A DNA stretch of 64,000 nucleotides from Shinella sp. H4-D48 (GTDB lineage Bacteria; Pseudomonadota; Alphaproteobacteria; Rhizobiales; Rhizobiaceae), in NCBI RefSeq assembly GCF_022637395.1, contig NZ_CP093337.1, positions 2,278,001 through 2,342,000 on the forward strand, given 5' to 3'. This document shows, one piece after another, positions 1-64,000 of the stretch. Below the pieces are notes generated by a model. It was not told where the DNA came from. It was given only the letters and a program-made list of their open reading frames with translations, and did no database searches. The translations under genes were made by a program, and so were the position numbers. How positions within the stretch are numbered: position 1 is the stretch's first letter; each line of letters starts with the position of its first letter.

Positions 1-438
1 ACCGACCGGCCGACGGCCAACAATCCGTTCATCGAGAAATACATCTTTCCCGGGGGCTACATCCCTGCCCTGTCCGAGGTGATGCAGGCTGTGGAGAAAA
101 GCGGGCTTGTCGTGACGGATGTGGAAATCCTGCGTCTGCATTATGCCGAGACCCTGCGCCACTGGCGCGAGCGCTTCATGGCCCGGCGCGACGAGGCCAA
201 GGCGCTCTACGACGAGAAGTTCTGCCGTATCTGGGAGTTCTATCTCGCGGCGTCCGAAAGCGCCTTCCGCTGGCAGAACCTCGTCGTCTTCCAGCTCCAG
301 CTGGCGCACGATCAGGAGGCCATGCCGCTGACCCGCGACTATATCGGCCGCGGTGAGGATTGCCTCAAGGCGCATGAGGGCAATCCCAAAGGCGAGCAGC
401 GCGGCCCGCGGCAGTTCCCGCAGGAGGCATCGCTCTAG
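1..438 (+). CDS. cfa: Cyclopropane-fatty-acyl-phospholipid synthase, C-terminal part
   Basis: The reading frame is open from base 1 and ends at a TAG at 436-438, so the N-terminal part, including the SAM-binding site, lies outside the window. The remaining 145 residues carry the family C-terminal signature: a KYIFPGGYIP stretch early, then ILRLHYAETLRHWRERF, which is strongly conserved in bacterial CFA synthases. The enzyme adds a methylene group from S-adenosylmethionine across cis double bonds of membrane phospholipid acyl chains. The tail after about residue 115 is charged and not conserved. Mycolic acid-type methyltransferases share the fold, but the phrase set fits CFA synthase. No terminator is obvious in the 271-bp gap before dnaB. 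Confidence 0.88.
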   Translation, partial: TDRPTANNPFIEKYIFPGGYIPALSEVMQAVEKSGLVVTDVEILRLHYAETLRHWRERFMARRDEAKALYDEKFCRIWEFYLAASESAFRWQNLVVFQLQLAHDQEAMPLTRDYIGRGEDCLKAHEGNPKGEQRGPRQFPQEASL

Positions 439-709
439 AGACGCTCCGGGCAACACTCACCAGAGCTTTTCGATCGTTGTTTCAGATGCCGCAGCGTGCC
501 GCCTCGGCTGGCAATGCGTGAAGATTCGCGTAGCGAGTCAACCGAAAGCCAGATGTCCCGGAGGAATCCGGGCTTGCTGTGTCATGCCCGCCTGTGGAAA
601 AGTCTAAGACCGGGCTTAAACGTCGGTATGAGTCGGATGCGCTTGACCCCCGACGGTAAAGAACCCAAACCATCGGCCTTCGCAAAAGAGGACGGGGAGA
701 TTCGGGACG

Positions 710-2209
710 ATGAATGATGCCGTGCGCAAGCTCAGCCAGGCTGGTCACGACAATGCGGAGCTTCACCACCGCGAGGCGCCGAACAACGTCGAGGCCGAAC
801 AGGCGCTGCTGGGCGCCATTCTCGTCAACAACGATGCCTATTACCGCGTCTCCGACTTCCTGAAGCCGATCCATTTCCACGAGCCGCTGCACCGCAAGAT
901 CTACGAGCTTGCCGGCGACACGATCCGCATGGGCAAGATTGCCACGACGATCACGCTCAAGACGCACCTGCCGACGGACGGACGGGTCGGCGACCTGACG
1001 ATCCCGCAATATCTTGCGCGTCTGGCGGCCGAGGCCGTGACGATCATCAACGCGGAAGACTATGGCCGGGCGATCTACGATCTCGCACTGCGTCGCTCGC
1101 TGATCAATATCGGTGAGGACATGGTCAACATCGCCTATGACGCGCCGCTCGACATGCCACCGCAGACGCAGATCGAGGACGCAGAACGCCGGCTGTTCGA
1201 ACTGGCCGAAACAGGCCGCTACGACGGCGGTTTCCAGTCGTTCAACGATGCGGTGGCGCAGGCGATCGACATGGCCGGTCAGGCTTTCGAGCGCGATGGT
1301 TCGCTGTCGGGCATTTCCACCGGCATCCATTCGCTCGACGCCCGCATGGGCGGCCTGCAGCGTTCGGACCTTATCGTGCTTGCGGGACGTCCCGGCATGG
1401 GCAAGACCTCGCTTGCCACCAACATCGCCTATAATATTGCGGCGTCCTACGAGCCCGAAGTGCAGGCGGACGGTTCGTACAAGGCGCGCAATGGCGGCGT
1501 CGTCGGCTTCTACTCGCTCGAAATGTCGTCAGAACAGCTGGCGACCCGTATCATTTCCGAGCAGACGGAAGTGTCCTCCTCGAAAATCCGCCGCGGCGAC
1601 ATTTCCGAGGCCGATTTCGAGAAGCTCGTCGCCTGCAGCCAGATGATGCAGAAGGTGCCGCTCTATATCGACCAGACCGGTGGTATTTCCATCGCCCAGC
1701 TCTCGGCACGCGCCCGACGCCTCAAGCGCCAGCGCGGTCTCGATTGCCTTGTGGTGGACTACATCCAGCTCATGACCGGCTCGGGCAAGTCGAGCGACAA
1801 CCGCGTGCAGGAAATCACCCAGATCACCACGGGCCTCAAGGCGCTGGGCAAGGAACTGAACGTGCCGATCATCGCGCTCTCCCAGCTCTCCCGTCAGGTG
1901 GAAAGCCGCGAGGACAAGCGCCCGCAGCTTTCGGACCTTCGCGAATCAGGCTCCATCGAGCAGGACGCCGACGTGGTGCTCTTCGTGTTCCGCGAGGAAT
2001 ACTACGTGAAGAACCTCGAGCCGCGCGACGAGTTCGATCCGAAATACGAGGAATGGAAGATGAAGTTCGAGGGCGTGAAGGGGACGGCCGACGTCATCAT
2101 CGCCAAGCAGCGTCACGGACCGACCGGCACGGTGAAGCTCGCCTTCCAGTCGGAATACACCCGCTTCACCGACCTCGCCGACCCGTCCTTCACCCAGTAC
2201 GAGCATTGA
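710..2209 (+). CDS. dnaB: Replicative DNA helicase DnaB
   Basis: A 499-aa protein of normal DnaB length. The N-terminal primase-binding domain (about 25-130) starts with NNVEAEQALLGAIL. The RecA-like motor domain (about 195-485) has a Walker A loop GRPGMGKTS at 226-233, a Walker B region LVVDYIQLM and the SQLSRQVESR block. It is the hexameric ring helicase that unwinds DNA ahead of the replisome and recruits DnaG. The ATG at 710 follows a GGGAG-rich leader. It stands alone in a 271-bp upstream gap and ends at a strong terminator, so it is probably its own transcription unit. No intein or insertion is seen. Confidence 0.98.
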   Translation: MNDAVRKLSQAGHDNAELHHREAPNNVEAEQALLGAILVNNDAYYRVSDFLKPIHFHEPLHRKIYELAGDTIRMGKIATTITLKTHLPTDGRVGDLTIPQYLARLAAEAVTIINAEDYGRAIYDLALRRSLINIGEDMVNIAYDAPLDMPPQTQIEDAERRLFELAETGRYDGGFQSFNDAVAQAIDMAGQAFERDGSLSGISTGIHSLDARMGGLQRSDLIVLAGRPGMGKTSLATNIAYNIAASYEPEVQADGSYKARNGGVVGFYSLEMSSEQLATRIISEQTEVSSSKIRRGDISEADFEKLVACSQMMQKVPLYIDQTGGISIAQLSARARRLKRQRGLDCLVVDYIQLMTGSGKSSDNRVQEITQITTGLKALGKELNVPIIALSQLSRQVESREDKRPQLSDLRESGSIEQDADVVLFVFREEYYVKNLEPRDEFDPKYEEWKMKFEGVKGTADVIIAKQRHGPTGTVKLAFQSEYTRFTDLADPSFTQYEH

Positions 2210-2243
2210 GGCCGGGTTCAAGCCGCTTATATCTGTCACGAAC

Positions 2244-2267
2244 GGCCGGGCCCTGCCCGGCCTTTTT
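2244..2267 (+). terminator. Rho-independent terminator of dnaB
   Basis: A perfect 7-bp GC stem (GGCCGGG at 2244-2250, CCCGGCC at 2256-2262) with a 5-base loop is followed at once by five T residues. It lies 35 bases after the dnaB stop and just before the convergent gene that ends at 2274. Confidence 0.85.
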
Positions 2268-2273
2268 GCGCGC

Positions 2274-2867
2274 TTACTTCTTGGAAAAGGCCGGCGCTTT
2301 GCAGGTGCCGGCGACGATGGCGAGCGCCTTGCGGGCGCGCTCCTTTTCCCGCGCGTCCGTCAGTGTCAGGTCCAGCCGGTCGGAGCAAACCGGGTCCGAG
2401 GCGGCTTCGCCCGAAAGCGACATGCGGCTGGAGCAGTGCAGATCCTTGCCGGTGAGAACGATCTGCACGGCCTTTTCCGAATCGACCGGCACCGGCTTCA
2501 CGCCCGCGATCATGTCGTCGGCCGAAGCGTAGGCGATGACGGACGTGACACGGCGCAGGTCCACCATGCCGAAGGTCAGGGTTGCCCATTGGTTGGGAAA
2601 CTGCAGCGCGGACATGAAGCGGGAGCGGCATGGGGCGCCGCCCACTTCGAGACGGGTGACGAGGCGCGGCGCATCCGGGTTTTCGACGATGGAATAATAG
2701 ACTGCGGCAGCGTGGTCCTTCTCGGGCGTTCCATCGTCTCGGGCAAGGCCGAGCAGCGCCGCATGGGCATCCCGGATATCCGCGTCGGTCGGGGTCTCCT
2801 GCGCGAGGACGGGCATGGCCAGGAGAAACATCGCAGCGGCAATGATCAATGGTTTTCTGCGCGCCAT
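2274..2867 (-). CDS. Small secreted protein of unknown function
   Basis: 197 aa from the ATG at 2867, chosen because an AGGAG ribosome site lies six bases upstream and because a signal peptide starts there (MARRKPLIIAAAMFLLAMP, likely cut after VLAQ). An upstream in-frame start would put 33 residues before the signal peptide. The mature part has two or three cysteines (GAPCRS, LHCSS, DPVCSD, GTCKAP) that could form disulfides, which fits the periplasm. I do not recognise a domain. It is divergent from alr with a 102-bp gap and convergent with dnaB, so it is probably transcribed alone. Confidence 0.8.
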   Translation of the reverse strand: MARRKPLIIAAAMFLLAMPVLAQETPTDADIRDAHAALLGLARDDGTPEKDHAAAVYYSIVENPDAPRLVTRLEVGGAPCRSRFMSALQFPNQWATLTFGMVDLRRVTSVIAYASADDMIAGVKPVPVDSEKAVQIVLTGKDLHCSSRMSLSGEAASDPVCSDRLDLTLTDAREKERARKALAIVAGTCKAPAFSKK

Positions 2868-2969
2868 GCTCGCTCCTGTTTGCACCGCACCATAGGGCCG
2901 GCGCCGGGCCGCCGCAATGCGCGCGCCGACCGTATTGCGGCCACAGTCCACAGGCTGTATTTCCACACG

Positions 2970-4139
2970 ATGAGCAAACTTTCAGCTTCCGGCCGCCCAA
3001 CGCTTCCTGTCGCAGGCGAGGATCATGCCCGCCTGACGATCGACCTTTCCGCGCTTGCCGACAACTGGCGCGCCATGGACCGCCGCTCCGGCGCGGCCCG
3101 CACCGCCGCCGTGCTGAAGGCCGACGCCTACGGAATCGGCCTGGAACCCGCCGCCAAAACCTTCCATCAGGCCGGCGCGCGCGACTTCTTCGTCGCTACG
3201 CCCGCCGAAGGCGCTGCTGTGCGTGCCGTTCTGCCCGATGCGCGCATCTATGTGCTTTCGGGCATGTGGGCGGGCGCCGAGCGGCTGTTCTTCGAATTCG
3301 ACCTTGTGCCGGTCATCGTCTCGGAGGAACAGCTTGTCGTGTTCATGTCCGCGATTGCTGATGGCGGCGACATTCCCTGCGTGCTGCATGTCGACACCGG
3401 CATGAGCCGTCTGGGGCTGAGGGTGGAGGATGCGCTGGCGCTTGCCGAGGACATCGCACGGCCCGCGAGCTTTTCGCCGATCATGCTGCTGAGCCACCTT
3501 GCCTGCGCCGACGAGCCTTCCCACGCGCTGAACCGACAGCAGCTCCAGCGCTTCCGCAGCGTCATTTCCGCCTTCGGCGATATCGACGCGACGCTTGCCA
3601 ATTCCGCCGGTATCTTTCTTGGCGAGGACTATCACTTCACCCTCACCCGCCCCGGCATCGCGCTTTATGGCGGGGCCGCGGTCAATGGCGTGCCGAACCC
3701 GATGAAACCGGTCGTCACGGCGGAGGCCCGCATTCTCCAGGTGCGCGACGTGAAGGCCGGCGAAAGCGTAGGCTACGGCGCCGCCGTGGTCTGCGCGCGC
3801 GATACACGCGTGGCCATCGCCGCCATCGGCTATGCGGACGGCTATATGCGCAGCCTTTCCAGCGCCGGCATACCGCTGCGCCAGACCGGCCTTGCCGGCC
3901 CGAGCGGCATGCTGCATGGCCACCCCGTGCCGATCATCGGCCGCGTGACCATGGACCTTACGCATTTCGATGTGACGGCCCTGCCCGCCGGAAGCGTGCG
4001 GCCGGGCGATTTCATCGAACTCTTCGGAAGGACCATGCCGATCGAGGATGTGGCGCGTGCCGCCGGCACCGTTGATTACGAGCTTCTTACAAGCCTGGGC
4101 AACCGCTACGAACGGCGCTACGAGGCGTTGAAGAAGTAG
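2970..4139 (+). CDS. alr: Alanine racemase
   Basis: 389 aa from the ATG at 2970. The PLP lysine lies in AVLKADAYGIG (K50) and the second catalytic base is the tyrosine of SVGYG (Y269), the two hallmark residues of alanine racemases. The N-terminal TIM barrel (about 20-245) is followed by a beta domain with the AIGYADGY block. It interconverts L- and D-alanine for peptidoglycan. Longer in-frame starts exist but run back through the opposite-strand gene and lack a signal. The dnaB-alr-radA order is common in rhizobia. A catabolic DadX role cannot be excluded, but the absence of dadA nearby favours the biosynthetic enzyme. Confidence 0.96.
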   Translation: MSKLSASGRPTLPVAGEDHARLTIDLSALADNWRAMDRRSGAARTAAVLKADAYGIGLEPAAKTFHQAGARDFFVATPAEGAAVRAVLPDARIYVLSGMWAGAERLFFEFDLVPVIVSEEQLVVFMSAIADGGDIPCVLHVDTGMSRLGLRVEDALALAEDIARPASFSPIMLLSHLACADEPSHALNRQQLQRFRSVISAFGDIDATLANSAGIFLGEDYHFTLTRPGIALYGGAAVNGVPNPMKPVVTAEARILQVRDVKAGESVGYGAAVVCARDTRVAIAAIGYADGYMRSLSSAGIPLRQTGLAGPSGMLHGHPVPIIGRVTMDLTHFDVTALPAGSVRPGDFIELFGRTMPIEDVARAAGTVDYELLTSLGNRYERRYEALKK

Positions 4140-4240
4140 ATTTCCTCACGACGGCGACGTGCTCACACCCATCGGCGAACTGGACTTGTTCCCGTTTTGT
4201 GCTATTGCCACTAGCGACTGATACCGGAGATTAAGTCCTG

Positions 4241-5644
4241 ATGGCGAAAGGCCGCACTCAATTCGTCTGCCAGAACTGCGGCACCGTGCATTCCCGCTGG
4301 GTGGGAAAATGCGAGGGCTGCGGCGAGTGGAACACCGTGGTCGAGGAAGACCCGATGGGTGGCATCGGCTCGGGCCCCGGCAAGGTGCCGAAGAAAGGCC
4401 GGCCCGTCGCGCTGACGGCGCTGTCGGGCGAGATCGAGGAAGCGCCGCGCATCCATACCGGCATCGCCGAACTCGACCGCGCCACGGGCGGCGGCTTCGT
4501 GCGCGGTTCGGCCGTGCTGATCGGTGGCGATCCCGGCATCGGCAAGTCGACGCTGCTGATGCAGGCCGCTGCTGCCCTCTCCCGCCATGGCCACCGCATC
4601 ATCTATGTCTCGGGCGAAGAGGCCGTGGCGCAGGTCAGGCTGCGCGCGCAGCGTCTCCAGGCACACCAGACCGACGTGCTGCTGGCCGCCGAAACCAATG
4701 TCGAGGACATCCTGGCCACCATCGGCGAAGGCAAACGACCGGACCTCGTCATCATCGATTCGATCCAGACGCTGTGGAGCGATACGGCGGAGGCCGCGCC
4801 CGGCACGGTGACGCAGGTGCGCACCGGCGTGCAGGCCATGATCCGCTTCGCCAAGCAGACGGGCGCGGCCATGGTGCTGGTTGGCCATGTCACCAAGGAA
4901 GGCCAGATCGCGGGACCGCGCGTCGTCGAACACATGGTCGACGCCGTGCTCTATTTCGAGGGCGACCGCGGCCACCATTACCGCATCCTGCGCACGGTAA
5001 AGAACCGCTTCGGGCCGACGGACGAGATCGGTGTCTTCGAAATGTCCGACAAGGGCCTGCGCGAGGTTTCCAACCCGTCAGAGCTCTTCCTTGGCGAGCG
5101 CAACGAAAAGGCGCCCGGTGCCGTGGTCTTCGCCGGCATGGAGGGCACGCGGCCGGTGCTGGTTGAGGTGCAGGCGCTGGTGGCGCCGACCTCGCTCGGC
5201 ACACCGCGCCGCGCCGTCGTGGGCTGGGATTCGGCGCGCCTTTCGATGATCCTTGCGGTGCTGGAGGCCCATTGCGGCGTGCGGCTCGGTCAACACGACG
5301 TTTACCTCAATGTGGCGGGCGGCTACCGCATCTCGGAGCCGGCGGCGGACCTTGCGGTGGCCTCGGCGCTGGTTTCCTCGCTTGCCGGTCTTGCCCTTCC
5401 CGCCGATTGCGTCTATTTCGGCGAAGTCAGCCTGTCGGGCGCCATTCGTCCGGTTGCGCACACCGCCCAGCGCCTCAAGGAGGCGGAAAAGCTGGGGTTT
5501 TCGCAGGCCCTGCTGCCAGCGGGTTCAGCCGAACTGCCCAAGGGCACCGGCGGCCGCTGGAGCGAGATCGAAGGCCTGCCGGACCTGGTGGCGCGCATCG
5601 CCGGATCGAAGAGCGCTCTCAAGCGGGAAGACGAGGACGTCTGA
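4241..5644 (+). CDS. radA: DNA repair protein RadA
   Basis: 467 aa, full length. Four cysteines at 10, 13, 24 and 27 form the N-terminal zinc finger. A RecA-like domain has Walker A GGDPGIGKST near 95-104 and the RadA-specific KNRFG motif (VKNRFGPTDEIG). The C-terminal third is the Lon-protease-like domain without protease residues. It drives branch migration of recombination intermediates. The start ATG at 4241 is 101 bases after alr. The gene is followed by cvpA with 141 bases between, in the same direction, so co-transcription is likely. Confidence 0.97.
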   Translation: MAKGRTQFVCQNCGTVHSRWVGKCEGCGEWNTVVEEDPMGGIGSGPGKVPKKGRPVALTALSGEIEEAPRIHTGIAELDRATGGGFVRGSAVLIGGDPGIGKSTLLMQAAAALSRHGHRIIYVSGEEAVAQVRLRAQRLQAHQTDVLLAAETNVEDILATIGEGKRPDLVIIDSIQTLWSDTAEAAPGTVTQVRTGVQAMIRFAKQTGAAMVLVGHVTKEGQIAGPRVVEHMVDAVLYFEGDRGHHYRILRTVKNRFGPTDEIGVFEMSDKGLREVSNPSELFLGERNEKAPGAVVFAGMEGTRPVLVEVQALVAPTSLGTPRRAVVGWDSARLSMILAVLEAHCGVRLGQHDVYLNVAGGYRISEPAADLAVASALVSSLAGLALPADCVYFGEVSLSGAIRPVAHTAQRLKEAEKLGFSQALLPAGSAELPKGTGGRWSEIEGLPDLVARIAGSKSALKREDEDV

Positions 5645-5785
5645 CGGCCTTCGGCAGCGGGTCAATGCCCTGTGGGAAACACGGGTTTGAAGCGTGCCGA
5701 ACCGGGACGGCGAAGACGCCTTCCGCTAATGTGCGCTTCGCACGGGGCGGGCCTGGCGACATTTCGGGTTTGGAGTAGGACGAAC

Positions 5786-6388
5786 ATGCCCATCACAATT
5801 CTCGACGGTATCGTCATCGGCGTTGCGCTGTTCTCCGCCGTGCTGGCGATGGTGCGCGGCTTCTCGCGCGAGGTGCTCTCCGTCGCAAGCTGGGTCGGTG
5901 CCGCAGCCGCCGCCTATTTCCTGTATCCCGTCCTTCTGCCCTATGCGAAGGACTATACGACGAGCGACACGGTCGCCCTGGTGGGTTCCGCCGCCGCCAT
6001 CTTCCTCGTCGCGCTCATCGTGATCTCCTTCATCACCATGCGCATCGCCGATTTCATCATCGACAGCCGTATCGGCGCACTCGACCGCACCCTGGGCTTC
6101 CTGTTCGGCGCGGCGCGCGGCATCCTGCTCGTCGTTGTGGCCATGCTGTTCTTCAACTGGCTGGTGGCGCCGCAGCAGCAGCCGTCCTGGGTCACCACCG
6201 CGAAATCCAAGCCGCTGCTCGACAATCTCGGCTCGCGCCTCGTGGCGCTGTTGCCGGAAGATGCCGACGCGACGATCATCGATCGCCTGCGCGGCAAGCA
6301 GACCGACGGCGCCACGGAGGATCCGGACGGCGCTGCCGGCGGAACGAACCAGGCGCCCGCCGAAGAGACGCCCGCGACGAACGGATAA
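5786..6388 (+). CDS. cvpA: CvpA family membrane protein
   Basis: 200 aa from the ATG at 5786, preceded by a GGAG/AGGA ribosome site. Four hydrophobic segments fill residues 1-130, beginning ITILDGIVIGVALFSAVL and including the family block RGFSREVLSVASW near residue 25. The C-terminal 50 residues are hydrophilic and alanine-rich. CvpA proteins are inner-membrane proteins tied to envelope homeostasis and, in enterics, colicin V export; they often precede purF, as here. The exact biochemical role is unknown. A terminator follows directly. Confidence 0.93.
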   Translation: MPITILDGIVIGVALFSAVLAMVRGFSREVLSVASWVGAAAAAYFLYPVLLPYAKDYTTSDTVALVGSAAAIFLVALIVISFITMRIADFIIDSRIGALDRTLGFLFGAARGILLVVVAMLFFNWLVAPQQQPSWVTTAKSKPLLDNLGSRLVALLPEDADATIIDRLRGKQTDGATEDPDGAAGGTNQAPAEETPATNG

Positions 6389-6396
6389 GACAATCA

Positions 6397-6446
6397 GGGG
6401 AGCCGCCGCTCGCGAAAATTGACGAAGGCAGGCTCCCCGTTTTTTT
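6397..6446 (+). terminator. Rho-independent terminator after cvpA
   Basis: GGGGAGCC at 6397-6404 pairs with GGCTCCCC at 6431-6438, extended by an inner GCC/GGC pair with one bulged A, and is followed by a run of seven T at 6440-6446. It begins nine bases after the cvpA stop and separates cvpA from purF. Confidence 0.8.
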
Positions 6447-6501
6447 GTTAGGATGAAAGAACAGCCACTGATGCTTCCGGGCCTCGGTGGCAAATGCTTT
6501 A

Positions 6502-6560
6502 GGCCATCCCCATATGGGCATGGCCGGAGCGGTGAAGACCCCCGTGCAACCTCCCAGGTT
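6502..6560 (+). promoter_or_regulatory. Structured purF leader, two hairpins
   Basis: Two dyads stand in the 134-base leader between the cvpA terminator and purF. The first is 24 bases (6502-6525): GGCCAT pairs with ATGGCC around an inner CCCATATGGG palindrome, with one C on each side unpaired. The second (6548-6560) is AACCT, loop CCC, AGGTT. They end about 20 bases before the purF start. They may be an mRNA control structure or an operator for purine regulation. No known riboswitch class was recognised. Confidence 0.4.
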
Positions 6561-6580
6561 CCGAGCAAAGGCTTGCAGCA

Positions 6581-8074
6581 ATGAGCGATTTCCTGTTCCC
6601 CGGCCGCCACGATGACGATCTCGACGGCGATACGCTTCACGAGGAGTGTGGCGTTTTCGGCATTCTGGGCCATCCCGATGCTGCAACGCTGACCGCGCTT
6701 GGCCTGCATGCGCTCCAGCATCGCGGCCAGGAGGCGGCGGGTATCGTCTCCGTCGACGGCATGCAGTTCCACACAGAAAAGCATATGGGCCTCGTCGGCG
6801 ACCATTACACCAATCCGGTGACGCTGGCGAAGCTGCCCGGCAACATGGCGATCGGCCACACGCGCTACTCCACGACAGGGGAAGTGGCGCTGCGCAACGT
6901 GCAGCCGCTGTTTGCGGAACTGGAAGTCGGCGGCATCGCCGTCGCCCATAACGGTAACTTCACCAACGGCCTGACGCTGCGCCGTCAGCTCATTGCCGGC
7001 GGCGCCATCTGTCAGTCGACCTCGGATACGGAAGTCGTTCTCCACCTCATCGCCCGCTCGCGCTACACCAACACGACCGACCGCTTCATCGATGCGATCC
7101 GCCAGATGGAAGGCGGCTATTCGATGCTCGGCATCACCCGCACGAAGCTGATCGCCGCGCGCGACCCCACCGGTATCCGTCCGCTCGTCATGGGCGAACT
7201 CGACGGCAAGCCGATCTTCGCCTCGGAGACCTGCGCGCTCGACATCATCGGCGCCAAGTTCATTCGTGACGTGGAGAACGGCGAGATCGTCATCTGCGAG
7301 ATCCAGCCGGACGGCTCGATCACCATCGAGGCCAGGAAATCCGGCAATGCGCAGCCGGAACGGCTCTGCCTGTTCGAATATGTCTATTTCGCCCGTCCCG
7401 ATTCCGTCGTCGGCGGCCGCAGCGTCTATGTGGCGCGCAAGAACATGGGTATCAACCTTGCGAAAGAACACCCGGTCGAGGGTGACGTCGTGGTGCCCGT
7501 GCCGGATGGAGGCACGCCCGCGGCTCTGGGTTACGCCCAGGAGAGCGGCATCCCGTTCGAATACGGCATCATCCGTAACCACTATGTGGGCCGCACCTTC
7601 ATCGAGCCGACGCAGCAGATCCGCGCCTTCGGCGTCAAGCTGAAGCACTCGGCCAACCGTGCGATGATCGAGGGCAAGCGCGTCATTCTCGTGGACGATT
7701 CGATCGTGCGCGGCACCACCTCGCTGAAGATCGTACAGATGATCCGCGACGCCGGTGCCAAGGAAGTGCATGTGCGCGTGGCGAGCCCGATGATCTTCTA
7801 TCCGGACTTCTACGGCATCGACACGCCGGATCGGGACAAACTTCTGGCCAACCAGTATGCCGACGTCGACGCCATGGCGAAGTATATCGGTGCGGATTCG
7901 CTGGAGTTCATCTCAATCGACGGTCTCTACCGGGCCGTCGGCGGCGAGGATCGCAACCCGGCCCGTCCACAGTTCACCGATCATTACTTCACCGGCGACT
8001 ATCCGACGCGCCTCCTTGACAAGGAAGGCGAGACGATGGGACGGAAGGTCTCGGTTCTGGCAAGCAACGGATAA
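6581..8074 (+). CDS. purF: Amidophosphoribosyltransferase
   Basis: 497 aa, full length. A 22-residue propeptide precedes the nucleophile cysteine C23 in HEECGVFGI, so autocatalytic processing is expected as in the Bacillus-type enzyme. The N-terminal glutaminase domain (23-260) has RYSTTGE and HNGN motifs. The C-terminal phosphoribosyltransferase domain has the PRPP loop VILVDDSIVRGTTS near 370. It commits PRPP to purine synthesis. A cysteine-rich Fe-S site typical of some PurF proteins is not evident. The following SDR gene starts 11 bases after the stop, so both are likely on one transcript. Confidence 0.98.
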   Translation: MSDFLFPGRHDDDLDGDTLHEECGVFGILGHPDAATLTALGLHALQHRGQEAAGIVSVDGMQFHTEKHMGLVGDHYTNPVTLAKLPGNMAIGHTRYSTTGEVALRNVQPLFAELEVGGIAVAHNGNFTNGLTLRRQLIAGGAICQSTSDTEVVLHLIARSRYTNTTDRFIDAIRQMEGGYSMLGITRTKLIAARDPTGIRPLVMGELDGKPIFASETCALDIIGAKFIRDVENGEIVICEIQPDGSITIEARKSGNAQPERLCLFEYVYFARPDSVVGGRSVYVARKNMGINLAKEHPVEGDVVVPVPDGGTPAALGYAQESGIPFEYGIIRNHYVGRTFIEPTQQIRAFGVKLKHSANRAMIEGKRVILVDDSIVRGTTSLKIVQMIRDAGAKEVHVRVASPMIFYPDFYGIDTPDRDKLLANQYADVDAMAKYIGADSLEFISIDGLYRAVGGEDRNPARPQFTDHYFTGDYPTRLLDKEGETMGRKVSVLASNG

Positions 8075-8085
8075 TTGAAGACAGC

Positions 8086-8826
8086 ATGAGCATCGACCTG
8101 AAAGACCGCATCGCGCTGGTCACCGGCGCGTCGCGCGGGATCGGCTATTTCACCGCCCTCGAACTGGCCAAGGCGGGCGCCCATGTGATCGCCTGTGCCC
8201 GCACCGTCGGGGGGCTGGAAGAACTGGACGATGCCATCCAGGCCGCGGGCGGCTCGGCCACGCTGGTGCCCTTCGACCTCGCCGACATGGCGGCCATCGA
8301 CAAGCTCGGCGGCTCGATCTTCGAGCGCTGGGGCAAGCTCGACATCCTCATTGCCAATGCCGGCATGCTCGGGGTCATCTCGCCGATCGACCATGTCGAG
8401 GCGAAGGTGTTCGAGAAGGTGATGAACATCAACGTCACGGCGACGTGGCGGCTGATCCGCTCGGTGGCGCCGCTGCTCCTGAAATCCGATGCCGGCCGCG
8501 CCGTGCTGCTCTCCTCGAGCGCCGCCCACAAGTGCAAGCCGTTCTGGGGGCCCTACTCCGCCTCCAAGGCCGCCGTCGAGGCGTTGGCCCGCACCTGGGC
8601 CGGCGAGACGCAGCGCACGGCGCTGCGCATCACCTCGTTCGATCCCGGCGGCACCCGCACGGCCATGCGCGCCCAGGCCATTCCCGGCGAAGATCCCTCG
8701 ACGGTGCAGCATCCCTCCGAGGTGGCCAAGGCCATCCTGCCGCTCGTCGCGCGCGACTATGCCGAGACCGGCAAGCTGTTCGACATGCGCCAGGGGCGCC
8801 TGGTGGATTACCGCCTGCCGGAGTGA
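8086..8826 (+). CDS. Short-chain dehydrogenase/reductase
   Basis: 246 aa classical SDR. The cofactor loop TGASRGIG is at 14-20, NAG at 91-93, and the catalytic set is S144/S145, Y157 and K161 (YSASK). An aspartate or arginine choice after the second strand (CARTVGG) hints at NADP. The substrate cannot be read from sequence. It lies 11 bases after purF and runs the same way; this purF-SDR pairing is common in rhizobia but without a known purine role. The C-terminal region ends in a short polar tail. Confidence 0.93.
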   Translation: MSIDLKDRIALVTGASRGIGYFTALELAKAGAHVIACARTVGGLEELDDAIQAAGGSATLVPFDLADMAAIDKLGGSIFERWGKLDILIANAGMLGVISPIDHVEAKVFEKVMNINVTATWRLIRSVAPLLLKSDAGRAVLLSSSAAHKCKPFWGPYSASKAAVEALARTWAGETQRTALRITSFDPGGTRTAMRAQAIPGEDPSTVQHPSEVAKAILPLVARDYAETGKLFDMRQGRLVDYRLPE

Positions 8827-8852
8827 TCCGTTGGCATGAGGAGTTGTGGATT

Positions 8853-8882
8853 GCCCCCTCTGCCCTGCCGGCCAGAGGGGGC
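8853..8882. terminator. Convergent-gene palindrome, probable bidirectional terminator and repeat remnant
   Basis: A perfect 10-bp inverted repeat (GCCCCCTCTG at 8853-8862, CAGAGGGGGC at 8873-8882) with loop CCCTGCCGGC fills most of the 65-bp gap between two convergent genes. The loop words CCCTGCCGGC are those of rhizobial intergenic mosaic elements, so this may be a remnant of one that now ends transcription. Confidence 0.6.
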
Positions 8883-8891
8883 GCTGGCGCC

Positions 8892-9926
8892 CTACTCCAC
8901 CACCGTCCTCACCTCCACCGAAAGGCCCGGCGCCAGGTATTGCGACAGGTCCTGTCCGTCGTCGATGGCGATGCGGACGGGGATGCGCTGGGCGACCTTG
9001 GTGAAATTGCCCGTGGCGTTGTCGGGCCTGATGACGCTGAACTCCGAGCCAGCGGCCGGCGAAAAGCGCTCGACATGGCCCCTGAGCGTGGCGTGGCGGA
9101 AGGCATCGACCGTCACCTCCACCGCCTGCCCCGGCTTGATATAGGCAAGCTGGGTTTCCTTGAAATTGGCGATGACCCAGGTATCGCGCGGCACGACGGC
9201 CATGAGCTGCGTGCCGGCGGCGACATACTGGCCGAGCTTGACGCCGACCTCGCCGACCACGCCATCGCGCGGCGCGGTGATCGTGGTGTTGGAAAGATCG
9301 ATCCGCGCCAGTTCCACGGCGGCCTCGGCGCCGGCAACGGCCGCGCCGAGCGAATCACGGCCGACGATGATCGTCTGCAGATCCTGCTTCGACACTTCGA
9401 GATTGGCCTGTGCCTGCGAGACCGCGGCCTCGGCCTGATCGAGCGTCGTACGGCTCTGCTCGAGATCGCTCTGGGTGGAGATGCCCTTGGTCGACAGTTC
9501 CTCGACGCGGTTCCAGTTTTCCTCTGCCCGACGCTTGGCCGAGGTGGCACCGCCGAGCGCGGCTTCGCTGGCGCCGATGCGGGCCTTGGCGGCATTTTCC
9601 TGCTGCTCTGAATTCGCAAGTGCCGCCTTCTGGCTGGCGAGCGTGGCCTCGGCCTGGGCGAGCTTCTGGCGGTAGATGCGGTCATCCAGGCGGGCGAGCA
9701 CTTGCCCCTGCTTGACGCTCTCATAATCCTTGACCGCCACCTCCGTGACGTAGCCCGCGAGCTGCGGACTGATCAGGGTCACGTAGCCGCGCACATAGGC
9801 ATTGTCCGTCGTCTGGACCTGGCTACTGAAGGGCGGAAGGCGCCAGGCATAGGCAACGACGACAATGCCGGCGACGCCAAGGATGACGGCCAGCGCCGTC
9901 GCAGTGTTGCGAATATACTCTTTCAT
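8892..9926 (-). CDS. HlyD/EmrA family efflux periplasmic adaptor
   Basis: 344 aa. One N-terminal membrane anchor (about 8-28) is followed by the EmrA-like start QTTDNAYVRGYVTLISPQ, a lipoyl half-motif, a long alpha-helical hairpin (about 85-200, heptad-rich with many Ala, Gln and Glu) and a beta-barrel with DGVVGEVGVKLGQYV. It bridges the inner-membrane transporter to an outer-membrane channel. It starts three bases after the stop of the MFS gene upstream, so the two are co-translated. No TolC-like gene is in the operon; a chromosomal TolC elsewhere is presumably used. Confidence 0.92.
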   Translation of the reverse strand: MKEYIRNTATALAVILGVAGIVVVAYAWRLPPFSSQVQTTDNAYVRGYVTLISPQLAGYVTEVAVKDYESVKQGQVLARLDDRIYRQKLAQAEATLASQKAALANSEQQENAAKARIGASEAALGGATSAKRRAEENWNRVEELSTKGISTQSDLEQSRTTLDQAEAAVSQAQANLEVSKQDLQTIIVGRDSLGAAVAGAEAAVELARIDLSNTTITAPRDGVVGEVGVKLGQYVAAGTQLMAVVPRDTWVIANFKETQLAYIKPGQAVEVTVDAFRHATLRGHVERFSPAAGSEFSVIRPDNATGNFTKVAQRIPVRIAIDDGQDLSQYLAPGLSVEVRTVVE

Positions 9927-9929
9927 GGA

Positions 9930-11585
9930 TCAAGCCTTTGCGGCGGCCGCGCCCGAAACGGCGCCCGCCTCTCTGATTCGGACATAGATGCGGTGGATGG
10001 CGAGCGCGACGGCGGAGGCGACGGCCAGAAGCGCGATGACGAAAAACGCATCGTTGTGCGCGAGCACGTTCGCCTCGCGCGTCACCTGCTGGCTGAGCAG
10101 CGCCACACCCTCGGCCTTGAGCACCGCCTGATCTGTGATCGTACGGCCATAGCCGGCGGCAAGCTGCGAAACGCGCGCGGCGACGAGCGGATCGGTCAGG
10201 GTCATTGTCTGGGCGAGGATGTTGGAATGGAACTTCTCGCGCAGCGTGATGAAGGAGCCGAAGATCGCGGAGCCGGCAAGGCCGCCGAGGCTCTGCGTGA
10301 CGAGGAAGACCACGATGAAGCTCAGGATGTATTGCGGGCCCTTGCGCAGTGCCATGGTGAAGCCCGCAGCGATGGCGGGCGGCAGAAACAGACCGCCGCC
10401 GGCGGCGATCATCGCCTGGCTGAAATACATATCGTGCGGCCGCGTCAGGTTGGTGGCGTGGCTGTCGAGCCAGGCGCCGACGCCGATCAGCATGAGCGCC
10501 GCCATGTGGATGCCGGGTTCACGGCTGGGCTTGAGGATCGCCGCGCAGACGAGCCCGCCCGCAAGCGTCGCCAGGGCGACATAGGTGTAAAGGCCGGTCA
10601 GCTGGCCGTTCTGCAGGCCCATGATCTGGAAGAAGTTGCCGGCCACCGCCGTCTGCTCGGCCAGCATGAGCCGGAAGAGGATGAGGACGGCGGCGAAATG
10701 CATCACCTCGCGGCTGAGGAGCCAGCGCAGGTCGATCAGCGGCGTCTCTCGATTGAGCTCGAGAACGGCCGCGATGGTGAGCGCGGCAATCATCACGACG
10801 GCCAGAACGCCGATCCACTCCGCCTCAAGCCACCAGTAGGTTCGGCCGACGACGAAGATCACGGCAGCCGAGCCGAAGCCGACGGCGATGAAAAGATAGC
10901 TGACGATAGCGCGCTTCTCGATGACCTTGGCACGCGGAATCGGGGTCAGCGGCAGGAGATAGATCGCCGCGAAGGACAGCATGGCAAGCGCGAGTTCGAG
11001 ATAGAGCAACGCCCTTACCCCGCCGAGGTCGATCAGCGGCGGCGAGATGATGCGGGTCAGCGGCGCGGCCAGCCCGATATTGGTCAGCGCCAGCGAGATG
11101 CCGACGGTCAGCTTTCGCGCCGGTGAAAAGGCCTCCAGCATGTAGAGGAAGCCGAGGGACGAGAGGGGCGCGGCAGCCATGCCGGCGAAGAAGCGCAGCA
11201 CGATTGCCGAATGCAGATCGGTGATGAAGATGTGCATTACCGAAACGACGAGGAAGACGGCAATGCCGAGTTCGGCGAAGTGGCGCAGACCATACTGGTT
11301 GCGGATCTTGATGAGCGCGATCGACAGCGAGGCGTTGGGCGCCATATAGGCCGCGACCAGCCAGACCGCCTCCGTGCTTGTCGCGCCAAGCGGGCCTTGC
11401 AGCTGCGGCAGATTGGCGGCGACGAAGTTCATGCCGAACCCCTGCGTCATGGCCAGCAATGTGGAGGCGGCCATGTAGAGGGCGGCACGGCCGGGTGGCA
11501 TGGGCGGCGGTGCCGGTGGCGCGGCCACCGGCGTTACCGGCTCGGCCGGCTCGTCCAGCTCATCGCTTGGGGAAACCGTCCTCAT
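9930..11585 (-). CDS. MFS drug exporter, DHA2 (EmrB-like) family
   Basis: 551 aa with about 14 hydrophobic segments, the DHA2 layout of EmrB, after a 30-residue proline-rich cytoplasmic head (APPAPPPMPPGR). The AYMAPNASLSIALIKIRNQYG region matches the EmrB second-helix area. It likely exports hydrophobic toxicants by proton antiport with the adaptor encoded next. Its start codon overlaps the marR stop by four bases (ATGA), so expression is coupled to the regulator. The substrate is not predictable. Confidence 0.93.
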   Translation of the reverse strand: MRTVSPSDELDEPAEPVTPVAAPPAPPPMPPGRAALYMAASTLLAMTQGFGMNFVAANLPQLQGPLGATSTEAVWLVAAYMAPNASLSIALIKIRNQYGLRHFAELGIAVFLVVSVMHIFITDLHSAIVLRFFAGMAAAPLSSLGFLYMLEAFSPARKLTVGISLALTNIGLAAPLTRIISPPLIDLGGVRALLYLELALAMLSFAAIYLLPLTPIPRAKVIEKRAIVSYLFIAVGFGSAAVIFVVGRTYWWLEAEWIGVLAVVMIAALTIAAVLELNRETPLIDLRWLLSREVMHFAAVLILFRLMLAEQTAVAGNFFQIMGLQNGQLTGLYTYVALATLAGGLVCAAILKPSREPGIHMAALMLIGVGAWLDSHATNLTRPHDMYFSQAMIAAGGGLFLPPAIAAGFTMALRKGPQYILSFIVVFLVTQSLGGLAGSAIFGSFITLREKFHSNILAQTMTLTDPLVAARVSQLAAGYGRTITDQAVLKAEGVALLSQQVTREANVLAHNDAFFVIALLAVASAVALAIHRIYVRIREAGAVSGAAAAKA

Positions 11586-12037
11586 GCCTCGACGCTGTCC
11601 CGGCAGCTCCTGGCAATGTTGTCCGACATGGCCGCGAAGACTTTCACTGTCGCGGTCATGTCGGCCGTGGAAATGTCGGCGAGCACGTCCGCCCGCAGCG
11701 AGCGCGCGAGATCGAGCACTTCGCCGGCCATGCGCGCGCCGTGCGGCGTCATGACGATCTGCTTGGCGCGGCGGTCGCCCTCCACCGACTGGCGGGCGAT
11801 GAAACCCTGCTTCTCCATGCCGTCGAGCAGGCGCACCAGCGTCGGCGTCTCGATATCGAGTTCATCGGCCAGTTCGCGCTGGTTGAGCTGGGAGCCGCGC
11901 CCGAGAATCATCAGGGCGCGGGCGCGTGGCAGGGTCAGCCCCCTCTCCTTCACCCGCGCATCGAACAAGGCGCGCATCTTGCGCTGGACACGGGAGAGAT
12001 CGTCGAGGAGGCGTTCACGCGGATCGGTCATCATCAT
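11582..12037 (-). CDS. MarR family transcriptional repressor
   Basis: 151 aa. The winged helix-turn-helix spans about 45-110, with LNQRELADELDIETPTLVRL as recognition region and DRRAKQIVMTPHG as wing. It is first gene of a marR-mfs-hlyD operon and overlaps the MFS gene by four bases. By family rule it represses its own operon and lets go on binding a phenolic or hydrophobic ligand. A matching dyad lies 19 bases upstream of the ATG. No cysteine-based sensing is suggested: I see no cysteine in the DNA-binding part. Confidence 0.93.
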   Translation of the reverse strand: MMMTDPRERLLDDLSRVQRKMRALFDARVKERGLTLPRARALMILGRGSQLNQRELADELDIETPTLVRLLDGMEKQGFIARQSVEGDRRAKQIVMTPHGARMAGEVLDLARSLRADVLADISTADMTATVKVFAAMSDNIARSCRDSVEA

Positions 12038-12055
12038 CTTGGTAGCCCAAATATT

Positions 12056-12083
12056 ATTAGCTTGCTATCTATTTGCTTGCTAG
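12056..12083 (-). promoter_or_regulatory. Probable MarR operator
   Basis: The upstream region of marR holds ATTAGCTTGCTAT (12056-12068), an inverted repeat TAGC-TT-GCTA, and a second copy of GCTTGCTA at 12075-12082, 15 bases further on. Paired half sites 19-45 bases before an autoregulated marR gene are the typical repressor layout. No binding data; the assignment rests on position and symmetry. Confidence 0.55.
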
Positions 12084-12100
12084 GTAATCCAAGGCATGAC

Positions 12101-12138
12101 AAAAATCAAGCCCCGCCCAGAGGACTGGACGGGGCTTG
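12101..12138 (-). terminator. Terminator of pssA
   Basis: CAAGCCCCG (12107-12115) and CGGGGCTTG (12130-12138) form a 9-bp stem with a 14-base loop. On the reverse strand the stem is followed by GATTTTTGT, giving a T-run. It lies 32 bases past the pssA stop. Confidence 0.7.
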
Positions 12139-12169
12139 CAGCAAGCTCACGTAAAAATGATTGCGGCGG

Positions 12170-13018
12170 TCAGTGACCGTCGGTTTCGGGAAACTCGCTG
12201 GCGGCCGGCGTGACGGGTGCAGACCAGCCGCCATATTTGCGCTTCCAGGACCGGGCGCCGAAGGGCAGCGTCAGGAGATAGGCCACGACGGTCACCACCA
12301 TGGTTTCCCAGGTAAAGCTCATCAGGGTCGCCACATAGAGCACGACGAGCAGGATGCCGGGCAGCACGAGATCACGGCGGATGCGGCTGCCCTCGGACTT
12401 GCCCGACCAGACCGGCAGGCGGCTCACCAGAAGGAAGCCGATCACCACCGTATAGCCGGAGGCAAGGAAGGCGAAGAGCGGGCTCGGCGGCACGCCGAGG
12501 AAGCCGATATAAACCGGCAGGAGTACGAGCATGGCGCCGGCCGGGGCCGGCACGCCAACAAAGTATTCGCTCTGCCATTTCGCCTTGGTCTCGCGCTCGG
12601 CCATGACATTGAAGCGCGCAAGGCGAAGGCCCGCCGCGATGGCGTAGATCAGTGCCGCAATCCAGCCGAAGGAGCGGGCCTGATCGAGGATGAAGACATA
12701 GAGCACGAGCGCGGGCGCGACGCCGAAATTGACGATGTCGGCCAGTGAATCCATTTGGCCGCCGAACTTCGACGTGGCCTTGAGGAGGCGCGCCACGCGC
12801 CCATCGATGCCATCGAGGAAGGCGGCGAGCAGCACCATGCCCACGGCCAGTTCGTAGCGGTTTTCAAAGGCCAGCCGAATGCCGGTGAGGCCCGCGCAGA
12901 TAGCAAGTACAGTGATGACGTTGGGAATGACGATGCGCAGCGGGATTTCGCGCAGGCGCGGCCCGCGCGCTTCGTCGTTCGGGCCATCAGGCTCATAGGG
13001 TGGAAATGGCGTTTCCAT
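12170..13018 (-). CDS. pssA: CDP-diacylglycerol--serine O-phosphatidyltransferase
   Basis: 282 aa from the ATG at 13018 (METPFPPYEP). The CDP-alcohol phosphotransferase signature DGxxxARx8Gx3Dx3D is complete: D72, G73, A76, R77, G86, D90 and D94. About seven hydrophobic helices follow. It makes phosphatidylserine, which the neighbouring Psd turns into phosphatidylethanolamine. The psd gene ends 71 bases upstream, same strand, so psd-pssA form one operon. It belongs to the membrane-integral subclass II, not the enteric soluble PssA. An extended start at 13285 would overlap psd and encode arginine-rich nonsense. Confidence 0.95.
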   Translation of the reverse strand: METPFPPYEPDGPNDEARGPRLREIPLRIVIPNVITVLAICAGLTGIRLAFENRYELAVGMVLLAAFLDGIDGRVARLLKATSKFGGQMDSLADIVNFGVAPALVLYVFILDQARSFGWIAALIYAIAAGLRLARFNVMAERETKAKWQSEYFVGVPAPAGAMLVLLPVYIGFLGVPPSPLFAFLASGYTVVIGFLLVSRLPVWSGKSEGSRIRRDLVLPGILLVVLYVATLMSFTWETMVVTVVAYLLTLPFGARSWKRKYGGWSAPVTPAASEFPETDGH

Positions 13019-13089
13019 CGCGTGTCGTTTCTCTTGGTTGGACGCGGCCGCGGCGCAAAACGCCCCGTTGGCCACCTCGTTTCCCGATC

Positions 13090-13788
13090 CTACGCCCTGC
13101 GGCTGACGACGGGGCCCTTGGCCGAGCCGAATTCCGCCAGCACCGTTTCGCCGGCAATCGCCGTCTGTCCGACGCTGACGCGCGGCTGGACGCCGGCCGG
13201 CAGGAACACGTCGAGGCGCGAGCCGAAGCGGATGAGGCCGAAGCGCTCGCCCGCGTCCAAATGATCGTTCATCGTGCTCCAGCACAGGATGCGGCGCGCG
13301 ACGAGGCCGGCAATCTGCACGACGCCGATTTCACCATGCGCGCTTTCGATGACGAGGCCGTTACGCTCGTTCTCCTGGCTTGCCTTGTCGAGGTCGGCGT
13401 TGAGGAATTTGCCCGCGCGATAGGCGACGCGCGAGATGCGGCCGCGCATGGGCGCACGATTCACATGGCAGTTGAAGACATTCATGAACACCGAAATCCG
13501 CAGCATCGGCTGGTCGCCCAGCTCTAGTTCCACCGGCGGCGTCATCAAGGCGATGGCCGAGACACGGCCGTCAGCCGGGCTGATGACGAGGTCGTCGTCC
13601 TGCGGCGTCAGGCGCTCGGGATCGCGGAAGAAATAGGCGCACCAGGCAGTGAGGACGAAGCCGATCCACATCAGCGGCGTCCAGAGCAAGCCCAGCAGAA
13701 GCGAGACGACAAAGAAGCCGGCCACGAACTTCCAGCCCTCCCGATGGATCGGCACCAGGGTGCTGCGGACTGTATCGACCAAACTCAT
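13090..13788 (-). CDS. psd: Phosphatidylserine decarboxylase proenzyme
   Basis: 232 aa, the short prokaryotic PSD-A type. Self-cleavage and pyruvoyl formation occur in the RFGS motif (187-190, cut before S190). Two hydrophobic segments lie at about 20-50. Other family blocks are SPADGRV near 70 and [11 protein letters not shown] near 110. It decarboxylates phosphatidylserine to phosphatidylethanolamine at the inner membrane. It precedes pssA on the same strand by 71 bases. Confidence 0.96.
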
Positions 13789-13947
13789 TTTTCGACATCT
13801 CCTGACAATTTCACGCCATCGACCTAGCGTGAAATGGCGATGGGGGCAATGTTTAGGGAAAGGTGATAGGCAGTCGACAATAGGAATCAGGGGAAAAGCG
13901 ATCGCCCTTCCCCCCTGTTGCCCGCTCCGGCTGCCTGATCCCTGATC

Positions 13948-15843
13948 CTACTCCGCCGCAGGGGCGCCGCGCACGATGATGCCGAGATCGTCGCTCTCGC
14001 GCACCTGCTTGAGGCGTTCCTCGGCCTGCACGGCCTCGCGCTGGCGGTTCCACATGGAGGCGTAGAGGCCGTCGTCACGCTGCATGAGTTCGCCATGGGT
14101 GCCGCGCTCGGCAATCGCGCCGTCCTTCAACACGATGATCTCGTCGGCGGAAATGACCGTGGAAAGGCGGTGGGCGATGACCAGCGTGGTGCGGTTTTTC
14201 GAGACGATGTCCAGCGCCGCCTGAATTTCCTGTTCCGTGCGGGTATCGAGCGCGGAGGTCGCCTCATCGAGGATGAGGATGGGCGGGCTTTTCAGGATGG
14301 TGCGCGCGATGGCGACGCGCTGCTTCTCGCCGCCCGACAATTTCAGGCCGCGCTCGCCCACCATCGCCTTGAAGCCTTCGGGCAGCTGGTGGATGAACGG
14401 GCCGATCTGCGCGGCCTCGGCGGCGGCCACCACCTCCTCCTGGCTTGCATCGGGCCGGCCATAGCGGATGTTGTAGGCGATCGTGTCGTTGAACAGCACG
14501 GTATCCTGCGGCACCATGCCGATGACATGGCGCAAGCTCTTCTGCGTGACGTCGCGCACATCCTGCCCGTCGATGGTGATGGAACCCTCCTGCACATCGT
14601 AGAAGCGATAGAGCAGCCGCGACAGGGTGGACTTGCCGGCGCCAGACGGGCCGACGACCGCGACGGTCTTGCCGGCGGGCACGTCGAAGGAGACACCCTT
14701 GAGGATAGGCCGCGCGGGATCATAGGCGAAATGCACGTCGCGGAAGGAGATGGCGCCGGAGGAGATGACGAGATCGGCGGCGCCCGGCTTGTCCTGCACC
14801 TCTTCCTCAACCTCCAGGAGATCGAACATCTGCTCGATATCCGTCAGGCCCTGGCGGATTTCGCGATAGACGAAGCCGATGAAGTTGAGCGGAATGGCCA
14901 GCTGGATCAGCATGGCATTGATGAAGACGAAGTCGCCGAGTGTCTGATCGCCGCGCTGCACGGCGAACGCCGACATCGCCATCATGACCGCCATGCCGAT
15001 GCCGAAGATCAGCGCCTGGCCGAAGTTCAGCCAGCCGAGCGAGGTCCAGACCTGGGTCGCGGCCTTCTCGTAGCGCTCCATGGACTGGTCGAAGCGGCGG
15101 GCCTCCATATCCTCGTTGCCGAAATACTTCACCGTCTCGAAGTTCAGGAGCGAATCGATGGCCTTGGTGTTGGCCTCGGTGTCGCTGTCGTTCATCGAGC
15201 GGCGGATGGAGATGCGCCAGTCGGAGGCGCGAACCGTGAACCAGATGTAGAGCCAGACCGTGACGGCGGTGACGAGCAGATATTGCAGCCCGTAGCCCCA
15301 CCAGAAGATGGCGGCGGTCATCAGGAATTCGATGAAGGTCGGCACGCTGTTGAGGATCGTGAAGCGCACGATCGTCTCGATGCCCTTGGTGCCGCGCTCG
15401 ATGACGCGCGAAAGGCCGCCGGTGCGCCGCTCCAGATGAAAGCGCAGCGACAGGCGGTGCAGGTGGACGAATGTGCGGTAGGCAAGCTGGCGAACCGCAT
15501 ATTGCCCGACGCTGGCAAACAGCGCATCGCGCAGCTGGTTGAGGCCGGCCTGCAGGATGCGCGCGCCGTTATAGGCGAGCACCAGCATGACCGCGCCGAG
15601 CATGAAGACCGGCAGCAGGCCGACGGCGTCTGGCTTGCCGTTCAGCGCATCCGTCGCCCATTTGAAGAAATAGGGCACAAGCAGCAGCACGACCTTGGCG
15701 GCGAGCAGGAAGACCGAAGCCCACACAACCCGCATCTTCAGGTCGGGCCTGTCGGAGGGCCACATATAGGGCCAAAGGTTGACCAGCGTCCGGAGCGGAT
15801 TGCTGCTATCGGCCGAAACCGTCTTTTTCGTCGTCGTCGCCAC
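13948..15843 (-). CDS. ABC exporter of the ATM1/HMT1 heavy-metal and Fe-S group
   Basis: 631 aa half-transporter. I chose the GTG at 15843 because GGAGG lies six bases before it. The N-terminal membrane domain (about 20-330, six helices) starts with LRTLVNLWPYMWPSDRPDLK, typical of ATM1-like proteins. The ATPase domain has Walker A GPSGAGKST, signature LSGGEKQRVAIAR and Walker B ILILDEATSALD. Family members export glutathione-linked metal or persulfide species from the cytoplasm. The gene stands between psd and the LysM gene on the same strand but is bounded upstream by a terminator, so it is probably its own unit. Confidence 0.93.
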   Translation of the reverse strand: MATTTKKTVSADSSNPLRTLVNLWPYMWPSDRPDLKMRVVWASVFLLAAKVVLLLVPYFFKWATDALNGKPDAVGLLPVFMLGAVMLVLAYNGARILQAGLNQLRDALFASVGQYAVRQLAYRTFVHLHRLSLRFHLERRTGGLSRVIERGTKGIETIVRFTILNSVPTFIEFLMTAAIFWWGYGLQYLLVTAVTVWLYIWFTVRASDWRISIRRSMNDSDTEANTKAIDSLLNFETVKYFGNEDMEARRFDQSMERYEKAATQVWTSLGWLNFGQALIFGIGMAVMMAMSAFAVQRGDQTLGDFVFINAMLIQLAIPLNFIGFVYREIRQGLTDIEQMFDLLEVEEEVQDKPGAADLVISSGAISFRDVHFAYDPARPILKGVSFDVPAGKTVAVVGPSGAGKSTLSRLLYRFYDVQEGSITIDGQDVRDVTQKSLRHVIGMVPQDTVLFNDTIAYNIRYGRPDASQEEVVAAAEAAQIGPFIHQLPEGFKAMVGERGLKLSGGEKQRVAIARTILKSPPILILDEATSALDTRTEQEIQAALDIVSKNRTTLVIAHRLSTVISADEIIVLKDGAIAERGTHGELMQRDDGLYASMWNRQREAVQAEERLKQVRESDDLGIIVRGAPAAE

Positions 15844-15904
15844 GCTGGCCTCCGCCGAACCATATGCAACGGTTCGGTCTTTACGTGCTGGAATTGCTCT
15901 AATG

Positions 15905-15932
15905 AAAAGACGGCGCCCTTTCGGGCGCCGTC
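15905..15932 (-). terminator. Terminator of the LysM gene
   Basis: A perfect 10-bp stem (GACGGCGCCC at 15909-15918, GGGCGCCGTC at 15923-15932) with a four-base loop is followed on the reverse strand by TTTT. It sits between the LysM gene end and the ABC exporter start. Confidence 0.85.
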
Positions 15933-15990
15933 CGTGTGAGATAGGTCCTCGCCGGCCGCTTCGCAACCGCCGGCGGGAAATTGTCAGGCA

Positions 15991-18255
15991 TCAATTGCCG
16001 CGCACATGCTTGCGGTGCATCTCCTCGGCAGCCGCATCCGTTTCCACGGTCTTGTCGGGGATGCCGAAGACCTGGCCGGGGATGATGCGGTCCGGATCGG
16101 TGATCTGGTCCTCGTTGGCGAGGTAGATCGTCGTATAGCGTACACCCTTGCCGTAGATGCGGCGGGAGATCTGCCACAGCGTATCACCGCGACGGATGAT
16201 GACGGAGGTCTTGCTGGCCTGAAGCGGCGCCTGCTCAACCGTTTCCGGCTCCTCGGCCGCGGCCTCGCCGCCCGCCGGGGTGGCTGCCGTATCGGTGCCA
16301 GCCGTTTGCGCGGACGTGGCGCCGGCCGTCGTCGCGACCGCGCCTTCGGTCGTCGTTTCCACGGCGCCGGCAGCGGCGCTGAGCGAGGGCATGCCCTCCA
16401 GCGCCACAAGCGCCTGACGGTAGGCCTCCGGGGCCGCCCCGGCCGGAACGGCCGCCAGACGGTCGAGCGCGGTGGAGGCCCAGCCCTTCAGCTTCTCGAT
16501 TGCAGCAGCAACGTCGCCGGTCGTATTGGCCGGAACGGTGAAGCCGACGATCTTGTCCAGGGCTGCCTCCAGCGCGGAGCGGCCGGTCTGGATTTCCGCC
16601 GCCGTGGCGTTGCGGCCATCGGCGAAGAGGGCGACGAACTTCTGGTGGATCGCCGCGGTCTGCTCGACCAGCGCCTCGATGGAGCCGTCAGCCGCAGCCG
16701 CGACATTCTCGGCCATGGTCTGTGCCTTCTCGATGGCCGGCGCGAGCGCGTCCGCCACAGCCGTCTCGATGGAGCCGAGCGCAGCACCGACGGCAGCAGC
16801 GTCCGTCGGCAGTGCACGCAGGCGGGCAAGCGCATCGGCGGCAGCGGCCGAGGCCTTGGCGGCCATCGTGCGTGCGGCGTCGCCCTCTTCTTCGCCCGGC
16901 TTGAACTCGGCCAGTGACTTCAAGGCGATTTCCGTCGCCGAGCGGGCTGCGGCCAGCTGTTCGGCGGAGGGAACCGCACCGTTGGCGTAGAGGCCCTTGA
17001 GCAGGGCGAGCGCCTTGTCGGCATCGCCGCGCAGCTTGTCGAAGGTACCACCGCCGATCAGGCCGAGCGTGGCGTCGGATGCGCCCGTCGGATTGTCCTG
17101 CGCCACGACGGCGGCGACCTGCTCACCTTCGGGACGATCGAACGGCACGGAGGCGCGGAACTCGACCTTGTCGCCATCCGCGCTCATGACGTCAGCGCGG
17201 ATCGTGTGGCGGCCGACCGAAAGATCGATCGTGCCGTCGGCCACATAGCGCCCCTGCTCGTCCGCCTTCGTCTCTCCGACGAGCGTGTCGTCAGCATAGA
17301 GACGGATCAGCGCACCCGGCTTGGCCGTGCCGGCGATGAACATGCGCCGGCCTTCCAGCTCGACGGCCGAAACACGGGCCTGAGCTTCCTTGGCAACAGC
17401 CTCGGGCGCAGAGGCCGTCGCGGCCTCGCCGGACGTTTTCGCTGCGGTATCAGAGCCATTCGCGGTTTCGCCTGCTGCCGGCTGGTCGCTGCTGGCGGTG
17501 CCCACATCCGCTGACGCCGTCTCGGTCGCCGGCTTGTCGGCCGTTTCACCGGCCGGCGTGGTGGTTGCGGTTTCGGCGGCATTACCGGCCGTGTCGGTCT
17601 GCGGAACCGTGATCAGGCGGCTCGCCTCGCCGGGGCGCGAGACCATGGCGAGCAGATCGCCCGCGCCGTCCTTGGGCACGGAAACGGTCGCGACCTCTTC
17701 GGAGGTCTTCGACGTGCCCTTGTCGTCCTTCGTGTTGAGGGAAAGCTGATAGTCGCCTGCGGCGAGCGGCTGGTCGAAGACGGCAGCGAAATCGCCGGAA
17801 GGGCCGATATCGGCCGTGCCGACGACCGTATCGCCGTTCTTGATCTCCAGCTTGGTGTTCGGCTGGCCGCGGCCTGCAATGACCGTGGAGCCGTCCGGCT
17901 CGACGCGCAGCACGTCGAAGGACGGCGTGACCCAGTCTTCACCCGGCGCGTCCGGCGTCGCATCCGCCTTGGCGGTTTCCTGCGTGGCGGTCGCGTCCTG
18001 CGCCGGGCTGGCCTCAGCACTTGCGGCACCGTCTGTCGCGGCGGCCTCGCCGGCGGCTTCGGTCGTGCCGCGCGCCTGCTTGCCGGCTGCCGTCGTGGTT
18101 TCACTACCACCCGCGGCCGGTGTCTCGCTTGCAGTCGAGACGGTGGTTTCAGCCGGCTTGTCCTTGTTCATGTTGGGCAGCACGAAGAAAACCATGAGCA
18201 GCGTTGCCGCCGCCAGCACGATCAGAGCCACCAGGCCGGTCTTGTTCTTCATCAT
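15991..18255 (-). CDS. Large alanine-rich envelope protein with C-terminal LysM domain
   Basis: 754 aa from the ATG at 18255; ATGs occur in tandem there and the ribosome site is weak (GAGAG). One N-terminal membrane anchor (about 7-28) is followed by an Ala/Thr/Glu-rich low-complexity stretch to about 120. Two Ig-like beta repeats each contain a phrase like VIAGRGQPNTKLEIKNGD or FIAGTAKPGALIRLYADD. A helical alanine-rich middle follows, and a LysM domain lies at about 684-735 (VIIRRGDTLWQISRRIYG). It probably spans the periplasm, held in the inner membrane and binding peptidoglycan at its end. Similar proteins occur across rhizobia without a known job. Confidence 0.85.
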   Translation of the reverse strand: MMKNKTGLVALIVLAAATLLMVFFVLPNMNKDKPAETTVSTASETPAAGGSETTTAAGKQARGTTEAAGEAAATDGAASAEASPAQDATATQETAKADATPDAPGEDWVTPSFDVLRVEPDGSTVIAGRGQPNTKLEIKNGDTVVGTADIGPSGDFAAVFDQPLAAGDYQLSLNTKDDKGTSKTSEEVATVSVPKDGAGDLLAMVSRPGEASRLITVPQTDTAGNAAETATTTPAGETADKPATETASADVGTASSDQPAAGETANGSDTAAKTSGEAATASAPEAVAKEAQARVSAVELEGRRMFIAGTAKPGALIRLYADDTLVGETKADEQGRYVADGTIDLSVGRHTIRADVMSADGDKVEFRASVPFDRPEGEQVAAVVAQDNPTGASDATLGLIGGGTFDKLRGDADKALALLKGLYANGAVPSAEQLAAARSATEIALKSLAEFKPGEEEGDAARTMAAKASAAAADALARLRALPTDAAAVGAALGSIETAVADALAPAIEKAQTMAENVAAAADGSIEALVEQTAAIHQKFVALFADGRNATAAEIQTGRSALEAALDKIVGFTVPANTTGDVAAAIEKLKGWASTALDRLAAVPAGAAPEAYRQALVALEGMPSLSAAAGAVETTTEGAVATTAGATSAQTAGTDTAATPAGGEAAAEEPETVEQAPLQASKTSVIIRRGDTLWQISRRIYGKGVRYTTIYLANEDQITDPDRIIPGQVFGIPDKTVETDAAAEEMHRKHVRGN

Positions 18256-18414
18256 CAACTCTCTCTCTGTCCCGGTTTCCCGGTGAGTTCCCTGCCCGAA
18301 TTGCTACCGATTCCCGATGGCTCGCACAAGGTTTGCAGTCTCCCGGAGCCTCCCATGCGCGCATTTTCCGTCATTATCCTTGACGGGCCCGTGGTCGGGT
18401 GGCTGAATCGGCCC

Positions 18415-19035
18415 ATGAGCGAACATTCAATGCCGATTCGATCCGTCTGCGTTTACTGCGGTTCCCAGCCGGGACGCGATGCGTCCTATGTCAATGCCGG
18501 GCGCAGCCTGGGCAAGGCCATGGCGGAAAACCATCTCCGCCTCGTCTATGGCGGAGGCACCAAGGGGATCATGGGCGCCGTCGCCAGCGGCGTGCTCGCC
18601 CATGGCGGCCGTGTCACGGGTATCATACCGCAATTCTTGATCGATATGGAGGCCACGCGGCATTCGCTCGGTCAGCTCAGCGAACTGATCGTCACGCCTG
18701 ACATGCACGAGCGCAAGCACAAGATGTTCGAGCGCTCCGATGCCTTCGTCGCGCTGCCCGGCGGCATCGGCACGCTGGAGGAAATCGTCGAGATCATGAC
18801 CTGGGGGCAGCTCGGCCGCCACCGCAAGCCGATGATCTTCGCCAATATTGGCGGCTTCTGGGATCCGATGCTCAAGCTCATCCGCCACATGGCGGACGAA
18901 GGCTTTATCCACACCGCCCATCTCGTGCAGCCGCTCGTCATCGACGAGCCTGAGGAGATCGTCTCGACCCTGCTCGAACATTGGGCGAGCCAGGTCGACC
19001 GCGAGGGCGAAGCGGAAATCATCGCCCGGCTCTGA
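18415..19035 (+). CDS. LOG family (TIGR00730) nucleoside 5'-monophosphate phosphoribohydrolase
   Basis: 206 aa from the ATG at 18415; the ATG at 18433 is an alternative. The two family motifs are intact: GGGTKGIMG and PGGIGTLEE, and the start RSVCVYCGSQPG is typical. LOG proteins release adenine-type bases from nucleoside monophosphates, including cytokinin ribotides, giving active cytokinin. In bacteria the same fold also covers general nucleotide recycling, so a plant hormone role is only a possibility. The gene is divergent from the LysM gene and convergent with rarD. Confidence 0.92.
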   Translation: MSEHSMPIRSVCVYCGSQPGRDASYVNAGRSLGKAMAENHLRLVYGGGTKGIMGAVASGVLAHGGRVTGIIPQFLIDMEATRHSLGQLSELIVTPDMHERKHKMFERSDAFVALPGGIGTLEEIVEIMTWGQLGRHRKPMIFANIGGFWDPMLKLIRHMADEGFIHTAHLVQPLVIDEPEEIVSTLLEHWASQVDREGEAEIIARL

Positions 19036-19064
19036 CGGGTCTTCCTTCACCACGCAGTTCCATC

Positions 19065-19087
19065 ATGGCCGGGCACGTCCCGGCCAT
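19065..19087. terminator. Palindromic terminator between convergent genes
   Basis: ATGGCCGGG (19065-19073) and CCCGGCCAT (19079-19087) form a perfect 9-bp stem with loop CACGT, followed by TGTCTTT. It lies between the LOG gene and rarD, whose ends converge. The ATGGCCGGG palindrome is a frequent intergenic repeat in rhizobial genomes. Confidence 0.7.
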
Positions 19088-19118
19088 TGTCTTTCGGTCG
19101 GGCGAAAAGCCGTTCGCC

Positions 19119-20063
19119 CTATTCCGCCGCCTTGATTTCGGCGGCCGCCAGGCGGCGGTTGCGCGCGCTGCGCAGCATGGGGCCCGAATAGATGAAAAGT
19201 GCCGCCCAGATGAAGACGAAGGCGATGAGCTTGACCGTACCGAAAGGCTCGCCGAAGGCGAAGACCGCGATGATGAAGATCATTGTGGGCGCGATGTACT
19301 GCATGATGCCGATGGTGGAGAGGCGCAGGAGCTTGGCGCCATTGGCATAGATCATGAGCGGGATCGCGGTGACGACGCCGCAGGACAGCAGCCACAGCAC
19401 ATCCGCCATGCCGGTGTCGCCGAAATGGCCCTGCCCCGTGGATTCCAGCCAGATGATGTAGCCGATAGCCGGCACACTGAGGATCAGCACCTCCAGGAAG
19501 AAGCCCTGGTTCGGGCCGATGGGCAGCGCCTTTCGGCAGAAGGCGTAGAAGGCCCAAGACACGCACAGCCCCAACGACACCCACGGCAGACCTCCGGCAT
19601 CGAATGCCAGAATGGCAACCGCAACGGCGGCCAGCGCAATCGCCACCATCTGCGCCCGGTCCAGCTTCTCCTTCAGCAGAACGGCGCCAAGGAAGATCGA
19701 AAACAGCGGATTGACGTAATAGCCCAGCGCCGTCTCGATGGCGCGACCGGCACCGATGGCCCAGACATAGATGCCCCAGTTGATGGTGATGAGCACCGCC
19801 GTCAGCGTCGCCATGGCGATCATGCGCGGCGAGCGCAGCGCCACCTTGATGTCGCCGGTGCGCCCCAGCCAGACGAGGACGAGGCCGGCGAGCGGCACGG
19901 ACCAGATGATGCGATGCGCGACCACCTCGGCCGCCGGGATATGCGCCACCGCCTTCATGAAGAACGGCAGGAAGCCCCACAGGAGATAAGCTGTCAGGGC
20001 GAAGGCGAAACCGCGCGGCGAATCGCCGGTTTGCGGGCCGCTGGAGGAGTTTGCGTCGGCCAT
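19119..20063 (-). CDS. rarD: RarD/EamA family permease
   Basis: 314 aa from the ATG at 20063, with GGAAG seven bases upstream; a GTG nine bases earlier is too close to that site to use it. Ten hydrophobic helices arranged as two EamA halves; the start FALTAYLLWGFLPFFMKAV is the RarD subfamily signature. Relatives are drug or metabolite exporters; RarD was named for chloramphenicol sensitivity, but no substrate can be read here. Upstream, a dyad ATGAAT/ATTCAT with a six-base spacer (20118-20135) may be an operator. Confidence 0.9.
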   Translation of the reverse strand: MADANSSSGPQTGDSPRGFAFALTAYLLWGFLPFFMKAVAHIPAAEVVAHRIIWSVPLAGLVLVWLGRTGDIKVALRSPRMIAMATLTAVLITINWGIYVWAIGAGRAIETALGYYVNPLFSIFLGAVLLKEKLDRAQMVAIALAAVAVAILAFDAGGLPWVSLGLCVSWAFYAFCRKALPIGPNQGFFLEVLILSVPAIGYIIWLESTGQGHFGDTGMADVLWLLSCGVVTAIPLMIYANGAKLLRLSTIGIMQYIAPTMIFIIAVFAFGEPFGTVKLIAFVFIWAALFIYSGPMLRSARNRRLAAAEIKAAE

Positions 20064-20178
20064 GGGTGTCACTTCCCGTCGATTTATGGATTTTTCGACG
20101 GGAATACTCTAACCGCGATGAATGTACCAATTCATTCCGGTGAAGGGATGATGAGCGGCATTGAACCTGCCGCCCGCT

Positions 20179-21795
20179 TTACTCCGCCGCGGCCTTGCCC
20201 GCCTCACCCCGGTTCTTCAGGAGCTTGTAGACGATACTGTCCATCAGCGCCTGGAAGGAAGCGTCTATGATGTTGTCGGAGACGCCGACCGTCCACCAGC
20301 GCGCGCCGGAAGCATCGGTCGATTCGATAAGGACGCGGGTGATGGCCTCGGTGCCGCCGTTGAGGATGCGCACCTTGTAGTCCGCCAGTTCCAGATCGGC
20401 GATTTCGGACTGGTACTTGCCGAGGTCCTTGCGCAGTGCGAGGTCGAGCGCATTGACCGGGCCGTGGCCCTCGGCCACCGACATCATGGTCTCACCGTCG
20501 ACAATAAGGCGCACCACGGCCTCCGAGACGGTCTTGAGCTGGCCGTTCGCGTCGTAGCGGCGCTCGACCATCACGCGAAAGCTCTCGACATGGAAGAAAT
20601 CCGGCACTGTGCCGAGCGTGCGGTAGGCCAGGAGCGCGAAGCTCGCATCCGCACCCTCATAGGCATAGCCGGTGGCCTCGCGTTCCTTGACGATCTGGAT
20701 GAGGCGATCGAGCTTCGGATCGTCCTTGGCGACGGTAATGCCACGCAGCTTCAACGCATTGATGAAGTTCGCCTTGCCGCCCTGATCCGACACCATGACC
20801 TTGCGCAGGTTGCCGACGCTTTCGGGCGTAACATGCTCATAGGTGCGCGGGTCCTTGAGGAGCGCGGAGGCGTGGATGCCGGCCTTGGTGGCGAAGGCGG
20901 AGGCGCCGACATAGGGCGCCTGATGATCGGGCGAGCGGTTCAGCAATTCGTCGAAGGTGTGCGACAGCTTGGTGAGGCCCGCCAGCATGTCGGTGTCGAT
21001 GCCGATGTCGAAGCGCTGGGCATAGGTCTCCTTCAGCGCCAGCGTCGGCACGAGTGTCACGAGATTGGCGTTGCCGCAGCGTTCGCCGATGCCGTTCAGC
21101 GTGCCCTGGATCTGCCGCACGCCCGCCTCGACGGCGGCGAGCGTGTTGGCGACGGCCTGTCCGGTGTCGTTATGGGCGTGGATACCGAGGTTCGCGCCCG
21201 GGACGCCGGCGGCGATGACCGCCTCGACGATGGCGCGCACCTCGGCCGGCTGCGTACCGCCATTGGTGTCGCACAGCACGACCCAGCGCGCGCCCGATGC
21301 GAAGGCCGTCGTGGCGCAGGCCAACGCGTAGCCAGGGTTAGCCTTGTAGCCATCGAAGAAATGCTCGCAGTCTATCATCGCCTCGCGGCCGGAAGCGACG
21401 ACCGCCTTGACCGATTCGGCGATGCTCTCGAGGTTCTCCTCGTTGGAACAGCCGAGCGCCACGCGCACATGATAATCCCAGCTCTTGGCCACGAGACAGA
21501 TCGCGTCGCTTTGCGAATCGAGAAGGGCTGCAAGGCCCGGATCATTGGAGGCGGAAATGCCGGCGCGCTTCGTCATGCCGAAGGCGACGAATTTTGCGCG
21601 TGCGGTGCGTTTCCTTGCGAAGAACGCCGTATCGGTCGGGTTGGCGCCGGGATAGCCGCCCTCGACATAATCCAGGCCGAATTCGTCCAGCATGCCGGCA
21701 ATCGCGATCTTGTCCTCGACGGAAAAATCGATGCCCGGTGTCTGCTGGCCATCGCGCAGCGTGGTGTCGAAAAGGTAGATACGGTCTTTTTTCAT
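20179..21795 (-). CDS. cimA: Citramalate synthase
   Basis: 538 aa. The aldolase-type TIM barrel begins YLFDTTLRDGQQTPGIDFSVEDK and includes HAHNDTGQAVANTLAAVEAG; the C-terminal part is a LeuA-type allosteric domain. The overall pattern (GGYPGANPTD, HFFDGYKANPGYAL) is that of the TIGR00977 citramalate synthase group rather than 2-isopropylmalate or homocitrate synthase. It condenses pyruvate with acetyl-CoA to (R)-citramalate, the threonine-independent entry to isoleucine. It starts 27 bases after pip and is last in the cysS operon. Confidence 0.9.
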   Translation of the reverse strand: MKKDRIYLFDTTLRDGQQTPGIDFSVEDKIAIAGMLDEFGLDYVEGGYPGANPTDTAFFARKRTARAKFVAFGMTKRAGISASNDPGLAALLDSQSDAICLVAKSWDYHVRVALGCSNEENLESIAESVKAVVASGREAMIDCEHFFDGYKANPGYALACATTAFASGARWVVLCDTNGGTQPAEVRAIVEAVIAAGVPGANLGIHAHNDTGQAVANTLAAVEAGVRQIQGTLNGIGERCGNANLVTLVPTLALKETYAQRFDIGIDTDMLAGLTKLSHTFDELLNRSPDHQAPYVGASAFATKAGIHASALLKDPRTYEHVTPESVGNLRKVMVSDQGGKANFINALKLRGITVAKDDPKLDRLIQIVKEREATGYAYEGADASFALLAYRTLGTVPDFFHVESFRVMVERRYDANGQLKTVSEAVVRLIVDGETMMSVAEGHGPVNALDLALRKDLGKYQSEIADLELADYKVRILNGGTEAITRVLIESTDASGARWWTVGVSDNIIDASFQALMDSIVYKLLKNRGEAGKAAAE

Positions 21796-21822
21796 CTGTT
21801 CCCTCCCTGGGAACCGTCTGTC

Positions 21823-23261
<1,439 letters not shown>

Positions 23262-23272
23262 GACGATATCCT

Positions 23273-23392
23273 TCAACGGTAGGAGGAATAAACGACGACG
23301 GCGACCACCACCGCGGTGATCAGCACCAGCTTGGCGGCGATGAGATAAAGCCATTTACGCGGAAAGCCGAGGTCCGGCCGCGGATCGGTCAT
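23273..23392 (-). CDS. 39-aa single-pass membrane peptide
   Basis: A tiny gene hidden between the two GFA-like genes. It starts at an ATG whose bases overlap the TGA of the upstream gene (ATGA), preceded by GGAGG seven bases earlier, and ends at 23273. The product begins [17 protein letters not shown] and then has a hydrophobic helix rich in valine (LIAAKLVLITAVVVAVVVY), ending SSYR. The positive charges before the helix suggest an N-in topology. The gene after it starts 11 bases later. The function is unknown; the tight coupling argues that it is translated. Confidence 0.75.
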   Translation of the reverse strand: MTDPRPDLGFPRKWLYLIAAKLVLITAVVVAVVVYSSYR

Positions 23393-23871
23393 CGACGATC
23401 CTCCGGCGGCCATTCATCGGTATCGTGGTCCGGATGCTGATAGGAAACGAGATCGGCGAGGAAGGAGGCGGCGTCCTGATCGGCCATCGTGTCCTCGCCC
23501 GGCAGGTCGGGGATCGTATCGACATAGGGCAGCTTCGCCTCGATGCCCCACTGGATGCGAGGGGCGATCGCGGCGGGATCGTCGAAGGCGGCAATGGTCA
23601 GCGCCACGCCATCCGGCGCCTCATAGGTCAGCGGCGTGCCGCAATCAGCGCAGAAACCGCGATAGCCGTGGTTCGACGAGCGGAAGCGTTTCGGTTCGCC
23701 GCGCGTCCAGCTGAGCGCCGCGTCGCGCACGGAGACCAGCGGCAGATAGAAATTGCCGCTCGCCTTCTGACACATGCGGCAATGACAGACCGACGCATCG
23801 CCAAGCGCGCCCTCGACGCGAAAGCGCACCGCCCCGCACTGGCAGCCGCCGGTGTGAACGGATGTGGTCAC
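23389..23871 (-). CDS. GFA family zinc-binding protein (copy 2)
   Basis: 160 aa from a GTG at 23871 that overlaps the cysS stop (GTGA) and has a near-perfect GGAGGTGA ribosome site five bases upstream. The zinc pattern [21 protein letters not shown] matches its neighbour copy. The C-terminal tail ([17 protein letters not shown]) aligns with the tail of copy 1 ([15 protein letters not shown]), which supports a tandem duplication followed by divergence. The activity is unproven; glutathione-dependent formaldehyde handling is only the family label. Confidence 0.9.
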
Positions 23872-25301
23872 CTCTTCACCTCCCACGTCGTCACGCGTTC
23901 GCCGGTTTGCGGGTCCTTGCCGTCCTTGAGCTGGATGCCCTTGGCCGCGAGGTCGTCGCGGAGTTTGTCGGCTTCGGCAAAATTCTTGGCCTTCAGCATT
24001 TCGAGACGGAGCTGGATGAGGCTTTCGACGCTGTCTTCCAGCGCCTTGGAGACCTCGGCCTTCTTCGGCAGGACCCCGAGAAGCTCGGCGCTGGCTGCGA
24101 AGACCGGCAGCATCAGCGGGTCGTTGTTGGCGCATTGGGCGAGCGCGTGCAGTGCCTGTACTGCGCCGACGGTGTTAAGATCATCGAGAAGGGGCGCGAG
24201 CACGGTCTCGTCCACCCTGCCTTCCGCCGGGTTGCCGCCGGCCGGCCATTTGGCGAGCAGGCGCTCGGCCTCCTCCAGCCGCTTGACGGAGAAGTCGATC
24301 GGCTCGCGATAATGGGTCATCAGCATGGCAAGCCGAAGCACCTCGCCCGGCCACTTGCGGCCGCCGAATTTTTCTTCGTGCAGCAGTTCGTAGATGGTGA
24401 CGAAGTTGCCTTCCGACTTCGACATCTTGCGGCCTTCGACCTGTACGAAGCCGTTGTGCATCCAGACATTGGCCATGACCTTCGTGCCATGGGCGCAGCG
24501 CGACTGGGCGATCTCGTTTTCGTGGTGGGGAAAGATCAGGTCGAGCCCGCCGCCATGGATATCGAAGACCTCGCCGAGATAGGCGGCCGACATGGCGGAG
24601 CATTCGATATGCCAGCCCGGACGGCCGCGGCCCCAAGGCGAATCCCAGCCGGGCTCCTCCGGCGAAGACAGCTTCCAGAGCACGAAATCACCCGGATTCT
24701 TCTTGTGCGTATCGACCGCCACGCGGGCGCCGGCCTGCTGCTCATCGAGATTGCGTTTGGAGAGCGCGCCGTAATCTTCCATGGAGCGCGTGTCGAACAG
24801 GACTTCGCCATTGGTTTCATAGGCATGGCCGCGTTCGATGAGACGTTGAATCAAGGTGATCATGTCCACCTTTCCATCCTCGCGCGGCGAGACGAACTCG
24901 GTGGCGCGGGGCTCATGCGTCGGCGGCATGGCGCCGAGGCGGACGATATCCTCGTGGAACTGGTTTGCCGTCTTTTCCGTCACGCGGCGGATCGCCTCGT
25001 TGAGCGATAAGGTACCTTTCTCGATTTCCGGGCCGAAATCGCGCAGCGCCCGGGCGTTGATCTTGTCGTCGACGTCGGTGATGTTGCGCGCATAGGTGAC
25101 ATGGCTTTCGCCATAGACATGGCGCAGCAACCGGAACAGCACATCGAAGACGATGACAGGGCGCGCATTGCCGATATGCGCGAAATCGTAGACCGTCGGG
25201 CCGCAGACATACATGCGCACGTTTTGCGGATCGATGGGCGCAAGCGGCGCCTTGGTGCGCGTGAGCGTGTTGTACAGCGTCAGGACCGGCTTTTCGGCCA
25301 T
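23868..25301 (-). CDS. cysS: Cysteine--tRNA ligase
   Basis: 477 aa class I synthetase of normal length. The zinc cysteine C33 begins [16 protein letters not shown], which also contains the HIGH-type motif; the second zinc region is [10 protein letters not shown] with [23 protein letters not shown] is present. It charges tRNA-Cys. It heads a reverse-strand operon: the next gene overlaps its stop by four bases and four more genes follow with little spacing. Its leader can fold over the ribosome site (see 25308-25362). Confidence 0.97.
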
Positions 25302-25307
25302 TAGAAT

Positions 25308-25362
25308 CTCCCAAAATGCAGAAACCCGGCTGGCCGGGTCGTTGTCATCCAGGGATTTTGGG
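25308..25362 (-). promoter_or_regulatory. Foldable cysS leader covering the ribosome site
   Basis: On the transcript, CCCAAAAT (complement of 25355-25362) can pair with ATTTTGGG (complement of 25310-25317), a perfect 8-bp stem. The second arm runs into the cysS ribosome site GGGAG (25308-25312). Inside the loop is a second perfect hairpin, ACCCGG/CCGGGT (25324-25339). The arrangement could hide the ribosome site. It is not a T-box by eye, and no known riboswitch class was recognised. Confidence 0.45.
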
Positions 25363-25583
25363 GGACGAAAACGGCCGAGCCAGCGCGTGCGCTAGCGAAT
25401 AATGCTCCGGCGAAGGCAGAGTACCGTTTTCATGGTGTGCTTTATTGCGCCCCGCAGGCGTCCGGTCAAGCGGGTGCGGGCGCGCTGGCGCGAAAATCCT
25501 GCCCTTCCCTGTTCCCCAGGTGACTCGCCGCCAGTCAGGGCCATGCGAGAACAGGTCTTCACCGCCCGAAGAGGAGCCGCAGG

Positions 25584-25697
25584 ATGAAGACCGACAGGAG
25601 ACAGATCGACCTCGCAGAACGCTATAATCCGCTTGCCATGCGCGCCGTTCTGGCAGCGGTCATGCTTGCCCGAGCGCGTCCGCGAACCACCCGCTGA
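25584..25697 (+). CDS. 37-aa protein with RYxPLxxRAVxAA motif
   Basis: A short gene starting at an ATG with AGGAG seven bases upstream. The product, MKTDRRQIDLAERYNPLA and on to RPRTTR, contains RYNPLAMRAVLAA at residues 13-25. The same word, RYKPLGLRAVVAA, occurs in the 60-aa protein starting at 25877 on the same strand, nine of 14 residues identical over the core, which is the main reason to call this a gene. The rest is basic. No function is known. The 282 bases before it, back to cysS, hold the cysS leader and nothing else I can name. Confidence 0.6.
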   Translation: MKTDRRQIDLAERYNPLAMRAVLAAVMLARARPRTTR

Positions 25698-25876
25698 TTG
25701 TGTGCGCCCGTCACAATTGTTGATCGAAAACAACATGCTTTCAGTAGTTTGCCGCAGAGCGATCAAATTTCGGGCAGAATTCGGCCGGAAGGCTGCGTTA
25801 AATTCATAGCTCATAGAGAGCGGCGACCGGAGGGAACACACGGGGCTGCCTCGCCAACCGAACTGAGGAGAACGAG

Positions 25877-26059
25877 ATGTCGACCGCCAAAACCCAGCCT
25901 GCTCCGCAAGGCGCCACGAAGGAAAGCCTGCAGACGCGCTACAAGCCGCTCGGCCTGCGCGCCGTGGTTGCGGCTACGCAGTGCAAGCCGGAGATCAAGA
26001 GCGCGGATACGGACAGCAAGCGCGACCTGCCCGCCGTGCTTCGGTCGCTGCACGACTGA
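25877..26059 (+). CDS. 60-aa protein with RYxPLxxRAVxAA motif
   Basis: Starts at an ATG preceded by a clear GAGGAG ribosome site. The sequence has a polar head (MSTAKTQPAPQGATKESLQT), the core RYKPLGLRAVVAA at about 21-33, and a charged tail ending DLPAVLRSLHD. No signal peptide or membrane helix. It shares its core with the 37-aa protein 180 bases upstream, so the two are probably paralogs. It is convergent with the YedK gene, ending 11 bases from that gene's stop. The function is unknown. Confidence 0.78.
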   Translation: MSTAKTQPAPQGATKESLQTRYKPLGLRAVVAATQCKPEIKSADTDSKRDLPAVLRSLHD

Positions 26060-26070
26060 GCGGATGCAGA

Positions 26071-26847
26071 TCAGAACAGCGAAAGCTGATCGGATGAAGG
26101 GGGCGCGTCAGCACCCTTGTTCTTTTGCGGCGGCGGCGGTTCAATGACCTCCTCGACCGGTTCGAGGATATCAGGCCCCATATTGGCGACCTTGTTGACC
26201 TTGTCGGAGACCGGGATCGCCTCGAAGAAACCGTCGTCGATCGGCTTCATCAGATCCAGAACATCGCGCGGCTCCTGCGTCTTGCAGTCGAGCCAGCGGG
26301 AAAAGTCCTCCGGACGGATGACGACGGGCATGCGATCATGAATACGGGCGACGTCGGTGTTGGCCGCCGTGGTCAGGATGGCGCCGGTATCGACCTCCGA
26401 TCCGTCCGCAGAGGACCAGGTTTCCATCAGCCCGGCAAAGGCGACGATCTCGCCCTTCTTCGGGCGGATGAAATAGGCTTGCGACTTCGCGCCCTTCTCC
26501 GGTGGCCGGCGCCACTCAAAGAACCCCGTCGCCGGCACGAGGATGCGGCGGTGGCGCATGGCGGCCTTGAAGGACGCCTTGCCGATGGCCGTCTCGGCGC
26601 GGGCATTGATAAGCAGCGGGAACTCGCGCGGGTCCTTGACCCAGCCAGGCATGAAGCCCCAGCGCACCAGCATGGCCTTGCGCTCCGGGAGGTTGCTGCC
26701 CTTCTCCTGCCGCTCGCTTGCCACCACGATGACGATCGGCTGCGTCGGCGCAATATTGTAGCGCTCCGTCAGATCGTCGATCTCGGCAAGACTGAAGAAT
26801 TCGCGCGCAAGATCGGTCTTGGCCAGCAATGCAAATCGTCCACACAT
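26071..26847 (-). CDS. yedK: SOS response-associated peptidase (SRAP/YedK/HMCES) with clamp-binding tail
   Basis: 258 aa. The catalytic cysteine C2 (exposed after Met removal), N31 in YNIAPTQ, E111 in TGFFEW and H170 in IHDRMPVV are all present. SRAP proteins shield abasic sites in single-stranded DNA by forming a covalent thiazolidine link through Cys2. The C-terminal 35 residues form a proline-rich acidic tail that ends exactly in QLSLF (254-258), the consensus pentapeptide that binds the beta sliding clamp. The eukaryotic homolog HMCES uses a PIP box for PCNA, so this tail likely serves the same purpose. Confidence 0.94.
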   Translation of the reverse strand: MCGRFALLAKTDLAREFFSLAEIDDLTERYNIAPTQPIVIVVASERQEKGSNLPERKAMLVRWGFMPGWVKDPREFPLLINARAETAIGKASFKAAMRHRRILVPATGFFEWRRPPEKGAKSQAYFIRPKKGEIVAFAGLMETWSSADGSEVDTGAILTTAANTDVARIHDRMPVVIRPEDFSRWLDCKTQEPRDVLDLMKPIDDGFFEAIPVSDKVNKVANMGPDILEPVEEVIEPPPPQKNKGADAPPSSDQLSLF

Positions 26848-26907
26848 GGCGTCGTCATCGCACTTTGCCTATAAGGGGTCAATGAAGCGCCAGCGAACCG
26901 GATCACG

Positions 26908-27342
26908 ATGACGACGCCCAGGATATCCAAGCCCGCCTCCTCCGCCATTCTCGAGCGCGACGGCCGCTATTTGCTCGTGCTGCGCAGCAAGCCGCCGTCG
27001 AAGGCGATGTATGCCTTTCCCGGCGGGCGCGGCGAACCGGGCGAGACGGCCTCTGAAACGGCACTGCGCGAACTGGCCGAGGAAACCGGTATTCACGGCG
27101 AGAATCCTCAACTCTTCGCCACCTATGACCTGTCCGGTCCCGAAGGCGCGCCCGGCAGCCTTTCCTTCTTCCTTTCGGTCTTCAAGGTGAACGCCGATCC
27201 GCAGGCCGTTGCCGTCGCATCCGACGATGCCGCGAGCGTCGGCTGGTACACGGCCGCAGAGATCGCCACCATGCCGGCACCCGATAGCGTGCGAGACTGC
27301 ATCGCACGGCTGGAGGCCGAAAGACTGGGGATCAGCGCATGA
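26908..27342 (+). CDS. Nudix hydrolase
   Basis: 144 aa. The full Nudix box GX5EX7REUXEEXGU is seen from GGRGEPGETASETALRELAE into ETGI near 39-61. It hydrolyses a nucleoside diphosphate linked to another group, the substrate being unpredictable; an ADP-ribose or dGTP-type role is possible. It is divergent from yedK by 60 bases and its stop overlaps the start of the next gene by four bases, so the two share a transcript. Confidence 0.92.
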   Translation: MTTPRISKPASSAILERDGRYLLVLRSKPPSKAMYAFPGGRGEPGETASETALRELAEETGIHGENPQLFATYDLSGPEGAPGSLSFFLSVFKVNADPQAVAVASDDAASVGWYTAAEIATMPAPDSVRDCIARLEAERLGISA

Positions 27343-27758
27343 TTCGGCTTCTTCTCCTGCTCAGCCTTGCGCTGGCCACACCGGCGCTTGCCCAGAAGGC
27401 GAAGGGCGACACATCGGCCGCGACGCCGGCGACCCCAACCGTGGAGGAAAAGCCGGCTCCCTATGACGAGCGGCTGGAGCGCCTTTCGGAAATCCTGGGC
27501 GCGGTGCACTATTTGCGCAATCTGTGCCTGGGACAGGCGGAGGACAACTGGCGCGCCGACATGCAGCGCCTGATCGACATGGAGGCGGCGGGCGAGCCGA
27601 AGCGGCAGGAAAAGCTGACGGCCGCATTCAACCGTGGATACAGGTCCTTTGCCGCCATCTATACCGCTTGCACCGACTCGGCAGTTGTCGCAGAAGAGAG
27701 ATACCGTAACGAAGGTGCAACACTTGCCACAGAAATAACCGCACGCTTCGGAAATTAG
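27339..27758 (+). CDS. TIGR02301 family secreted protein
   Basis: 139 aa. Signal peptide MIRLLLLLSLALATPALAQ, then a short Ala/Thr/Pro linker, then the conserved block YDERLERLSEILGAVHYLRN LC (residues about 45-65) with two cysteines (LCLGQ and YTACTD) that may bond. The family TIGR02301 is found in rhizobia and has no known function. It overlaps the Nudix gene by ATGA. An AT-rich stretch with CTTTTTA after the stop may end the transcript. Confidence 0.87.
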   Translation: MIRLLLLLSLALATPALAQKAKGDTSAATPATPTVEEKPAPYDERLERLSEILGAVHYLRNLCLGQAEDNWRADMQRLIDMEAAGEPKRQEKLTAAFNRGYRSFAAIYTACTDSAVVAEERYRNEGATLATEITARFGN

Positions 27759-27841
27759 GGATTAATTAACCCCTTTTTACCTGACCCAGTGCCGTTTTGG
27801 GAAAAGGCTGCTAAGGTCGTTAACAGAGCAGTAAGAACTGA

Positions 27842-28120
27842 ATGCCGCGCATGGACCGATTGATGGAACCTACTCTCAACGATATCGACGAGATGATCGT
27901 GCACGAGAAGATGCAGGCCGCTCTGGAATACCAGAACGAAGCCTGGGCCGACGGAATGGCAGACGGTATCGAGCCGGAAATCATTGCCGATGCGGCGATC
28001 GCGCTCGCGCTTCGCGAGACGATACGCACCCAGGGCGAACGCGGCGCGGAAGCGATGCTCGACGCGCTGCGCGAGCGCATGCTCGCCGGAGAGTTCTCCC
28101 CCGAGCGTATCCTGCAATAG
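27842..28120 (+). CDS. Small acidic cytoplasmic protein of unknown function
   Basis: 92 aa if read from 27842; the ATGs at 27851 and 27863 are also possible and no strong ribosome site separates them. The protein is acidic and helical with no signal peptide (NDIDEMIVHEKMQAALEYQ, then DAAIALALRETIRTQGERGA). I do not recognise a domain. It is followed after 15 bases by a secreted protein gene, so both may be one unit. Confidence 0.7.
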   Translation: MPRMDRLMEPTLNDIDEMIVHEKMQAALEYQNEAWADGMADGIEPEIIADAAIALALRETIRTQGERGAEAMLDALRERMLAGEFSPERILQ

Positions 28121-28135
28121 GCTGGAATTTTGATC

Positions 28136-28921
28136 ATGCGCATATCGACGGACGGTAAAACGCTGCTTCGCAGCAGCCTCATCGTATTGTCGGCGCTGTT
28201 TGCAACAATGGCGCTCACCCTGCCCGCACGCCCCGCCTTCGCACTCAGCGAGCTGAAGAAGGAAGAGGGCGAGCTTCCCCAGAAGCCCGCCGAGGGCGAA
28301 AAGGCAGCTCCCGTTGAGGAAGAGCAGGAAAACGCCGCTCCGGTCGAACTGCCGCAGCCCGATCCGCTGATCCGTAAGCGCGATTCGGTGACGGAACCCA
28401 CGGACGAGCCCGCCGTCACCGACGACAAGCCCGCCGAAGAGGAACCGCAGGAACCCGTCGAAGTCATCTACGACATCGAGAAGGCGCCCGAACCGGTGCG
28501 CCGCATGCGCCAGCTGATTGTCGAGGCCGCTGCTTCCGGCGATATCGAACGCCTGCGCCCGCTGCTCGGCAAGGGCGTGACCGAAACGCAGGTCTCCATG
28601 GTCGAGAGCCAGGAAGGACCGGTCGAGACCCTCAAGGGCCAGTCCGGCGATTCCGACGGCATCGAGGTCCTCGCCATCCTGCTCGACGTGCTGGCGACGG
28701 GCTATGTCCATGTCGGCCAGGGAACGCCGGATGAAATGTATGTCTGGCCCTATTTCACCGCCAAACCGCTCGCCGGCCTCACGCCGCCGGAAAAGGTGGA
28801 GCTGTTGCGCATCGTCACCGCCGGAGACTTCGCCGACATGCAGGAATTCGGCAGCTACAACTTCTACCGCGTTGGCATTGCGCCCGACGGCCAGTGGAAG
28901 TTCTTCGTGACAGGCGACTAA
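28136..28921 (+). CDS. Secreted protein with Pro/Glu-rich linker
   Basis: 261 aa from the ATG at 28136; an upstream TTG adds two residues. A signal peptide with hydrophobic core SSLIVLSALFATMALTLP, probably cut after AFA, precedes a 90-residue acidic proline-rich linker rich in PAEE and EEPQEP words. The folded C-terminal part (about 115-261) begins EPVRRMRQLIVEAAASGDIE and ends DGQWKFFVTGD. It resembles conserved rhizobial secreted proteins without known function. The linker suggests the C-terminal domain is held away from the membrane or wall. Confidence 0.8.
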   Translation: MRISTDGKTLLRSSLIVLSALFATMALTLPARPAFALSELKKEEGELPQKPAEGEKAAPVEEEQENAAPVELPQPDPLIRKRDSVTEPTDEPAVTDDKPAEEEPQEPVEVIYDIEKAPEPVRRMRQLIVEAAASGDIERLRPLLGKGVTETQVSMVESQEGPVETLKGQSGDSDGIEVLAILLDVLATGYVHVGQGTPDEMYVWPYFTAKPLAGLTPPEKVELLRIVTAGDFADMQEFGSYNFYRVGIAPDGQWKFFVTGD

Positions 28922-28938
28922 GGGGCGGACGGCCTCAC

Positions 28939-29544
28939 CTATAAAGCCGCCAGCCAGACGTGGCGCGGATCAGCCTTCGCGATGCACGCTTTCAGCCAGC
29001 GGCGGCGGTCCTTGCCAAGCATGGGAACGGTGCGGGCAAAATCGGCCTCGTCCTTCTCCCGCCGGTATTTCGCCTTGAACAGCAGGACGGCCTCCGGCGC
29101 GAGATAGGGAATGCCGTCCGCAGTGACCTGCACCATTTCGCAGCGCGAGCGCCGGATCGACGGATCGCGCTTGTAGATCCAGGTCTGCGGCGTGCCCTCC
29201 TCCAGCATCATATCCGCCCGCCAGCAGCCGGCCGCGACGTCCTCACACCAGACCTGTGCGATATCGGCAGGCGGCGCTTCGTCCCGCAGCAAAGGCCGCA
29301 CCTCCCCGTTTCCCACAGCGTGAAAGCGCAGGCCTGTCAACGCATGGCGAAACAGGGAAAATTCTGCGCGCAATACGGTAAACTCGATGTCTTCATGCGG
29401 CCGCGTCTCAGCGCCGTGCCACAGGTCGAGCGCCCAGCCACCGACGACGCACCACGGTCGCTTGACGCCGGAAACCCTGCGCGCCAATTCCTGCGGGTGC
29501 CAGGCACACCAGGCATCGTGCGGGATTGGGGATGTTTCGCTCAT
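28939..29544 (-). CDS. Aminoglycoside nucleotidyltransferase-like protein
   Basis: 201 aa from the ATG at 29544. The nucleotidyltransferase core is seen at 35-54: GGWALDLWHGAETRPHEDIE, matching the GG...hDhE metal-binding pattern (D52, E54) of the 2''-adenylyltransferase-type family. A C-terminal phrase APEAVLLFKAKYRREKDEAD is typical of that group. Most members in soil bacteria are not proven resistance enzymes and may modify other small molecules. It is convergent with the secreted protein gene and divergent from ygfZ. Confidence 0.8.
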   Translation of the reverse strand: MSETSPIPHDAWCAWHPQELARRVSGVKRPWCVVGGWALDLWHGAETRPHEDIEFTVLRAEFSLFRHALTGLRFHAVGNGEVRPLLRDEAPPADIAQVWCEDVAAGCWRADMMLEEGTPQTWIYKRDPSIRRSRCEMVQVTADGIPYLAPEAVLLFKAKYRREKDEADFARTVPMLGKDRRRWLKACIAKADPRHVWLAAL

Positions 29545-29708
29545 GACTTCGCTTTCGATTGGGAGGCTGTCATAGCGGCTTTGCACGGCGCGGCAAGAGG
29601 CCTGACCTTGCGAAAGGCGCCCGGCCGTTCTACCTCTGTTTCGATAGGTGCATCGACGCACCGCCTGCGCCGGACGTTTCCCGGCGCGCGAGATATCTGG
29701 ATTTTGCC

Positions 29709-30554
29709 ATGCCTTCCGTCACGCTTTCCGGCCGCGCCTTTCTCCACATTTCCGGCAAGGATGCCGAGACCCTCCTGCAATCGCTGATCACCACCAATCT
29801 GCCCGAGTTGGCCGAGGGCGAGATCAGGCCCGGTGCGCTGCTGACGCCGCAGGGCAAGATCCTGTTCGATTTCCTGATCCGCCGCAATGGCGAAGGGGCC
29901 TTCCTGCTCGAGACGAGCGCCGACCAGCGCGATGCACTTCTCAAGCGGCTGACCATGTACAGGCTGCGCGCCGCCGTCGACCTTACGGCCGTGGACGGCG
30001 ACAGCGTGAAGGTGGCCTGGGATGAGGCTGAAGCCGGCGCGCCGCGCGACGGCCGCTTCGCCAAGGCCGGCATCGCCCTCTCGCGCACACCTGGCGCGAC
30101 GGGTAGCGACGATCCCGCGCTCTACGATCTCCTGCGCATCGAGGCGGGCCTGCCGGAAGCCGGCCGCGACTATGCGCTGTCGGACGCCTTTCCGCACGAC
30201 GTGCTACTCGATCTTACCGACGGGGTTTCGTTCCGGCAGGGTTGTTATGTCGGCCAGGAGGTCGTCTCGCGTATGCATCATCGCGGCACGGCGCGCCGCC
30301 GTCCGGTCATCGTCAAGGGCGAAGTGGCGCTGCCCGACACCGGCACCGAGCTCATGGCCGGCGGAAAGCCGATCGGCACGCTCGGCAGCGTCGCCGGCAC
30401 ACTCGGCCTTGCCGTCGTGCGCATCGACCGCGCGGGCGACGCTATCCAGTCCGGCACGCCGATCACCCTAGACGGCGCGCCCGTGACCGTTGAACTACCG
30501 CACTGGACCGGCCTCACCTTCCCGCAGGATGCCGCGGAGGCTCCGGCACCATGA
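29709..30554 (+). CDS. ygfZ: YgfZ/GcvT-like Fe-S cluster assembly protein
   Basis: 281 aa from the ATG at 29709. The hallmark motif is QGCYVGQEVVSR (family K-G-C-Y-x-G-Q-E; here Q replaces K) near 178. The N-terminal half is GcvT-like folate binding. YgfZ helps form or repair Fe-S clusters in certain enzymes in a folate-dependent way. Its stop overlaps the next gene by four bases; it heads a four-gene overlapping operon (ygfZ, HD, phosphatase, nadQ). Confidence 0.92.
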   Translation: MPSVTLSGRAFLHISGKDAETLLQSLITTNLPELAEGEIRPGALLTPQGKILFDFLIRRNGEGAFLLETSADQRDALLKRLTMYRLRAAVDLTAVDGDSVKVAWDEAEAGAPRDGRFAKAGIALSRTPGATGSDDPALYDLLRIEAGLPEAGRDYALSDAFPHDVLLDLTDGVSFRQGCYVGQEVVSRMHHRGTARRRPVIVKGEVALPDTGTELMAGGKPIGTLGSVAGTLGLAVVRIDRAGDAIQSGTPITLDGAPVTVELPHWTGLTFPQDAAEAPAP

Positions 30555-31180
30555 GCGGAACGGTGCGCGCCAAGGCCGAGCCGCGCGCCTGGCAGCGCAT
30601 GCTGTCTGGCCGCCGCCTCGACCTGCTCAACCCCTCGCCGCTCGATGTCGAGCTTTCCGACATCGCCCACGGGCTTGCCCGTGTCGCGCGCTGGAACGGC
30701 CAGACCAACGGCGACCATGCCTTTTCCGTCGCGCAGCACTCGCTGATCGTCGAAACGATCTTCCGCCATCAGAACCGCTCAGGCGTGGACGAATGCCTGA
30801 TGGCGCTGTTGCACGATGCGCCGGAATATGTGATCGGCGACATGATTTCACCGTTCAAGGCGGTGGTCGGCGGTGGCTACAAGACCGTGGAGAAGCGGCT
30901 GGAGGCCGCCGTGCACCTGCGTTTCGGCCTGCCGCCCGTGACGCCCGCTGCCTTGAAAACCAAGATCAAGAAGGCCGATCAGGTCGCCGCCTTCTTCGAG
31001 GCCACCGAGCTTGCCGGCTTCTCCCATGCGGAGGCCGTGAAATTCTTCGGCGCGCCGCGCGGTATCACGCTCGACATGATCGATATCGTCCCCGTTCCCG
31101 CGCTGGAAGCGCAGCGGCTGTTCTGCGCGCGGTTCGAAGCGCTGGAACAGGAACGCGGCCTGATCGCCGCGGCGGTGTGA
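30551..31180 (+). CDS. HD-domain phosphohydrolase, YfbR-like
   Basis: 209 aa. The HD metal site is formed by H in QTNGDHAFSVAQHS, HD in ALLHDAPEYVIGDM, and D in KIKKADQVAAFFEATE. The pattern fits YfbR-like 5'-deoxynucleotidases. It overlaps ygfZ by ATGA at its start. The phosphatase gene starts two bases after its stop. The substrate is not certain; deoxynucleoside monophosphates are the family guess. Confidence 0.87.
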   Translation: MSGTVRAKAEPRAWQRMLSGRRLDLLNPSPLDVELSDIAHGLARVARWNGQTNGDHAFSVAQHSLIVETIFRHQNRSGVDECLMALLHDAPEYVIGDMISPFKAVVGGGYKTVEKRLEAAVHLRFGLPPVTPAALKTKIKKADQVAAFFEATELAGFSHAEAVKFFGAPRGITLDMIDIVPVPALEAQRLFCARFEALEQERGLIAAAV

Positions 31181-31182
31181 CG

Positions 31183-31716
31183 ATGGGCACGATCATCGTT
31201 GCGCCACTCGGTAAGATCGCGGAACTCGCCGTGCGCCACCGCTGCCGGGAAATGCTGAGCCTGATCGCGCCGCAGCAGAATTTCCACCGACCCGCCGTCA
31301 TTGCCGGGGAGCGCCACCTCATCCTCGGCGTCAACGACATCGCCTTTGCCGGCACCGGCAGGCTCGTGGCGCCGGGCGAAGAGCATGTCGACGCCATCAT
31401 CGCCTTTGCGCGTGGATGGGACTGGCAGGCGCCGCTTCTGGTGCATTGCCAGATGGGCGTCTCCCGCTCGCCGGCCGCCGCCCTCATCGCAGCACTCGCG
31501 GTGGCGCCGGATCAGGACGATCACGACCTTGCGCAGCGCCTCAGGCGCGCCTCCGTTCAGGCGACGCCCAATGCACGCCTTATCGAGATCGGCGACCGGA
31601 TGCTGGGCCGCAGCGGACGGCTGGTGGCCGCCGTCAAGGCGATCGGCCGCGGTGCGGACTATGTCGGCGACAGCCCCTTCTCCTTCTCCGCCATGCCGGA
31701 GCCTGTCGCGCCATGA
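31183..31716 (+). CDS. Dual-specificity/tyrosine phosphatase-like protein
   Basis: 177 aa. The cysteine phosphatase loop is VHCQMGVSRSP, with C89 and R95 spaced as C-x5-R; the serine after arginine is typical. The N-terminal half is a short beta-alpha domain with no signal peptide. It might dephosphorylate tyrosine, a nucleotide or an inositol. It sits between the HD gene and nadQ, overlapping nadQ by four bases, so the unit may concern nucleotide or NAD turnover, which is only an inference from position. Confidence 0.83.
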   Translation: MGTIIVAPLGKIAELAVRHRCREMLSLIAPQQNFHRPAVIAGERHLILGVNDIAFAGTGRLVAPGEEHVDAIIAFARGWDWQAPLLVHCQMGVSRSPAAALIAALAVAPDQDDHDLAQRLRRASVQATPNARLIEIGDRMLGRSGRLVAAVKAIGRGADYVGDSPFSFSAMPEPVAP

Positions 31717-32690
31717 GCGAGACCCGCGCCCGCCCGCCGGTCGAGATCGGCCTCAATGCAGCGGTGGTCGCGATCTCGGGTGGCCGGCCGTCCATTCTGG
31801 CGATTGGCGGCGAAGGGCCCGACAGCCGCGACGCGCTGCCCTTCGGCCCCTTCGATCCGCGCCAGCACCGCACTTTCGAAACGAGCCTCCGGGCGAGCGT
31901 CGAGGCGCAGACCGCGCTGAAACTCGGCTATATCGAGCAGCTCTACACCTTCGGCGACCGGGGACGGCAGAAGCTGCCCGACGAGGCCGGCACGCATATG
32001 GTGTCGGTCGGTTATCTCGCGCTCACGCGCACCGATGCGGAGGCGACGGAGCAGTTGGCCGAAGCCGGTGCGACCTGGCGCGACTGGTACAGCTATCTGC
32101 CGTGGGAGGACTGGCGGCAAGGCCGTCCTGCCGTGATCGACCAGATCATCCTGCCCGCGCTGAAAAGCTGGGCGGCCGAGCCGCCGCTGGAGGAGCGCAT
32201 TGGCACCATGCCTTCACCGCGCACCCGCATGCGCCTCGCCTTCGGGCTCGACGACTTTCCCTGGGACGAAGAGCGCGTGCTCGAGCGCTACGAACTGCTC
32301 TATGAGGCGGGGCTTGCCGAGGAGGCCGTAACCGACGGGCGCGGTACATCCTGTGTCAGCGCCCCGGGCGTGGCCATGCGGCACGACCATCGCCGCATCC
32401 TTGCCACCGCCATGGCGCGCCTGCGCGGCAAGATCAAATACCGCCCCGTCATCTTCGAGCTGATGGCGCCGGAGTTCACCCTCACCGAGTTGCAGGCGAG
32501 CGTCGAGGCGATCTCCGGGCGGCACCTGCACAAGCAGAACTTCCGCCGACTGGTGGAAGGCGCCGAACTCGTGGAACCCACCGGCGGCTCCACATCCGCG
32601 ACGGGCGGGCGCCCCGCCGCCCTCTTCCGCTTCCGCCGCCGCATTCTGGAAGAGCGGCCGGCGCCGGGTCTCAAGGTCGGCATGCGCTAG
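31713..32690 (+). CDS. nadQ: NadQ-type transcriptional regulator of NAD synthesis
   Basis: 325 aa. The N-terminal half is a Nudix-like fold without a proper Nudix box (begins EIGLNAAVVAISGGRPSILA), and the C-terminal part has the winged-helix region ELMAPEFTLTELQASVEAIS and RHLHKQNFRRLVEGAEL, together the COG4111 NadQ pattern. NadQ is the known repressor of NAD synthesis genes in Rhizobiales. The nadABC operon lies 1.6 kb downstream on the opposite strand, with a strong dyad before nadA. It overlaps the phosphatase gene at its start by ATGA. Confidence 0.87.
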   Translation: MSETRARPPVEIGLNAAVVAISGGRPSILAIGGEGPDSRDALPFGPFDPRQHRTFETSLRASVEAQTALKLGYIEQLYTFGDRGRQKLPDEAGTHMVSVGYLALTRTDAEATEQLAEAGATWRDWYSYLPWEDWRQGRPAVIDQIILPALKSWAAEPPLEERIGTMPSPRTRMRLAFGLDDFPWDEERVLERYELLYEAGLAEEAVTDGRGTSCVSAPGVAMRHDHRRILATAMARLRGKIKYRPVIFELMAPEFTLTELQASVEAISGRHLHKQNFRRLVEGAELVEPTGGSTSATGGRPAALFRFRRRILEERPAPGLKVGMR

Positions 32691-32761
32691 GCGACGGAAC
32701 CAGGGGAACCTATCGCTTGCACTGACATTTGGCCCTTCAACATCAAAACGTGGAAGGGCTC

Positions 32762-33592
32762 ATGGAACAGCAGGTCAACGAAGCCGTCGTCGCAACGCGT
32801 GCCGCACTCACTCAAGCGAGTGCCATGGCCGTGCAATATTCCTTTTCCATTCTCGGCGCGGTCGTGCTGCTTCTGCTCGGGTGGTTCCTGTCGCGCATCC
32901 TGCACAGCTGGGCGCTGAACGGGCTTAAACACGTGCGCGGCATCGATACCACGCTCGCGCATTTCTTCGCAAACGCGCTGCGCTACGCCGTCCTTATCCT
33001 CGTCTTTGTCACAGTGCTCGGTCAGTTCGGCGTGCAGACGGCGTCGATCATCGCCGCCCTCGGCGCCGCCGGCCTCGCCATCGGCCTGGCCCTGCAAGGC
33101 ACGCTGCAGAATATCGCGGCCGGAATCATGCTTCTGGTGCTGCGGCCGTTCCGGGTGGGGGAATATATCCAGACCAAGGACGTTTCCGGCACAATCACCG
33201 AAGTCGGTCTGTTCGCCACCGAGCTGAAAACCAGCGATGGACTGTATCTCCTGGCGCCCAACTCGACTCTGTGGAACACGCCCGTCACCAATTTCAGCCG
33301 CGAGCGAATCCGCAAGCACGACCTTGAAGTGACCGTGCCGGGCGACCGGGACATCGACGACGAGATCGCGCGCCTGCTGTCGATTGCGCAGGAGGACCCG
33401 ATGATCGAGAGCGTGCCCGCCCCGCAGGTCTTCGTCGACAGCGTGAGCGACAGCGCCGCGACCCTGAAACTGCGCTACTGGGTGTCTACGCCGCAATGGT
33501 TCAAGATTACCAGGGACATGAACCGCCGGGTGCGGATCGCCTTCGGCCAGAAGGTGGCCGGGCCGGAGCCGGATGCCGCCCCGGCCGCCTGA
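32762..33592 (+). CDS. mscS: Small-conductance mechanosensitive channel
   Basis: 276 aa from the ATG at 32762, with GGAAGGG just upstream. Three membrane helices: about 26-45, 60-80 and the pore-lining third helix with the alternating Ala/Gly pattern QTASIIAALGAAGLAIGLA, which is the MscS signature, followed by QGTLQNIAAGIMLL. A cytoplasmic beta domain follows. It opens on membrane tension to release solutes. It runs after nadQ with 71 bases between and is convergent with sodC. Confidence 0.93.
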   Translation: MEQQVNEAVVATRAALTQASAMAVQYSFSILGAVVLLLLGWFLSRILHSWALNGLKHVRGIDTTLAHFFANALRYAVLILVFVTVLGQFGVQTASIIAALGAAGLAIGLALQGTLQNIAAGIMLLVLRPFRVGEYIQTKDVSGTITEVGLFATELKTSDGLYLLAPNSTLWNTPVTNFSRERIRKHDLEVTVPGDRDIDDEIARLLSIAQEDPMIESVPAPQVFVDSVSDSAATLKLRYWVSTPQWFKITRDMNRRVRIAFGQKVAGPEPDAAPAA

Positions 33593-33693
33593 TCTCCAAA
33601 GAATTTCCGGCGAACACGGGTTCGCCAGAAATGACTTCTCTGCTTCTTTTCCGAGCATCCGACGCAAAGGACCCTGCGCCGGATGGGCAACGC

Positions 33694-34215
33694 TTAGCGG
33701 ATTACCGCGCAGGCGAGCCGATCGCCCGCGCCGCCGGCGGGATCCGTGCGGTTGTCATCCGAGCCTGCATGCACGATCAGCGCACGGCCACGAATTCCAC
33801 GCTCCTTGTCGTCGAGGCGGACCAGCGTGGAATAGATCTGGGCGCGCATGACGCCATCCTCCGCAACGTACTGGTTCGGCAGGTCGCCGGCATGCGGGCC
33901 GTTGGCGGCCAGGAAGCCGTGTTCCTTCTCATCGGGATTGAAGTGGCCGCCGGATGCCTTGTGGCCTTCGGCATGGTCATCGCAGTTGCCCGTTTCGTGA
34001 ACGTGCAGCGCAACCCATTTGCGCGGCTCCAGGCCTGAGACCTCGACTTCGAACAGCACGCCGCCACTTGCTGCCGTGAGATGGGCGCGGCCGGTCTCCT
34101 TGCCGGACTTGTCGACGAAATCTGCCTGGGCCGTGTTTCCGGCCTGCTGGGCGAGCGCTGGCGAACCCAGCGCCACGGTGCTCGCCGCGGCGGCGAGTGC
34201 AAGAATTTTCAACAT
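33694..34215 (-). CDS. sodC: Periplasmic Cu/Zn superoxide dismutase
   Basis: 173 aa from the ATG at 34215. Signal peptide MLKILALAAAASTVALG, cut after ALAQ. Copper and zinc ligands are in ALHVHETGNC, the HAEGHKASGGHFNP run and GDLPNQYV; the active-site arginine is in GDRLACAVI near the end. It removes superoxide in the periplasm. Two cysteines (GNCDD and LACAV) should form the conserved disulfide. It stands between mscS and nadC, with nadC upstream on the same strand; the gap of 66 bases to nadC suggests it may read through from the nad operon. Confidence 0.95.
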   Translation of the reverse strand: MLKILALAAAASTVALGSPALAQQAGNTAQADFVDKSGKETGRAHLTAASGGVLFEVEVSGLEPRKWVALHVHETGNCDDHAEGHKASGGHFNPDEKEHGFLAANGPHAGDLPNQYVAEDGVMRAQIYSTLVRLDDKERGIRGRALIVHAGSDDNRTDPAGGAGDRLACAVIR

Positions 34216-34281
34216 GATACGTCCGTCCGGTTGGTTGGTCATGGAACCGGAACGCATCGTGCGTGAGGGTGTTCCGCCTTT

Positions 34282-35187
34282 TCAGCCGACGACGACGTCG
34301 AGGCCGATATCGAGCGTCGGCGCCGCCATGGTAATTTTGGACGTCGAGATATAGTCAACGCCGGTCTCGGCAATGGCGCGGATCGTCTTGAGGTTGACGT
34401 TGCCCGACGCCTCCAGCTTCACCCGGCGCGGATCAGCCGCATAGGTGGCGTCTGTCAGACCCGCGCAATCGCGGTTGATCTCGACGGCGCGGTAGAGCAG
34501 TTCCGGCCCCATATTGTCGAGAAGCACCACGTCGGGCTGCGCCTCCAGCGCTTCCTCCAGTTCCTCCAGCGTCGTTACCTCGACCTCCACCTTGACGAGA
34601 TGACCGGCGAAGGCGCGGGCGGCGCGGATGGCGGGCGCGACGCCGCCGGCAACGGCGATGTGGTTGTCCTTGATGAGGATGGCGTCGTCCAGGCCGTAGC
34701 GATGGGAGGAGCCGCCGCCCATGCGGACGGCATATTTTTCCAGCGCCCGCAGGCCCGGAATGGTCTTGCGCGTGCAGCAGACCTTTGCCTGTGTATGCGC
34801 GATCTCCTGCGCGAAATGGCCGGTGTGGGTGGCAACACCACACAGATGCATCAGAAAATTCAGCGCGACGCGCTCGGCCGACAGCACGGCGCGCGCCGGG
34901 CCGGATACCGTCGCGATCACCGTGCCGGGTTCGAGACGGTCGCCATCCTTCACAAAGGCCTCGAAGCGGATTTCGGGGTCCATCAACCGGAACGCCGCGC
35001 GCGCCAGATCGAGCCCCGCGACGATGCCCTCCTCCCGCGCATTGAGCTCCGCCGTCGCCGTCATATCCGGCGCGATCGTCGCCTGGCTCGTGATATCGCC
35101 CGCCCGGCCGAGATCCTCGACCAGCGCCGCGCGCACCTGCTCCTCGACCATCAGCGGGGAGAGAACGGGAAGATGGGGCGTGGTCAT
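34282..35187 (-). CDS. nadC: Nicotinate-nucleotide pyrophosphorylase (carboxylating)
   Basis: 301 aa. Quinolinate phosphoribosyltransferase blocks: ERVALNFLMHLCGVAT, CTRKTIPGLRALEKYAVRMG and HRYGLDDAILIKDNH, then EVTTLEELEEAL. It turns quinolinate and PRPP into nicotinate mononucleotide and carbon dioxide. It is third gene of the nadA-nadB-nadC operon, starting 36 bases after nadB. Full length and without odd changes. Confidence 0.97.
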   Translation of the reverse strand: MTTPHLPVLSPLMVEEQVRAALVEDLGRAGDITSQATIAPDMTATAELNAREEGIVAGLDLARAAFRLMDPEIRFEAFVKDGDRLEPGTVIATVSGPARAVLSAERVALNFLMHLCGVATHTGHFAQEIAHTQAKVCCTRKTIPGLRALEKYAVRMGGGSSHRYGLDDAILIKDNHIAVAGGVAPAIRAARAFAGHLVKVEVEVTTLEELEEALEAQPDVVLLDNMGPELLYRAVEINRDCAGLTDATYAADPRRVKLEASGNVNLKTIRAIAETGVDYISTSKITMAAPTLDIGLDVVVG

Positions 35188-35223
35188 GGGCTTGTCCTGT
35201 TCAGATCATGGATGCGCGGCAGC

Positions 35224-36822
35224 TTACGCCGCCTTCGTTTCGGAGAGTTCGGCGACGACACGGTCGGCATCGGCGAGGGTCAGGAAGGTGCGGTGCTTCC
35301 AGCTTGCCTTCTGCTCGGAGAAATCGGAGCGGAAGTGGCCGCCGCGGCTTTCCTCGCGCAGATAGGCGCCGGTCGCGATCAGCTTGGCGGTCGTGACGAT
35401 ATTGTGGAAGCGCATGCGGGTGTTTTCGCGCTCCAGCGCGGCTATGTCGCGGATCGCGGTCATCAGGCCCTCGCGGGTGCGGATAACACCGACATGATCG
35501 CTCATCAGGCGGCGCAGACGCTTGAGCGCCGCGCTATCCTCAATGGTGACGAGATCGTCGCTCTCGCCGGCATTCTCGCCCCAGTCGTTGAGCTTGGGCT
35601 CGGGCAGCATGCCCTTGATGTTTTCGGCGATGCGAGCGGCAAAGACGACGGCTTCGAGCAGCGAGTTGGAGGCAAGGCGGTTGGCGCCGTGCACGCCCGT
35701 CGAGGTGACTTCGCCGGCTGCCCAGAGGCCATCGATCGAGGTGCGGCCCTCGGCATCCGTCAGCACGCCGCCCATATGATAGTGTACGGCCGGTACGACG
35801 GGGATGGGCCGGGTGACGGGATCGATGCCGGCGGCAATGCAGGATGCGTAGACGGTCGGGAACATTTCCGGGAAATGCGCGCCGACGGCCTTGGTGCAAT
35901 CAAGGAAGGCACCGCGGCCGGCCTGGACCTCCGCGAAGACGCCGCGCGAGACGATGTCACGCGGCGCGAGTTCGCCATCCTCGTGGATATCGAGCATGAA
36001 GCGATGGCCGGCGGAATTGACCAGATGGGCGCCGTCGCCGCGCAGGGCTTCGGTGGCGAGCGGCGCGGGATCACGGCCGATATTGATGGCTGTGGGGTGG
36101 AACTGCACGAATTCCGGATCCGCGATGATGGCCCCGGCACGCGCCGCCATGCCGACGCCCTGCCCGCAGGCCTCCCACGGATTGGTGGTGACGGCGAAGA
36201 GATGGCCAACACCGCCCGAGCACAGCACAACGGCGCGGGCGGGGAAATGCACGCGCCGCTTCGACTGGCCGGCATCCGGCCGCGCGACAACGCCGGAAAT
36301 GAAGCGGCCCTCGCGCACCAGCTCCTCGACCACATAGCCTTCCAGCACGCGGATCGACGGAGTGTTACGCACGGCCGCGATGAGCGCTTCCATGATGGCC
36401 TTGCCGGCCATGTCGCCCTTGACGCGCACGATGCGGCGCTCGGAATGGGCCGCCTCGCGCGACAGCAGGAGCTTCCCCTCGAGGTCGCGATCGAAGGGCA
36501 CACCGTATTCGAGCAGATCATGGATGCGCGCGGGGCCTTCGGAGACCATGAAGCGTGCCATCTTCTCATCGACGATGCCGGCACCGGCTTCAAGCGTATC
36601 GGCAACGTGCTTGTCGAAGGTATCGCCGGGGCTCATGGCCGCCGCGATGCCGCCCTGCGCCCAGGCGGAGGAAGCGCCCTGCCCGATGGGCGCGGCCGCG
36701 AGAATCGTCACGGGCCGCGGCGCGAGCTTCAGCGCGCAGAACAGACCTGCCAGACCGCCACCGACGATGACGATATCGTCGATACCGTTCCAGGATTGCG
36801 GGCGAAAACTATCCATGGGCAT
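35224..36822 (-). CDS. nadB: L-aspartate oxidase
   Basis: 532 aa. The FAD Rossmann loop is [19 protein letters not shown] near 16-34; the flavin-attachment region [14 protein letters not shown] and the [21 protein letters not shown] active region are present. It oxidises aspartate to iminoaspartate for NadA. Two ATGs (36822 and 36816) can serve as start. A 177-base gap to nadA contains a palindromic repeat element, which is unusual inside an operon. Confidence 0.96.
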
Positions 36823-36857
36823 GTTTTACTCCTCCAGCGCGTCGGCCCCGTCAGCTT

Positions 36858-36976
36858 GCCCCTCACCTGCCTGACGGCATCCTCTCCCCGCAAGCGGGGA
36901 AAGGGGCGATGGGGTTCACCGTTCTGCCCCTTCACCCCGCCTGCGGGGAGAAGGTCCCGGCAGGGGGATGAGGGGC
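36858..36976. repeat. Rhizobial intergenic mosaic-type palindromic element
   Basis: A 119-base element with matching ends (GCCCCTCA at 36858-36865, TGAGGGGC at 36969-36976) flanked inward by CCTGCC (36866-36871) and GGCAGG (36959-36964). Inside are two copies of a hairpin CCCCGC-nn-GCGGGG (36886-36899 and 36935-36948). This is the layout of RIME-type repeats of rhizobia. It lies between nadA and nadB within the operon and may process or attenuate the transcript. Confidence 0.7.
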
Positions 36977-36999
36977 CGCGCGAACGTTGCGTGCGCTTC

Positions 37000-38079
37000 C
37001 TACTGCTTAAGGTTCACCATCCGCTCGACGGCGAGGCGGGCGCGGTCGGCGATCGCCGGGTCCACCACGACCTCCTCCGTCATGTTCACCAGGCTGTCGA
37101 GGATCTTCGGCAGCGTGATCCGCTTCATGTGCGGACAGAGATTGCACGGCTTGACGAAATCGACGCCGGGCAAGTCGGCTTGGATGTTGGAAGCCATGGA
37201 GCATTCGGTGACGAGCAGGACGCGCGCGGGGCGGTTGTCCTTCACATAGTTGATCATGCCCGCCGTGGAGCCCGCGAAATCGCACACGGCGATGACATCA
37301 GGATGGCATTCCGGATGCCCGATGATCTCGATGCCGGGATGGGCTTCCTTGTAGGACAGCAGTTCCTGTGGGGTGAAGCGCTCATGCACCTCGCAATGGC
37401 CCTTCCAGGTCAGGATCTTCTTGTTCGTCTGCTTGGCGACGTTCATCGCCAGATATTCGTCGGGGATGCAGAGAACGGTGTCGCTCTCCAGGCTTTCGAT
37501 GACGGCCAGCACATTGGACGAGGTGCAGCAGATATCCGTCTCCGCCTTCACATCGGCCGAGGTGTTCACATAGGTGACGACGGGCACGCCCGGATAGCGC
37601 TCCTTCAGGAGCCGCACATCCGCGCCGGTGATCGAGTCCGACAGTGAGCAGCCGGCCCTGGCATCGGGAATGAGAACGGTCTTTTCCGGGTTGAGGAGCT
37701 TGGACGTCTCGGCCATGAAGTGCACGCCGCACTGGATGATGATCTCAGCATCGACCTTGGTGGCGTCACGGGCGAGTTGCAGCGAATCGCCGACGATATC
37801 GGCAACGCAGTGGAAGATCTCGGGCGTCTGGTAGTTGTGCGCCAGGATGACCGCGCCGCGCTCGCGCTTCAGCCGGTTGATGGCGGCGACATAGGGCGCA
37901 TAGACCGGCCATTCGAAGGCGGGAATGAACTGCTTGACCTTCTCGTACAGGTGCTCCGTCTCGCGGGCGATTTCCGGCGTGAAGGTGAGGTCCGGTTTTT
38001 CAAGGATGCCGAAGCGCTCCGCTGCGGTGAGCGGGCGCGGTGCATCGGCTGCCGACGCATGCTGGGCCAGAACGGTCAT
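37000..38079 (-). CDS. nadA: Quinolinate synthase
   Basis: 359 aa from the ATG at 38079, with GAGGAGG seven bases upstream. The three cluster cysteines are in AGCSLSD, ECSMASN and CNLCPHMK, so the 4Fe-4S site is complete. Other blocks are [14 protein letters not shown] and [18 protein letters not shown]. It condenses iminoaspartate with dihydroxyacetone phosphate to quinolinate. It heads the nadA-nadB-nadC operon and lies under a likely NadQ operator. Confidence 0.97.
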
Positions 38080-38117
38080 GGAACCCTCCTCTTCCACCGC
38101 CCTCCGGCGGCGCCGCC

Positions 38118-38140
38118 ATTTTGCTCAAAGTGAGCATAAT
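38118..38140 (-). promoter_or_regulatory. Probable NadQ operator upstream of nadA
   Basis: ATTTTGCTCA (38118-38127) and TGAGCATAAT (38131-38140) form an inverted repeat with nine of ten positions matching around a three-base centre, 39 bases before the nadA ATG. On the reverse strand the site overlaps a plausible -35/-10 pair (TTAAGA, then CAAAAT 18 bases on), which fits repression. The link to NadQ comes from the nearby nadQ gene and the known regulation of nadABC by NadQ in rhizobia. Confidence 0.65.
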
Positions 38141-38146
38141 GGTCTT

Positions 38147-38169
38147 AAAACAAAACCGGCATGGCCGGT
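38147..38169 (-). terminator. Terminator of the MFS gene
   Basis: ACCGGC (38155-38160) and GCCGGT (38164-38169) with loop ATG form a hairpin that on the reverse strand is followed by TTTGTTTT. It ends the MFS transcript just before the nadA operator, so the nad operon has its own promoter. Confidence 0.7.
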
Positions 38170-38246
38170 GGTTCTGATTTAAAAACTTTTGTGACGGTTT
38201 GCAAGGAGCGGCGCCCGAAATCCTCGTGAAGCCGCCCTCATTTCGT

Positions 38247-39482
38247 TCAGGCGGCGGCCGGCCGCGGCACGGCCTTTTCCTCGATAGGCCAGTGCACGAT
38301 GGCGGCAAAGATGCCGAGCACCACGCCGAGCCACCAGACCGGATCGTAGGTGCCGAAATGATCGTAGAGATAGCCGCCCATCCACACGCCGAGGAACGAG
38401 CCGACCTGGTGCGACAGGAAGACGATGCCGCCCAGCAGGCCGAGATGCTTGGTGCCGAACATGATGGCGACAAGCCCGTTGGTCGGCGGCACAGTGGAAA
38501 GCCACAGCAGGCCCATCACGATGGCGAAGATGATGACGGAGGCCGGCGACTTGGGCAGCAGGATGAAGGCGGAAACGGCGACCGAGCGGGCAATGTAGAT
38601 ATAGGCGAGGAAATAGGGCTTCGAGTAGCGCTGGCCGATGACGCCGGCGGCGAGCGAGCCGATGATGTTGAAGAAGCCGATCAGCGCGAGGCCGATCACT
38701 GCATAGCGCGCATCGATGCCGATATCGCCGAGATAGGCGGGGAAATGCGCGGTGATGAACGCGACCTGATAGCCGCAGACAAAGAAGCCGGACACGAGCA
38801 GCAGATAGGATCGGTGGCCGAGCGCCTCGCGCAGCGCCTCGCCGATCGTCTGCTTGTATTCGCTCGCCGCCGTGATGCCCGATGACGAGTTGCCGCGCAG
38901 CGGAATGGCGATCAGCGGCACCAGCAGCATCAGCACGCCGAGATAGACGAGACTGTCAGACCAGCCATAGGCGCTGATCAGACCCTGCGACAGCGGCGCA
39001 AAGAGGAACATGCCGGCAGAGCCTGCCGCCGTACAGATGCCGAAGGCCATGGAGCGCTGCTCCGGCGTGACATTGCGCGCGAAGGCCGAAAGCAGGATGC
39101 CGAACGAGCCCGAACCGACACCGAGACCGACCAGCACGCCGCCGCCGATATGCAGCCAGAGCGGCGAGGTACCGAGCGACATGAGGAACAGGCCGAGCGC
39201 ATAGACGATGCCGGAGACCAGCAGCACCCGCCAAGTGCCGAACTTGTCGGCGATGGCGCCAAAGAAAGGCTGGCTGAGGCCCCAGGCAAGGTTCTGCAAT
39301 GCCATGGCAAGACCGAAGGTCGTGCGGTCCCAGCCGGTATCCTGCAGCATGGGCAGCTGGAAGAAGCCCATCGCCGAGCGTGGACCGAAGGTGAGCACGG
39401 CGATCAGCGAGCCGGCGGCGATGATGCCCCAGGGCATGGGGCGGCTGGCGGACGGCGCTGCATGGATGGATGGGGCGGACAT
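38247..39482 (-). CDS. MFS transporter
   Basis: 411 aa with twelve hydrophobic helices. The family loop DKFGTWRVLLVSG stands between helices 2 and 3. The pattern MGFFQLPMLQDTGWDRTTFGLAMALQNLAWGLSQPFFGAIAD fits the oxalate/formate antiporter-like and YbfB-like MFS groups, whose substrates are mostly organic anions or unknown. It runs alone between the nadA promoter and the corA leader. Substrate not predictable. Confidence 0.9.
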   Translation of the reverse strand: MSAPSIHAAPSASRPMPWGIIAAGSLIAVLTFGPRSAMGFFQLPMLQDTGWDRTTFGLAMALQNLAWGLSQPFFGAIADKFGTWRVLLVSGIVYALGLFLMSLGTSPLWLHIGGGVLVGLGVGSGSFGILLSAFARNVTPEQRSMAFGICTAAGSAGMFLFAPLSQGLISAYGWSDSLVYLGVLMLLVPLIAIPLRGNSSSGITAASEYKQTIGEALREALGHRSYLLLVSGFFVCGYQVAFITAHFPAYLGDIGIDARYAVIGLALIGFFNIIGSLAAGVIGQRYSKPYFLAYIYIARSVAVSAFILLPKSPASVIIFAIVMGLLWLSTVPPTNGLVAIMFGTKHLGLLGGIVFLSHQVGSFLGVWMGGYLYDHFGTYDPVWWLGVVLGIFAAIVHWPIEEKAVPRPAAA

Positions 39483-39781
39483 GACGGTCTCCAGATCAGG
39501 TTGCCGAACCTAAGCGTCGCGATCGATGAACAAAAGCGAATTTAATTGACCGAACGATCAGCCGTACTGATGGAATCCGACAGTCCTTTCCACCCTGTCA
39601 GATCGACTTGACGCCGGGCGATTTTAGGCGCATCTCCACCGCAGGCGTCACAAGACGCCAAACCAAACCGGATAAGACAATGGACCCCGACAGTAGACGA
39701 TCGAGAGCAGTCGAACGATCTGTCCGGTAGCGGCTTCACGCTTCGCTCCGGGCGGTTCGCCTGCCCTCAAAGGAGTGAAGC
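39483..39781 (+). promoter_or_regulatory. corA upstream region with hairpin before the ribosome site
   Basis: This 299-base gap lies between divergent genes. At 39750-39766, GGGCGG and CCTGCCC form a hairpin with a TTCG loop and one bulged T, ending four bases before the corA ribosome site AGGAG (39771-39775). The rest shows no gene or known motif. A magnesium sensor leader is conceivable, but nothing like the known Mg riboswitches is recognised. Confidence 0.35.
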
Positions 39782-40774
39782 ATGCTGCAGATTTACGCCC
39801 GCAGGGCCGACCGCTTTTGCCTGCGCGAAATTTCCAACCCCGCCATCGAGCAGGCGATCTCGCCTGCGCTCTGGTACGACCTGCTCAGCCCGACGCCCGC
39901 GGAGATCAAGGACGTCCAGGAAGCTCTTCACGTTTCCATTCCCACACGGGAAGAAATGGAGGATATCGAGCTGTCGGCCCGGCTCTATCAGGAGGACGGT
40001 GCGTCCTTCATGACCATGACGGCGCTGACCAATCTCGACAGCGACGAGCCGGCCAAGACCCCGATCACCTTCATCCTGCGGGGGCCGACGCTGATCACGG
40101 TGCGCCATGCCGATGCGAAGCCCTTCGCCACGTTCTGCACGCGGGCGCTGCGCGGCAACGGTCACAGCTACGAGACCGGCGAGGATGTCATGCTCGGCGT
40201 CATCGAAGCCGTGATCGACCGGATGGCGGACGTGCTGGAACGGCTCGGCAACGAGATCGACGGCATTTCGCGCGGCGTGTTCCGCGGCAAGAAGGCCTCC
40301 TCGCGCAAGAAGACGCGTGACCTCGAGGCGCTGATCGAGCAGCTCGGCCGCAAGGGAGACTTCCTGAGCGGCGTTCGTGAAAGCCTCGTCAGCATTTCGC
40401 GGCTCGTCGCCTATCACGCGGCGCTGGAAAGCCCCTCACGCCGGCCCTCCAAGGAGGTTCGCCAGCTGGTAAAGCTCGTTCAGCGCGACGCCACCTCGCT
40501 GGGCGACCATGCCGCCTTCCTGTCGGGCAAGATCAACTTCCTGCTCGATGCTACGCTCGGCCTGATCAATCTCGAGCAGAACCAGATCATCAAGATCTTC
40601 ACCGTGGCCTCGGTGGTCTTCCTGCCGCCGACGCTTGTCGCGTCGGCCTATGGCATGAACTTCGAACTGATGCCGGAGCTGCAATGGCACTTCGGCTATC
40701 CCTATGCCGTCGGCCTGATGATCATCTCGGCGCTGATGCCCTACCTCTACTTCAAACGGCGCGGCTGGGTCTAA
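39782..40774 (+). CDS. corA: Magnesium/cobalt transporter CorA
   Basis: 330 aa. The CorA signature GMN lies in SAYGMNFELMPE at the end of the first of two C-terminal membrane helices; the second helix follows and a short basic tail (KRRGWV) ends the protein. The N-terminal 250 residues form the cytoplasmic sensing domain with the long stalk helix. The start has AGGAG seven bases upstream. Its stop overlaps the convergent MOSC gene stop by four bases. The loop after GMN lacks the usual MPE order but has MPEL, which is close. Confidence 0.94.
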   Translation: MLQIYARRADRFCLREISNPAIEQAISPALWYDLLSPTPAEIKDVQEALHVSIPTREEMEDIELSARLYQEDGASFMTMTALTNLDSDEPAKTPITFILRGPTLITVRHADAKPFATFCTRALRGNGHSYETGEDVMLGVIEAVIDRMADVLERLGNEIDGISRGVFRGKKASSRKKTRDLEALIEQLGRKGDFLSGVRESLVSISRLVAYHAALESPSRRPSKEVRQLVKLVQRDATSLGDHAAFLSGKINFLLDATLGLINLEQNQIIKIFTVASVVFLPPTLVASAYGMNFELMPELQWHFGYPYAVGLMIISALMPYLYFKRRGWV

Positions 40775-41616
40775 CCGCGCACCTTCATCGGCCAGCGCTC
40801 GGCGCGCGTCTTCGTTACGCGCACCGGGTCGCCCAGGCGGATTTCGCCTTCGCTGCGCGGGACGGCGTTCCAGCCGAACAGGACACCAGGCACGCGACGG
40901 TCGGCGGACATGCGCTTTTCGGCCAGGCCCTGGATCGGATTGCCGCCGATGCGCTCGCCGGTCGTCTGGTCCTGCGTCGTCATGATGCAGCGGGAACATG
41001 GCTTGACGAGGTCGAACACGACACCGCCCACCTCGATCGTTTCCCATAAATCCTCGGCCCACGGCTCGTCGCTCGACACGAGGATATTGGTGCGGAAACG
41101 ATCCATGCCGACCGGCTCCTGCCCTTTTGCGCTGAGCGTCGCATTGAGGTCGGCCAGCGAACCGGTTGTCGTGACAAGAACCGGAAATCCGTCGGCAAAG
41201 CCGACCGACGCCGCCACGCCGGCCCATGCCTCGCCTTCCGCGCGGTGCGCCTGGGCATCCATGTGCACGAGTTTGACCGGGCGGGCGAACCATTCGGAAA
41301 GCGCCTCGTTGACTGCGGGATCGGCGACAGCCGCGTTGACGGGCGTATCCCAGATCACGACATCGAGGCGGTCCTCCGGCTCGAAGCTCGCAAAGAGCTG
41401 GCGGCCATCCATTTCGAGATGCAGACTTTCACCGACTGCTGTGGCCTCGACCCGGGCTAGCGCCTGCAATTCGCGCTGGGTGATGAAACGGCCGTCCGGC
41501 TCGACGATCATGTAGCGCCGGTCGCCGGCCAGCCCGTCGATACGAACGGTCGCCGTCTCGAGCGGAATGGCGCGGCCGCTTTTCAGTGGATGGATGTTGA
41601 GGCCTTCGACCTGCAT
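40771..41616 (-). CDS. MOSC domain protein, YcbX-like
   Basis: 281 aa. The N-terminal beta-barrel domain begins QVEGLNIHPLKSGRAIPLE (MOSC N-terminal type), followed by the MOSC domain with FRTNILVSSDEPWAEDLW and the catalytic cysteine phrase KPCSRC. YcbX-like proteins act in molybdenum-dependent reduction of N-hydroxylated compounds, as sulfurated Mo-cofactor binders. It ends overlapping corA's stop (four bases, convergent). Partner reductase is not in the window. Confidence 0.9.
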   Translation of the reverse strand: MQVEGLNIHPLKSGRAIPLETATVRIDGLAGDRRYMIVEPDGRFITQRELQALARVEATAVGESLHLEMDGRQLFASFEPEDRLDVVIWDTPVNAAVADPAVNEALSEWFARPVKLVHMDAQAHRAEGEAWAGVAASVGFADGFPVLVTTTGSLADLNATLSAKGQEPVGMDRFRTNILVSSDEPWAEDLWETIEVGGVVFDLVKPCSRCIMTTQDQTTGERIGGNPIQGLAEKRMSADRRVPGVLFGWNAVPRSEGEIRLGDPVRVTKTRAERWPMKVRG

Positions 41617-41695
41617 GACGGCAATCTTTCCTGAAATATCGATTCAATTCCTTGCCGGATCGATTCAATCCGGGGTCACAAAAGCATGTATTCCT

Positions 41696-42349
41696 TCAGA
41701 TTTCATCCAGCATCATGTCGCGGATGACGCGCAGGCGCTGCGTCCGTTCAGCTGCCATGCGGCTGCCGGTTGCCGTGCGGAAGCCATCGGCGAGCCGGAA
41801 CAGCTTCACCTCGAAATGATCAATGGCGAAGGCCTTGTCGTCGAGCGGTCGATTTTCGGCCAGCGGGTCCATGGGATCGTAAAGACCGCTGCCCATGCGA
41901 CCGGCAATGTAGAAGCAGCGCGCCGCGCCCATCATGCCGATGGCGTCGAGCCGGTCGGCATCCTGCACGATCTTCGCCTCCAGCGTCTCCGGCGCGATAT
42001 TGGCGGAGAAGCTGTGCGTGAGAATGGCGTGGGCGACGGCGGCAATATCCGCCGCGTCCCAGCCTTCGTCGGCCAGCAGGGTAGAAGCCTTTTCCGCGGC
42101 AAGGCGCGAGGCCTCTGCCCGCAGTGGCGAGTTCTTCTCCACGGCCACGCAATCGTGCAGCAGAACGGCGGCGGCAAGCAGCCGCAGGTCGCCGCCCTCC
42201 TCCGCCTGGATGCGTCGGGCATTCTTCCACACACGGATGAGATGGGCCGCGTCATGCGAGCCGTCATCGGCAGCGAAGGCCTGCGGCAGCAGGCGTTCAG
42301 CAAGGCTTCCGAGCGGCGAGAAAGCGGCGGCAAGGCAGGTGAAAGACAT
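41696..42349 (-). CDS. HD-domain phosphohydrolase
   Basis: 217 aa. Metal site from H in DGSHDAAHLIRVW, HD in AAAVLLHDCVAVEK, and D in IVQDADRLDAIGMMGAAR. This is the YedJ-like HD pattern, whose members are metal-dependent phosphohydrolases with unclear substrates. It starts 36 bases after the DUF2339 gene stop on the same strand, so they may be co-transcribed. Confidence 0.9.
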   Translation of the reverse strand: MSFTCLAAAFSPLGSLAERLLPQAFAADDGSHDAAHLIRVWKNARRIQAEEGGDLRLLAAAVLLHDCVAVEKNSPLRAEASRLAAEKASTLLADEGWDAADIAAVAHAILTHSFSANIAPETLEAKIVQDADRLDAIGMMGAARCFYIAGRMGSGLYDPMDPLAENRPLDDKAFAIDHFEVKLFRLADGFRTATGSRMAAERTQRLRVIRDMMLDEI

Positions 42350-42385
42350 GGAGCGATCCCGGAATGGTGCTCCTTCCCTAGCCCG

Positions 42386-45232
42386 TCAGGCCCCGGCGTT
42401 CAATTCCGTCGCATCCTCCGTCCCGGATTTTCGCGACAGGATCTTCTGGTAGAACAGGCCGATGCCGATGAGAACCGCTCCGAGCCCGATAAAGGAGAGC
42501 GCCCGCAGGATGCCTTCGAGGTTCGACATGTCGATCAGGAAGACCTTCACCACGGAAATCAGCACGAGGCCGGCGGAAGCGAGGCGGATGCTGCGGGAAT
42601 CGACCTTCGAGCCGATCGCCAGAAGCACGACGCCGAGCAGCAGCCAGACGACGGAATAGGTGTAGGTCTCCGGCTGGAGGAAACCCTTCCAGTCGGCGAT
42701 GCCCTCGCCGTGCCAGTAGCGGCGAACGGAAAGCGTCACCCAGGCGAAGGCGAGCGCCACGGCCGTCAGCGCCAGCATGATGACATAGGGCAGCGGCCGG
42801 CGGTGGCGTGCATAGAGGGCAAGCCCGCCATAGGCGATGCCCGGCAGCAGGTAGCCGACCAGCAGCAGATCGAACACCGGCCATTTGCCGAGCAGTTCCC
42901 CGGTGAAATAGGGATTGAGGCCGATGAAATGCGCGCTCAGCACCGACAGGACCGAAAGAACGCCGACCACCATCGAGCCATAGCGGAAGACCGGGCTCGG
43001 GGATTTGAGGTCGAGCGACATCATGACAGCCGAGGCGCCGATGATCAGCAGCGTGTAGGTCGCCTGCTCGCCCAGCGTCGGCACGGCGCTGTCGAGCACG
43101 CCGCCGTTCATGCCGTGGCGCACGAGGATCGCAGCCGTCAGCAGCACGAAGAGGCTCGCGAGCGCCTGCAAGAGATTACGGATGCGTTCACCCGGCCAGC
43201 GGCGCAGTTCGAAGGCGGACAGCGCGAGAAGTGCGGCAGGAATGCCGTAGCCGGCAAGCAACTGGTTGAACACCGGCATCTTCGAGAGATTGGCCGCGCC
43301 GACGATGGTCGGCTCCCAGGCAATGCGGCCGGCAACGAGCATTGCGGCCGCCGCCATCAGCCAGGGCAGGACCGGCCAGCGGCGCAGGCGCGTGGCAAAG
43401 ACCGCGACCGTACCCAGGACAGCGATGCCAAGCGTGGTTGCGAGACCATCGGTCAGGGCGTGCAGCGCGAGGACCAGGAAGGCGAAGCCGCCGGCCACGA
43501 AGGCCCATTGCTTGATGTCGATATTTTCCTCCGCCTCGCTTTCGCGCGAGAACATCTCGGCCGCCGCGAAGAAGACAAGGCCGAGAACGATGGCGAGCAG
43601 ACCGTGTTTGGGATCGAAGGAGAGATTACCGAGATTGAGGAAGCTGACCGCGACGATCGAAAACGGCACGGCCGGCGCCAATATGCTCCAGATCGCGGCA
43701 AAGGCACGATCGCCCCTGCCCTGCAGGCGCACCGCGACAAGGCCGACCGCCGCATAGGCGACCGCCAGAACGAGCAGCAGATTGACCGGCACCAAACCGA
43801 GAACGGAGACAGGCTGTGCGCCATCCAGTGTCGGCGGTTCGATCAGCGTGAACGGATCGATCAGGCCGCCCGGTAGCGCGGTCATCTTCACAACGCCACC
43901 AACGGCAGCTATGGCCGACAGGAGCGCCGGATAGATCGCCCAGCCGCGCAACGTGCCGAGAGCGGCCAGCGCCAGCACGATGGCTGCGAAGGCGTATTCG
44001 CCGTACGCGATCGCCGGTACCTTGCTGGCAAGGACGAGCGCCGGGAAGGCCATGGCCAGAGCGCCGGTGAGGGAGACGGCAAGCAGCGGGGGCGCGAACA
44101 GACGGTCGAGCGCGGTTGCGGGCACGGCCGGTGTCGCGGACATCGCGGCAGGTGCGGGAACGTCGTCCGCCGTTACGCTTCCCGGCCAGAGCAGGCCATG
44201 GCCGAGCGCCAGCAGCAGCATTGTCAGCAGCACCGGGATGACATCGACATAGCTCGCCTGCGTCAGATAGAGCAGCGTCCACATCGCCATGCCGGCATTG
44301 GCAAGCGCCGGCACGACCTGCCAGCGGCGGATGCGCGCGGCAGCAAAGGTAGAAAGCCACGCGATGCCGAGAAAGCCGAACAGGCCCCAGGCGCTGGGAT
44401 TTTCCGTCGAGACCAGCGCCGGCGTCAGCATGGAGGCAAGCAGGCCGAGGCCCGCCAGTGCCTGACCGTGCAGCAGCGACAGGCCGATGGTGCCGAAGGA
44501 GACGGCGGCCAGCAGCACGAAGGCCGCCAGCGGGCCGAAATAGCCGTAGACCCCGTAGGAAACATAGGTGACGGCAAAGAGCGTCAGGGCACCGGCGGCC
44601 GTCAGCACGCCGGGGATCATGGCGTTCTGGAAAGCATTGGCGATGAGCGGCTGGGTGCGGCGGCGCACGAATTCGCCGATGGCGATCAGCACCAGGCCGA
44701 AGACGGCGGCGAGCGACAGGCGCACCGCAGGACTGAGCAGCCCGGCCTCGATGGAATATTTCACCATGAAAATGCCGCCGAGCGCGAGCGCGACACCGCC
44801 CACCCAGACCGCCCAGCGCGCACCGATGCGGCTTTCGAAGCTTTCGCGCGGCTTTGCCGGCGTGGTGACAGGGGTGGCGGCCGGAGCCGTGACAACATCC
44901 TGTGCCGTCTGGCTTGCCGCCACGCTCTCCGTTGCTTCTTCGGCCGGCGCGCTGCCAAAAATCGCACGGCCCTTGTCGAGCTCGTCGGTTGTCCCTGCCC
45001 ATGGACCGTCGAACGTTTCCTGTTCAGGCTCTTGCGCAGGATCGGCCGGTAAGGCTGCGACATCGTCCGCCTGCTCTGCCTGGGCTACCACCACGGGACC
45101 GGCCGCCTTTAAAGCTTCTACCTCGCGCCGGAGGCGAAGCACCTCCTCGCCGATCTTCTGCGCGCTGTTGCGGGATGCGTTGAGGGTGTAGAGCGCCAGG
45201 CCGATCGCGACCAGGGTAAGGATATCGAGCAT
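42386..45232 (-). CDS. Giant DUF2339 polytopic membrane protein
   Basis: 948 aa. A hydrophobic start (LTLVAIGLALYTL) is followed by a coiled-coil segment (about 20-45) and a disordered acidic and Ala/Pro-rich linker to about 135. Then come more than twenty hydrophobic helices to the end, with SFESRIGARWAVWVGGVALA as entry to the membrane part. DUF2339 proteins are widespread in proteobacteria and have no known function. The gene ends with a polar tail. Size and topology suggest an envelope transport or polymer role, which is only a guess. Confidence 0.88.
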   Translation of the reverse strand: MLDILTLVAIGLALYTLNASRNSAQKIGEEVLRLRREVEALKAAGPVVVAQAEQADDVAALPADPAQEPEQETFDGPWAGTTDELDKGRAIFGSAPAEEATESVAASQTAQDVVTAPAATPVTTPAKPRESFESRIGARWAVWVGGVALALGGIFMVKYSIEAGLLSPAVRLSLAAVFGLVLIAIGEFVRRRTQPLIANAFQNAMIPGVLTAAGALTLFAVTYVSYGVYGYFGPLAAFVLLAAVSFGTIGLSLLHGQALAGLGLLASMLTPALVSTENPSAWGLFGFLGIAWLSTFAAARIRRWQVVPALANAGMAMWTLLYLTQASYVDVIPVLLTMLLLALGHGLLWPGSVTADDVPAPAAMSATPAVPATALDRLFAPPLLAVSLTGALAMAFPALVLASKVPAIAYGEYAFAAIVLALAALGTLRGWAIYPALLSAIAAVGGVVKMTALPGGLIDPFTLIEPPTLDGAQPVSVLGLVPVNLLLVLAVAYAAVGLVAVRLQGRGDRAFAAIWSILAPAVPFSIVAVSFLNLGNLSFDPKHGLLAIVLGLVFFAAAEMFSRESEAEENIDIKQWAFVAGGFAFLVLALHALTDGLATTLGIAVLGTVAVFATRLRRWPVLPWLMAAAAMLVAGRIAWEPTIVGAANLSKMPVFNQLLAGYGIPAALLALSAFELRRWPGERIRNLLQALASLFVLLTAAILVRHGMNGGVLDSAVPTLGEQATYTLLIIGASAVMMSLDLKSPSPVFRYGSMVVGVLSVLSVLSAHFIGLNPYFTGELLGKWPVFDLLLVGYLLPGIAYGGLALYARHRRPLPYVIMLALTAVALAFAWVTLSVRRYWHGEGIADWKGFLQPETYTYSVVWLLLGVVLLAIGSKVDSRSIRLASAGLVLISVVKVFLIDMSNLEGILRALSFIGLGAVLIGIGLFYQKILSRKSGTEDATELNAGA

Positions 45233-45356
45233 TACAACTCCAGGACGGCCATGTTCGGGCGGCAGACTACCCGTTTTTCTTCAAACGCCAAACAGGGTTA
45301 CGTTTCAGGCCGGCGATCTCTTCACAGGATAGGGATGGAGGTTTTGACCTGGACCA

Positions 45357-46130
45357 TCAACCGCCGTGCGCGCCCGCTTCCCCGGCCCGCATGTCTTCGG
45401 CCGCACCGAGCGCCTTGAGCGCCGCCTGCACGAACCCGTCGCGGGCGCTCGCCAGCGTGAGGCCGCGCGGCTCGCAGACGTAACGGTTGAGGAAAAAGGC
45501 CGTGAGCCGGAAGCCATCGGAGAGTGCCGCGGCATCGGCGGCATGCCGGCTTTCATCGCCCAGGAACGCCGGCAGCGCCAGCATCCTGTCCGCCCAGGGG
45601 CCGCCGGCGGCGCGCGACACCGCCCGCCCCGACTTGGGCGACACGTAGCACAGGTCCTCGCGCGAGCCGGTGGCGGCGCATTCCAGAAGGTCGAGGCCGA
45701 AGCCGAGATCGTTGAGAACGGCAAGCTCGAAGCGGATGAGAAGCTCGCCCGCGGCGGACGGCTCGTGCAGGTGGTCGAGGATGACGGTGAGCGCCTCGTA
45801 GAGATGGGGATGAGGATCGCGCTCCGGCAGGAAGCGCAGGAGTGCGGCCATGGCCTGCACGCCGTAGACGGCGGTCGCCGTTTCCATCAGCCGGGCAGCG
45901 CGCAGTTCCACGGGCTCGATGCGGAACTCGCCGAGATGCTCGTCGAGCCGCGCACGCCAGGTCACATCTACGGAATTGCCCGGCTGGAGCACCGGCTGCA
46001 TGGTCCGCGAGCGTCCGCCGCGCACCATGCCGAGATGCCGGCCGCGGCCGCGCGTCATGACCTCGACGATCACAGACGTTTCGCCATGGCGCCGAACGCC
46101 CAGAACGATGGCCTCATCACTCCACTGCAT
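45357..46130 (-). CDS. recO: DNA repair protein RecO
   Basis: 257 aa from the ATG at 46130; a TTG six bases earlier is possible. OB-fold start [20 protein letters not shown], then the helical and zinc region with [22 protein letters not shown]. RecO loads RecA onto single-stranded DNA with RecF and RecR. In many rhizobia it directly follows era; here era is about nine kilobases away. A hairpin GTGGCG/CGCCAC lies at 46200-46215 in the upstream gap. Confidence 0.94.
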
Positions 46131-46335
46131 GGCCAAGCCTTACGCCTTCGGCCCTGCGGCCGCAAGGCGCGCGGGTCATCGCTGTGCGGCGGAACGCCGC
46201 GTGGCGCTGACGCCACACTTAAGCCCTTGCCACAGTTTCGCTTTCTTCTCGCCCTGCCCTCGCCCGCTTTGCCCCTGAAAGACCGCCCAAAGGCTGCAAA
46301 AGCCAAATTTCGCTGACATGACAGGTGCCGTTTTC

Positions 46336-47046
46336 ATGCGTTTGCTTCGCTCCATCGCCCTCTTCGTTCTTGCCTCGACGCTTGCCGGCTGCGCCACGAC
46401 CGTGATGGAGGTGAAGCAGAAGGGCCCGGATCCGATGCATGTGGCAATGTACGGGCCGCATCCCGACGAGCGCTTTCCGCTGCCGGCGATGGATATCAGC
46501 AAGGTCAATCCGAAATACTTCCGCCAGCAGGTGGCCTACCGGACAATGGAGCCGCCCGGCACCATCGTGGTCGATACGCAGGAGCGCTTCCTCTATCTCG
46601 TGCAGGGCGACGGCATGGCGATGCGCTACGGTATCGGCGTCGGCAAGGCGGGACTGGAATTCGAAGGTGCGGCACGCATAGGACGCAAGGCGGAATGGCC
46701 GCGCTGGACGCCCACGCAGAACATGATTGCGCGCGAACCCGAACGTAACCTGAAATGGGCAGGCGGCATGGAGCCGGGCCTCACCAACCCGCTCGGCCCG
46801 CGCGCGCTTTATCTCTACAAGGACGGCAACGACACGCTCTTCCGCATCCACGGCACCTCCGAGCCGTGGTCTATCGGCAAGGCGGTCTCGAGCGGCTGCA
46901 TCCGGCTGTTCAACCAGGATATCATCGACCTCTATGGCCGTGTTCCGACTGGAAGCCGCGTCGTCGTGCTGCAGCATCACACGCCGGTCGACGAGCCGGG
47001 GCCGATGGCCGCGTCCGACGGACTTGTGCCGCCGGCTGCGATCTGA
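46336..47046 (+). CDS. L,D-transpeptidase lipoprotein
   Basis: 236 aa from the ATG at 46336, preceded by AGGTG; an ATG 18 bases earlier has no ribosome site. Lipobox LASTLAGC after a signal helix makes it a lipoprotein (cysteine near 19). The YkuD catalytic motif is HGTSEPWSIGKAVSSGCIRL, with His, Gly and the nucleophile Cys in proper spacing. It forms 3-3 crosslinks in peptidoglycan or anchors proteins to it. An RQQVAYRTMEPPGTIVVD block opens the domain. The reverse gene recO is divergent. Confidence 0.92.
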   Translation: MRLLRSIALFVLASTLAGCATTVMEVKQKGPDPMHVAMYGPHPDERFPLPAMDISKVNPKYFRQQVAYRTMEPPGTIVVDTQERFLYLVQGDGMAMRYGIGVGKAGLEFEGAARIGRKAEWPRWTPTQNMIAREPERNLKWAGGMEPGLTNPLGPRALYLYKDGNDTLFRIHGTSEPWSIGKAVSSGCIRLFNQDIIDLYGRVPTGSRVVVLQHHTPVDEPGPMAASDGLVPPAAI

Positions 47047-47049
47047 GCA

Positions 47050-47427
47050 TCACCAAGCGTCGGGCTCTCGAACCATATGCACGATGCTGGCGGGGTTCAT
47101 GATCCAACCACCGCGAAAGCCCTCTCCCAGATCTTCAACGGCGTCGCAACGCACGACGCCGTTTTGCTCGAGATGTCCGAGCGCGGCCCGATGGTCCGGT
47201 GTGAAAAGTTCGAGCCAGACTTCCGCCTGACTGTAGGCCGGCGCCTCGTCGATCCAAAGCCTGTTCGGACCGAGTTCGAAACCGATGGCTGGCGCCTTCG
47301 CCTCGAAGGGTTTGAGGCGCACGACGTCGCGATAGAAGGCGACGGTCGCCGCATACTGATGTGACGGCACCTTCATCGCGATATTGATACCGCCCGTGAT
47401 CTGCGTATTCATCGCAACCTCCGTCAT
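47050..47427 (-). CDS. VOC/glyoxalase-fold protein
   Basis: 125 aa from the ATG at 47427 that overlaps the upstream gene stop (ATGA) with AGGAGG eight bases before; a second start at 47412 also has GGAGG, giving 120 aa. The fold words are NIAMKVPSHQYAATVAFYRDV and AEVWLELFTPD, followed by HLEQNGVVRCDAVEDLGEG. VOC proteins bind a metal and act as dioxygenases, glyoxalases or resistance binders; substrate unknown. It is last in the ArsR-SRPBCC-VOC unit. Confidence 0.82.
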   Translation of the reverse strand: MTEVAMNTQITGGINIAMKVPSHQYAATVAFYRDVVRLKPFEAKAPAIGFELGPNRLWIDEAPAYSQAEVWLELFTPDHRAALGHLEQNGVVRCDAVEDLGEGFRGGWIMNPASIVHMVREPDAW

Positions 47428-47912
47428 GTGAAATCCTCCTGCCCGGCGGTGACCACACCCTTCATTTCGCTTGGATAATAGCCTTCCCGCAGGTTGATGC
47501 CGTACTCGACATAGGCCTTCATGCAGGCGAGCATCTGCGACCAGCCCTCGCAGTTCATGTAGGAGGATTTCTGGCCGCGCTCGTTCTCACGCCAGCCGCT
47601 CTCTGCAATCGTCACCATCGTACCGCCATCGTCCAGGGACTTGAAACGCATCTCGACGCGCGTCGTGTAAGGCGCCTCCCCCTCATCGACCATGGCGTCC
47701 CACCGGAAGACGATAAGGGTGTTTTCCTCTACCTTGTCGACGATAACAGGGGCCATTCCCCACCAGGTGACGGTCGTACCCTCGACAAGCGGTGCGCTCG
47801 CACCGCCGATCGTCGTGAAGTAACCGCTCAGTTTCGTCGGATTGACCACCGCATCGAAAACCTCGGCAACCGGCTTGCCGATCCGCCCGTTCACGCGAAA
47901 TTCCAGCGTCAT
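47424..47912 (-). CDS. SRPBCC/AHSA1-like domain protein
   Basis: 162 aa from the ATG at 47912, with AGGAGG six bases upstream. The fold start EFRVNGRIGKPVAEVFDAVV and the AHSA1 phrases YFTTIGGASAPLVEGTTVTW and GWSQMLACMKAYVEYG are typical. Such proteins are often divergent partners of ArsR regulators and bind hydrophobic ligands, without known reaction. It overlaps the VOC gene by ATGA. It is divergent from arsR with a 69-base gap holding the operator. Confidence 0.88.
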   Translation of the reverse strand: MTLEFRVNGRIGKPVAEVFDAVVNPTKLSGYFTTIGGASAPLVEGTTVTWWGMAPVIVDKVEENTLIVFRWDAMVDEGEAPYTTRVEMRFKSLDDGGTMVTIAESGWRENERGQKSSYMNCEGWSQMLACMKAYVEYGINLREGYYPSEMKGVVTAGQEDFT

Positions 47913-47965
47913 GCCTTCCTCCTTGGGCGTACCCGCCTCCTCTGTCTTGTACCCGGTCAAAATAG

Positions 47966-47981
47966 GTTATAAAAATATAAC
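47966..47981. promoter_or_regulatory. Perfect dyad abutting the arsR start, probable ArsR operator
   Basis: GTTATAAAAATATAAC is a perfect 6-4-6 inverted repeat whose last base is next to the ATG of the arsR gene (47982). The 69-base intergenic gap separates divergent arsR and SRPBCC genes, so one site could control both. The AT-rich dyad may also include a -10 box. No ribosome site is seen before arsR, so its mRNA may have almost no leader. Confidence 0.6.
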
Positions 47982-48305
47982 ATGTCAATCGAATCGATAG
48001 AGGATGCCGTCTTCAAGGCGCTTGCCAACGGCAAGCGGCGGCAGATGCTGGACGCGATCAAGCTCGCGCCGCTGACGACGCGTGCACTGTGCGAGAAATT
48101 TCCGGAAATGGACCGCTGCACGGTGATGCAGCACCTGAAGGTGCTTGAAGAGGCGGACCTGATCATTCCCCGCAGAGAGGGCCGCGAGCGCTGGAACCAC
48201 CTTAACGCCCTGCCGATCCAGGCGATCCATGACCGCTGGATCAGCCAGTATGCCGGGCATGCCATGAACGTGCTTTCGGCCCTGAAAGACGAACTGGAAG
48301 GCTGA
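47982..48305 (+). CDS. ArsR/SmtB family regulator
   Basis: 107 aa. The winged helix is at about 10-85: VFKALANGKRRQMLDAIK, TTRALCEKFPEMDRCTVMQH as recognition region and IIPRREGRERWNHLN as wing. Only two cysteines (ALCEKF, DRCTVM) lie in the DNA-binding helices, and no metal-binding ELCVCDL motif is present, so it is probably a non-metal sensor, as usual for ArsR paired with SRPBCC genes. Confidence 0.91.
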   Translation: MSIESIEDAVFKALANGKRRQMLDAIKLAPLTTRALCEKFPEMDRCTVMQHLKVLEEADLIIPRREGRERWNHLNALPIQAIHDRWISQYAGHAMNVLSALKDELEG

Positions 48306-48335
48306 GGCCCCGCCATTCGACGGCGCCTCACAAAA

Positions 48336-49229
48336 TCAGACCGCGACCGCGATGCGGCCGATCTCGGCAATGATGGCGTTTCGTTCGTCGCCGGAAATAT
48401 CGGGCATTTCCACGAAGGCGGTCACCACGATCGCACCGCGATCCGGCGACCAGGCGATCGCGACATCGTTGGCGTTGCCGGCCTTGTCGCCGTTCGTTCC
48501 GGTCTTGTCGCCGGTCATCCAGTTCGCCGGAAAGCCGGCGCGCAGCCGCGTATCGCCCGTCTTGTTCATCACCAGCCAGGCGGCAAGCTGCGCCTTCGCA
48601 CGCGGCGAAAGCACGTCGCCGAGAACGAGCCTGTGCAGGGTGTCGGTCATGGCGGTCGGCGTCGTGGTGTCGCGCTCGTCGTTCGGCTTGTCGTGATAGT
48701 TCAGCGCCGGTTCCGTGCGGTCGAGGCGCGTGACCGTGTCGCCGCAACCGCGCAGGAAGGTCGTGACGGCTTCCGGCCCGCCCGACGCGGCAAGCAGCAG
48801 GTTCGCGGCGGCATTGTCGCTGAGCGTGATCGTCGCCTCGCACAGAGCGGCCACCGAGATGCCGGCACCGCCGACATGCTTTTCCACCACCGGCGACCAG
48901 TCGACGAGGTCCGATGTCTTGACGACGATGTGCCGGTCGAGCGTTTCCTCCCCGCGGTCGACGCGTGCGAGGATATGCGCCGCCAGCAGCGCCTTGAAGG
49001 TGCTGCACATCAGGAACCGCTCATCGGCCCGATGGCCAAGCCGGGCGCCCGTTGCGAGATTGTGTATGGCAACGCCGATGCGGCCCTTGTGGCGCGCTTC
49101 CAGTTCGGCGAGCCGCTTGCCGAGCGCGCCGTCGCCGGCGGCCCGAGCGGAGCCTGTCATTGCCGAAACGGCGGGAATCGCAAAGAGAGCGCCGGCCATC
49201 GCCTGCCGGCGTGAAATCGTCATCGTCAT
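48336..49229 (-). CDS. Class A beta-lactamase
   Basis: 297 aa from the ATG at 49229, with AGGAA upstream. A twin-arginine signal (ISRRQAMAGALFAIPAVS) precedes the mature enzyme. Catalytic motifs are complete: S76-T-F-K79, S137-D-N139, E173-P-A-L-N and K242-T-G. C75 lies next to the serine as in carbapenemases, but the partner cysteine after KTG is absent (KTGTNG), so no such disulfide. It hydrolyses beta-lactams in the periplasm. It is convergent with arsR and has no nearby AmpR-type regulator. The allele name cannot be set by eye. Confidence 0.93.
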   Translation of the reverse strand: MTMTISRRQAMAGALFAIPAVSAMTGSARAAGDGALGKRLAELEARHKGRIGVAIHNLATGARLGHRADERFLMCSTFKALLAAHILARVDRGEETLDRHIVVKTSDLVDWSPVVEKHVGGAGISVAALCEATITLSDNAAANLLLAASGGPEAVTTFLRGCGDTVTRLDRTEPALNYHDKPNDERDTTTPTAMTDTLHRLVLGDVLSPRAKAQLAAWLVMNKTGDTRLRAGFPANWMTGDKTGTNGDKAGNANDVAIAWSPDRGAIVVTAFVEMPDISGDERNAIIAEIGRIAVAV

Positions 49230-49366
49230 CCGTTCATTTCCTGTCTGCCGGTAACGGGCGCCTTGTGCGCCACACCGGTTTGAGCCCGCCCACATCGCGA
49301 CTATGCGCAACGGGCCGGGTCAAAACAAACGACGAATTCTGCCAGCAGCCATTAGGAAAACTAGGC

Positions 49367-51676
49367 CTATTTCTTCTTCATCGCCTCGGCGAGCGCGGCA
49401 CCGAAGGCGCCTTGCGACGGGGCCGGCTGCTTGGGCGCAGCCTGGCTGAATTTCGGCTTCATCTGGGCGTTGCGGTCATTGCGCGGGGCGTTGTCCCGCG
49501 GCGCGGGAGCTGCCCCGTCCTTGCGCATGGTGAGGCCGATGCGTTTGCGCGGCACATCCACTTCCGTCACCCGCACCTTCACGACGTCGCCGGCCTTCAC
49601 GACCTCGTGCGGGTCCTTGATGAAGCGGTCGGCGAGCTGGGAGACATGGACGAGACCGTCCTGGTGCACGCCGATATCAACGAAAGCACCGAAGGCGGCG
49701 ACGTTTGTGACCGTGCCTTCAAGCAGCATGCCGACCTTGAGGTCCTTGATATCGTCGATGCCGTCGGCGAAAGTCGCGGTCCTGAATTCCGGGCGCGGGT
49801 CGCGGCCGGGCTTTTCCAACTCGGCCAGAATGTCCTTGACGGTGGGCAGACCAAAGCGTTCGTCGACGAAGACCTTCGGATCGAGCTGCTTCAGCGCCGC
49901 ACTATCCCCCATCAGTGCACGCAGATCGCGACCGCAGGCGGCGACGATCTTCTTGGCGACGCCATAGGCTTCCGGGTGGACCGACGAGGCATCGAGCGGC
50001 TCCTTGCCGTTGGGGATGCGCAGGAAGCCAGCGCACTGTTCGAAGGTGCGGGCGCCGAGGCGCGCGACCTTCATCAGCTCCTTGCGGCTTTCGAAGGGGC
50101 CGTTGGCATCGCGATGCGCCACGATGGCCTCGGCCGAGGATTTTCCGAGGCCCGAAACACGCGCGAGAAGCGGCGCGGAGGCCGTATTGAGATCGACACC
50201 GACTGCATTCACGGCGTCCTCCACCACGGCATCGAGCGAGCGCGAAAGCTTGCCCTGATCGACATCGTGCTGGTACTGGCCGACGCCGATCGACTTCGGT
50301 TCGATCTTCACGAGTTCGGCCAGCGGATCCTGCAGGCGACGCGCGATGGAGACGGCGCCGCGCAGCGACACGTCGAGGTTGGGAAACTCGGCGGCGGCTG
50401 TTTCGGAAGCGGAATAGACCGAGGCGCCGGCCTCCGAGACGATGACCTTGGTGGGCTTTGCGCCAGGAAGCTGGGCCAGCATGTCGGCGACGAGTTTTTC
50501 CGTCTCGCGGCTGCCCGTGCCGTTGCCGATGGAGATTAGTTCCACCTTGTGCTTGCGGATGAGCGATGCCAACTCGGCCTGCGTGCCGCGCACATCGTTT
50601 TTCGGTGGGAAGGGATAGACCGTCGTCGTCTCGACCACCTTGCCGGTGTTGTCGACAACGGCGACCTTGACGCCGGTGCGGATGCCCGGATCGAGGCCCA
50701 TCGTGGCGCGTGTACCGGCGGGGGCCGCAAGCAAGAGATCCTTGAGATTGCGGGCGAAGACGCGGATCGCCTCCTCCTCGGAGCGCTCGCGCATCTCGCG
50801 CATCAGGTCGAGCGACAGCGACATGGAGAGCTTGACGCGCCAGGTCCAGCCGATGACGTCGGCCAGCCACTTGTCGCCCGGCCTTGTGCCGACGGCGTAG
50901 AAGGAAGCGATGATGCGCTCGACGGGCTTGACCGGCTCGGTGCTGTCCTGATCCACGACGATATCGACCGACAGGAACTCCTCGTTCCAGCCGCGCAGCA
51001 TGGCGAGCGCGCGGTGGCCGGGCACGGTCGCCCAGCGTTCGGTGTGGTCGAAATAGTCGGAGAACTTTGCTCCGGCCTCCTGCTTGCCCTCGACGACGCG
51101 CGAGCGCAGGAAGGCATTGTCCTTCATGTAATCGCGCAGGCGCTTGAGAAGGTCCGCGTTTTCCGTGAGCTGTTCGGCGACGATGTCGCGCGCGCCTTCC
51201 AGCGCCGCTTTCACATCGGGCACATCGGCCGAGAGGAATTTCTCGGCCAGCTCGGACGGCACCAGTGCCCTGTCGGCAAGGATCTGCTCGGCGAGCGGGC
51301 CAAGGCCGCGTTCGCGGGCGATTTCCGCCTTGGTGCGGCGCTTCGGCTTGTAGGGAAGATAGATATCCTCAAGCTCGGCCTTGGTGGTGACGGCGGCAAT
51401 GCGGGCGGACAGCTCGTCGGTCAGCTTTCCCTGCCCCGCGATGGAATCGAGGATGGAGGCGCGGCGGGCTTCCAGTTCGCGCAGATAGGCGAGCCTTTCG
51501 GCGAGCGTGCGCAGCTGGGTATCGTCGAGCCCGCCGGTCACTTCCTTGCGGTAGCGGGCGATGAAGGGAACGGTCGCGCCCTCGTCGATCAGTCCGACGG
51601 CTGCGGAAACCTGCGCGGCGGTCGCCTTGATCTCGGCTGCGATCAGGTTTGCGATCTTGAGCGGGGTCGGGGCCAT
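49367..51676 (-). CDS. tex: Tex family RNA-binding transcription accessory protein
   Basis: 769 aa. Tex order is seen: an N-terminal helical part [19 protein letters not shown], a YqgF-like nuclease fold ([17 protein letters not shown] near 325), a helix-hairpin-helix part ([20 protein letters not shown] near 495) and a C-terminal S1 domain near 645-715 ([20 protein letters not shown]). The last 50 residues are basic and alanine-rich. It binds nucleic acid and affects transcription and stress survival. Divergent from the periplasmic binding protein gene by 218 bases. Confidence 0.96.
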
Positions 51677-51894
51677 GACGAACTCCTGTGGGGTAACGGC
51701 GGGCGGCGACCATAGTTCGCCAGCGGGGCAAGGCCAACTGCCTGCGCCGCGACTGGCCGCCAGTCCACAATATATCAGCGCTCCCGCGAGTGCGGGAAAG
51801 TGAGGCTACCACGCTTTCCGACCCTTGGGTTGTAACGCTTCATAAAGCCTTCCGCCGGTATCGTGCACTGTGGAACGGCAACGGGGCCATCGTC

Positions 51895-52944
51895 ATGCGC
51901 AGTGCATTTCTCGCAACAGTCTCAATGGCGGCCCTCGCCGTGGCAGGGCCTGCGCATGCGACGACGCTCAGCCTGCTGATCTGGGAAGCCTACATCGACG
52001 AACAGGTGCTTGCCGACTTCACCGCCGAAACCGGCGCCGAGGTCCGGCAGACGCTCTATGACAGCGGCGACGTGCGCGACGAGATCCTCGCCGACCCCAA
52101 CAGCAATATCGACGTGGTGGTGACCAACGAGAACGGTGCCAAGCTCTACGGTAATCGCGGCATTCTGACGGCACTCGATACCGGCAACGTTCCTGCCCTG
52201 AAGGATTACGAGGACAGCTGGACCAAGCGCTGCGGCGGCTACGGCGTTCCCTATCTTTGGGGAACGATGGGCATCCTCTACCGCTCGGACAAGATCACGA
52301 CGCCGCCGACCTCCTGGGCCGACATCATGATGCCCGCGGAACCCCTGCGCGGCCATATCGCGATGTACGATGACCATGCCGAAGCCTTCGTCGCGCCGCT
52401 CGTGTTGCTCGGGAAATCGGTGAATGCCAACGATAACGAGACGCTCAAGGCCGCCTACGACATGATGAAGGCGCAGGCCCCCTATGTGCTGACCTATGAC
52501 TACGCCATCACCTCGGTTCAGAGCCCGGACAAGGGGCCGAACATCTGGATGGCGCTTGGCTATAGCGGCGACCAGTATACCCTCAACGGCAAGGTGGGCA
52601 CGCCGCACCTCTGGCGCTATGCCTTGCCCAAGGAAGGCACGCTGTCCTGGCTCGACTGCGTCTCGGTCAGCGAACGTTCGAAGCAGAAGGCGCTCGCGCT
52701 GAAGCTGGTCGATTACATCGGTAATGCGGAAAACAGCGCCCGCAACGCCGTCAAGCTCAACATGCCCACGGCAAACAAGGCGGCAATGGCGCTACTGCCG
52801 GAAGACATGCAATCCAATCCCGAAATCTATGCGGCCCCGGAAATCCTGGCAAAGAGCCAGCTTCAGGAGGAACTGACCGTTCAATCGGTGCAGGCCCGCC
52901 GTCGCATCCTCAGCAGTCTGGCTCAATTCAGTGACGCTCGGTAA
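51895..52944 (+). CDS. Periplasmic polyamine-type binding protein, NspS/PotD-like
   Basis: 349 aa from the ATG at 51895. A signal peptide is cut after AGPAHA, then the PotD-like start TTLSLLIWEAYIDEQVLADF, the region VVVTNENGAKLYGNRGILTA and the hallmark YGVPYLWGTMGILYRSDKI. No permease or ATPase genes accompany it, unlike a transport PotD. The next gene, a GGDEF-EAL membrane protein, overlaps it by 14 bases. This pairing is like Vibrio NspS with MbaA, where the binding protein senses norspermidine or spermidine and controls the cyclic-di-GMP enzyme. The ligand here is not proven. Confidence 0.87.
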   Translation: MRSAFLATVSMAALAVAGPAHATTLSLLIWEAYIDEQVLADFTAETGAEVRQTLYDSGDVRDEILADPNSNIDVVVTNENGAKLYGNRGILTALDTGNVPALKDYEDSWTKRCGGYGVPYLWGTMGILYRSDKITTPPTSWADIMMPAEPLRGHIAMYDDHAEAFVAPLVLLGKSVNANDNETLKAAYDMMKAQAPYVLTYDYAITSVQSPDKGPNIWMALGYSGDQYTLNGKVGTPHLWRYALPKEGTLSWLDCVSVSERSKQKALALKLVDYIGNAENSARNAVKLNMPTANKAAMALLPEDMQSNPEIYAAPEILAKSQLQEELTVQSVQARRRILSSLAQFSDAR

Positions 52945-55294
52945 ACGCGCCCTCGCCCTTATCTTCCCGGTCGTTCTGGCAGGCTATGTGCTTGCAGCCT
53001 CGCTCATCTACTATGTGCAGAGCTCGTCCATCGCCGGGCTGGAGCGCGCGCGCCTCTGGCAGCAGATCGGCATGCTGACCGCCGTCTTCCAGAACGACGT
53101 GATGCAGAACCGCAGCTTCCTGTATTCGCTCGTTGAAGGCGGTGCGGTGCGTCTCTTCGTCAACGAACCGAATGCCGATTACCGCCGTATGGCGCTCGGC
53201 GTGCGGCTGCAGCAGAGTATCACGTCTCTCTCCGACGACCGCAAACGCTTTATTTCTGCCGCCATCATTCGCCCGCCCCTGACGGTGGATTACTATTTCG
53301 AGGACAGCGCCGATCCCTTCGCCGAGATCACACCGCAGCAACTCGAACACATCCGCCATACCATAGACAGCCCACGGCTGTCCTCGTGGTCCTACCTCGA
53401 CACGCCGGGCATCGAACCGCTCATCGTGCATTCCGAATTCATCGACCCCGTGACCTTCAACCGCCCGGTCGCCAGCGCCAAAGCCGAATCGATCCTGGTC
53501 CAGACGGCAGTGCGCCCGAAGGCCTTTCTCGAATTGAAGCGGGCGCTCGAGAAGGAATATGGCGCAACCGTCGAGATCGCACGGCATCAGTTCCTTGCGC
53601 AGGGCGGGCTTTCGGCGACCGCCACGCTCGGCCCGTCGCTCTTTGCACGCCTGACGCCGGAGCCGGGTTTTCTGGAGGAACGGCTTTCGACGCTCAGAAT
53701 GCTTCTGGCGCTCGGCGCCATCGCGCTCAGCCTGTGCACCATCGTTCTCGTGCTGGTGCTGGTTCGCCGCTACATCACCAACCCGATCGCCCGCCTTGAC
53801 CGCCAACTAACCGAAGTCATGACCGGCAATCGCAGCGCCCTGCCCGAAATGCACGAGATCGGCGAAATCGGCCGCCTCTCCGTGAACGTCAAGCGCCTGC
53901 ACGACCAGTCCATGCACTCCTTCGATCTCGTGCAAAACGCCTCCTGGACGGATACGCTGACCGGGATCTCCAACCGCGAATACTTCAACATCCGCTCGAC
54001 GCAGCTGCTCGAAGAGGCCGAGGAAGCCGGCATCGGCTGCACGCTGCTGTTCATCGACGTGGACAACTTCAAATTCGTCAACGACAAGCATGGCCACAAG
54101 ATCGGCGACGAACTGCTCAAGACGCTGGCAGACCGCATCTCGGCGATCGTCGCACGTATTGTCATTGAGCGCGGCCTTCCGGCCGGGTTGTTCGCCCGCC
54201 TTTCGGGGGACGAATTCGCCATCATGCTGCGCTGCCAGCCCGGCGCGGGAACGATCACCGAACTGTCCGGCAATATCCTGGCGCTGTTTGCGGAGGGATT
54301 CGAAGTACTGGAAAAGGCCTATCCGGTCACAGCCAGCATCGGCATCGCGGTCTACCCTGAAGACGCGCGCACACTGCCCGAACTCATCGCCAATGCCGAC
54401 GCGGCTATGTATCAGGCAAAATCGCAGGGCAAGAACGGTTCGGCCCGCTATTCCCGCTCCCTGCACGAGAAGCGCAACCGTCAGCGCCGCATCGAGGAGG
54501 AACTGCGCATCCTCAATGCCGACGAGCAGTTCCATCTGGTTTACATGCCCATCGTCAACGGTCAGGGCAAGGTCACGGGCTGCGAGGCGCTGCTGCGCTG
54601 GACCTCACCGGTGCTGGGGAATGTCACCCCGGACGAATTCATTCCCATCGCCGAAACGACGGGCCTGTTCAGCAAGATCGACTGGTGGGTGATCAACCGC
54701 GCGATGGCCGACTATGGCCATGTGAGGAAGCTCTTCGGCGCCGAGACCATCCTGTGCATCAACATTTCGTCCGCCGAACTCTACACCAAGTCGATCAGCG
54801 ATCACTTCTGCGACTGCGCCGACAGGCATGGCGTCGATGCGCGGCTGATCGAGATCGAGCTGACGGAAACCTTCGCGGTCAAGCTCGGCGAGCAGTCCCG
54901 CCGCAACATCGAGATCTTGCGCGCCAAGGGCTTCCGCATCTCGATCGACGATTTCGGCGCCGGATATACGTCCGTGCAGCAGATCATCGAGTACCCGGCT
55001 GAAACCATCAAGCTCGACCGTGAACTGGTGGAAAGCCTGACCCGGTCGGCCGCCCTTCCCACCTTGCGCGCGCTGATCGCGCTCTGCCACGCGCAGGACA
55101 TGTCGGTCATTGCCGAAGGGGTCGATACGCCGGAGAAGATGTCGCTGCTCGCCGCGGCAGGCTGCGACCTCTACCAGGGCTATCTCATCAGCCGCCCGCT
55201 TGCGCTCGACGACCTCGGCGTCTGGGCCATGCAGCGCCTGCTGGACACGGCACGCGAAACGATGCGGTCGGCAGAGCGCCGCGCACAGGGCTAA
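52931..55294 (+). CDS. Membrane GGDEF-EAL cyclic-di-GMP enzyme
   Basis: 787 aa from the GTG at 52931, overlapping the binding protein gene by 14 bases. A membrane helix at about 8-28, a 230-residue periplasmic sensor region, and a second helix at about 257-281, then a HAMP-like linker. The GGDEF domain has SGDEF at 425-429, degenerate by one residue; the EAL domain starts CEALLRW at E552, with NISSAEL, EIELTET, DDFGAGYTS and IKLDRELV all intact. So phosphodiesterase activity is likely and cyclase activity uncertain. It probably receives the polyamine signal from the paired protein. Confidence 0.92.
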   Translation: MTLGKRALALIFPVVLAGYVLAASLIYYVQSSSIAGLERARLWQQIGMLTAVFQNDVMQNRSFLYSLVEGGAVRLFVNEPNADYRRMALGVRLQQSITSLSDDRKRFISAAIIRPPLTVDYYFEDSADPFAEITPQQLEHIRHTIDSPRLSSWSYLDTPGIEPLIVHSEFIDPVTFNRPVASAKAESILVQTAVRPKAFLELKRALEKEYGATVEIARHQFLAQGGLSATATLGPSLFARLTPEPGFLEERLSTLRMLLALGAIALSLCTIVLVLVLVRRYITNPIARLDRQLTEVMTGNRSALPEMHEIGEIGRLSVNVKRLHDQSMHSFDLVQNASWTDTLTGISNREYFNIRSTQLLEEAEEAGIGCTLLFIDVDNFKFVNDKHGHKIGDELLKTLADRISAIVARIVIERGLPAGLFARLSGDEFAIMLRCQPGAGTITELSGNILALFAEGFEVLEKAYPVTASIGIAVYPEDARTLPELIANADAAMYQAKSQGKNGSARYSRSLHEKRNRQRRIEEELRILNADEQFHLVYMPIVNGQGKVTGCEALLRWTSPVLGNVTPDEFIPIAETTGLFSKIDWWVINRAMADYGHVRKLFGAETILCINISSAELYTKSISDHFCDCADRHGVDARLIEIELTETFAVKLGEQSRRNIEILRAKGFRISIDDFGAGYTSVQQIIEYPAETIKLDRELVESLTRSAALPTLRALIALCHAQDMSVIAEGVDTPEKMSLLAAAGCDLYQGYLISRPLALDDLGVWAMQRLLDTARETMRSAERRAQG

Positions 55295-55321
55295 GCGCTT
55301 CCCAGACGGCCGCGAAACGGA

Positions 55322-56266
55322 TCAGGATGTCGGGAAGTCGAGGCCCATTTCGCGGAAGCGGGCCGGATCGTCACCCCAGTTCTCGCGCACCTTCACGAAG
55401 AGGAAGAGGTGAACCGGCTGCTCGAGGATTTCCGAGAGCTCCTTGCGGGACGCCGTGGAGATCGCCTTGATCGCATCGCCGTTCTTGCCGAGCGCGATCT
55501 TCTTCTGGCTGTCTCTTTCGACATAGATGACCTGCTCGATGCGCACCGAGCCGTCCTTGCGCTCTTCCCACTTTTCCGTCTCGACGTGGGAGGAATAGGG
55601 AAGTTCCTGGTGGAGGCGCAGGAACAGCTTCTCGCGGGTGATTTCGGCGGCGAGCTGGCGCATGGGCAGGTCAGAAATCTGGTCTTCCGGGTAGTACCAC
55701 GGACCTTCCGGCAGCGCGGCCGCAAGATAGTCCATCACATCCTCGCAGCCCGAGCCGTTGAGGGCGGAGATCATGAAGGTGCGCTCGAACTTGACGACCT
55801 CGTTCACGGCGGCCGTCAGCTTCAGGAGATCCTCCGGCTTGACGCGGTCGACCTTGTTCAGCACGAGGATCTTCGGCTGATGGACCTCCTTGAGGCCCTC
55901 CAGGATCGCCTCGGCGTCGCCCTTCAGGCCGCGCTCGCTGTCGATCAGGAACATGATGAAGTCGGCATCCTTGGCGCCGCCCCAGGCCGTCGTCACCATG
56001 GCGCGGTCGAGCCGGCGGCGCGGCTTGAAGATGCCGGGTGTGTCCATGAACACGATCTGCGCGTTCTTGTGGATCGCGATGCCGCGTACGATGGCGCGCG
56101 TCGTCTGCACCTTGTGGCTGACGATCGACACCTTGGCGCCGACCAGCCGGTTCACCAGCGTCGACTTGCCGGCATTGGTGGCGCCGATCAGGGCGACGAA
56201 GCCCGAACGGGTCGCGCCCTCGGCTGCGGCACCGGTCTCGGCAGGGATGTTGGTTTCTTCCGTCAT
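55322..56266 (-). CDS. era: GTPase Era
   Basis: 314 aa from the ATG at 56266. G1 loop GATNAGKST at 28-36, G3 DTPGIF, G4 NKVDRV; the C-terminal KH domain has YVERDSQKKIALGKNGDAIK. Era binds 16S rRNA and helps mature the small subunit. It is last in an acpS-lepB-rnc-era run. In many related genomes recO follows next, but here the GGDEF-EAL gene lies convergent and recO is nine kilobases away. Confidence 0.97.
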   Translation of the reverse strand: MTEETNIPAETGAAAEGATRSGFVALIGATNAGKSTLVNRLVGAKVSIVSHKVQTTRAIVRGIAIHKNAQIVFMDTPGIFKPRRRLDRAMVTTAWGGAKDADFIMFLIDSERGLKGDAEAILEGLKEVHQPKILVLNKVDRVKPEDLLKLTAAVNEVVKFERTFMISALNGSGCEDVMDYLAAALPEGPWYYPEDQISDLPMRQLAAEITREKLFLRLHQELPYSSHVETEKWEERKDGSVRIEQVIYVERDSQKKIALGKNGDAIKAISTASRKELSEILEQPVHLFLFVKVRENWGDDPARFREMGLDFPTS

Positions 56267-56345
56267 GATATCCGTCAATCCGGGTCCTTCTGGCGGAAGG
56301 CCCCATGTTCCTGTTTCCATGCAATTTCAAAAGGCGGAAGTGCGT

Positions 56346-57059
56346 TCAGGCGTCGGCCTTGGGCCAGACGCCTTCGCGTTCCAGTATCTTCGTCGCGGCC
56401 GCCTGTTCGGCGGCCCGTTTCGATCGGTCGATGCCGGTCTCCGGCGCCACGCCCTTGACCTCGACCGTCACGGTGAAGCGGGGATCATGATCCGGTCCGG
56501 AGCGCTCGTCCACCCTGTAATTCGGTGTGAGGCCAAACCGGGCGTGCGCCCATTCCTGCAACTCGGTCTTTGCGTCTCGCCGCGCGCCTTCGGCACGCGC
56601 CGCCCTGCCCTCCCAGTTGGCGAGGATGAAGCCGCGCGCGGCCTCCAGCCCGCCATCGAGATAGATGGCCGCGATCAGCGATTCCACCACATCGGCCCGT
56701 ACGTTCAGCATGGCCTTGCCGGTAAGCTTCTTGATGTCGGCGCCGGTGCGGATGAAGCGATGCAGACCAAGATCATCCGAAACTGCCGCGCAGCTTTCAG
56801 CGCTGACGAGTTGGTTGAGGCGAACGGACAGCTCGCCCTCCTTGGCATCGCGAAAGGTGCGAAACAGCATCTCGGCCACGCAAAGGCCGAGAACGCGATC
56901 ACCGAGAAACTCCAGCCGCTCGTAGTTGCTGCCCTTGCCGGGCCGTGCACTCGCATGCGTGATCGCCCGGTCGAGACGATCCTTGTCGGTGAAGACGTAG
57001 CCGATCAGCGCCTCGAGGGCCTTGCGGTTGGCGTCGTTCAGCGGAATGGCGCCCTTCAT
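56346..57059 (-). CDS. rnc: Ribonuclease III
   Basis: 237 aa. The catalytic signature NYERLEFLGD spans 45-54, and the second site phrase ADVVESLIAAIYLDGG is present; the C-terminal double-stranded RNA binding domain has AKTELQEWAHARFGLTPNY. It cuts double-stranded RNA such as rRNA precursors. It overlaps lepB by ATGA and is followed by era after 79 bases. Confidence 0.97.
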   Translation of the reverse strand: MKGAIPLNDANRKALEALIGYVFTDKDRLDRAITHASARPGKGSNYERLEFLGDRVLGLCVAEMLFRTFRDAKEGELSVRLNQLVSAESCAAVSDDLGLHRFIRTGADIKKLTGKAMLNVRADVVESLIAAIYLDGGLEAARGFILANWEGRAARAEGARRDAKTELQEWAHARFGLTPNYRVDERSGPDHDPRFTVTVEVKGVAPETGIDRSKRAAEQAAATKILEREGVWPKADA

Positions 57060-57826
57060 TCAACGACCTTGAAGAGGCGATCCCAACGCAGGTTCGCCGG
57101 CCACTTCCAGACTTCGCTGAAGGACGTGTCGTGGCCGAGCGAGAAAAAGATCAGGCTGGCGCGGCCGATGAGGTTTTCGGCCGGGACGAAACCGACGTCG
57201 AAGCGGCTGTCGGCGGAGTTGTCGCGGTTGTCGCCCATCATGAAGTAGTGGCCTTCGGGCACGATGAACTCGCGCGTGTTGTCGCCGACCGTGCCGGGAC
57301 GGGTGTCCAGCGTGTCGTAGGAGACGCCCGTGTCCAGCGTCTCGCGGAACATGGGGATGTTTTCGCCGGTATCGTACTGGTCGTCCGCGCGGAAGAAGCC
57401 ATCCTGCTGGCGCTCGACGGGCTTGTCATTGATGTAGAGAATGCTGTCGCGCACCTGCACGCGGTCGCCCGGCAGGCCGACGAGACGCTTGATGTAGTCG
57501 ATGTCGGGGTTCGGCGGGAAGCGGAACACGACGATGTCGCCGCGCTTCGGCTCGCTTGCGAAGATGCGGCCCGAGAACAGGTTCGGCGAGAACGGCAGCG
57601 AATATTTCGAATAACCGTAGGAGAACTTGTTGACGAACAGGTAATCGCCGACCAGCAGCGTCGGCATCATCGAGCCGGACGGAATGGTGAAGGGCTGGAA
57701 AAGCACGGTGCGGATCACGACGGCGAGCAGCAGCGCCTGAATGATGACCTTGACGTTTTCCCACAGGCCGCCTTCGGCCTTTTCAGTCTTCTCTGCCACG
57801 CCCGACTTGTCCTTATTTGCTAACAT
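57056..57826 (-). CDS. lepB: Signal peptidase I
   Basis: 256 aa. One membrane helix near 26-45, then the serine box TIPSGSMMPTLLVGD (nucleophile S52) and the lysine box with K113 in YIKRLVGLPGDRV; box E GDNRDNSADSR is present. It removes signal peptides at the outer face of the inner membrane. It overlaps rnc at its stop by ATGA. A disordered basic head precedes the helix. Confidence 0.97.
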   Translation of the reverse strand: MLANKDKSGVAEKTEKAEGGLWENVKVIIQALLLAVVIRTVLFQPFTIPSGSMMPTLLVGDYLFVNKFSYGYSKYSLPFSPNLFSGRIFASEPKRGDIVVFRFPPNPDIDYIKRLVGLPGDRVQVRDSILYINDKPVERQQDGFFRADDQYDTGENIPMFRETLDTGVSYDTLDTRPGTVGDNTREFIVPEGHYFMMGDNRDNSADSRFDVGFVPAENLIGRASLIFFSLGHDTSFSEVWKWPANLRWDRLFKVVE

Positions 57827-57890
57827 GAGGCCCTCTATAGAGGAAAGGTTGCCTGTTGGAAATCACATCGGTCAAAAAGACGCGGAAGCC

Positions 57891-58304
57891 TCACAAAGCC
57901 GGCATTCCCGCGGGTAGCGCCTCGATGATCACGAAAGCCTGCGCCAGCGGAAAGTCGTCGGTGATGGTGAGATGGATTCGCGCCTCGTGACCGGCCGGCA
58001 GCATCCGTTTCAACCTTTCGAGCGCGCCGCCGGTGAGATGCATGGTCGGCTTGCCGCCCGGCAGATTTATGACGCCCATGTCCTTCCAGAACACACCCTG
58101 CGCCAGACCTGTGCCGAGCGCCTTGGAACAGGCCTCCTTGGCGGCGAAGCGCTTGGCATAGGAGGCGGCGCGGTTCTTCCGTCCATCGGACTTGGCCTGT
58201 TCGATCGCGGTGAAGCAGCGCTCCGTGAAGCGTGCGCCAAAACGTTCCAGCGACTTCTCCACCCGACGGATGTCGATGAGGTCGCTGCCGATGCCGATGA
58301 TCAT
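57891..58304 (-). CDS. acpS: Holo-acyl-carrier-protein synthase
   Basis: 137 aa. [20 protein letters not shown] gives the metal aspartate (D8) and [14 protein letters not shown] gives the metal glutamate. It attaches phosphopantetheine to ACP. It overlaps the DUF2062 gene stop by four bases at its start and is followed by lepB after 64 bases. Full length and ordinary. Confidence 0.96.
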
Positions 58305-58888
58305 GAGGACAGGTCTCCGGATGAGAGCGCGGCGGGTGCAAGCCCGGCGCGAAGCGCCAGCCGCGCGCGGCGACGGACCTTGAAGGACTGGACGGCAAGG
58401 CGTGTCACGCCATACGCGATCACGGCTGCGAGCAGCCCGAGCACACCTGCGCCGACCAGCATGGGTTTCAGCACCGGCTGCCAGAGTTCGGAGAACTGGA
58501 GATGCTCCAGCCTGTGCAGAAGGTCGTGCGTTGTAATGGCTTCAGCGGCCTGGATGCCGAGCAGCGCTTCGCCGATGCGGAAGGTCGTGAGCGCGATCAG
58601 CGGAATGGTCAGGGGGTTAGCGACGGTTGTGGCAAGGGCGGCCGCGAGCAGATTGCCGGCCATGAGATAGGCCATGACCAGCGCCAGGATGACGTGGAAC
58701 CCGAGCAGCGGTGTGAAGGCAGAGAAGACGCCGGCCGCGACACCTGCGGCGACCGCGTGCGGGGATGCCGACAGGCGGATGATGCGCTTCGCGAGATAGC
58801 GCGCCGGCCGCGTCAGGCCCTTGCGCGGCCAGAGAAATTCGCGCAAGCGTTCGGCCCGTGAGGCCTTTTTTCGGCGTCTGAACAACAT
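58301..58888 (-). CDS. DUF2062 membrane protein
   Basis: 195 aa. A basic head is followed by hydrophobic helices with the family block [19 protein letters not shown] near 42-60 and [15 protein letters not shown] near 86-100; a further helix lies near 145-165. DUF2062 proteins are small integral membrane proteins without known function, often beside cell envelope or lipid genes. It overlaps acpS by ATGA, so it belongs to this operon. Confidence 0.9.
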
Positions 58889-58990
58889 CGCCCAGACATA
58901 GCCGATCCGTTGGTGTCATTTCAATGGCGCCCTGAGACGCCACGGCAGGAGCCGCCGCGGCGCACGGGGTGCGCCGCATGGCTGCAGACC

Positions 58991-59143
58991 TTAGTAGGAC
59001 TTGCGGAAAAGGCCGCGGTCGATCTGACGCTGGCGGTATTCCAGGTCGATCCGGTCGATGGCGCCGTTGAGATAGGCGCTCTCGCGCTCTTCGGCCGACG
59101 GAACGCGCAAGGCGCGGGCGATGTTCTTGAACTGCTTCAGCAT
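58991..59143 (-). CDS. DUF3563-type 50-aa protein
   Basis: 50 aa from the ATG at 59143, with AGAGGT six bases upstream. The sequence MLKQFKNIARALRVPSAEER continues into ESAYLNGAIDRIDLEYRQRQ and ends in GLFRKSY, resembling the DUF3563 family of short, charged helical proteins (E-xx-YL-xx-A-x-D-xx-DLE-xR). Function unknown. It lies between rsh and the DUF2062 gene on the same strand with about 100 to 170 bases each side. Confidence 0.78.
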   Translation of the reverse strand: MLKQFKNIARALRVPSAEERESAYLNGAIDRIDLEYRQRQIDRGLFRKSY

Positions 59144-59311
59144 GGTAAACCTCTTTCGGTTGACCTCCCGAGACAGAAGATAGGTGAGACACCCCGCCGG
59201 CACCAGCGCGACTATCCCAACACAGCCATGCGCATTGCGCATATCGCCTGGTTAAAACTTGAGCAATCCTGACTTATTCAAGGCAAATTGCTGAAAATTC
59301 GATGTCAGCCA

Positions 59312-61540
59312 CTACTCAAACACACGGCTGATGGTCGAAACGCACTGCAACTCCTTCAGCTGGCCCATCAACTGGTTGAGCTGCCGCAGATCCCAGACCT
59401 CAAGGTCGATATGCACCTCGGTGAAATCGGCCGCCACGCGCGCCATGGACATCGATCGTATGTTGATGTCGCTGGTCGCGATGACCTGCGTGACTTCGGC
59501 CAGTGTGCCCGGCTCGTTCAGGGCATTGATCATGATGCGCGCCATGAAGCGGGTGTTGTTCGCCTCGTCGAGATCCCAGCGCACATCGATCCAGCGCTCC
59601 GGTTCGTCATCGAACTTCTGAAGCGCCGGCGACTGGATCGGATAGATGGTGATGCCCTTGTCCTTCTCCATAATGCCGACAATGCGGTCGCCGGGAACGG
59701 CGCCGCCGGCGGAGAAATGCACTTCGGCATTGCCGGAGAGGCCACGGATCGGCAGGGCCTCCGGGCCCGATTCGCCCTCGCCGTCTTCCAGCGCGGCCTT
59801 CGTCTTGCCGGGCAGCTTGAAGACCATGCCGGCGGCGCTGCGCATGTTGAACCAGCCCTCGTCGGTGTTGGGCTTCACAGTCACGCGCTCGTCCTGATAA
59901 TCCGGGAAGACGGCGCGCAGCACATCGAGCGAAGAGAGTTCGCCACGGCCAACGGAGGCGATGGCGTCTTCCACATCCTTGTGGCCGAGCCGGTGCAGAA
60001 CAGGCTTCAGGCCGTCGCGCGAAAAGGTCTTGCCGGCACGATCGAAGGTGCGCTCAAGGATGCGGTAGCCGAGGCCGGAATACTGCTTGCGAATGGCTGC
60101 ACGCGTCGCGCGGCGGATAGCTGCCCGCGCCTTGCCGGTCACGACGATCTCTTCCCAGGCCGGCGGCGGCACCTGGATGCCCGAGCGGATGATTTCCACC
60201 TCGTCACCATTGTTGAGGCGCGTGACGAGCGGCATGATGCGGCCGTTGATCTTGGCGCCGACGCAGGTGTCGCCGATATTGGTGTGCACCGCATAGGCAA
60301 AATCGATGGGCGTCGCGCCGCGCGGCAGCGTGATCAGCTGGCCCTTGGGCGTGAAGGTGAACACCTGGTCCTGGAACAGTTCCAGCTTGGTGTGCTCGAG
60401 GAATTCTTCCGGGTTGTCGCCCTCGGCCAGTGCCTCGATGGTCCGGCGCAGCAGGGCATAGGCATTGGAGCGCGGCGAGCGTGCGGCCTCCTCGTTGACC
60501 GGCTCCTTGTCCTTGTAGAGCGAATGCGCGGCGATACCGTATTCGGCGATCTCGTGCATGCGCTTGGTGCGGATCTGCAGTTCGATGCGCTGGCGCGACG
60601 GCCCGACGATCGTGGTGTGGATCGACTGATAGTCGTTCTGCTTGGGCGTCGAGATATAGTCCTTGAAGCGGCCCGGCACGACGCGCCAGCGCGTGTGCAC
60701 GATGCCGAGTGCCGCATAGCAGGCGGGAATGTCGTCGACGAGGATGCGGAAGGCGTAGACGTCGGACAATTGCTCGAAGGAGAGCGACTTCGACTGCATC
60801 TTGCGAAAGACCGAATAAGGCTTCTTCTGCCGGCCCTTGACGAGGGCATCCGGCAGGCCGTTCACGACGAGCAGTTCGCGCAGCTCCTCCTCGATCTTGC
60901 GGATCAGTCCCTCGTTGCGCTGCGACAGCTCCTCCAGCTTGCGCGAGACGGTCTCGTAGGCTTCAGGATTGATATGCCGGAAGGACAGGTCCTCCAGCTC
61001 CTCGCGCATGTCCTGCATACCCATGCGGCCGGCGAGCGGCGCATAGATGTCCATCGTCTCTTCGGAGATGCGGGCGCGCTTTTCCGGCGTCATGTGCTCG
61101 AGCGTGCGCATGTTGTGCAGGCGATCGGCGAGCTTGACGAGCAGAACGCGCACATCGTCGGAGATGGCAAGCAGGAGCTTGCGCAGGTTTTCGGCCTGCT
61201 TGGCCTTCTTGGAAACGAGGTCGAGCTTCTTGATCTTGGTCAGGCCCTCGACGAGGGCGCCGATATCCTCGCCGAACAGTTCGTCGATTTCCGCGCGCGT
61301 CGCGCTGGTGTCCTCGATCGTGTCGTGCAGAAGGGCGACGGCGATGGTCGATTCGTCGAGCCGCATCTCCGTGAGGATGGCAGCCACTTCGAGAGGATGC
61401 GAGATGTAGGGATCGCCGCTCGCACGCTTCTGCTGGCCGTGCTTCTGCATGGCATAGACATAAGCCTTGTTGAGCAACGCCTCGTTGGCATCGGGCTTGT
61501 ATTTCTGAACCCGCTCCACGAGTTCATATTGACGCATCAT
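59312..61540 (-). CDS. rsh: Bifunctional (p)ppGpp synthetase/hydrolase
   Basis: 742 aa, the single long RSH protein of alphaproteobacteria. The hydrolase HD site (H48, H72-D73) is intact, so degradation is expected. The synthetase part has GRQKKPYSVFRKMQSKSL and RFKDYISTPKQNDYQSIHTT; then TGS (VFTFTPKGQLITLPRGATPI), helical and C-terminal ACT domains. It controls the stringent response. It lies 116 bases after rpoZ on the same strand, as in many bacteria. No residue looks lost. Confidence 0.97.
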   Translation of the reverse strand: MMRQYELVERVQKYKPDANEALLNKAYVYAMQKHGQQKRASGDPYISHPLEVAAILTEMRLDESTIAVALLHDTIEDTSATRAEIDELFGEDIGALVEGLTKIKKLDLVSKKAKQAENLRKLLLAISDDVRVLLVKLADRLHNMRTLEHMTPEKRARISEETMDIYAPLAGRMGMQDMREELEDLSFRHINPEAYETVSRKLEELSQRNEGLIRKIEEELRELLVVNGLPDALVKGRQKKPYSVFRKMQSKSLSFEQLSDVYAFRILVDDIPACYAALGIVHTRWRVVPGRFKDYISTPKQNDYQSIHTTIVGPSRQRIELQIRTKRMHEIAEYGIAAHSLYKDKEPVNEEAARSPRSNAYALLRRTIEALAEGDNPEEFLEHTKLELFQDQVFTFTPKGQLITLPRGATPIDFAYAVHTNIGDTCVGAKINGRIMPLVTRLNNGDEVEIIRSGIQVPPPAWEEIVVTGKARAAIRRATRAAIRKQYSGLGYRILERTFDRAGKTFSRDGLKPVLHRLGHKDVEDAIASVGRGELSSLDVLRAVFPDYQDERVTVKPNTDEGWFNMRSAAGMVFKLPGKTKAALEDGEGESGPEALPIRGLSGNAEVHFSAGGAVPGDRIVGIMEKDKGITIYPIQSPALQKFDDEPERWIDVRWDLDEANNTRFMARIMINALNEPGTLAEVTQVIATSDINIRSMSMARVAADFTEVHIDLEVWDLRQLNQLMGQLKELQCVSTISRVFE

Positions 61541-61656
61541 TCTCGGTGGGCTCCCTCCCCGGCTCGTTCAGGCGGGGCAAACAAAAAGTGCGCCCCGAGC
61601 TTAGAAGGGGCGCACCGATATTCACAATAATAAAGGTTTCGGAATGGCTACCGAAA

Positions 61657-62058
61657 TCAGTAATCGTCGCTTTTTTCCGGCGGAACGAGGCCTTCGATGC
61701 CGGCGAGCAGCTCTTCTTCCGACATGCGGTCGAAAGCGATCGTCTCAGGCTGGTCGTCGTCCTCGTCGGCGGTTGCGGTCGTGGCATCTTCTGCCAGCAG
61801 GCTTGCCGGATCGGGCTCGGGCTCGTCGACCTCAACATGCTTCTGCAGCGAATGGATCAGATCTTCCTTCAGATCGTCGGGCGACAGGGTCTCGTCGGCG
61901 ATCTCGCGCAGCGCCACGACAGGGTTCTTGTCGTTGTCGCGATCGATGGTGATGGCCGCACCCTGCGAGATGAGGCGGGCGCGATGGCTTGCCAAGAGAA
62001 CCAGCTCGAAGCGGTTGTCTACCTTGTCAATGCAATCTTCAACGGTGACACGGGCCAT
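61657..62058 (-). CDS. rpoZ: RNA polymerase omega subunit
   Basis: 133 aa from the ATG at 62058. [20 protein letters not shown] and [12 protein letters not shown] give the omega core; [20 protein letters not shown] follows, and then an acidic tail rich in Glu and Asp to the end. It helps assemble polymerase and, with Rsh products, is a ppGpp site partner. It is followed by rsh on the same strand. Confidence 0.95.
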
Positions 62059-62463
62059 TGCCTGTCCTTTGTGATCGAGAATTTCAGGAGTTTGCATGCC
62101 CGATACAGGCAAAGGACGGCAAATTCAAGTTTTTCCTTGCCGGACGCGCCTTTCGCGGACGCCGCAAGCCCGCGCCTGTAATTCCCGGTTGAGGTTTGCG
62201 CCCACGAAAAGACGCGGCACGGCGCCCCGAACGGCGAGGATAAAGGCCGGTAAATACTTCCCAATTCCGATATTGTGAAATGCACGGGCACCGTGCTTCT
62301 GGAAAAAATGCGCCGCAACCCGTGTTTGCTTGGAAATGCCACCAACCTGCCCTAAATGACAAATAAATGAAATATGCATAATGCCACCGGAAAACGCAGC
62401 CATGCACGCCGGCGTGGCGTGGCTTACGCATTATCCGGACCTCTACTTAAGGGATTTTTTGAA
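62059..62463. other. 405-base noncoding gap between rpoZ and the NYN gene
   Basis: Divergent promoters for rpoZ and the NYN-domain gene must lie here. A perfect hairpin GCACGG/CCGTGC (62282-62296, loop GCA) is visible, and the stretch after about 62320 is AT-rich compared with the window. Short open frames on the reverse strand show no ribosome site and no protein-like composition. A small RNA is possible but not supported by a clear terminator. Confidence 0.4.
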
Positions 62464-63039
62464 ATGTTCGACCCGCGCGAGAAAATCGCACTCTTCATCG
62501 ATGGCGCCAATCTCTATGCAGCATCCAGAACACTCGGGTTCGACATCGATTATCGGAAACTGTTGAAAGCATTTCAAAAACGCGGCTACCTTCTACGCGC
62601 TTATTACTATACGGCGCTGATAGAGGACCAGGAATATTCATCCATCCGCCCGCTGATAGATTGGCTCGACTATAACGGCTACAAGGTTGTTACAAAGCCG
62701 GCCAAGGAATTTACCGACTCGCTCGGTCGCCGCAAGATCAAGGGCAACATGGACATCGAACTGGCCATCGACGCGATGGAACAGTCCGAGACGGTCGATC
62801 ACCTCGTCATCTTTTCAGGCGACGGCGATTTCACGACGCTGGTCGAGGCGCTTCAGCGCCGTGGCCGCAAGGTCTCGGTCGTCTCGACCATGCAGACCCA
62901 GCCGCCGATGATCGCCGACGATCTGCGCCGGCAGGCGGACTATTTCATCGATCTTGGCACGCTGAAGGCCGAAATCGGTCGGGATCCCTCCGAGCGCCCG
63001 GCCCGCTCGGCGGAAGCAGCGGAGACCGCCGCAGACTGA
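62464..63039 (+). CDS. NYN-domain (LabA/DUF88) protein
   Basis: 191 aa from the ATG at 62464. The PIN-like nuclease fold carries the acidic set: D13 in ALFIDGANLY, the DIELAIDA block and the SGDGDFTTLVE block. Such proteins are predicted ribonucleases. The C-terminal tail is polar and alanine-rich. The gene lies between rpoZ and smpB, a frequent arrangement in rhizobia. A GGGA ribosome-like site is nine bases upstream. Confidence 0.9.
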   Translation: MFDPREKIALFIDGANLYAASRTLGFDIDYRKLLKAFQKRGYLLRAYYYTALIEDQEYSSIRPLIDWLDYNGYKVVTKPAKEFTDSLGRRKIKGNMDIELAIDAMEQSETVDHLVIFSGDGDFTTLVEALQRRGRKVSVVSTMQTQPPMIADDLRRQADYFIDLGTLKAEIGRDPSERPARSAEAAETAAD

Positions 63040-63225
63040 CATCAGGCAGAAAGGTCGCGCACGAAACGGAACGCTCCCTTTGGAAACGCCTGTGCCCTGC
63101 AAAACCAGACTTTTCAACGCTTCGTTAAACATCGAGGAAAATAGCGCGGAACCCCATTAGTATTCCGCAAGGTTCTGCTGCTATTCAAAATGCGGTAAAC
63201 ACATCCCGCATTGGAATATCCTGTA

Positions 63226-63621
63226 ATGGTCGACGCAGTATCGCTTTCTGGCAACAGCTACCGGGCAGCAACGCAGGCTCTTGCGCTGCGTCCGGCCGCC
63301 CCGACTGGCGAGACCCGTCCAAGCGTTTCGTCGCCCGCCGTTACGCAACCGTCCGATGCTGCGGACGACGTGGGCGACTTGAGCTTTCTCTATGCGACCA
63401 ACGGCCTTCCGGGCAATTCGGCCGCCTCGTCCAGCGCTGTCGAGCGCGCCGTAAATGCCGATACCACACGGCATACGCCCAGCCCGCTCGCCATCCAGAG
63501 CGCCGACCTCAACGCATTGATGTCGTCCTTCCTCACGGCGCGCACGCCGGCCAGCGGCGAAACGGCTGCACGTACCGTCATCAACCAGTCGATGATCGCC
63601 CAGCTCTACAGTCAGTTCTGA
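63226..63621 (+). CDS. 131-aa Ser/Ala-rich protein of unknown function
   Basis: 131 aa from the ATG at 63226. Low-complexity start (MVDAVSLSGNSYRAATQALA), many Ser, Thr, Ala and Pro residues in the middle (TRPSVSSPAVTQPSDAADD), and a more ordered end (INQSMIAQLYSQF). No signal peptide or membrane helix. I do not recognise a family. It lies between the NYN gene and smpB, convergent with smpB by 21 bases. Confidence 0.65.
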   Translation: MVDAVSLSGNSYRAATQALALRPAAPTGETRPSVSSPAVTQPSDAADDVGDLSFLYATNGLPGNSAASSSAVERAVNADTTRHTPSPLAIQSADLNALMSSFLTARTPASGETAARTVINQSMIAQLYSQF

Positions 63622-63642
63622 CGCGGAACGCGGGGAACCCGT

Positions 63643-64000
63643 TCAGCCGCGGTCGCGCAGCAGGCGGCCCTTCTGGCGGTTCCAGTCGCGTTCCTTCTCG
63701 CTCTCGCGCTTGTCATGGAGCTTCTTGCCCTTGGCGAGCGCAAGTTCCAGCTTCGCGCGGCCGCTATCGTTGAAGTAGACCTTCAGCGGCACCAGCGTCA
63801 TGCCCTCGCGGTTGATCGCGGAACGCAGGCGATGGATTTCCCGCTTCGATAACAGAAGTTTGCGGCGGCGGCGGGTCTCGTGGTTGAAACGGTTCGCCTG
63901 CAGGTATTCCGGCAGGTAGGAATTGATCAGCCAGATCTCGCCGCCCTCGTCCGACGCGTAGGACTCGGCGATGTTCGCCTTGCCCTCGCGCAGGGATTTG
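63643..64000 (-). CDS. smpB: SsrA-binding protein SmpB, C-terminal part
   Basis: The last 119 residues are seen; the start lies beyond the window edge. The frame ends [12 protein letters not shown], a typical basic SmpB tail, and carries [19 protein letters not shown] and [20 protein letters not shown], both conserved. SmpB binds tmRNA and the ribosome to rescue stalled translation. No tmRNA gene is visible in this window. Confidence 0.95.

Follow-up and report, generated by a model that had tools for sequence, protein, structure and literature searches.

The DNA analysed here, called the window, is a stretch of 64,000 nucleotides from contig NZ_CP093337.1 of Shinella sp. H4-D48. It contains two overlapping genes with the following parts:

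51895..52944, + strand: nspS, ATG to TAA, 349 aa, a periplasmic polyamine-binding-type protein
52931..55294, + strand: mbaA, GTG to TAA, 787 aa, a membrane GGDEF-EAL protein
52931..52944, + strand: overlap of the nspS end with the mbaA GTG start, 14 nt
53012..53683, + strand: MbaA periplasmic region, about residues 28-251
54203..54217, + strand: SGDEF signature of the diguanylate cyclase domain, MbaA residues 425-429
54512..55198, + strand: EAL phosphodiesterase domain (Pfam match), MbaA residues 528-756

The 14-base overlap had already been noticed in a sequence-only reading of this DNA, and on visual inspection the 30 nt before the mbaA GTG show no clear ribosome-binding sequence. For these two reasons, translational coupling of nspS and mbaA is likely. 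A scan for promoters and terminators gave 1 and 4 sites, respectively, against shuffle means of 1.0 and 3.1. Judged by eye, the N-terminus of NspS carries a signal-peptide-like stretch. Both genes are under purifying selection, with dN/dS values of 0.09-0.19 for nspS (against four relatives) and of 0.03 and 0.11 for mbaA (against two relatives of equal length).

The presence of an NspS-MbaA pair in Shinella is already known. A 2023 paper on nspS mutants of S. meliloti lists Shinella pairs (PMC9993111), and a figure legend in a 2020 paper names 'Nsps, norspermidine sensor' and 'Pd, phosphodiesterase' at a Shinella blaGPC/BKC beta-lactamase locus, along with Era, RecO, an L,D-transpeptidase protein, a glyoxalase protein and an ArsR regulator (PMC7674036). 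The window resembles that locus in that a BKC/GPC-family beta-lactamase gene adjoins the pair. The likeness is one of the gene names in the legend, and the 2020 paper, to judge from this legend, concerns the beta-lactamase and not the sensor.

NspS matches SBP_bac_8 in Pfam (E 5.8e-29). The named families that it matches best are PotD, with 103.9 bits against an equivalog cut-off of 582, and PotF, with 99.2 against 636, so that it falls far short of either threshold. It could be imagined that such a PotD/PotF-like protein is a leftover, or a part, of a polyamine ABC transporter that stands beside a cyclic-di-GMP enzyme by chance. Five of the six other PotD-like proteins of the genome (L002, L004, L005, L006 and L007, not L003) are indeed encoded within 1.5 kb of a Pot-type permease or ATPase match, which is in line with this idea. 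The surroundings of the pair are different. With E. coli PotA, PotB, PotC, PotG, PotH and PotI as queries (E <= 1e-5), no match is found in positions 46000-64000, which extend from about 6 kb before the pair to 9 kb beyond it, in agreement with the earlier description of a PotD-like protein lacking permease and ATPase genes. There is no PotB/C/H/I permease match in the whole window, and the best PotA/PotG-like ATPase match lies at 14056-14751. A full pot operon nearby in other strains had been named as what would point to a transport remnant; a PotB/C/H/I-type permease occurs at none of 38 Rhizobiaceae pair loci (14-18 kb each), which disfavours a remnant. An ABC ATPase match (PotA E 1.3e-27) is present at L098, one locus of a divergent second type; at eight Vibrio-like loci the ATPase matches are a 555-aa ABC protein, with a permease at none.

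An additional mark of NspS, and a new detail, is a pair of cysteines, C113 and C255. They are present in all 44 NspS rows of the alignment (43 parsed from 48 loci, plus L127). E. coli PotD and PotF have none, and of twenty non-NspS binding proteins compared, 18 PotD-like proteins lack both while two (L146 and L150) have both; transporter neighbours were checked for the six from the host genome. Considering these cysteines, the low dN/dS, the missing permeases and the exact co-occurrence with MbaA in the Rhizobiaceae genomes searched, a transporter remnant seems highly improbable. NspS belongs to the same sequence family as the PotD/PotF transport proteins and has several pocket residues in common with them, but it differs in standing without transporter genes, in its two extra cysteines, and in having E31 and Y223 where those proteins have T/S and W.

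MbaA, too, agrees largely with its first description. Hydropathy gives two hydrophobic stretches (19-mers starting at 3-12 and at 252-268) with about 220 residues between them, as expected of the large periplasmic region between two helices. This region contains a conserved Y-x-E-x-S-x-D-P-F-A motif (residues 122-131) and is 24-81% identical to 24 other rows, with 50% for S. meliloti and 27 and 24% for two Vibrio-like rows. It is found in seven to eight Vibrio-like genomes (E 8.5e-22 to 3.8e-13). Going by this similarity, the region is homologous to that of known MbaA proteins, beyond a similar architecture. Among its 25 members, Pfam families match at chance level only (dCache_1, E 0.058, in 2 members), and a search for a solved relative gave none (best E 0.51, unrelated); a Cache-like fold would be a guess. 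S. meliloti MbaA is described as having a HAMP linker; Pfam detects none in the Shinella protein. Structure predictions are of low confidence (pLDDT 33.6 for NspS and 42.5 for MbaA residues 1-333), and therefore no conclusion is drawn from these models.

Pfam matches both enzymatic domains (GGDEF, 1.3e-36; EAL, 4.3e-61). The SGDEF site had been called degenerate by one residue. The motif itself stands, but its reading as a mark of decay is rejected, as the first position is S in 46 of 48 MbaA rows and A in the other two, and G426, D427, E428 and F429 are invariant in all 48. SGDEF is thus the conserved family state of MbaA. Four of these 48 rows (L126, L128, L129 and L131) lack an adjacent nspS and were aligned for MbaA alone. 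The 44 NspS rows and the 48 MbaA rows both include Shinella sp. PSBB067 (L133), whose two proteins have the same sequences as those of G011 (L105), and G007 contributes two rows. The EAL domain is intact, as had been stated, with E552, R556, N611, E643, E646, D673, D674, K694, E729 and Q749 all present; eight of these positions are kept in 47/47 and two in 46/47 of the rows that retain the domain. We take R556, E646, D673, K694, E729 and Q749 to be further phosphodiesterase positions. The positions of E552, N611, E643 and D674 correspond to four Mg-binding positions given in PMC9993111. The replacement of the first glycine could mean that Shinella MbaA is a phosphodiesterase only, with an inactive SGDEF site, and older V. 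cholerae work, as related in PMC8079147, viewed SGDEF as inert. However, serine is the family norm, the rest of the motif does not vary, and the SGDEF protein of V. cholerae is reported in the same source to make c-di-GMP in vivo, with norspermidine. A phosphodiesterase without synthase activity is therefore decidedly unlikely.

NspS orthologues occur in 21/21 Shinella genomes, which is more than chance. Among 247 Rhizobiaceae genomes, NspS is found in 27 and the MbaA N-terminal region in the same 27, with the genes adjacent in every one; this is what the sequence-only reading had proposed to check. The overlap is 14 or 4 nt in all 38 Rhizobiaceae loci read. The sites are mostly one of two chromosomal addresses, and Shinella mostly uses another than Sinorhizobium. 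Outside the Rhizobiaceae the association is looser: in four of the ten MbaA-containing genomes, mbaA does not have nspS next to it, and three of these genomes, all Vibrio-like, have kept mbaA with no nspS genome-wide, which is a new detail. MbaA is therefore not always driven by NspS. In a concatenated tree, built by a quick method with SH-aLRT support only and rooted at the midpoint, the rows of the Shinella type cluster among the main rhizobial ones (35 rows, support 99), while a second type (G107, G248 and the second copy of G007) stands apart; long branches make the deeper placement unsure. Some Shinella stand next to Pseudomonas clades in the published account, which raised the idea of horizontal transfer from Pseudomonas-like donors. 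This idea was rejected, since the Shinella-type rows fall with the main rhizobial rows instead.

Among the closest known systems is that of S. meliloti (smc00991-smc00992 in PMC9993111), another member of the Rhizobiaceae, compared here through strain Ak57 (CP090106.1). Its NspS is 56% identical and its MbaA N-terminal region about 49-50%, and it likewise has SGDEF, an intact EAL, overlapping genes and no transporter match beside them. It differs in its 4-nt overlap and its ubiA/MFS-purD address, as opposed to 14 nt and tex-era in Shinella. According to PMC9993111, the drop in biofilm and exopolysaccharide caused by putrescine or spermine in S. meliloti 1021 is absent in the nspS mutant, a mutant that probably also lacks MbaA. 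The same account has motility changing little with nspS and polyamine effects differing between strains, and describes no pair of polyamines acting oppositely. The likeness to V. cholerae NspS-MbaA drawn in the earlier reading is borne out, as both proteins are homologous and the genes are laid out alike: a PotD-like sensor beside a membrane GGDEF-EAL enzyme with SGDEF. For this comparison, Vibrio-like relatives that align over both Shinella proteins served as stand-ins, with V. cholerae residues taken from PMC9993111; identity to two such pairs is about 30-31% for NspS and 22-27% for the MbaA N-terminal region. V. cholerae MbaA, as described in PMC9993111 and PMC8079147, has EVL where Shinella has EAL.

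The ligand pocket of the Shinella protein differs in part from that of V. cholerae NspS. In the latter, PMC9993111 lists eight residues predicted to contact norspermidine, and this numbering was transferred via a Vibrio-like row (constant offset 13, eight letters in agreement). The S. meliloti row keeps all eight. Shinella keeps six (W30, D59, Y223, D226, W252 and D254), with N78 and L121 at the positions of D90 and F131. In addition, A32 replaces V. cholerae D43 and stands at the position of PotD E36 and PotF D39, whereas D160 and E163 correspond to D168/E171, the residues with which PotD binds spermidine distally. Positions 32 and 78 are D in S. meliloti and in the two Vibrio-like rows that are closest, yet acidic in only 6/44 and 8/44 rows overall. 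The neutral state of these two positions is a new detail, and because of it the ligand may not be norspermidine; the pocket gives this compound no special support. A di- or polyamine is the probable ligand, though it need not be norspermidine.

A possible refinement, offered tentatively, is that the same signalling device responds to a ligand other than norspermidine or spermidine, such as putrescine or homospermidine, a polyamine of rhizobia, after loss of the two pocket carboxylates. Besides A32 and N78, and the rarity of acidic residues there, this would fit a homospermidine synthase encoded in the genome (E 1.7e-236 to solved enzymes), an encoded carboxy(nor)spermidine-type dehydrogenase/decarboxylase pair, and the nspS-dependent response to putrescine or spermine in S. 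meliloti. However, the remaining E31, D59, D160, E163, D226 and D254 would suit a long polyamine, and the aromatic box holds W252, a PotD-like state, which counts against the refinement because replacing F by W in PotF reportedly favours the binding of spermidine (PMC8666671). A bolder and rather unlikely extension is that most rhizobial NspS, including that of Shinella, lost the two carboxylates and sense another cation, perhaps homospermidine or host putrescine, while keeping MbaA as partner; C113/C255 would then mark the sensor type and may lock the ligand-bound shape for docking.

Whatever the exact ligand, it is very probable that the two genes encode the Shinella counterpart of the NspS-MbaA sensor, with a polyamine-type ligand, docking on MbaA and tuning of c-di-GMP. 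Once exported to the periplasm, NspS would bind a small polyamine-like cation and dock, in one of its ligand states, on the periplasmic region of MbaA. Docking may shift MbaA between c-di-GMP synthesis by the SGDEF domain and degradation by the EAL domain, and the resulting change could tune biofilm, exopolysaccharide or motility. The host genome has 28 GGDEF matches, so that removing a single one may change little.

For the wider field, the pair adds modestly to a system already published. Over 247 Rhizobiaceae genomes, nspS and mbaA either occur side by side or are both missing. The cysteine pair may allow sensor-type and transport-type binding proteins to be told apart by sequence, and the residue differences at the NspS pocket lead to a testable prediction on the choice of ligand.

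The gene pair at 51895-55294 is very probably the Shinella version of the NspS-MbaA polyamine sensor of Vibrio cholerae and Sinorhizobium meliloti. Confidence in this explanation is high, trimmed on account of mixed results in S. meliloti, where two strains respond differently and the nspS mutant probably lacks mbaA expression as well (PMC9993111). The system, Shinella included, is already known: the same work studied it in S. meliloti with nspS mutants, noted SGDEF in both MbaA proteins and listed Shinella, and a figure legend on the Shinella beta-lactamase locus has "Nsps, norspermidine sensor" and "Pd, phosphodiesterase" (PMC7674036). The open-licence papers searched were not found to describe the Shinella pocket change, the cysteine rule or the division into two chromosomal addresses. 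The features are as follows.

51895-52944, + strand: nspS, PotD-like binding protein of 349 aa (SBP_bac_8, E 5.8e-29)
52931-55294, + strand: mbaA, GTG start, membrane protein of 787 aa with GGDEF and EAL domains
about 53012-53683, + strand: periplasmic region of MbaA (residues 28-251), with the motif Y-x-E-x-S-x-D-P-F-A

Both genes lie on the same strand and share 14 nt, the overlap already given by the sequence-only reading. Its picture of a PotD-like protein paired with a membrane GGDEF-EAL protein that has a large region between two helices is borne out by the SBP_bac_8 match and, from hydropathy and Pfam, by two hydrophobic stretches with about 220 residues between them, followed by both domains. 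PotD and PotF are the nearest named families of NspS, with scores far below their equivalog cut-offs. Transporter genes are, as had been claimed, missing beside nspS: the locus has no Pot-type permease or ATPase match, while five of the six other PotD-like proteins of the genome have one within 1.5 kb. The dN/dS values are low against G014 (nspS 0.09, mbaA 0.03), G016 (0.19 and 0.11) and two more relatives (0.16, nspS only): both genes are maintained by selection.

At E-value thresholds of our own choice, NspS was found in 21/21 genomes of the genus (1e-60) and in 27/247 drawn from Rhizobiaceae (1e-50); the five named matches, with 83-95% identity, are all from Shinella (S. sumterensis, S. yambaruensis, S. 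granuli, Shinella sp. SUS2 and S. fusca), which places the window in this genus. A query of MbaA residues 1-267, which excludes the common GGDEF-EAL part, retrieved the identical 27 family genomes (1e-15). The genes adjoin in all of them, so the co-occurrence in Rhizobiaceae that the sequence-only reading had proposed to check holds. Other Shinella loci were read with the same result, which brings the genus genomes with MbaA seen beside NspS to 12 of 21. More widely, the MbaA region was found in 12 of 398 genomes drawn from the phylum, two of them Rhizobiaceae, and in a draw from the class (n=385) only in the window's own genome. Among the ten non-family genomes, nspS adjoins mbaA in six and does not in four. 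Five of the six pairs overlap, by 14, 14, 14, 17 and 17 nt, and in G326 the two genes are separated by 242 nt. In one of the four without adjacency, G509 (locus L129), nspS is absent from the mbaA site and an NspS-like gene lies elsewhere (294.8 bits, whole-genome profile search). In the Vibrio-like genomes G605, G439 and G585 the same search did not find NspS, the best scores (180-182 bits) being at the level of PotD-like paralogues; MbaA can thus persist without NspS, and such orphans may act by themselves or rely on a different binding protein. The mbaA neighbours in these three (L126, L128, L131) are the same as in a pair-bearing genome. Genomes are called "Vibrio-like" here on the strength of their group codes, their genome shape and the resemblance of their pairs to published ones. 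The tree was made by a quick method and has long branches.

A divergent second type, with 45-48% NspS identity, exists in Rhizobiaceae at L098 (G007), L096 (G248) and L097 (G107), and one Shinella carries it as a second copy. The G107 MbaA, as read from an assembly that may be faulty, has 512 aa, AGDEF and no EAL domain. There is also a second kind of pair (L160:4074-7538 and L161:4541-8002), in which a binding protein is followed, after 3 nt, by a GGDEF-EAL protein of 808-809 aa; in L160, the one compared, the N-terminal region has no BLAST similarity to MbaA.

Sequence reading puts the window pair between genes presumed to be tex and era; the identities of rnc, lepB and recO at this locus are likewise presumed. 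Of 60 genomes with a match, the 30 best-scoring Rhizobiaceae era loci were compared: recO is no more than 1.5 kb from era in 16 and is its immediate neighbour in 13. Since several genes, among them tex, the pair and a beta-lactamase gene, separate the two in the window, an insertion or rearrangement at the era-recO junction may have placed the pair there. Of 39 loci, two of them outside Rhizobiaceae, 17 have the tex-era address, 15 the ubiA-purD address of S. meliloti, which often also holds an MFS gene, and seven neither. The overlap tracks the address, with 14 nt in 17/17 tex-era and 4 nt in 15/15 ubiA-purD loci; all 38 Rhizobiaceae pairs are on one strand and overlapping (14 nt in 21, 4 nt in 17). 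In PMC9993111 the overlap is given as 13 bp in a few Shinella and as 3 bp in Sinorhizobium; these seem to be the 14-nt and 4-nt overlaps, counted one base shorter. The S. meliloti Ak57 replicon CP090106.1 (L132) is labelled plasmid pSymB, yet has 3.7 Mb with glyS and purD, and is probably a mislabelled chromosome. About 2.6 kb from the window pair lies a class A beta-lactamase gene (48336-49310, - strand), which scores 605.5 bits against a cut-off of 575 with the BKC/GPC carbapenemase family model; BKC-1 and GPC-1 have been argued to originate from Shinella (PMC7674036).

The predicted pocket of NspS was compared with the V. cholerae contact residues listed in PMC9993111, placed through a Vibrio-like row at a constant offset of 13 with all eight letters matching. 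Six are kept in the window protein (W41, D70, Y233, D236, W261 and D263 as W30, D59, Y223, D226, W252 and D254) and two are changed (D90 to N78, F131 to L121). Moreover, A32 stands against E36 in PotD and D39 in PotF, a position reported to be at least 96% conserved among PotF relatives (PMC8666671). The S. meliloti row has all eight contacts and D32, whereas the window protein has six and A32. Judged from the alignment, most NspS rows do not share the conservation reported for S. meliloti, because an acidic residue occurs at position 32 in only 6/44 and at position 78 in 8/44. The negative charge remaining in the predicted pocket (E31, D59, D160, E163, D226, D254) would be enough for a polyamine. 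C113 and C255 occur in 44/44 NspS rows and in both binding proteins of the second kind of pair; E. coli PotD and PotF lack them, and so do 18 of 18 further PotD-like proteins from this and other genomes. The two cysteines may form a disulfide. Neither "cysteine" nor "disulfide" occurs in the main text of PMC9993111, which cites V. cholerae mutagenesis by Young et al., and no paper on a disulfide in this protein was found among the open-licence papers searched.

In MbaA, the first position of SGDEF (residues 425-429) is S in 46/48 rows and A in two, and G426, D427, E428 and F429 are invariant. The EAL domain, earlier called intact, keeps its examined catalytic positions across the aligned rows, eight of ten in 47/47 domain-bearing rows and two in 46/47. 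From this conservation, MbaA would be capable of both c-di-GMP synthesis and breakdown. The V. cholerae enzyme needs its SGDEF domain to respond to polyamines; it is reported to synthesise c-di-GMP when norspermidine is present and to break it down when spermidine is (PMC8079147). For residues 28-251, sequence searches gave neither a convincing Pfam match nor a relative of solved structure, yet the periplasmic motif hardly varies across 25 rows that span Rhizobiaceae and Vibrio-like genomes.

The genome itself encodes homospermidine synthase (L135 and L136 cover the polyamine genes), and a carboxynorspermidine-synthase-like gene (452.4 of 800 bits) adjoins a carboxynorspermidine-decarboxylase-like gene (403.8 of 409.05), both below cut-off. 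S. meliloti makes spermidine via carboxyspermidine dehydrogenase (PMC13293326), and by analogy this dehydrogenase/decarboxylase-like pair probably makes spermidine, with norspermidine a conceivable alternative product. The domain parts of the sensor are present in both proteins; binding, docking, direction and output are modelled on V. cholerae and S. meliloti. NspS would bind an external polyamine and dock on the periplasmic region of MbaA, which would tip the enzyme between c-di-GMP synthesis and breakdown.
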